A stretch of 21,248 nucleotides of DNA from a bacterium (GTDB lineage Bacteria; CG2-30-53-67; CG2-30-70-394). Both the position numbers and the translations under genes were made by a program. Shown here piece by piece: positions 1-21,248 of this stretch. The notes under the pieces are model-generated. The model worked only from the letters and a program-made list of their open reading frames with translations. It did no database searches and was not told the origin of the DNA. The DNA is taken from positions 1 through 21,248 of the forward strand of contig JAJRSX010000164.1 in NCBI GenBank assembly GCA_024278555.1. Direction: 5' to 3'. Within the stretch, counting starts at the first letter, position 1, and each line of letters opens with the position of its first letter.

Positions 1-271
1 CGCCCTCCAACTCCCGGCGCAGGTCGCGGAAGTTGTAGACCTCGCCGTTGTAGACCAGGCAGTAGCGACCATCCGGGCTCTCCATGGGCTGGTGGCCGGC
101 AGCAGAGAGGTCGAGGATCGCCAGACGCCGAAAGCCGAGAACACAGCGGCCCGGGTCGCGCCAGAGGCCGGAGTCGTCCGGACCCCGCCGCGCCATGAGG
201 GGCAACATCGCCTCCACCGGCGCGAGGAGCTCCTCACCGCCGAAGGAGAGGGCGCCACAGATGCCGCACAT
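1..271 (-). CDS. Asparagine synthase-like amidotransferase, N-terminal part (cut by window edge)
   Basis: This is the first 90 codons of a second class II glutamine amidotransferase of the asparagine synthase family; the rest lies beyond position 1. It starts MCGICGALSFGG, so Cys2 becomes the N-terminal nucleophile that hydrolyses glutamine after Met removal. Further family motifs follow: RRGPDDSG near residue 29, LAILDLSAAGHQPM near 50-63 and VYNGEVYNF near 73-81, which form the glutamine pocket. The ATG at 271-269 is preceded by a purine-rich GGGGAGGGGAGC, a good ribosome site. It follows the complete amidotransferase at 293-2224 with 21 bases between them and is clearly a diverged paralogue, not a duplicate. 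The synthetase half, which would show what is amidated, is not visible. In exopolysaccharide loci such enzymes are thought to amidate sugars, possibly uronic acids; that is inference here. Confidence 0.9.
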   Translation of the reverse strand, partial: MCGICGALSFGGEELLAPVEAMLPLMARRGPDDSGLWRDPGRCVLGFRRLAILDLSAAGHQPMESPDGRYCLVYNGEVYNFRDLRRELEG

Positions 272-292
272 CGACTGCTCCCCTCCCCCGCC

Positions 293-2224
293 TCAGCCCG
301 CCGCCGCCACCGCGGCGGCGGGAGCAACGACCTCCCCCTCCACCACCCGGCGGAGGAAGGCGTCGAACATGAAGAGCGACCAGATCAGGGGGGTAAAGTT
401 GCGGATCCCTGCCTGGTGCTCGCGCACCACCCGGGCGAGAAAGCGCGGCTCGAAGTAGCCGCACCCGGCGAGGCGCTCGCCGAGGAGGGTGGTGCGCACC
501 TCCTCCGCCAGCTCGTCGCGGAACCACCGCTCGATGGGGACCGCGAACCCCTGCTTCGGCCGGTAGAGGACCTCGTGGGGGAGCATCGGCTCCAGTGCCC
601 GCTTGAAGAGGTACTTGCCCTCCCGCCCCTTGAGCTTCAGGCGCGACGGCAGGCGGGCGATCCACTCGACCACCTCGTGGTCGAGGATGGGAACGCGCAC
701 CTCCAGGGAGTGGGCCATGGAGGCGCGGTCCACCTTGGTGAGGATGTCGCCCACCAGGTAGCTCTTCAGGTCGAGGTACTGGATTCGCGACAGGGGATCA
801 CTGGTGGGGGCGCGCTCGAAGTGGACGCGGAAGCCGTCTACCGCGCGGTAGCCGGCGAGGGCGGTGCGGAGGTTGGGGGTGAAGAGGCGGCCGCGCAGGT
901 CGTCGGCGAGGATCCCCACCGAGTGGGCGTACCCCTCCAGGGGGGAGCGGGCCAGGGACTGGAAGGTCGCCTTCGCCCGCAGAGGCTTCGGCGCCCAGTC
1001 CGCCTTCGGGTAGAGGCGCCCGAGCAGCCCGAAGAGGGGGCCGCGCACGGCCTGCGGCAGGACGCCGCGCAGGCGGTTCTCGTCGCGGTCCCACCGGTAG
1101 CGGCGGTAGCCGGCGAGGTTCTCGTCGCCGCCGTCGCCCGACAGCGCCACCGTCACCCGCTGGCGGGCGATGCGGCACACCTCGTAGGTGGGCAGGGCCG
1201 AGGAGTCGGCGAAGGGCTCGTCGTAGAGTCCGGCCAGCCGGTCCACCAGGCCGAAGGCGTCCGCCGCCACCTGCTGCTCGTGGTGGTCGGTCCGGTACTG
1301 CTCGGCCACCATCCGGGCATAGCGCGTCTCGTCATAGGCCGCGTCGCCAAAAGAGATGGAGCAGGTGGCCACCGGCCGCTCGGAGATCCCCGCCATCAGG
1401 GCGACCACCGCCGAGGAGTCGACGCCGCCGGAGAGGAAGGCGCCGAGGGGGACCTCGGCGATCATCCGGATGCGCACCGCCTCCTCCAACCGCGCGATCA
1501 GCTCGTGGGCCGCATCGGCCTCGTCGATCGGGCGATCGTCCTCGAACTGGAGGTCCCAGTACTGGCGCAGCCGCTCCCCCTCGGGGGTGACCGTGAGGCA
1601 GTGGCCCGGCGGCAGCTTGGCGACACCGTCGAGGATGGTGCGCGGCTCTGCCACGTAGCCGAAGGCGAAGAAGTCCTCGATACCCCGTGGGTCCACCTGC
1701 CGCTTGAGCTCCGGATGGACGAGGAGCGCCTTGAGCTCGGAGCCGAACAGCAGCGTTCCGTTGGTGAGGCGGGCGTGGAAGAGGGGCTTGATCCCCAGGC
1801 GGTCACGGGCAAGAAAGAGGGTGCGACGCCGCCGATCGAAGAGGGCGAAGGCGAACATGCCGCGGAACCGCTCAACACACGACTCGCCCCACTCCTCCCA
1901 GGCGTGGACGATCACCTCGGTGTCGGAGCGGGTAGCGAAGCGGTGGCCGAGCCCCTCGAGCTCCGGCATCAGCTCCACGAAGTTGTAGATCTCGCCGTTG
2001 AAGGCGACCCAGACCGAGCCGTCCTCGTTCGCCAGGGGCTGGTGGCCGCCGGCGAGGTCGATGATCGACAGCCGCCGGTGGCCGAGCCCCACCCCCGGCC
2101 CCTCGTAGAAGCCGCGGTCGTCCGGGCCGCGGTGGACGAGGGAGTCGGTCATCGCCCGCAGGAGCGGGCCGTCCACCGGACGGTCCGGTTCATTCGGGTG
2201 AAAGAGGCCGGCGATGCCGCACAT
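293..2224 (-). CDS. asnB: Exosortase A system-associated amidotransferase (AsnB type)
   Basis: A complete 643-residue glutamine-dependent asparagine synthase homologue, cytoplasmic. Residues 1-210 form the Ntn glutaminase domain with Cys2 (MCGIAGLF), RGPDD at 32-36 and FNGEIYN at 75-81. Residues 240-620 form the ATP-pyrophosphatase synthetase domain with the loop SGGVDSS at 265-271 and a later SGDGGDE. The stretches GLGHRRLSIIDLAGG and FGYVAEPRTI, and the overall length, match the family annotated as XrtA/PEP-CTERM system amidotransferase (TIGR03108) better than housekeeping AsnB. The last residues are an Ala/Val-rich tail. ATG at 2224-2222 is chosen because Cys2 must follow Met; the ribosome site is weak. 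The gene follows the acyltransferase by 60 bases and precedes a second amidotransferase. Its acceptor is unknown; amidation of a polysaccharide sugar acid or of another EPS component is the usual guess. Confidence 0.93.
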   Translation of the reverse strand: MCGIAGLFHPNEPDRPVDGPLLRAMTDSLVHRGPDDRGFYEGPGVGLGHRRLSIIDLAGGHQPLANEDGSVWVAFNGEIYNFVELMPELEGLGHRFATRSDTEVIVHAWEEWGESCVERFRGMFAFALFDRRRRTLFLARDRLGIKPLFHARLTNGTLLFGSELKALLVHPELKRQVDPRGIEDFFAFGYVAEPRTILDGVAKLPPGHCLTVTPEGERLRQYWDLQFEDDRPIDEADAAHELIARLEEAVRIRMIAEVPLGAFLSGGVDSSAVVALMAGISERPVATCSISFGDAAYDETRYARMVAEQYRTDHHEQQVAADAFGLVDRLAGLYDEPFADSSALPTYEVCRIARQRVTVALSGDGGDENLAGYRRYRWDRDENRLRGVLPQAVRGPLFGLLGRLYPKADWAPKPLRAKATFQSLARSPLEGYAHSVGILADDLRGRLFTPNLRTALAGYRAVDGFRVHFERAPTSDPLSRIQYLDLKSYLVGDILTKVDRASMAHSLEVRVPILDHEVVEWIARLPSRLKLKGREGKYLFKRALEPMLPHEVLYRPKQGFAVPIERWFRDELAEEVRTTLLGERLAGCGYFEPRFLARVVREHQAGIRNFTPLIWSLFMFDAFLRRVVEGEVVAPAAAVAAAG

Positions 2225-2246
2225 GGGGGAAGCTCGCTACGCTCGC

Positions 2247-2274
2247 GGGGGTGGGGATGGGGGGATGGGGGGGG
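2247..2274 (+). other. Four G-runs in the gap before asnB (possible G-quadruplex)
   Basis: The 60-base gap between the acyltransferase and asnB holds four runs of G on the plus strand: 5, 4, 6 and 8 long, at 2247-2251, 2253-2256, 2259-2264 and 2267-2274, with one- or two-base loops. This fits the G-quadruplex pattern well. The strand is the template for the neighbouring genes, so the mRNA carries the matching C-runs just upstream of the asnB start. It might slow polymerase or affect mRNA structure, or be mere GC drift. Confidence 0.5.
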
Positions 2275-2284
2275 TGGTCGGCGA

Positions 2285-3373
2285 TCAGCCGCCGGCGAAG
2301 ACGAGGCTGCCGCGCACCCGAAAGAGCGCCCGGTCGATCCACCGCTTGAAGAGGTGCTTCTTGCGCTCGGTGAAGGTACCGATGACGAAGATCGTGAGGA
2401 TGGTCAGGACCATCCCGACATAGGTCCGGTGGGTCAGGGCGTAGAAGAAGTGGAGAAACGGGTAGTGGAGGAGGTAGAGGGAGAAGGTGTAGGCGGCGAG
2501 AAAGCGGATCGGCCGCTCAATCCGCCGCAGGGGCGCCTCCACCCAGGACGAGACCGCGGAAAAGCCGACAAAGTTCAACGCCACGACCACCCCGAAGAGC
2601 CAGCTCGCGATAAAGTCGCGAGACTGGTGGAGAACCTGGAAGAGGCTCTTCTCCCCCACCACACCGGCCACCAGGGCGAAGGCCTCGCTCCTCACCTGGA
2701 GCTTCCAGTAGAGGAGGGCGAGGAGGAGCGAGGCGACAAAGAGCGCGCCGCCCGCGGCCGGACCCATCGCCCGCCGCGCGGCCACCCGGTAGGCGGCCAC
2801 CCCCATCAGCCAGACCGGCAGCAGGAGGAGGATCTTCGGCCCCATCACCACCAGGGCGGCAACGGCGATGAGCAGCCGGCGGCGACCCGAAAAATAGGCG
2901 GCGCAGGCGAAGAAGATGTAGTACCACGCCTCATAGCCGACCGACCAAAAGGGGCCGTTGGTAAAGGGTCGCACCGACCACCCCCACAGCTCATTGGAGA
3001 AGGTGAGGCTGGTGACGACGCGAAAGATCGGGTTGCTGCTCGCGTACCACCAACCGTCGTACAGCCCCGGATCGAGGCGGCTGCCGATGGCGTCCACGAC
3101 CATCGTCACCACGATCGCCGGCAAGACCACCGAGTAGAGACGCGAGGAGCGGCTCAAGAAGAAGCTGTAGAGCTCGCTGTCCTTGTTCTCCGACACAAAG
3201 GCGATCACGAAACCGGAGAGGACGAAGAAGGTCATCACCGCTTCGAGAGAGAACCAGGTAAAGGGGACGAACTGCTGCCCCCCGAGACGGGCGTAGCTCG
3301 CGTGGGTAAAGAAGACGATGACGGCGGCGAAGAACCGCACGAAATCGAGATAGATAGAGGTGGCCCTGTTCAT
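2285..3373 (-). CDS. Membrane acyltransferase, AT3 (OafA/NodX-like) family
   Basis: A 362-residue polytopic inner-membrane protein of the acyltransferase 3 family (PF01757), which moves acetyl or similar acyl groups onto sugars of surface polysaccharides. It opens with LDFVRFFAAVIVFFTHASY, the characteristic first helix with the putative catalytic His24. Later family features are FFVLSGFVI near 50, NGPFWSVGYEAWYY near 140 and SLYLLHYPFLHFF near 310. About ten hydrophobic segments can be counted. The ATG at 3373-3371 shares its first base with the last base of the TAA stop of the preceding glycosyltransferase (TAATG), so the two are probably co-translated. A longer reading upstream would run into that gene and has no hydrophobic or family sequence. 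The likely role is O-acylation of the exopolysaccharide repeat unit; the acyl group cannot be read from sequence. Confidence 0.9.
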   Translation of the reverse strand: MNRATSIYLDFVRFFAAVIVFFTHASYARLGGQQFVPFTWFSLEAVMTFFVLSGFVIAFVSENKDSELYSFFLSRSSRLYSVVLPAIVVTMVVDAIGSRLDPGLYDGWWYASSNPIFRVVTSLTFSNELWGWSVRPFTNGPFWSVGYEAWYYIFFACAAYFSGRRRLLIAVAALVVMGPKILLLLPVWLMGVAAYRVAARRAMGPAAGGALFVASLLLALLYWKLQVRSEAFALVAGVVGEKSLFQVLHQSRDFIASWLFGVVVALNFVGFSAVSSWVEAPLRRIERPIRFLAAYTFSLYLLHYPFLHFFYALTHRTYVGMVLTILTIFVIGTFTERKKHLFKRWIDRALFRVRGSLVFAGG

Positions 3374-4554
3374 TACCGTTCGCGATCGATACGGATACCG
3401 CGCTCCCCCGCGACCTCCGTGTAGCACTTATCGTAGCGACGGGTCATCTCCTCGACGCTAAACGCCCCCACCGCGCGGCAACGCGCTGCCGTGCCGAGGG
3501 GGACCCGCAGGGAGGAGTCCGTGGCCAGACGGCCGAGGGCGGCGGCGAGGGTGGCCGGGTCGGCCGGGGGGACCAGCATCCCGGTCTCCCCGTCGACCAC
3601 CAGCTCCGGGTTGCCGCCGACCCGCGTGGCCACCACCGGCAGGCCGGTGGCCATCGCCTCCAGGAGGGTATTGGAGATCCCCTCGGCCAGCGACGGCAGG
3701 CAGAAGAGGTCGAAGGCGCGCAACAGCTCCGGGATGTCGGACCGCTCCCCCAGGAGGTGGACGCGATCCGCCACCCCCGACGACTCGATCGCCGCGGCCA
3801 AGCGATCGTGCTCCGGGCCGCCGCCGACGATCACCACATGGACCGCCGGATCGAGGCGGGGCGCGGCTGCCACCAGGTCGAGGTGGCCCTTCACCGGATC
3901 CAGCCGCCCCACCGTCCCGACCACCACAGCCTCGGGCGACACCCCGGGCAAGAGTGCCGCGCGATCCACCGGACCGGGGCGGAAGCGGTCGGTGTCGACG
4001 CCGTTCATCAGCACCTCCACCTTGCGTGCCGGGATTCCCACGGTGGCGGTGAGCCAATCCGCGAGGTCAACGGAGACGGTGGTGAAGCGCCGCACCCATG
4101 GCGCGTTCAGCCTGCGCAGCAGGTTGTGGCGTGGGTTGCGCCCCTCGGGGTCGTCGGCGGTACGGCCGTGCTCCCCGTGAACCACCGCGCGGACCCCGGC
4201 GAGACGCGCCGGCAGGATGCAGTCCAACCCGGCGGTGTTGCGCGTGTGGACCACATCGGGCCGCAGGCGGCGAAGGCAGCGCCAGGCGCGGAGATAGAAG
4301 GCCGCCTCGAACCCCGGCCGCTTGCGCAACTCGATGATCTCCACCGGACCCGCCAGCCGCCCGGCAAAATCGGCCGCGCGATCGACGCAGACGATCTGGT
4401 GCACAAACCGCGCCGGGTCCATCCGGTTGATCAGGTTGACCAGGCCGTTCTCCAGACCGCCGGTCCCCAGGCGAAAGATCACGTGGCAGATGCGCAGCTT
4501 GCCCTGCGCATGAGGCCCGCCCACGGCGGGCCGCTCGGGAGGCGCTGGTCGCAT
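3373..4554 (-). CDS. Exosortase A-associated glycosyltransferase, GT4 (TIGR03088 type)
   Basis: A 393-residue GT-B fold glycosyltransferase of family GT4. The start of the fold, ICHVIFRLGTGGLENGLVN at about 22-40, is the hallmark of the family named sugar transferase, PEP-CTERM/EpsH1 system associated (TIGR03088, stp2). VVHTRNTAGLD follows near 100. The C-terminal nucleotide-sugar domain has GRLDPVKGH near 215-225 and the retaining GT4 E-x7-E motif in EGISNTLLEAMATGLPVV near 295-312. It should transfer a sugar from a nucleotide donor to a lipid-linked intermediate at the cytoplasmic face. The start is uncertain: ATG at 4554-4552 gives about 20 extra residues before the fold and has no good ribosome site (TTG at 4557 is also possible). 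It follows sat-cysC across paired hairpins and is coupled by TAATG to the acyltransferase. Confidence 0.93.
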   Translation of the reverse strand: MRPAPPERPAVGGPHAQGKLRICHVIFRLGTGGLENGLVNLINRMDPARFVHQIVCVDRAADFAGRLAGPVEIIELRKRPGFEAAFYLRAWRCLRRLRPDVVHTRNTAGLDCILPARLAGVRAVVHGEHGRTADDPEGRNPRHNLLRRLNAPWVRRFTTVSVDLADWLTATVGIPARKVEVLMNGVDTDRFRPGPVDRAALLPGVSPEAVVVGTVGRLDPVKGHLDLVAAAPRLDPAVHVVIVGGGPEHDRLAAAIESSGVADRVHLLGERSDIPELLRAFDLFCLPSLAEGISNTLLEAMATGLPVVATRVGGNPELVVDGETGMLVPPADPATLAAALGRLATDSSLRVPLGTAARCRAVGAFSVEEMTRRYDKCYTEVAGERGIRIDRER

Positions 4555-4568
4555 CAAAGGAGAGCCTC

Positions 4569-4590
4569 GGTGGGGCCAACGGGCCCCACC
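4569..4590. repeat. Perfect 9-bp inverted repeat between sat-cysC and the GT4 gene
   Basis: GGTGGGGCC at 4569-4577 and its exact complement at 582-590 of the same kilobase (4582-4590) flank a four-base loop. In the minus-strand transcript it forms a strong GC hairpin about 15 bases before the GT4 start. No T-run follows on the minus strand, so it is not a classical intrinsic terminator. It could be an attenuator, a translation-control hairpin or an mRNA processing site. Confidence 0.7.
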
Positions 4591-4591
4591 T

Positions 4592-4614
4592 CATTTTTCG
4601 CGCAGCGAAAAATG
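4592..4614. repeat. Perfect 10-bp inverted repeat just after the sat-cysC stop
   Basis: CATTTTTCGC at 4592-4601 pairs exactly with GCGAAAAATG at 4605-4614 around a three-base loop. It begins one base after the sat-cysC stop codon (TAG at 4618-4616) and lies two bases from the GC hairpin at 4569-4590. It has A/T-rich outer arms, unusual in this DNA. Neither strand shows the G/C stem followed by T-run of an ordinary terminator. Partial termination or protection of the sat-cysC mRNA 3' end are possible. Confidence 0.7.
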
Positions 4615-4615
4615 G

Positions 4616-6358
4616 CTACTCGATCCAACCCTCTTTCCTCAAATAGTGAAGGAGCTGCTGCGCCGCCTCGTCCGGGTTGAGGTGGGTCGTGTCGATGCTC
4701 ACCTCGGCCCGCTTCGGCTCCTCGTACGGGTCGCTGATGCCGGTGAACTCCTTGATCAGGCCGGCGCGTGCCTTGGCGTAGTGGCCTTTGCGGTCGCGCC
4801 CTTCGCACACGTCCAGAGGCGTCGCCACGTGGACCTCGATGTAGCCGCCGTACTCGGAGATCATCTCCCGGTTGAACTGCCGGGTGCGCTCGTAGGGGGC
4901 GATGGGGGCGCAGATGGCGATGCCGCCGTTCTTGGTGATCTCGCTCGCCACGTAGCCGATGCGCTGGACGTTGAGGTCGCGGTGCTCGCGGGTGAAGCCG
5001 AGCTCGGAGGAGAGGTGGCGGCGGACGATGTCGCCGTCGAGCAGCGTCACCGGCCGGTCCCCCACCTCCAGGAGTCGGGTACGGAGGACGTTGGCGATGG
5101 TCGACTTGCCCGCCCCGGAGAGGCCGGTGAAGAAGACCGTGAAGCCGCGCTTCGAGCGTGGCGGGTACGCCTTCTTCAGCTCCTCGACGACCTCCGGGTA
5201 GGAGTACCACGACGGCACCGGGAGCCCCTTCTGGAGGTAGCAGCGGAGGCCGCAACCGGAGATCTCCGCGGTGCGCGCCCCCTCGGGGACCTCGTCCTCG
5301 ACGAGATACCGCTCCTCCTCCGGGACATAGACCATCTTCCGGAAGGGGATCATCTCGATCCCCAGCTCATCGCTGTGGGCGGCGAGGAGCTCCTGGGCGG
5401 CGTAGGGCGGATAAAAGGGCGCCTCACCCTCCTCCACCGTGGGGCCGGCGTAGTCGCGACCGACGATGATGTGGGAGCAGCCGTGGTTCTTCTCGACGAT
5501 CGCGTGCTGCAGGGCCTCGCGCGGCCCGGCCATGCGCATCGCCGCCGGCAGGAGGCCGAAGAGCATCAGGTCCTGGGGATAGCGCTGCGCCACCTTGCGG
5601 TAGCAGCGGACGCGGACGAAGTGGTACACGTCGCCCGGTTGGGTGGGACCGACCACCGGATGGAGCAGCAGGTTGGCGTTGTGCTCGCGACAGGCCCGGC
5701 GGGTCATCTCCACGTGGGCGCGATGCAGCGGGTTGCGGGTCGTGAAGGAGACGAGGCGCTGCCAGCCGAAACGGGCGGCATAGGTACGCACATCGCGCGG
5801 GGTGAGACGGAGGGTCTTGAAGTCGTAGTGGACCGGGAGTTGGAGACCGACCACCTCTCCCCCCACACAGAAGCTCGGCCGCGCCATCAACGCACGCACC
5901 CCCGGGTGGCGCTCGTCGGTGGTGCCGTAGACGAGCTCCGCCTCCCGCGCCTTGTCCGGCTCCCACACGTCGCCGACGGTGAGGATGGCGAGGACCACCC
6001 CCTCAGGGTCACGCAGGGCAACCTCCTCCCCCACGGTGAGACGGCCGGCGAGATCCCGGTCCACCGGCAGGACGATCGGCACCGGCCACAGGGTGTGGTC
6101 GGCGAGGCGCATCGACTCCACCACCGACTCGTAGTCCGCCCGGCCGAGGAAGCCGGTCAGCGGCGACAGACCGCCGGTGAGGAGGAGCTCCAGATCGCTC
6201 AGGGGGCGGGCATCGAGGTCGATGGAGGTGAGGTCGCGGCACCCCTCCTTGCGCGCCGCCGCCGCCTCCGGCGGAAGCATCAGCTCGCACAGGCGACCGC
6301 CGTGGGGCGGGTTGAGGTGGTCCTCCAATGGACCGGCGACGGTGAGGGATGGGTTCAT
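4616..6358 (-). CDS. sat-cysC: Bifunctional sulfate adenylyltransferase / adenylylsulfate kinase (PAPS synthase)
   Basis: A 580-residue cytoplasmic fusion that turns sulfate and two ATP into PAPS, the donor for sulfotransferases. Residues 1 to about 390 are an ATP sulfurylase of the Sat/Met3 type, with the nucleotide motif RNPLHRAH at 208-215 and GRDYAGP at 300-306 (the usual GRDHAG with Tyr for His). Residues about 400-580 are APS kinase, with Walker A GLSGAGKS at 412-419 and the substrate-loop stretch IAICAPIAPYE. Domain order and length match known Sat-CysC fusions. The ATG at 6358-6356 has a strong AAGGAG ribosome site six bases upstream, so a reading that begins at 6424 is rejected. It lies next to cysQ and the same locus holds three sulfotransferases, but no PAPS reductase, so a role in sulfation is favoured. 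A sigma-54 promoter lies about 140 bases upstream. Confidence 0.97.
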   Translation of the reverse strand: MNPSLTVAGPLEDHLNPPHGGRLCELMLPPEAAAARKEGCRDLTSIDLDARPLSDLELLLTGGLSPLTGFLGRADYESVVESMRLADHTLWPVPIVLPVDRDLAGRLTVGEEVALRDPEGVVLAILTVGDVWEPDKAREAELVYGTTDERHPGVRALMARPSFCVGGEVVGLQLPVHYDFKTLRLTPRDVRTYAARFGWQRLVSFTTRNPLHRAHVEMTRRACREHNANLLLHPVVGPTQPGDVYHFVRVRCYRKVAQRYPQDLMLFGLLPAAMRMAGPREALQHAIVEKNHGCSHIIVGRDYAGPTVEEGEAPFYPPYAAQELLAAHSDELGIEMIPFRKMVYVPEEERYLVEDEVPEGARTAEISGCGLRCYLQKGLPVPSWYSYPEVVEELKKAYPPRSKRGFTVFFTGLSGAGKSTIANVLRTRLLEVGDRPVTLLDGDIVRRHLSSELGFTREHRDLNVQRIGYVASEITKNGGIAICAPIAPYERTRQFNREMISEYGGYIEVHVATPLDVCEGRDRKGHYAKARAGLIKEFTGISDPYEEPKRAEVSIDTTHLNPDEAAQQLLHYLRKEGWIE

Positions 6359-6457
6359 GGTCACTCCTTCCCCGGTCGCGCGTGGCGGCGAGGGGCGGCT
6401 GGCGATAACAAAGGTCGGCTCCATGGGCGAAATCTCCGCGACGGGCCGGGGGTTGGT

Positions 6458-6472
6458 GTCTCAATGTGAGAC
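6458..6472. repeat. 6-bp inverted repeat in the sat-cysC leader
   Basis: GTCTCA and TGAGAC flank a three-base loop (ATG). The element lies downstream of the predicted sigma-54 start point and about 100 bases before the sat-cysC start codon. It could be a small operator or leader hairpin. A six-base stem may also arise by chance, so the call is modest. Confidence 0.4.
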
Positions 6473-6497
6473 GGATCGGCCCTTCTCGCGGGATACC

Positions 6498-6514
6498 AGC
6501 AAGTACGGTGCCAA
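6498..6514 (-). promoter_or_regulatory. Sigma-54 (RpoN) -24/-12 promoter for sat-cysC
   Basis: On the minus strand the 17 bases read TTGGCACCGTACTTGCT. This matches the sigma-54 consensus YTGGCACGNNNNTTGCW with one mismatch (C for the G after GGCAC). The invariant GG and GC are exactly 10 bases apart. It begins 28 bases after the cysQ stop. Transcription would start near 6487, giving a leader of about 130 bases with a strong ribosome site at its end. Exosortase A loci commonly carry PrsK/PrsR, whose regulator acts with RpoN; neither gene is in this window. The activator's binding site would be expected upstream, within cysQ, and I could not identify it. Confidence 0.8.
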
Positions 6515-6542
6515 CTCATACAGTCCCCATCAGCATCCCGAC

Positions 6543-7364
6543 CTACCGCCCATGAAGGTCCGGCGACACCGGGACATCTTTCAGCCGCTCCAGGAGCTTG
6601 GCGTGGAGGGTGGCGTTGGCCGCCACGACGCTGCGGTACTTCGCCTTCGGCTGATTGTAAAGGATCGGCGCCCCGTCCTTCTGGGTCACCCGGCCACCCG
6701 CGGCCACCACCAGGGCGTGGCCGCCGCAGATATCCCACTCGTGCTTCGGAGAGAGGGTGTAATAGATGTCGCACCGGCCGGTGGCCAGGAGGGCCAGCTT
6801 GTAGGCGATGGAGCCCACCGCCTCGAAGCGGTAGAGGTCGGCGACGTCGTCGAACTCGCCACGCTTCTGCTCGCTGCGGCTCCCCACCAGGTGGGCGCCG
6901 GCCAGCTCCACCGCCGCCGCCATCGCCACCGGCGCGCCATTGGCGGTGGTCCCCTCCCCCACCACCCCGGCGACCAAGAGATCCTCGGTCGGGTTGAAGA
7001 CGACCCCGAGCTGCGGCACCCCGCGATGGACCAGGCCGATGGAGATGGTCCAGTGGGGGACCTTCTGGAGGAACTCCTTGGTGCCGTCGATCGGGTCGAC
7101 CACCCACACCCAATCGCGCCCCAGGCGCGCCGGGTCGTCGAGGGTCTCCTCGGAGAGCCAGCCGAACTCCGGCGCCGCGGCCAGGAGCCGCTCGTGGAGC
7201 AGCCGGTCCACCGCCAGGTCCGCCTCGGTAAGGGGGTTGTCCTCCCCCTTGGCCCACTGCTTCACCTCCGCCTGGTTGTAGATGGCACTGGCGATGGCAC
7301 CCGCCTCACGGGCGGCCGCCTCGGCGACGGTGAGGAGGTGGTGGAGAGACTGTTCGTCGGCCAT
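6543..7364 (-). CDS. cysQ: 3'(2'),5'-bisphosphate nucleotidase (PAP phosphatase), CysQ type
   Basis: A 273-residue enzyme of the inositol monophosphatase superfamily. It hydrolyses PAP, the by-product of every sulfotransferase reaction, to AMP and phosphate. Metal-binding motifs are in order: SEE at 71-73, DPIDGT at 90-95 and WDICGGHA at 210-217. Length is near the family norm (about 250-275). The ATG at 7364-7362 is chosen because GAAAGG lies just upstream; the earlier in-frame ATG at 7388-7386 follows a pyrimidine-rich stretch with no ribosome site. The gene sits between the O-ligase (164-base gap upstream) and sat-cysC (184-base gap downstream). Beside a PAPS synthase and in a locus with three sulfotransferases, it would keep PAP from inhibiting sulfation. 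A related role as an inositol phosphatase is less likely in this context. Confidence 0.94.
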   Translation of the reverse strand: MADEQSLHHLLTVAEAAAREAGAIASAIYNQAEVKQWAKGEDNPLTEADLAVDRLLHERLLAAAPEFGWLSEETLDDPARLGRDWVWVVDPIDGTKEFLQKVPHWTISIGLVHRGVPQLGVVFNPTEDLLVAGVVGEGTTANGAPVAMAAAVELAGAHLVGSRSEQKRGEFDDVADLYRFEAVGSIAYKLALLATGRCDIYYTLSPKHEWDICGGHALVVAAGGRVTQKDGAPILYNQPKAKYRSVVAANATLHAKLLERLKDVPVSPDLHGR

Positions 7365-7528
7365 GGAGCGCCTTTCTCGTTGAGGCATGGAGGGGAGCCG
7401 TAGCCTACCCGCCCCCCCTGGAGGGTGGCCACCTCATCGGCGACGTCGGCCCCGCCCCGAGCCCCATCCGTTCGACCCCGGCAAGCCGCCTCGTCCCGCT
7501 ACCGGCGGTTCGCGGGAAGTGACCACGA
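7365..7528. other. Intergenic gap between the O-ligase and cysQ genes
   Basis: This is one of only two larger gaps in the window. It is GC-rich. I find no convincing -35/-10 pair, no sigma-54 motif and no hairpin followed by a T-run on the minus strand. A loose CCGGG/CCCGG stem follows the O-ligase stop, but it lacks a T-run. Readthrough from the O-ligase into cysQ seems possible. Confidence 0.4.
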
Positions 7529-8932
7529 TCACCGGGGGCTGCCACCCGGCCGCCCCTGGCGACGGTGGAGGGGGGGCGACCAACCTGCCGGCTGCGCGGG
7601 AGGACGCCACCGGGTCGGCGCCGCCTCCGCCGGCACCGCTCCCTGCCCCGTCGGCCCCGCTTCACCCTCTGTCGCGGCCACCTCCAGGGGGAAGAGGTGT
7701 CTCACCAGGACAAGGAGGATGATCAAGTCGTAGAAATAGTCCCAGTACGCCTTCCCCAGGGCGGCACCACCGAGAGCGTAGGCGCCGAGGGCGATCTCGA
7801 TGGTCGCCGCGTAGGTCTCCACCTCCGTGTTCCCCAGCCGCCGCGCCCGGCGACGCATCCGCTCCGCCTGCAAGAACGAGCCCCCGAGCAAGAGGAGAAA
7901 GAGGGCGAGGCCGGGGTACCCCTGCTCCCCGAGCATCTCGAAGTAGATCGAGTGGACATCGTGGCCCTGCCCCTCGGCGGGGAAGTAGGCGTCCCACACC
8001 CACCCCTCGAATGCGTGGAAGCCGCCGCCGGTAAACGGTCGGTCGTGGGCGATGTTGCGCGCCCCCTCCCAGGCGCCGAGCCGGCCGCGGAAGGAGGCGT
8101 CCTCCTCCTCCGCGGTCTCGATGGTCCCCATCCGCGCCTTCCATTGGGTGGTCACCATGCCGGCGCCCACCACCACCGCGATCGCCACCGCCACCGCCAC
8201 CACCGCCCGGTAACGGGAGCGCCAGGTGAGGGCCACCAGGACCGCCGCCAGGGTGATAAAGCCGCCGCGCGAGTAGGTCCCGACCACCGCGACGGCGGTG
8301 AAGAGGGTAATGAACGGCGCCGCCCGCGCCACCCAGACCCACCACCGCGGCAGCTCCAGGGTGCGGATCAGACGGGGCAGGAAGTAGAGGAGGGGGAGGG
8401 TCATGCAGAAGGCCAGCGCCGCGTCGTTGTTGTCGCCGATGAAGGTCCCGGGGGGGCCGTAGACCCGGTGCTGGCCGCCGGTGAGGAGGGTGAAGAGGCC
8501 CCCCTTGAGCCCCACCAATCCAACGGAGAGGGCCATCACCACCACCAGGTAGAAGAGTTTCCGCCGATCATTGATGAGCATCAGGGTGATGAAGGTCATC
8601 ACCAGGACCTTGCTCACCTCGATGAACTGGTAGCGGGCATCGGCCGGGTTAAAGGCGACCGTCGTGGTGAGGCCGAAGAGGCACCAGAGGGCAACGAGCA
8701 CCCCCACCTGCCAGGCGTGCGGCAGGCGCTGGCGATCGGGGCTGCTGAGGAGCCCCACCATGATGGCGATCGCCACCAGCTCCGCCACCGGGAAGGTGGT
8801 GGCAAAGCCCCAGCAGTACCGGTGCGGGCTCATGAGCGACAGCCACGTCCACATGAGGATCCCGACCCACGGCCGGATCAGGGTCACCGGGAGGGAGGCG
8901 AGGACGATCCCCACGACAAAGAGGTCACGCAT
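7529..8932 (-). CDS. O-glycosylation ligase / O-antigen polymerase-like, exosortase A-associated (TIGR03097 type)
   Basis: A 467-residue polytopic membrane protein of the Wzy/WaaL superfamily with roughly ten or eleven hydrophobic helices. It starts MRDLFVVGIVLASLPVTLIR and has SLMSPHRYCWGFA near 40 and GPPGTFIGDNNDAAL near 170. A large periplasmic loop carries FRGRLGAWEGA and GHDVHSIYFEMLGEQGYPG near 322-340, the Wzy_C signature. These stretches match the family annotated as putative O-glycosylation ligase, exosortase A system-associated. It should join repeat units or transfer chains to an acceptor on the periplasmic side. ATG at 8932-8930 overlaps the stop of the double glycosyltransferase by eight bases and has GGGGAGGG upstream. 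The last 50 or so residues are a Pro/Gly/Arg-rich hydrophilic tail not expected in the family. The glycan-ligase versus polymerase role cannot be decided. Confidence 0.92.
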   Translation of the reverse strand: MRDLFVVGIVLASLPVTLIRPWVGILMWTWLSLMSPHRYCWGFATTFPVAELVAIAIMVGLLSSPDRQRLPHAWQVGVLVALWCLFGLTTTVAFNPADARYQFIEVSKVLVMTFITLMLINDRRKLFYLVVVMALSVGLVGLKGGLFTLLTGGQHRVYGPPGTFIGDNNDAALAFCMTLPLLYFLPRLIRTLELPRWWVWVARAAPFITLFTAVAVVGTYSRGGFITLAAVLVALTWRSRYRAVVAVAVAIAVVVGAGMVTTQWKARMGTIETAEEEDASFRGRLGAWEGARNIAHDRPFTGGGFHAFEGWVWDAYFPAEGQGHDVHSIYFEMLGEQGYPGLALFLLLLGGSFLQAERMRRRARRLGNTEVETYAATIEIALGAYALGGAALGKAYWDYFYDLIILLVLVRHLFPLEVAATEGEAGPTGQGAVPAEAAPTRWRPPAQPAGWSPPLHRRQGRPGGSPR

Positions 8933-11138
8933 GGCCGCCCTCCCCCGCCGCCGCCATCGGCGCGGCGGGAAGTAGGCGGTCGTAGGCGGCGGTAACCCGG
9001 CGCACGTGGGTCTCCACCGCAAACAGGGCGAGGGCCCGCGCGCGCGCCGCCGCGCCGAGGCGGGCCGCCTCCGCCGGATCGTCGTGCAGGCGGACGATCG
9101 CCGCGGCGAGGGCGTCGGCGTCGCCCGGCGGCACGAGGAGGCCGGAGCGATCCGCCTCGACCATCTCCGCGGCGCCGCCGTGGGCCGGCCCCACCAGGGG
9201 ACGCCCCATGGCCATCGCCTCGATCACCACGGTCCCCAGGGGCTCGGGCGAGGTGGAGCAGGAGAGGACCACATCGAGGCCATTGTACAGGGCGGCCATA
9301 TCCGTCACATGGCCGAGAAAATGGACCCGCCCCTCCACCCCCTCTTGCCGCACCCGGTCGCGCAGCTCCGCCTCGTAGGCCGTGCACTCCTCCGGAGTCC
9401 CCCCGGCGAGGACGAGGTGGGCCTCGGGGATGGCGGCGAGGATCGCCGGCGCCGCGTCGAGGAGGACCCCCTGCCCCTTCCACGGGATGAGCAGCCCCAC
9501 CAGGCCGACCACGAAGGCATCCGCGGGAAGGCCGTGGTCGCGGCGGAAGGCGGCGCCGTCGGCCCCCTGGTCCATCTGTTCCAGCTCGATCCCGTCATAG
9601 ACCACCTCCACCTGGCCCGGGTCGATGCCGAGCTCGACGATCTCGTCGGCGACCCACTGGGAGACCGCGAGGAAGTGGTCCGGGAGGCGGTAGAAGAGCG
9701 ACAGGGAGCCGCCCGCGTCGCGCTGGCCGCGCACGTGGCAGACCACCGGTAAGCGCAGGAGCCTCCCCACCAACAGCGCCGCCCGGTTGCACAGGGGCTC
9801 GTTGTTGGCGTGGATCAGGTGGGGGCGAAAGCGCAGGGCGGTGGCGAGCAGGCCGAGGAGGAGGGGGAAAAAATTGGCCAGGTCGTCGAGGCGGGCGAGG
9901 AGCTGGCCGGCAAGCCACCGGAGGCCGGGGAGTCGATCGGGCCACGCCGCCCTCGCCAGCCGCCCCTTCATCGCCACCACGTCGACCCACCGATCGCGGA
10001 TCGGCCGCCACGGCGCATCCTCAGCAAACCCCTCCCACGGCCCCCCCCGCCGGCCGGTGACCACCAGAGGATCGTAGCGACGCCGATCCAGGTGGCGGAC
10101 CAGGTGGCGGAGGCAGACCGCCGCGCCGCCGTAGCCGATACCGTTTTCCACGTAGAGGATGCGCCGCCGCCCTGCCATCGGGACCTCATCGGCCGCACCG
10201 CGGCCGCGGCGCAGCCGACGGGCCACGGAGCTCGGCAGGGCGGCGAGGACAAGGGCGCGGCCCGCACCCCACGAGGGGGCGAGGCGAAGGCTGCGCAGGA
10301 GCGGCGGTCGCGCCTCGCCGGCGGCGCCGGTGCGCGACAGGGCGTGGCCGAGGTCCAGGTAGCGTGCCGCCGCCCACCCATCCGCGCTCACCCCTTGGCC
10401 GGCCAGGGCCCCCGGCGGCCACCGCCGGATCGCCTCGGCCACCTCGACCAGGCCGCGCAGGGTCTCCACCCCGCCGCCGGTGAGGTTGCCACCGTGGCGG
10501 CTGCGGCGCATGAGAACCTCGGGGACCACGGCGATGGGGAAGCGGACGGCGATCCGTACCCACAGCTCCAGATCCTCGCCAAAGCGCAGGGCCCCGTTGA
10601 AGCCGCCCACCGCCTCCAGGACCGCGCGCCGCACCAGGACCGTGCCGGTGGGGATGAAGTTGGCCTCCAGGAGCAGGCCGGCGGCTCGCGGGATCGGCGC
10701 GCCACCCAGGGCGCGGAAGCGATCGAGGTGGCCGTGGGCCGCCATCACCGACTCCACGACCACCGCCCCTGCCCCGTCCACCTCGGCCATGTCGCCGGCC
10801 ACCAGGGCCACCGACCGGTGGGCCGCCACCAGGGCGAGCTGGCGGGCGAGCTTGTCCTCCACCCAGGTGTCGTCCGCGTCGAGAAAGGCGATCCACTCGC
10901 CGGTGGCCGCCTCCACCCCACGGTTGCGGGCCGCCGCCGGCCCCTGGTTCGTCTGGCGAATCAGACCCACCCCGAGCCCCTCCGCCACCGTCGCGGTGGC
11001 GTCGGTGGAGCCGTCGTCGACGACAATGATCTCCGCCACCGCGGGCTCCTGGGCGCGGACACTGGCCACCGCCGCCGCCAAGAAGGGGGCGCTGTTGTGG
11101 GCGGGGATGACCACCGAGATGGTCGGGGTCTCAGCCAC
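8925..11138 (-). CDS. Two-domain glycosyltransferase, GT2-GT4 fusion
   Basis: A 737-residue protein with two unrelated glycosyltransferase folds. Residues 1 to about 300 are a GT-A family GT2 domain: SVVIPAHNSAPFL near 8-20, VVDDGSTD near 39-46, the metal-binding FLDADD at 85-90 and GEDLELWVRIA later. Residues 321-737 are a GT-B family GT4 domain: YVENGIGYGGAAVCLRHL near 329-346, IPWKGQG, and the E-x7-E motif in EPLGTVVIEAMAMGRP. It probably adds two consecutive sugars at the cytoplasmic face. The start is GTG at 11138-11136, overlapping the previous stop by eight bases with GGAGGGG upstream. An internal in-frame ATG at 10178-10176 begins exactly at the GT4 domain and has a GAGG nearby, so the GT4 may also be made alone. 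No stop lies between the domains. Confidence 0.88.
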   Translation of the reverse strand: MAETPTISVVIPAHNSAPFLAAAVASVRAQEPAVAEIIVVDDGSTDATATVAEGLGVGLIRQTNQGPAAARNRGVEAATGEWIAFLDADDTWVEDKLARQLALVAAHRSVALVAGDMAEVDGAGAVVVESVMAAHGHLDRFRALGGAPIPRAAGLLLEANFIPTGTVLVRRAVLEAVGGFNGALRFGEDLELWVRIAVRFPIAVVPEVLMRRSRHGGNLTGGGVETLRGLVEVAEAIRRWPPGALAGQGVSADGWAAARYLDLGHALSRTGAAGEARPPLLRSLRLAPSWGAGRALVLAALPSSVARRLRRGRGAADEVPMAGRRRILYVENGIGYGGAAVCLRHLVRHLDRRRYDPLVVTGRRGGPWEGFAEDAPWRPIRDRWVDVVAMKGRLARAAWPDRLPGLRWLAGQLLARLDDLANFFPLLLGLLATALRFRPHLIHANNEPLCNRAALLVGRLLRLPVVCHVRGQRDAGGSLSLFYRLPDHFLAVSQWVADEIVELGIDPGQVEVVYDGIELEQMDQGADGAAFRRDHGLPADAFVVGLVGLLIPWKGQGVLLDAAPAILAAIPEAHLVLAGGTPEECTAYEAELRDRVRQEGVEGRVHFLGHVTDMAALYNGLDVVLSCSTSPEPLGTVVIEAMAMGRPLVGPAHGGAAEMVEADRSGLLVPPGDADALAAAIVRLHDDPAEAARLGAAARARALALFAVETHVRRVTAAYDRLLPAAPMAAAGEGGHA

Positions 11139-12387
11139 CGCCGCCCCTCCCGGGCCGCGGGTCGAGGAGGAGGCAGAGGAGCGCCGCCGGCACCACCAGG
11201 GTGCTCCCCCAGGCGATGGCGCGGATCTTCCCGTGGCGGTTCCACAGACGACGGAGGAAGGCGGCAACCTTGCGCCGCGGCGGCGCCGGCGCCAGGGGCG
11301 GCCGCTCGCCGGTGAGCGGATCCGCCACCTCGCCCCGCTCGATCCACCGCCCCCACTCCGGGGAGGCGAGGAAGCGCAGGGCTGGGTAGCGAGCCCGCGC
11401 CCGACCGAGGAGGTCGTCGAGGCCGGCCAGGGCCGCCGCCCCCCCGCCGCTGTAGTTATACCGGTGGGTGGAGAGGACCGCCGGCTGCGCCTCCGCCACC
11501 CGTTGGGTCAGCGCCTCCCACGCCCCCTCCTCCCCTCGACCGTCACGGGGCTCATACATCACGTTGCGCACCAGGTAGCGGGGGCCGGCGGTCGACCGAT
11601 CGCCCGGGGCGAGCCACGGGGGGTCCTGAACGTAGTGGCCGGACCCGTCGCGGCCGGTGCAGCGGTAGCCGGCGGTCTGGATGTAGCGCACCCCGGCCGC
11701 CGCCCACGCCCGTTCGGTGGCGTCGTCCCACAGGTAGCACGGCGCCACCGCCGAGGTCGGCGGCTCGTCCCAGAAGGCGGTGAACGCCTCCACGCCGCCG
11801 GCCACCAGCGCCGCCTGCACCTCGGGCGCCACCACGCGGGTGGGCAGAACGCTGCCGTCCACGTAGTGGCCCTGGAGCGGCGAGGCGAGCGCCTCCCAGT
11901 CGAGGCCGCCGGCCGCGAGCCAGGCGAGGACCGCCTCGTCGCCGGCGCGCGCCCGTTCGAGCAGCCCGTCAGGGTGGAGGTGGTCGAGGCCGTGGAGTTG
12001 GGGGCAGAGGGTCCCGGCCCCATGGCCCGCCCGCAGGGCGGCGGCCACCTCGGGGAAGCGGTCGATGGGACGGCGGATGTAGCGGCTGTATCCGGAGGCG
12101 ACGATCGCCTCCCCATCGGGGACCGCCATCACCAGGTTCGCGGTGAGCACGGCGGGCCGCCCGGTTGAGTCGCGATGGCGATCGAGCACCGCCAAGAGGG
12201 CCTCCAGGGCGGCTGCGTGGTCCGGCGGCCCGGGCCCCCAGTCGTCGGACTCGATCACCACCACCGGCACCCCCACATACGGCTCGCGCCAGGTGGCCAC
12301 CAGCAGCCGGCCACGGCTGGCAACGACCACCGTGACCGCCGCCCCCCACAGGGCAGCGAAGAGCAGGACCACGGCAGCGACGCTCAC
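11131..12387 (-). CDS. Membrane-anchored, divergent NodB-like polysaccharide deacetylase homologue
   Basis: A 418-residue protein with a hydrophobic N-terminal helix (residues about 2-23), a soluble domain, and a second hydrophobic helix near 390-408. The soluble part shows a NodB/CE4-like layout. IESDDWG at 45-51 stands where TFDDG is usual, and HGLDH at 132-136 has the H-x3-H spacing of motif 2. YIQTAGYR near 235-242 and STHRYNY at 306-312 would be late active-site strands. The rest differs from classical deacetylases, so I infer a related metal-dependent carbohydrate esterase rather than assert it. The GTG start at 12387-12385 overlaps the sulfotransferase stop as GTGA, with GGAGGG upstream. 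It could N- or O-deacetylate the polysaccharide in the periplasm. An enzymatically dead, regulatory form is the alternative. Confidence 0.75.
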   Translation of the reverse strand: MSVAAVVLLFAALWGAAVTVVVASRGRLLVATWREPYVGVPVVVIESDDWGPGPPDHAAALEALLAVLDRHRDSTGRPAVLTANLVMAVPDGEAIVASGYSRYIRRPIDRFPEVAAALRAGHGAGTLCPQLHGLDHLHPDGLLERARAGDEAVLAWLAAGGLDWEALASPLQGHYVDGSVLPTRVVAPEVQAALVAGGVEAFTAFWDEPPTSAVAPCYLWDDATERAWAAAGVRYIQTAGYRCTGRDGSGHYVQDPPWLAPGDRSTAGPRYLVRNVMYEPRDGRGEEGAWEALTQRVAEAQPAVLSTHRYNYSGGGAAALAGLDDLLGRARARYPALRFLASPEWGRWIERGEVADPLTGERPPLAPAPPRRKVAAFLRRLWNRHGKIRAIAWGSTLVVPAALLCLLLDPRPGRGGGG

Positions 12388-13328
12388 CCCTCACCCTCCA
12401 GCGAGTAGCCGAGGGCGGTGGCGGTGGCCGCTACCCTTGGAAGCACCGCGGCGATCCGCGCCGCCTCGGGTGCATCCCGCCACTTGTCCACCCGGGGGGC
12501 GGAGAAGGCGTTGTACGGACGGGCGATCACCGTCTCGCAGTGGCGCGCGACCGCTGCCGAAAAGTCCGCCCCCACCGCCCCGAAGAGGTCGCGAAAGCTC
12601 GCCACCGGGTCGGCGAGGAGCGCCTCGTAGGCGACCTCCACGAAGCGCGTCGCCGGGATCGCCTGCCGCGCCGCGAGGACCGCCTCGTTGTAGGCCGCCC
12701 ACTGGGCCGCCGCCACCGCTTCGATGGGGGCGTCGAGGTAGTCCCGCCAGCCGGGGAAGAGGAAGAAGCACCAGCGCCTGTATTGGCCGCCGTTGATGCG
12801 CACCCGCGCCGGCAGGGCCGCGGACCAGTCGCCGTACTCGTCGGGCCGCCCCCAGCCGGTGATCAGGGAGGCGATGTTGTCCCCCGGGCCGCGGCGCACG
12901 AAGACAAAGGTCGGCTCCTCAAAGAGGGCCTCAAGGTAGGCGATGCGAAAGCCGTTCTGGTTCGTCTTGTCCACGAAGCGGCGGGGGCCGAGGTAGCGGT
13001 GGTAGTAGCGCAGCGCCTCCTCGCGATCCTCCGCCCGGGCGTCGGCGGCGGTGAGCTCGTGGCCGCTCCAGCCCCTCTCCTCCGGCGGATGGAGCGCCGA
13101 CCAGAAGGGGTGTCCCTCGCGGTTCAGGGAGGCGAGGTTGGGGGCCAGGGACAGGGTCTTGTAGACCAGGGTGGTGCCGGCGCGGGAGCACCCCACCACC
13201 AGGAGGGGCCGGGCGAGGCGGTGGCGATCCACCACCGGCCAGAGGAGCACCCGGCCTGCCTCCCGCAGGCGGCGGCGGTAGTAGGCGGCGGTCTTCGCCA
13301 CCTTCACCCCCAGCTCCCCGAGGCTCAC
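12384..13328 (-). CDS. Sulfotransferase family protein (third in the locus)
   Basis: A 314-residue PAPS-dependent sulfotransferase (Sulfotransfer_3-like fold). The 5'-phosphosulfate loop is PLLVVGCSRAGTTLVYK, with CSRAGTT at 47-53 in place of the common PRSGTT. The 3'-phosphate motif is FVFVRRGPGDNIASL, with its core at 145-154. FVDKTNQNGFR near 118-128 matches the KTP/KTN helix of bacterial carbohydrate sulfotransferases. No signal peptide is seen, so it acts in the cytoplasm on nucleotide- or lipid-linked sugars. GTG at 13328-13326 overlaps the stop of the preceding GT2 as GTGA, and GGAGGGGG lies upstream; a reading from 13487 would lie inside that GT2 and is rejected. The target sugar and position are unknown. 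It is diverged from the other two sulfotransferases, so a different acceptor is likely. Confidence 0.87.
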   Translation of the reverse strand: MSLGELGVKVAKTAAYYRRRLREAGRVLLWPVVDRHRLARPLLVVGCSRAGTTLVYKTLSLAPNLASLNREGHPFWSALHPPEERGWSGHELTAADARAEDREEALRYYHRYLGPRRFVDKTNQNGFRIAYLEALFEEPTFVFVRRGPGDNIASLITGWGRPDEYGDWSAALPARVRINGGQYRRWCFFLFPGWRDYLDAPIEAVAAAQWAAYNEAVLAARQAIPATRFVEVAYEALLADPVASFRDLFGAVGADFSAAVARHCETVIARPYNAFSAPRVDKWRDAPEAARIAAVLPRVAATATALGYSLEGEG

Positions 13329-14263
13329 CGCCCCCTCCGTGACGACTGCCGGCTGCCACGGATCTCCCCGAGGGCGGCGGCGGCGCGGACCAGGTAGTGG
13401 CGCCGCCGATCCGCGCCGAAGGCGGTGGCCGCCCGCCAGGCGTGGCCAACGAGCTGTGGAAAGAGGTAGCGCGGCGCCCCGAGCCATCGGCGCCCCCCCT
13501 CCCGGGGCCGGGCGAGGCGGGTGTCGCGGGCGCGCTGGTACGCCTTGCGCACCACATAGCCGAGGCGCAGGCGGGCCGGGTCCACGTAGTGGTACTGGAG
13601 GGCGTCGGGGACGTACCAGAGGGGCAGGCCAAGGTCGAGGATACGGCCAACGAAGCCGATGTCCTCGGCCCCCCCGAGGTCGTGGCCGCGGGGACCGAGG
13701 CTCGGATCAAAGCCACCGATCCGGTCGATCAGGACACGGTGGAATAAGAGGTTGCCGCCGCCGGGGATGAAGTCGCCCGGCGCCACTCGCCGCTCCGTCT
13801 CCCCGAGGTCGAAGTTCGGCACCGGGTAGGGGCGGATCCGGTAGGGGCCGTCGTCATGGACCCAGGCCGGCTCGGTGCCGTCCCAGTCGGGGAGGATCCG
13901 GCCGCAGAAGCCGGCCGCCTCCGGGTGGGACTCCACCGCCCGCGCCACCGCCTGGAGCCAGCCGGGGGAGACCCGGTGGTCGTCGTCGGCAAAAACCAGC
14001 AGCTCGCCATGCGCCTCGGCGATCCCATGGTTGAGGGCGTGGGACTTGCCCAACTCGGGCTCCTTTACCATGCGCAGCCTCGACACGCCGCCACGTCGCT
14101 GCCACGTCGCCACCACCTCAGAAGTACCGTCCGTGCACCGGTTCGCCACCACCACCGTCTCCATTGCGAGCGAGGCCGGCGGCGTGGCAGCGGCGATGGA
14201 GGCGAGGAGCCTATCGAGCAGCACCGCCCGATCGTGGGTGCAGATGAGGATCGTGGCGTCCAA
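13325..14263 (-). CDS. Glycosyltransferase family 2
   Basis: A 312-residue GT-A fold transferase. It opens ATILICTHDRAVLLDRLL, then VVANRCTDGTSEVV near 36-49, and carries the metal-binding FADDDHR near 91-97. An acceptor-site block, GGGNLLFHRVLIDRIGGFD, is followed by GGAEDIGFVGRIL with the catalytic-base ED pair. There are no clear membrane helices. The start appears to be TTG at 14263-14261, three bases after the stop of the upstream sulfotransferase, with GAGGTGA five bases before it; no ATG or GTG is available before the conserved first strand. The end overlaps the next sulfotransferase start as GTGA. Lying between two sulfotransferases, it probably adds the sugar that one of them sulfates; this is inference. 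Donor and acceptor cannot be read from sequence. Confidence 0.9.
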   Translation of the reverse strand: MDATILICTHDRAVLLDRLLASIAAATPPASLAMETVVVANRCTDGTSEVVATWQRRGGVSRLRMVKEPELGKSHALNHGIAEAHGELLVFADDDHRVSPGWLQAVARAVESHPEAAGFCGRILPDWDGTEPAWVHDDGPYRIRPYPVPNFDLGETERRVAPGDFIPGGGNLLFHRVLIDRIGGFDPSLGPRGHDLGGAEDIGFVGRILDLGLPLWYVPDALQYHYVDPARLRLGYVVRKAYQRARDTRLARPREGGRRWLGAPRYLFPQLVGHAWRAATAFGADRRRHYLVRAAAALGEIRGSRQSSRRGR

Positions 14264-14266
14264 CGA

Positions 14267-15238
14267 TCACCTCTGCTTACGCCCCCGCCGCCACCGGCGC
14301 AGGAGGCGGTTGTGGACCCGACAGCCACCACGCACCACCAGGGGCGGGGGCTCGGCAGCGGTGGTGAGGGGGTAGCCGTTGCTCCTCAGGGTCTCGCCCG
14401 CGGCACCTTCGAAGAGGGCGAGCTGGCGCGGCGACATCTGGAGCCGCCACTTCTCCCTGTTGTCCGACTGGATCGGCTTGCTCAGGAGGGGGGTCTTGCC
14501 CCGACCGCTCGCCTTCTTGAAGTTCAGGAGGTCATCACTGTAGGCCTCGCCGAGAAAGCCACACAGATCTCTCAGGGTCTGCTCCTGCGCCTGGAGAAGA
14601 TCCTCGTAGCGGACCTCGTGGTAGTGGCCCGGCGGCAGGGTGGCACCGACCTCCTGCCCCACCTCCACGTAATGCTGCCAGTACCGCGCCGCCTCGTAGA
14701 AGTTGTAGATGTGGAAATCGTCGCGCCGGACCAGGGTGGAGAGGGCGCAGTCACGGCCGTCGCGGATCAGGTGGACGATCTGCGCCTCCGGAAACATCTC
14801 CAGGAGCAGCTCCATGTGGAGGACGTAGTACGGCGTCTTGTCGCCCCACCGTGCCTTGCCCTCCCCCGCGGCGTTGCGCGCGAAGAGGGCGGCGATCACC
14901 CCCGCCATGGTGCCGCCGCCGTCGGCCGCAAGCCCCTCGGCGAGGTCGTCCATGGTCGACTCGTCAAAGCGCAGGCCATGCAGGTCGGTGGCAAGGAAGT
15001 CCCGGCTCCGCCGCCACATCTCCTCCAAGACCCGGCGGACGTTCTCCGGCCGCGTCAGGTCGCCGAACCGCTCGCGCTCGCGCTGGAGAGGGACGATGAA
15101 GTGCGACTCGCCGGTGGGCAGGGAGAGGCGCGGGTGGGAACGGAGGATGTATTGGAGGAGGGTGGTACCCGAACGGGGCGCCCCCACCACGAAGATTGGC
15201 CCCCGCCGCCCACCGCCTGCGTCTCTCTGCTGCTCCAT
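14267..15238 (-). CDS. Sulfotransferase family protein (second in the locus)
   Basis: A 323-residue PAPS-dependent sulfotransferase. The 5'-phosphosulfate loop is PIFVVGAPRSGTTLLQYIL, with APRSGTT at 20-26. The 3'-phosphate motif is VHLIRDGRDCALSTL, with its core at 158-166. RWGDKTPYYV near 129-138 is typical of the Sulfotransfer_3 family. The C-terminus is a short Arg/Lys-rich tail. It would act in the cytoplasm on a sugar precursor of the exopolysaccharide. ATG at 15238-15236 has GGAAAGGG upstream and stands 19 bases after the stop of the previous sulfotransferase; a longer reading up to 15697 would lie inside that gene and lacks family sequence. This is the most canonical of the three sulfotransferases. 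The family also includes protein and small-molecule sulfotransferases, but the surrounding glycosyltransferases favour a glycan acceptor. Confidence 0.92.
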   Translation of the reverse strand: MEQQRDAGGGRRGPIFVVGAPRSGTTLLQYILRSHPRLSLPTGESHFIVPLQRERERFGDLTRPENVRRVLEEMWRRSRDFLATDLHGLRFDESTMDDLAEGLAADGGGTMAGVIAALFARNAAGEGKARWGDKTPYYVLHMELLLEMFPEAQIVHLIRDGRDCALSTLVRRDDFHIYNFYEAARYWQHYVEVGQEVGATLPPGHYHEVRYEDLLQAQEQTLRDLCGFLGEAYSDDLLNFKKASGRGKTPLLSKPIQSDNREKWRLQMSPRQLALFEGAAGETLRSNGYPLTTAAEPPPLVVRGGCRVHNRLLRRWRRGRKQR

Positions 15239-15257
15239 GGTTCCCTTTCCGCGAACG

Positions 15258-16238
15258 CTACCAGTCCGTGTCGTCCTGATACCACGGCAGCCCAAACTGC
15301 GAGAACCCATCGCGGAGGCGCGCCACACACGCCTCCGGCACCGCCCCGCGCCACGCATCCCCCATCTGTGCGCTCGGTCGCCGGGTCCCATAGGGGTCGG
15401 CGGAGTCGTCACCACCGGTGGAACGCTCAAGGGCGCTCTCCATGGAGCCGTCCCACACCAGACCAACCTTGTGAGAGAGGGCTTGAAAGGTCTCCCGAGG
15501 TCGGCGACAGAGGGTCTCGTATTCGACCACCTCCACCTGCCGGCAGCGCTGAAGCACCCTCCAGGCGCAGTAGAGGACCGCGCCCTGGCGCTTGCCCTGC
15601 TCGAACCAGTAATCCCCCTCCCGGTCGAGGGCCTGCCGCCACCGCCCCAACACACCGCTCCCCAACCGGCTCGCCGGCCCGAAGAGCTCCCCCACATCGC
15701 TGCCGGTCCAGCCGAGCCGCTGGTAGCTGCGGGCCACGGCCACCGGGTGGCGCACCAGAAAGACCACCTGGGGCCGGTAGCGCGGCAGGAGCCACTCCAG
15801 GGCGAGGGGGTTGACCTCCTTGATCACCAGACGCCGCGCCCGCCGCGTTGACAACCGCCACTGGTCCGGCTTGGCCACGATCCCGGCACGAAAGGCGGGA
15901 TAGGCGGCAAAGGCGGCGTCGGCAAAGCGGGAGTACGAACGGGGGATGGCCGCGGGATCGTGGTCGACGATCGCCCGATCGCTCAGGCCGCCGCCGATTG
16001 CGGACTGGGTGATCGGCTCGCGCAGATAGAGGGCATTCGGCGCCTGCCCGAGGCTCTTTCCCACCCAGCTCGACCCACTGCGCGGCAGAGAGACGACAAG
16101 GATCGGTCGCCCCGACACCGGGTAGAGGTGAGAGAGGAGCCACGACCCGAGCCCCCAGCGTGCCCACCCCACCGGGATGTCCCCACGCCGGAGGGCGCCG
16201 CCGCCGAATCGACTCGGCCAGCCAGGTCGACCGTTCAC
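15258..16238 (-). CDS. Sulfotransferase family protein (first in the locus)
   Basis: A 326-residue PAPS-dependent sulfotransferase. After about 44 N-terminal residues comes the 5'-phosphosulfate loop PILVVSLPRSGSSWVGKSL, with PRSGSSW at 52-58. The 3'-phosphate motif is VFLVRHPVAVARSYQRLG, with its core at 163-171. RLVIKEVNPLALEWLLPRY near 136-154 supplies the conserved Lys. It resembles the Sulfotransfer_1/3 group with the PRSGSS variant seen in lipid and glycan sulfotransferases. GTG at 16238-16236 overlaps the preceding GT2 stop as GTGA; the longer reading to 16346 would lie wholly within that GT2. A long acidic C-terminus (DDTDW) ends the protein. It is clearly not a recent copy of the next sulfotransferase. 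Acceptor unknown. Confidence 0.88.
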   Translation of the reverse strand: MNGRPGWPSRFGGGALRRGDIPVGWARWGLGSWLLSHLYPVSGRPILVVSLPRSGSSWVGKSLGQAPNALYLREPITQSAIGGGLSDRAIVDHDPAAIPRSYSRFADAAFAAYPAFRAGIVAKPDQWRLSTRRARRLVIKEVNPLALEWLLPRYRPQVVFLVRHPVAVARSYQRLGWTGSDVGELFGPASRLGSGVLGRWRQALDREGDYWFEQGKRQGAVLYCAWRVLQRCRQVEVVEYETLCRRPRETFQALSHKVGLVWDGSMESALERSTGGDDSADPYGTRRPSAQMGDAWRGAVPEACVARLRDGFSQFGLPWYQDDTDW

Positions 16239-17182
16239 CCCGCCTCCCGCTGCTGCCTGGCGTAGCCGACAACGCGACCCACGAAATAGCCGACATTCAT
16301 CTGCTGGCGAAAGGCGTGGCTCGGCCCGTGGCGCGCCACCAGCCACCCATAGCGGAGGGCGGCGCGGAGGAGTTGGCGCAGGAGGAAGAGGGGGACGCCG
16401 GCGACGGTGCGCGGGTAGCGCTCCGGGTCGCGCCGCGCCGACAGGATGCCGGCGTTGTAGTGGAGGGCGCGGAAGAATCGCTTGTGGAGCTGATGCTCCA
16501 GGACCTGATGGAAGACGAGGGCGCCGGGGGCGTAGTAGATCGTCCCCCCGGCGGCGGCGAGGCGGAGGAAGTAGTCGGTCTCCTCCCCCTTGAAGAGCTC
16601 CTCGCGACAGCGCCCCTCCCCCTTGCGGCCGAGCTCGGTGTCGAAGAGGCCGATCCGCTCCACCACCCGCCGGTCAAAGGCCATGTTGCCGCCGAAGGGG
16701 AACTCGTGGCGGCCGTCGAGCCGCCGTTGCTCGGCGCCGAGGTCGCGGAAGCCGAGAAAGCCTTGCATGTCCGGGCGGATCCACGTGGGCAGGGGGCGCG
16801 GCGGGTGCAGGTGGATCGGCCCACCCACGGCGTCGCACCGAAAATCCTGGAAGCAGTGGTAGAGGGCGGCGAGCCAGCCGGGGGTGACCTCGATGTCATC
16901 GTCGATAAAGCAGAGGTAGCGACCCGCCGCCTCCTGGATGCCGCGGTTGCGCGCAGCGGAGAGCCCCTGCTCCCCCTCGAAGGTGTAGCGGATGCGGATC
17001 GGACCCTCGGCGGCGATCGACTCCACGGTGGCGCGGGTGGCGTCGGTGGAGTTGTTGTCCACCACCACTACCTCCCACGCCACCCCGTCGACCCCCTCCT
17101 GGCGGGCGAGGGCCGCCAGGCACGGCTTGAGGTTGTGGCACCGGTTGTAGGTGCAGAGGATGACCGAGAGCTCCATGGTCAC
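16235..17182 (-). CDS. Glycosyltransferase family 2
   Basis: A GT-A fold glycosyltransferase of 315 residues. Motifs in order: LSVILCTYNRCHNLKPCL near 5-22, VVVVDNNSTD near 38-47, LSAARNRGI near 74-82 and the metal-binding CFIDDDIEV near 91-99. GGNMAFDRRVVERIGLFD comes next, and KGEETDYFLRL has the catalytic ED pair. A weakly hydrophobic segment near 265-285 may contact the membrane. Two starts are possible: GTG at 17182-17180, which overlaps the deacetylase stop as GTGA, or ATG at 17176-17174, two codons later. I prefer the GTG because the same overlap recurs through the operon; no strong ribosome site helps decide. It should add one sugar of the repeat unit on a lipid carrier. It differs clearly from the other GT2 proteins here. 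Confidence 0.9.
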   Translation of the reverse strand: MTMELSVILCTYNRCHNLKPCLAALARQEGVDGVAWEVVVVDNNSTDATRATVESIAAEGPIRIRYTFEGEQGLSAARNRGIQEAAGRYLCFIDDDIEVTPGWLAALYHCFQDFRCDAVGGPIHLHPPRPLPTWIRPDMQGFLGFRDLGAEQRRLDGRHEFPFGGNMAFDRRVVERIGLFDTELGRKGEGRCREELFKGEETDYFLRLAAAGGTIYYAPGALVFHQVLEHQLHKRFFRALHYNAGILSARRDPERYPRTVAGVPLFLLRQLLRAALRYGWLVARHGPSHAFRQQMNVGYFVGRVVGYARQQREAG

Positions 17183-17943
17183 ACCCGCGCCCGCAGGCGT
17201 CCCCAGTAGTACCGCAGCGGCCGCGTCACCCCCGAGGTGTTACAGCCGAAACGGATCTTCTGCGCCAACCGCCACACCGCGTCGGTACCGAAGACCTCGA
17301 TCCGCCGCAACCGGAGGGGATCGATTCCCGGCCGGTTGAAGCCGGGCCGGGTGGTGCAGGCGCGCCGGTAGCCGGCCGTTGCCACCGCCTCGGCCACCCG
17401 GTTGTCGAAGAGGCCGTAGGGGTAGGCGAAGGAGGTCACCGGCGCCTCGATCTCCGCCTCGATCACCTGCCGCGCCCCGGCCACCTCGGCGTCGGCCGCC
17501 GCTACCGGGAGCTCGGTGAGGCGCGGGTGGGTGAGGGTGTGGCCGCCGATCTCCACCCCGGCCGCCACCATCTCCCGCACCTCGTCCCAGGTGACCATGG
17601 GCCGCTCGGGGAAGTCCCCCCCCGCCATCCACCGGTTCGTCTCCCCCACCAGGCCGACGGTGAGGAAGAGGGTGGCGGGTATCTCGTAGCGACGCAGGAT
17701 CGGCAGGGCGTCGGTGTAGTTGTTGCGGAAGCCGTCGTCGAAGGTGACCACTACCGCGTTATCCGGGAGCGCCCCATCGCCGTCGAGGTGGCGCTGCGCC
17801 GCCGCCAGGGTGACCACCGGGTGGTGGCGCCTCAGGTAGCGCATGTGGCGGGCGAAGCGGGCCGGCGGACAGGCGTACTTCACCTCCGCCTCGCTCTCCG
17901 GGAGGGTCACCTGGTGGTACATGAGGATGGTAAAGCGCGCCAT
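17179..17943 (-). CDS. Polysaccharide deacetylase, NodB/CE4 family
   Basis: A 254-residue metal-dependent carbohydrate deacetylase. It starts MARFTILMYHQV. Motif 1 is VVVTFDDGFRNNY, with TFDDG at 67-71 (catalytic base and metal Asp). Motif 2 is GGHTLTHPRL, with the metal-binding His135 and His139. Motif 3 is SFAYPYGLFD near 165-175. All key residues are present, so it should be active. I see no clear signal peptide or membrane helix, which suggests a cytoplasmic or non-classically placed enzyme acting on precursors. It is shorter than, and differs from, the exosortase A-linked deacetylase family that carries an extra C-terminal domain. ATG at 17943-17941 lies six bases after the previous GT2 stop without a clear ribosome site. 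Free amino groups made by N-deacetylation could be targets for sulfation, as in heparan-type glycans; this is speculation. Confidence 0.92.
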   Translation of the reverse strand: MARFTILMYHQVTLPESEAEVKYACPPARFARHMRYLRRHHPVVTLAAAQRHLDGDGALPDNAVVVTFDDGFRNNYTDALPILRRYEIPATLFLTVGLVGETNRWMAGGDFPERPMVTWDEVREMVAAGVEIGGHTLTHPRLTELPVAAADAEVAGARQVIEAEIEAPVTSFAYPYGLFDNRVAEAVATAGYRRACTTRPGFNRPGIDPLRLRRIEVFGTDAVWRLAQKIRFGCNTSGVTRPLRYYWGRLRARV

Positions 17944-17949
17944 GAAGGA

Positions 17950-18888
17950 TCACTCGGCTCGGCGATCGCGGAGCTGGAGGAGGGAGCGGTAGAGGGGTAA
18001 TGGGAGGCATGCGGCGAGGAGGTACTTGAGATCCGGGAGGTGCCAGCAGCCGCTCACCAGGGCAAGGCGGAAGAGGCGTGCGGCCGAGTCGAGGTCGCGC
18101 CGCCAGTAGGCGGTGTAGCCACGGCGGAGGAGGTCGCCGTGGACCAGCTCCCGACGGGTACGGCGGTCGAGGTGGGCCACCACCTGCGGCTGGAGGCGGA
18201 CGAAGTCGCGGCGCACATGCCAGGCGTCGAGGACCTGCCGCCACCGCACCGCGGAGATCTGGCCGCCGCCGTGCCACCGGTAGTAGGCGAGGACCTCGGG
18301 GACCCGGACGATCCGCTGGGTGGCCCCGGAGATCCGCAGCCACAGGTCGAAGTCCATGGAGGAGAACCGCCGCTCGGAGAAGCCCCCCACCCCGTCGATC
18401 ACCTCCCGGCGGGTGAGGCAGGCGTGGATCGGCCACGGGCAGCCGCGCAGGAAGCGCGCCACCACGTCCCCCTCCTCGTAGGCAGGCGGCACATACGGCT
18501 CGTTGCCCACGATGGCCTCGCCGACATTCTGCCAGCCGCAGTAGGCAAGGTCGGCGCCACCCTCGGCAAGCGCCCGGTGCAGCCGGGCGAGACAGTCCGG
18601 ATCCCAATAGTCGTCCGCGTCGAGGAAGGCGATGAACCGCCCCTGCGCCTCGGAAAGCCCCCGGTTGCGCGCCGGGTAGGGGCCGCGGTTCGCCTGGCGG
18701 ATCAGCCGCACCCGCGGATCCGCCGCCGCCCGCTCGGCGACGACCTTCGCCGAGGCGTCGGTGGAGCCGTCGTCCACGACGATCAGCTCGATGGCCCGGA
18801 AGCTCTGGTCGCAGACGCTCGCGACCGCCTCGCCGACGAACGGCTCGGCGTTGTGGCACGCCATCACCACCGAGATCTCCGTGCTCAC
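17950..18888 (-). CDS. Glycosyltransferase family 2
   Basis: A 312-residue GT-A fold transferase. Motifs are SVVMACHNAEPFVGEAV near 6-22, LIVVDDGSTD near 35-44, GPYPARNRGLSEAQGRFIA and the metal-binding FLDADDYWDPD near 88-98. An acceptor-side SMDFDLWLRISG and AYYRWHGGGQIS follow; this last pattern is common in WcaA-like enzymes that build repeat units. The C-terminus is a helical Arg-rich region. GTG at 18888-18886 is chosen because it overlaps the stop of the upstream gene as GTGA and has GGGGAGGGGG just before it; the earlier reading from 18903 adds only five residues. It sits between the large uncharacterised protein and the NodB deacetylase. Donor and acceptor are unknown. Confidence 0.91.
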   Translation of the reverse strand: MSTEISVVMACHNAEPFVGEAVASVCDQSFRAIELIVVDDGSTDASAKVVAERAAADPRVRLIRQANRGPYPARNRGLSEAQGRFIAFLDADDYWDPDCLARLHRALAEGGADLAYCGWQNVGEAIVGNEPYVPPAYEEGDVVARFLRGCPWPIHACLTRREVIDGVGGFSERRFSSMDFDLWLRISGATQRIVRVPEVLAYYRWHGGGQISAVRWRQVLDAWHVRRDFVRLQPQVVAHLDRRTRRELVHGDLLRRGYTAYWRRDLDSAARLFRLALVSGCWHLPDLKYLLAACLPLPLYRSLLQLRDRRAE

Positions 18889-20840
18889 GCCCCCCTCCCC
18901 CACAGCCAGCTACCGGCCGGAACCACGGCCTCGGCCGCGGATCGACCGTCGGGGTCGCACCACACCAGCCCCTCCCCGCCCCGTAACCAATCGAGGGAGA
19001 TATTCTCTTCGGCGGGATTGACCACCACCACCTCGCGCCGGTCGCCGCGCGACAGGTTGGCGATCCGCAGGCGGCCGTCCACCGGCGACGGCGGCGGAAC
19101 CTGCGCGGTCGGCGCCACCACCTCCGCGTTGCCCCCCAGGAGGGAGAGGGGTTGACCGAGGCCGAGCTCTTCGAGGAGGAGCATCACCTGCGCGAGGCGC
19201 GCCCGGTGGATGGGGGCGTCGTCCTCCATCGCCCGGTGGTAGAGGCTCTCGGCCAGAAAGCCGATCGCATACCGCTTGGTGGGCAGCTCGCACCAGCGTC
19301 CGACCAGGCCGCTGTCAAAGGTGAACTCGACCGCCTGGTCGAGCAACGGCACCAGCTCCGCCTCCGGGAGGCGGCGAAGGTAGCGGGCCAGGTCCATGGT
19401 GTGGATCGACTGATATGCGTGGGCGAGTCCTTTGAGAGAGAGGGCGCGGTCAATGTAGCCACCCGGCATGACCAGACGGGGGTAGCGATCCTTCACCCTT
19501 CCTAGCCACGGGATGAAATATTTCCAGCCGATCCGCTTCACCGCCCGCACCGGCGCCGGCAGCCGCTCCGCCTCGGGGGTGGGCAGGAAGGAGAGACGGA
19601 TCGCCGCAAACAGCGGCCGGTAGAGCCACTCGGCGGGGCGGAGGGTGAGGAGATAGCGGGTTGTCTTGCACGCCGACGCCACCAGCGCCGCGTAGCGGCT
19701 ATCCCCGGTCACCTCGCCGTAGCGGGCAACGGCGACGGCGGTGTCGAGGTGGGTATTGAGGACGAGCATGTTGCTCTCACCCTTGCCCAGGGCGCGGCTC
19801 GGGAGCCAGGCAAAGGGGCTCCGGCGCATCGTCTCCGTCGACCCCTCCAGGGAGTCGTGGAGGAACCAGGCGCCCGCGTCGATCTCCACCGCCCGCTCGG
19901 CAACGAAGGCGACCGCCCGCTCCAGTGCTCTCTGAACCAAAGGATCCGCCCCCTCGCTCAGGGCATCGAGGAGAAGGTGGATGCCGCTGGTGTGGAGGCG
20001 ATAGTGGGATTCGTAGTCGGCGGTCCACTCGCCGTGATACCAGCCGCCATCGGCCCCTTGCCGCGCCACGATCGACAGGAGGAGATGACGCCGCAACATC
20101 CGGTAGAGCCCCTTGCCGGTGGCGAGTTCCAGACCACGCAGGGCAACCCACAAGGCGTGGGCGTCGTTCTCCGAACAGACCCGCCAGTAGTGGGGCCACG
20201 AGGTGCGGTTCTCGTAGACATGGCCGTGGATCAGGTGGAGGTAGAGATCGGCGGGAGCTGCGTACACCGCGTGCGACCCCCAGAGGAAGAGGGGCTGAGT
20301 CTCCAGCGGGACGAGGGAGGCGAGCTCCGCCGGGGCCACGCCGACGCCTATCGGCAGCCGCCACACCGTCACATCGACGGACCACCCCTCGGGGATCACC
20401 ACCTCGATCCCGACCCCGTCGGCGGAGGCGGTGATCCCGGCGAGGTCCGCGGCCGCCTCCTTCAAGATTCTCCCCACCCCGTCGAGCCGCCGGCGGCGCG
20501 GCGGCTGCGGGATCCAGTAGGTTGCGCCCTCGGCGGCAGCGGGGGAGAGGAGCCATCCCCCGGCCGCCGCGGCCTCGACGCGGTGCTCTCCGGCACAGGT
20601 GATCGCGGCGCGACCACCGCCGGTGCACCGCAGGAAGGCACACGCCGCCCCCTCGCCGAAGCGATCCACCACAACCTCCACCCCGGCCACCGGCTCCCCG
20701 CACCCACGCGCGGCATCGGCCACCGCCACCCGGGTACCCCACTCCTCGGCGGCCTCGAAGAGCGCGGCGAGTTCGACGGATATCACAGATGCGCCGTCCG
20801 CCCCGCCCCCCAACCGACCGTGCGGCTGTACGCGGTCCAT
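18885..20840 (-). CDS. Uncharacterised large protein, possible polysaccharide-modifying helical toroid
   Basis: A 651-residue protein I cannot assign to a named family. The N-terminal third is beta-rich and hydrophobic-patterned. The middle (about 200-480) has repeated amphipathic helices typical of an (alpha/alpha)-barrel. Its motif-like stretches are HGHVYENRTSWPHYWRVCSE, ADGGWYHGEWTADYESHYR, HTSGIHLLLDAL, WFLHDSLEGS and NMLVLNTHLDTAVAVARYGE, rich in the His, Tyr, Trp, Asp and Glu used by lyases, epimerases and glycosidases. The C-terminal 70 residues look like a small beta-sandwich. No signal peptide or membrane helix is evident. ATG at 20840-20838 has GAGGGGGGGCGA upstream; longer readings to 20993 overlap the previous gene and are low-complexity. 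In this locus it could be an epimerase, lyase or hydrolase of the glycan; that is inference from fold-like pattern and context only. Confidence 0.8.
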   Translation of the reverse strand: MDRVQPHGRLGGGADGASVISVELAALFEAAEEWGTRVAVADAARGCGEPVAGVEVVVDRFGEGAACAFLRCTGGGRAAITCAGEHRVEAAAAGGWLLSPAAAEGATYWIPQPPRRRRLDGVGRILKEAAADLAGITASADGVGIEVVIPEGWSVDVTVWRLPIGVGVAPAELASLVPLETQPLFLWGSHAVYAAPADLYLHLIHGHVYENRTSWPHYWRVCSENDAHALWVALRGLELATGKGLYRMLRRHLLLSIVARQGADGGWYHGEWTADYESHYRLHTSGIHLLLDALSEGADPLVQRALERAVAFVAERAVEIDAGAWFLHDSLEGSTETMRRSPFAWLPSRALGKGESNMLVLNTHLDTAVAVARYGEVTGDSRYAALVASACKTTRYLLTLRPAEWLYRPLFAAIRLSFLPTPEAERLPAPVRAVKRIGWKYFIPWLGRVKDRYPRLVMPGGYIDRALSLKGLAHAYQSIHTMDLARYLRRLPEAELVPLLDQAVEFTFDSGLVGRWCELPTKRYAIGFLAESLYHRAMEDDAPIHRARLAQVMLLLEELGLGQPLSLLGGNAEVVAPTAQVPPPSPVDGRLRIANLSRGDRREVVVVNPAEENISLDWLRGGEGLVWCDPDGRSAAEAVVPAGSWLWGRGA

Positions 20841-20854
20841 GGTCTCGCCCCCCC

Positions 20855-21248
20855 TCACCGCACCGCCGCCACGGTAGGGGCTGCCTCCCCATCGCGGCGG
20901 TTGAACTGCCCGAGGCGTGGGTTGTGACGAAGGTTGTAGCGCCACGCCTTGTACCCCGCCACCGGCAGGGCCGCCGACTCCACCACACCGCAACCGCGGA
21001 GGGCGCCGCCGACGAGCCGGTTGACCACCCCGGCCGCCTCCTGTTGGCCCTCGGCAGCAAACCAGCGCACCGTTGCGCCGCGCCGCGCCAGGCGGCGCAG
21101 TCGGCCACCAAGCCGCGCCACCCCAACAAGGCGCTGCCAGCGGCTACCCGCAACCCAGCCATCGCAGTCCGGCTCGCCCAGGAAGAGGGCTGCTGCCGCC
21201 GCCTCCTCGCCGTCGCGCCAGACCCGCAGCCCCTCCTCCACCAGCCAC
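20855..21248 (-). CDS. Unidentified protein, C-terminal 130 residues (cut by window edge)
   Basis: An open frame enters at 21248 and ends in TGA at 20857-20855, 14 bases before the next gene, whose ribosome site lies in the gap. About 130 residues are visible. They are Arg/Ala/Gly-rich with a plausible globular pattern: LFLGEPDCDGWVAG, WFAAEGQQEAAGVVNRLVGG and GYKAWRYNLRHNPRLGQFNR. I recognise no family. The codon usage and tight spacing match the rest of the operon, so it is probably a real gene, not a shadow frame. The true start lies outside the window; a GTG at 21241 is only an internal possibility. Confidence 0.65.
   Translation of the reverse strand, partial: WLVEEGLRVWRDGEEAAAAALFLGEPDCDGWVAGSRWQRLVGVARLGGRLRRLARRGATVRWFAAEGQQEAAGVVNRLVGGALRGCGVVESAALPVAGYKAWRYNLRHNPRLGQFNRRDGEAAPTVAAVR

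Follow-up and report, generated by a model that had tools for sequence, protein, structure and literature searches.

A predicted sulfation module with an altered sulfurylase site in an XrtA-type polysaccharide locus of an uncultured candidate phylum

Can a run of polysaccharide genes that encodes a sulfate-activating protein, sulfotransferases and a CysQ-like phosphatase take sulfate all the way to a sulfated sugar, or does it depend on APS made elsewhere in the cell? The question is raised by a 21,248-nt stretch of DNA (hereafter the window), which is the whole of contig C143 of a 3.06-Mb, 211-contig MAG. A sequence-only reading had placed at positions 4616–16238 a complete, self-contained module for sulfate activation, transfer and by-product removal, inside an exosortase A-type polysaccharide locus. 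Our analysis points to a modified reading, which we hold with reasonable confidence: within an XrtA-type locus for a sulfated exopolysaccharide, the window forms the downstream half, and the supply of the sulfate donor starts at APS. The enzyme activities, the APS source and the sulfation are what we infer from the genes. The congener of the host is "Nitrospirae bacterium CG2_30_70_394" (G001), whose name we take to place it in GTDB candidate phylum CG2-30-70-394.

Gene content and setting of the locus

The window holds a single gene run in which every real gene lies on the minus strand (Table 1). All gene families named in the sequence-only reading are present, with profile scores that, set against their cut-offs, are far above chance. 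The margins are low for sulfotransferase c (36 over 27 bits) and the TIGR03088 glycosyltransferase (414 over 409), and the CysQ-like protein falls below its cut-off. Two of the named genes, AsnB and the TIGR03088 glycosyltransferase, lie outside positions 4616–16238. The at least five glycosyltransferase domains attributed to that interval are likewise found over the whole run, which has six, with just three of them inside the interval.

Table 1. Genes of the window, listed in order from its right edge
Feature	Coordinates	Strand	Remarks
Fourth sulfotransferase, C-terminal tail, cut at contig edge	20855..21247	-	Alignment to intact gene in G001:C30
650-aa protein without known family	18885..20837	-	Low-confidence model: N-terminal beta region, then helices
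GT2 glycosyltransferase	17950..18903	-	
Polysaccharide deacetylase (PF01522)	17179..17943	-	
GT2 glycosyltransferase	16235..17182	-	
Sulfotransferase c	15258..16346	-	Weakest match, 36 bits; start codon uncertain
Sulfotransferase b	14267..15238	-	P-loop PRSGTTLL; start placed at ATG 15238
GT2 glycosyltransferase	13325..14263	-	
Sulfotransferase a (Sulfotransfer_3)	12384..13487	-	Start codon uncertain
Membrane protein without family match	11131..12387	-	Hydrophobic helices N- and C-terminal; model pLDDT 40, unusable
GT2 + GT4 fusion glycosyltransferase	8925..11267	-	
O-ligase/polymerase-like membrane protein, XrtA-system (TIGR03097)	7529..9022	-	407 bits, cut-off 188
CysQ-like 3'(2'),5'-bisphosphate nucleotidase (putative PAP phosphatase)	6543..7388	-	DPIDGTKEF, GSIAYK signatures
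Fused ATP-sulfurylase-like + APS kinase (PRK05537 architecture)	4616..6424	-	842 bits, cut-off 669
GT4, XrtA-system (TIGR03088)	3373..4557	-	414 bits, cut-off 409
Acyltransferase 3 family (PF01757)	2285..3427	-	
AsnB-like amidotransferase, XrtA-system (TIGR03108)	293..2224	-	1004 bits, cut-off 817

Assignment to an XrtA/PEP-CTERM-type polysaccharide locus is well supported by profile matches, with XrtA itself on another contig. Three XrtA-system equivalogs score over their cut-offs in the window (TIGR03088, TIGR03097 and TIGR03108), and contig C151 carries six further XrtA-system families over cut-off, namely TIGR03027 (export), TIGR03007 (chain length), TIGR03015 (ATPase), TIGR03006 (deacetylase), TIGR03019 (FemAB) and TIGR03087 (glycosyltransferase), together with a TIGR03018-like kinase below its cut-off, an AsnB-like protein and a flippase. 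C151 would lie directly upstream of the window, because congener contig G001:C30 matches the gene order of the window's right part and runs on upstream of it, and because one sulfotransferase is split across the gap: the N-terminal part of the fourth sulfotransferase is located at the left edge of C151, and the gene is intact in G001. A second congener contig, G001:C160, is collinear with the left part of the window. No exact end overlap joining C143 to C151 or C106 is present among the contig ends, and the C151 link is by synteny alone.

The exosortase A gene expected near the window is present in the genome (TIGR03109, 226 bits over 208), on the separate contig C106, which also carries EpsI, PrsK, PrsR, TIGR04063 and a heparinase II/III-like gene; the latter encodes a 930-aa protein adjoining XrtA (L042:5928-8720, G000:C106). 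The XrtA-system families in the window and C151, together with XrtA, PrsK, PrsR and TIGR04063 on C106, bear out the locus type originally proposed. Specifically, the host resembles XrtA/PEP-CTERM loci in having TIGR03007, 03015, 03006, 03019, 03027, 03087, 03088, 03097 and 03108, XrtA, PrsK and PrsR, and differs from them in that its locus carries a predicted sulfation module. Beyond incidental mentions, we found no literature joining exosortase A/XrtA with sulfotransferases or polysaccharide sulfation.

The block formed by the O-ligase, CysQ, Sat-CysC, GT4, acyltransferase and AsnB genes is conserved in the same order in G001, with 63–89% identity. A 32-kb contig of G002, a genome from a different family of the class, combines TIGR03007, TIGR03013, TIGR03018 and TIGR03015 with a sulfotransferase, Sat-CysC and a CysQ with 49% identity to E. 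coli CysQ, and in G006 the trio of sulfotransferase, CysQ and Sat-CysC occurs with nucleotide-sugar genes. These sulfation genes (sulfotransferase, PAPS and PAP) are integral to the locus; the congener keeps them, and a second family does so in part. Across a domain-wide sample of 386 genomes, the fused protein is over cut-off in 15 and TIGR03097 in 8; the two occur together over cut-off in the host and its congener alone. In G001, sulfotransferase c is absent from its place and the genome has an extra GT4, so the sugar unit probably differs between the two genomes.

The fused sulfurylase/APS kinase and its altered site

The fused protein contains sulfurylase and APS kinase domains in one chain, and scores over the PRK05537 cut-off. 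The APS kinase motifs are intact (GLSGAGKS, DGD), while the sulfurylase domain has TxRN in place of QxRN (TTRNPLHRAH) and GRDY in place of GRDH (GRDYAG), and retains HxxH, the R and N of QxRN, and the R and D of GRDH. Two otherwise near-invariant active-site residues are therefore lost, a change that is invisible to domain-level motifs. Among 49 aligned sulfurylases the Q-R-N-H-H-R-D-H signature is intact in 35 and reads TRNHHRDY in the window protein; the Q is lost only in the host's class and in a Desulfobulbus-type group. The congener has ITRN in place of QxRN, four other class relatives show HTSK and GPEH, and the Desulfobulbus-type MAGs have HTRE/NCAH and AEDH. In every one of the six fused-gene carriers of the class, the sulfurylase signature is changed and the kinase motifs are intact.

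A close parallel is the two-domain APS kinase of Thiobacillus denitrificans (3CR8), which a title referenced by PMC6715247 and PMC13213808 describes as lacking ATP sulfurylase activity. The degenerate forms cluster in a tree of 22 proteins, where the window protein groups with 3CR8; the AU test does not reject a single origin (p-AU 0.21). The window protein resembles 3CR8 in having a sulfurylase domain of putatively inactive type fused to a putatively active kinase. T. denitrificans is a sulfur chemolithotroph, and the host shares with it a degenerate sulfurylase domain, an intact kinase and a separate canonical Sat in the genome. The 3CR8 site, QARQ/HRAQ (QARQPMHRAQ), is more degenerate than that of the window protein. 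The altered site, TxRN with GRDY, and the grouping with a kinase so described argue against calling the module "complete" or "self-contained", and the conversion of sulfate to APS is probably not carried out by the window protein. Residual sulfurylase activity or a structural role of the domain is possible, because HxxH, R and N are kept and selection on both domains is purifying (w 0.17 for the sulfurylase, 0.12 for the kinase).

The same kept residues, including the R and D of GRDH, the selection on both domains and the full PRK05537 architecture could also mean that the fused protein works as a bifunctional PAPS synthase, with the run self-contained from sulfate to sulfated sugar. We consider this unlikely, as Q is replaced by T (I in the congener) and the H of GRDH by Y at positions kept in nearly all surveyed canonical sulfurylases, same-class relatives show HTSK and GPEH, the protein groups with 3CR8, and the host encodes a canonical Sat elsewhere. 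No second Sat was found in G090, G101, G368 or G239, genomes with intact-site fused forms.

In the Desulfobulbus-type MAGs (L060, L061 and L063), the degenerate fused gene belongs to a conserved group with genes for a VanZ-like protein and a two-component system (histidine kinase and sigma-54 response regulator). No sulfotransferases lie beside it in the neighbourhoods compared, so a degenerate site is not by itself a sign of polysaccharide sulfation.

Use of PAPS and the proposed pathway

The three sulfotransferases of the sequence-only reading are confirmed by Sulfotransfer_3 scores of 71, 137 and 36 bits (cut-off 27) and by a PAPS-binding P-loop motif, and the tail at the right edge adds a fourth. 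Its CysQ assignment holds in part. The protein belongs to the IMPase superfamily, its best equivalog is CysQ, and in an alignment with E. coli CysQ and SuhB it has the CysQ-type DPIDGTKEF and GSIAYK where SuhB has DGTTNF and GSAALDL; its score of 144 bits misses the equivalog cut-off of 228.8.

Sulfotransfer_3 does not define the acceptor, and TPR-sulfotransferases are encoded elsewhere in the genome, as would fit PAPS and sulfotransferases serving another product (a sulfolipid, a Nod-like small molecule or protein tyrosine sulfation) and being merely located in a polysaccharide locus. This is a distinctly improbable explanation, given that the four sulfotransferases are interleaved with glycosyltransferases and a deacetylase in one run that is largely conserved in the congener, and that sulfotransferase, CysQ and Sat-CysC occur again inside the XrtA-type export cluster of another family.

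The host has no member of the PAPS_reduct family, to which CysH and CysD belong, and neither do G001–G004, G006 and G007, in a search that detected the family in all 14 control genomes. It is absent from all five class relatives with the fused gene; within the class it occurs only in G005, which does not carry that gene. With no CysH or CysD, PAPS would have no known assimilatory outlet, leaving the sulfotransferases as its consumers. The lack of a PAPS reductase family in the host strengthens the case for sulfation, which is the best reading of PAPS use from the gene content. Ordinary sulfate assimilation by the fused protein and CysQ, in an incidental position, would match the normal service of such genes in cysteine synthesis and the co-occurrence of intact-site fused forms with CysH in five other genomes, but we rejected it as highly improbable because the PAPS_reduct family is missing from the host and the fused-gene carriers of its class, and the placement with polysaccharide genes is kept.

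For the supply of APS, contig C207 of the host carries aprBA and qmoABC, and contig C1 a canonical Sat (PRK04149). A review of sulfate/sulfite reducers describes DsrL-1 without DsrD in the candidate phylum, pointing to oxidative sulfur metabolism (PMC10591310). The phylum is probably sulfur-oxidising, and APS is probably supplied by the canonical Sat and AprAB encoded elsewhere in the genome.

In the pathway that we propose, APS would come from the dissimilatory enzymes of the host, AprAB (from sulfite) and/or the canonical Sat. The fused protein would act mainly as an APS kinase, converting APS and ATP to PAPS, with its sulfurylase-like domain impaired or purely structural. Sulfotransferases a–c and the cut fourth would use PAPS to sulfate sugar residues, most likely at the stage of lipid-linked cytoplasmic units, and the CysQ-like phosphatase would convert PAP to AMP. 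The unit would be built and decorated by the glycosyltransferases, deacetylase, acyltransferase and amidotransferase, and assembled and exported by the O-ligase/polymerase of the window and the flippase, chain-length and export proteins of C151. Several points weigh against this pathway: the sulfurylase domain retains R, N and both H, so some activity may remain; PAPS could go to two TPR-sulfotransferases encoded elsewhere in the genome; the join to C151 is inferred, not sequenced; and XrtA is not linked to the cluster on the available contigs. A more far-reaching version, in which sulfation is wired to dissimilatory metabolism, with no PAPS-route assimilation, a sulfurylase-dead two-domain APS kinase whose gene lies within an exosortase A locus, and APS straight from AprAB-driven sulfite oxidation, is a tentative proposal that we would sooner doubt than accept. 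If true, surface sulfation would report on energy metabolism.

Relation to known sulfated-polysaccharide clusters

Clusters of this kind are already known. In Cobetia marina KMM 1449, a determined sulfated capsule structure has been linked to a cluster with PAPS genes, cysQ and a sulfotransferase (PMC11766843). As in the window, these genes lie inside a polysaccharide cluster; the Cobetia cluster has cysN/C and cysD where the window has the fused Sat-CysC, and belongs to a marine gammaproteobacterium with KpsETMD ABC export and no exosortase system described. No Kps ABC export genes were found in the window or among the searched C151 genes, which have flippase/XrtA-type export genes instead. 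In Vibrio sp. KMM 8419, likewise with a determined sulfated capsule structure, PAPS genes and sulfotransferases were called a hallmark of sulfated polysaccharides (PMC11641403). The Vibrio cluster similarly pairs sulfotransferases with a second set of PAPS genes (cysNDC), and differs in its ABC export, its different enzymes and in that no CysQ is reported in it. The genetically tested xss (synechan) cluster of Synechocystis resembles the window in combining sulfotransferases, glycosyltransferases and Wzx/Wzy-type export genes (PMC8205485), but is cyanobacterial, and we found no genes for making PAPS or removing PAP in descriptions of it.

The novelty suggested for the module is accordingly narrowed, since the Cobetia and Vibrio clusters already place PAPS genes in sulfated-polysaccharide clusters; the new parts are the XrtA setting, the phylum and the degenerate activator. 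If the sulfation reading is true, sulfated exopolysaccharide extends to exosortase A systems and to a candidate phylum that is uncultured and probably sulfur-oxidising, and APS kinases of the T. denitrificans type with a dead sulfurylase domain gain a role, the provision of PAPS for sulfation from dissimilatory APS. In addition, the residue test is simple, can be used on any genome, and helps to separate assimilatory from sulfation-dedicated PAPS synthases.

Two proteins of the run have no family match. The 650-aa protein (predicted structure with mean pLDDT 48.7) was found among the 386 genomes only in the congener (75% identity) and in the distant G094 (30%, among polysaccharide genes); as a glucuronyl C5-epimerase, a candidate that we rejected, it had no supporting Pfam, NCBIfam or PDB match. 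The membrane protein (pLDDT 40.2) has, besides its terminal hydrophobic helices, an ESDDWG motif and perhaps a deacetylase-like fold.

Elsewhere in the host, contig C11 (L043/L044, G000:C11) carries a second exosortase/EpsI locus, XrtD-like with scores below cut-offs, which also has a sulfotransferase, a sulfatase-family protein, a PseB-like dehydratase and FemAB. Fusions of TPR and Sulfotransfer_3, about 580–600 aa long, occur at L046:2-1735 (G000:C83) and L047:202-1992 (G000:C52) and on G001:C2, where three Sulfotransfer_3 frames stand in tandem; these are possible protein sulfotransferases and further consumers of PAPS.
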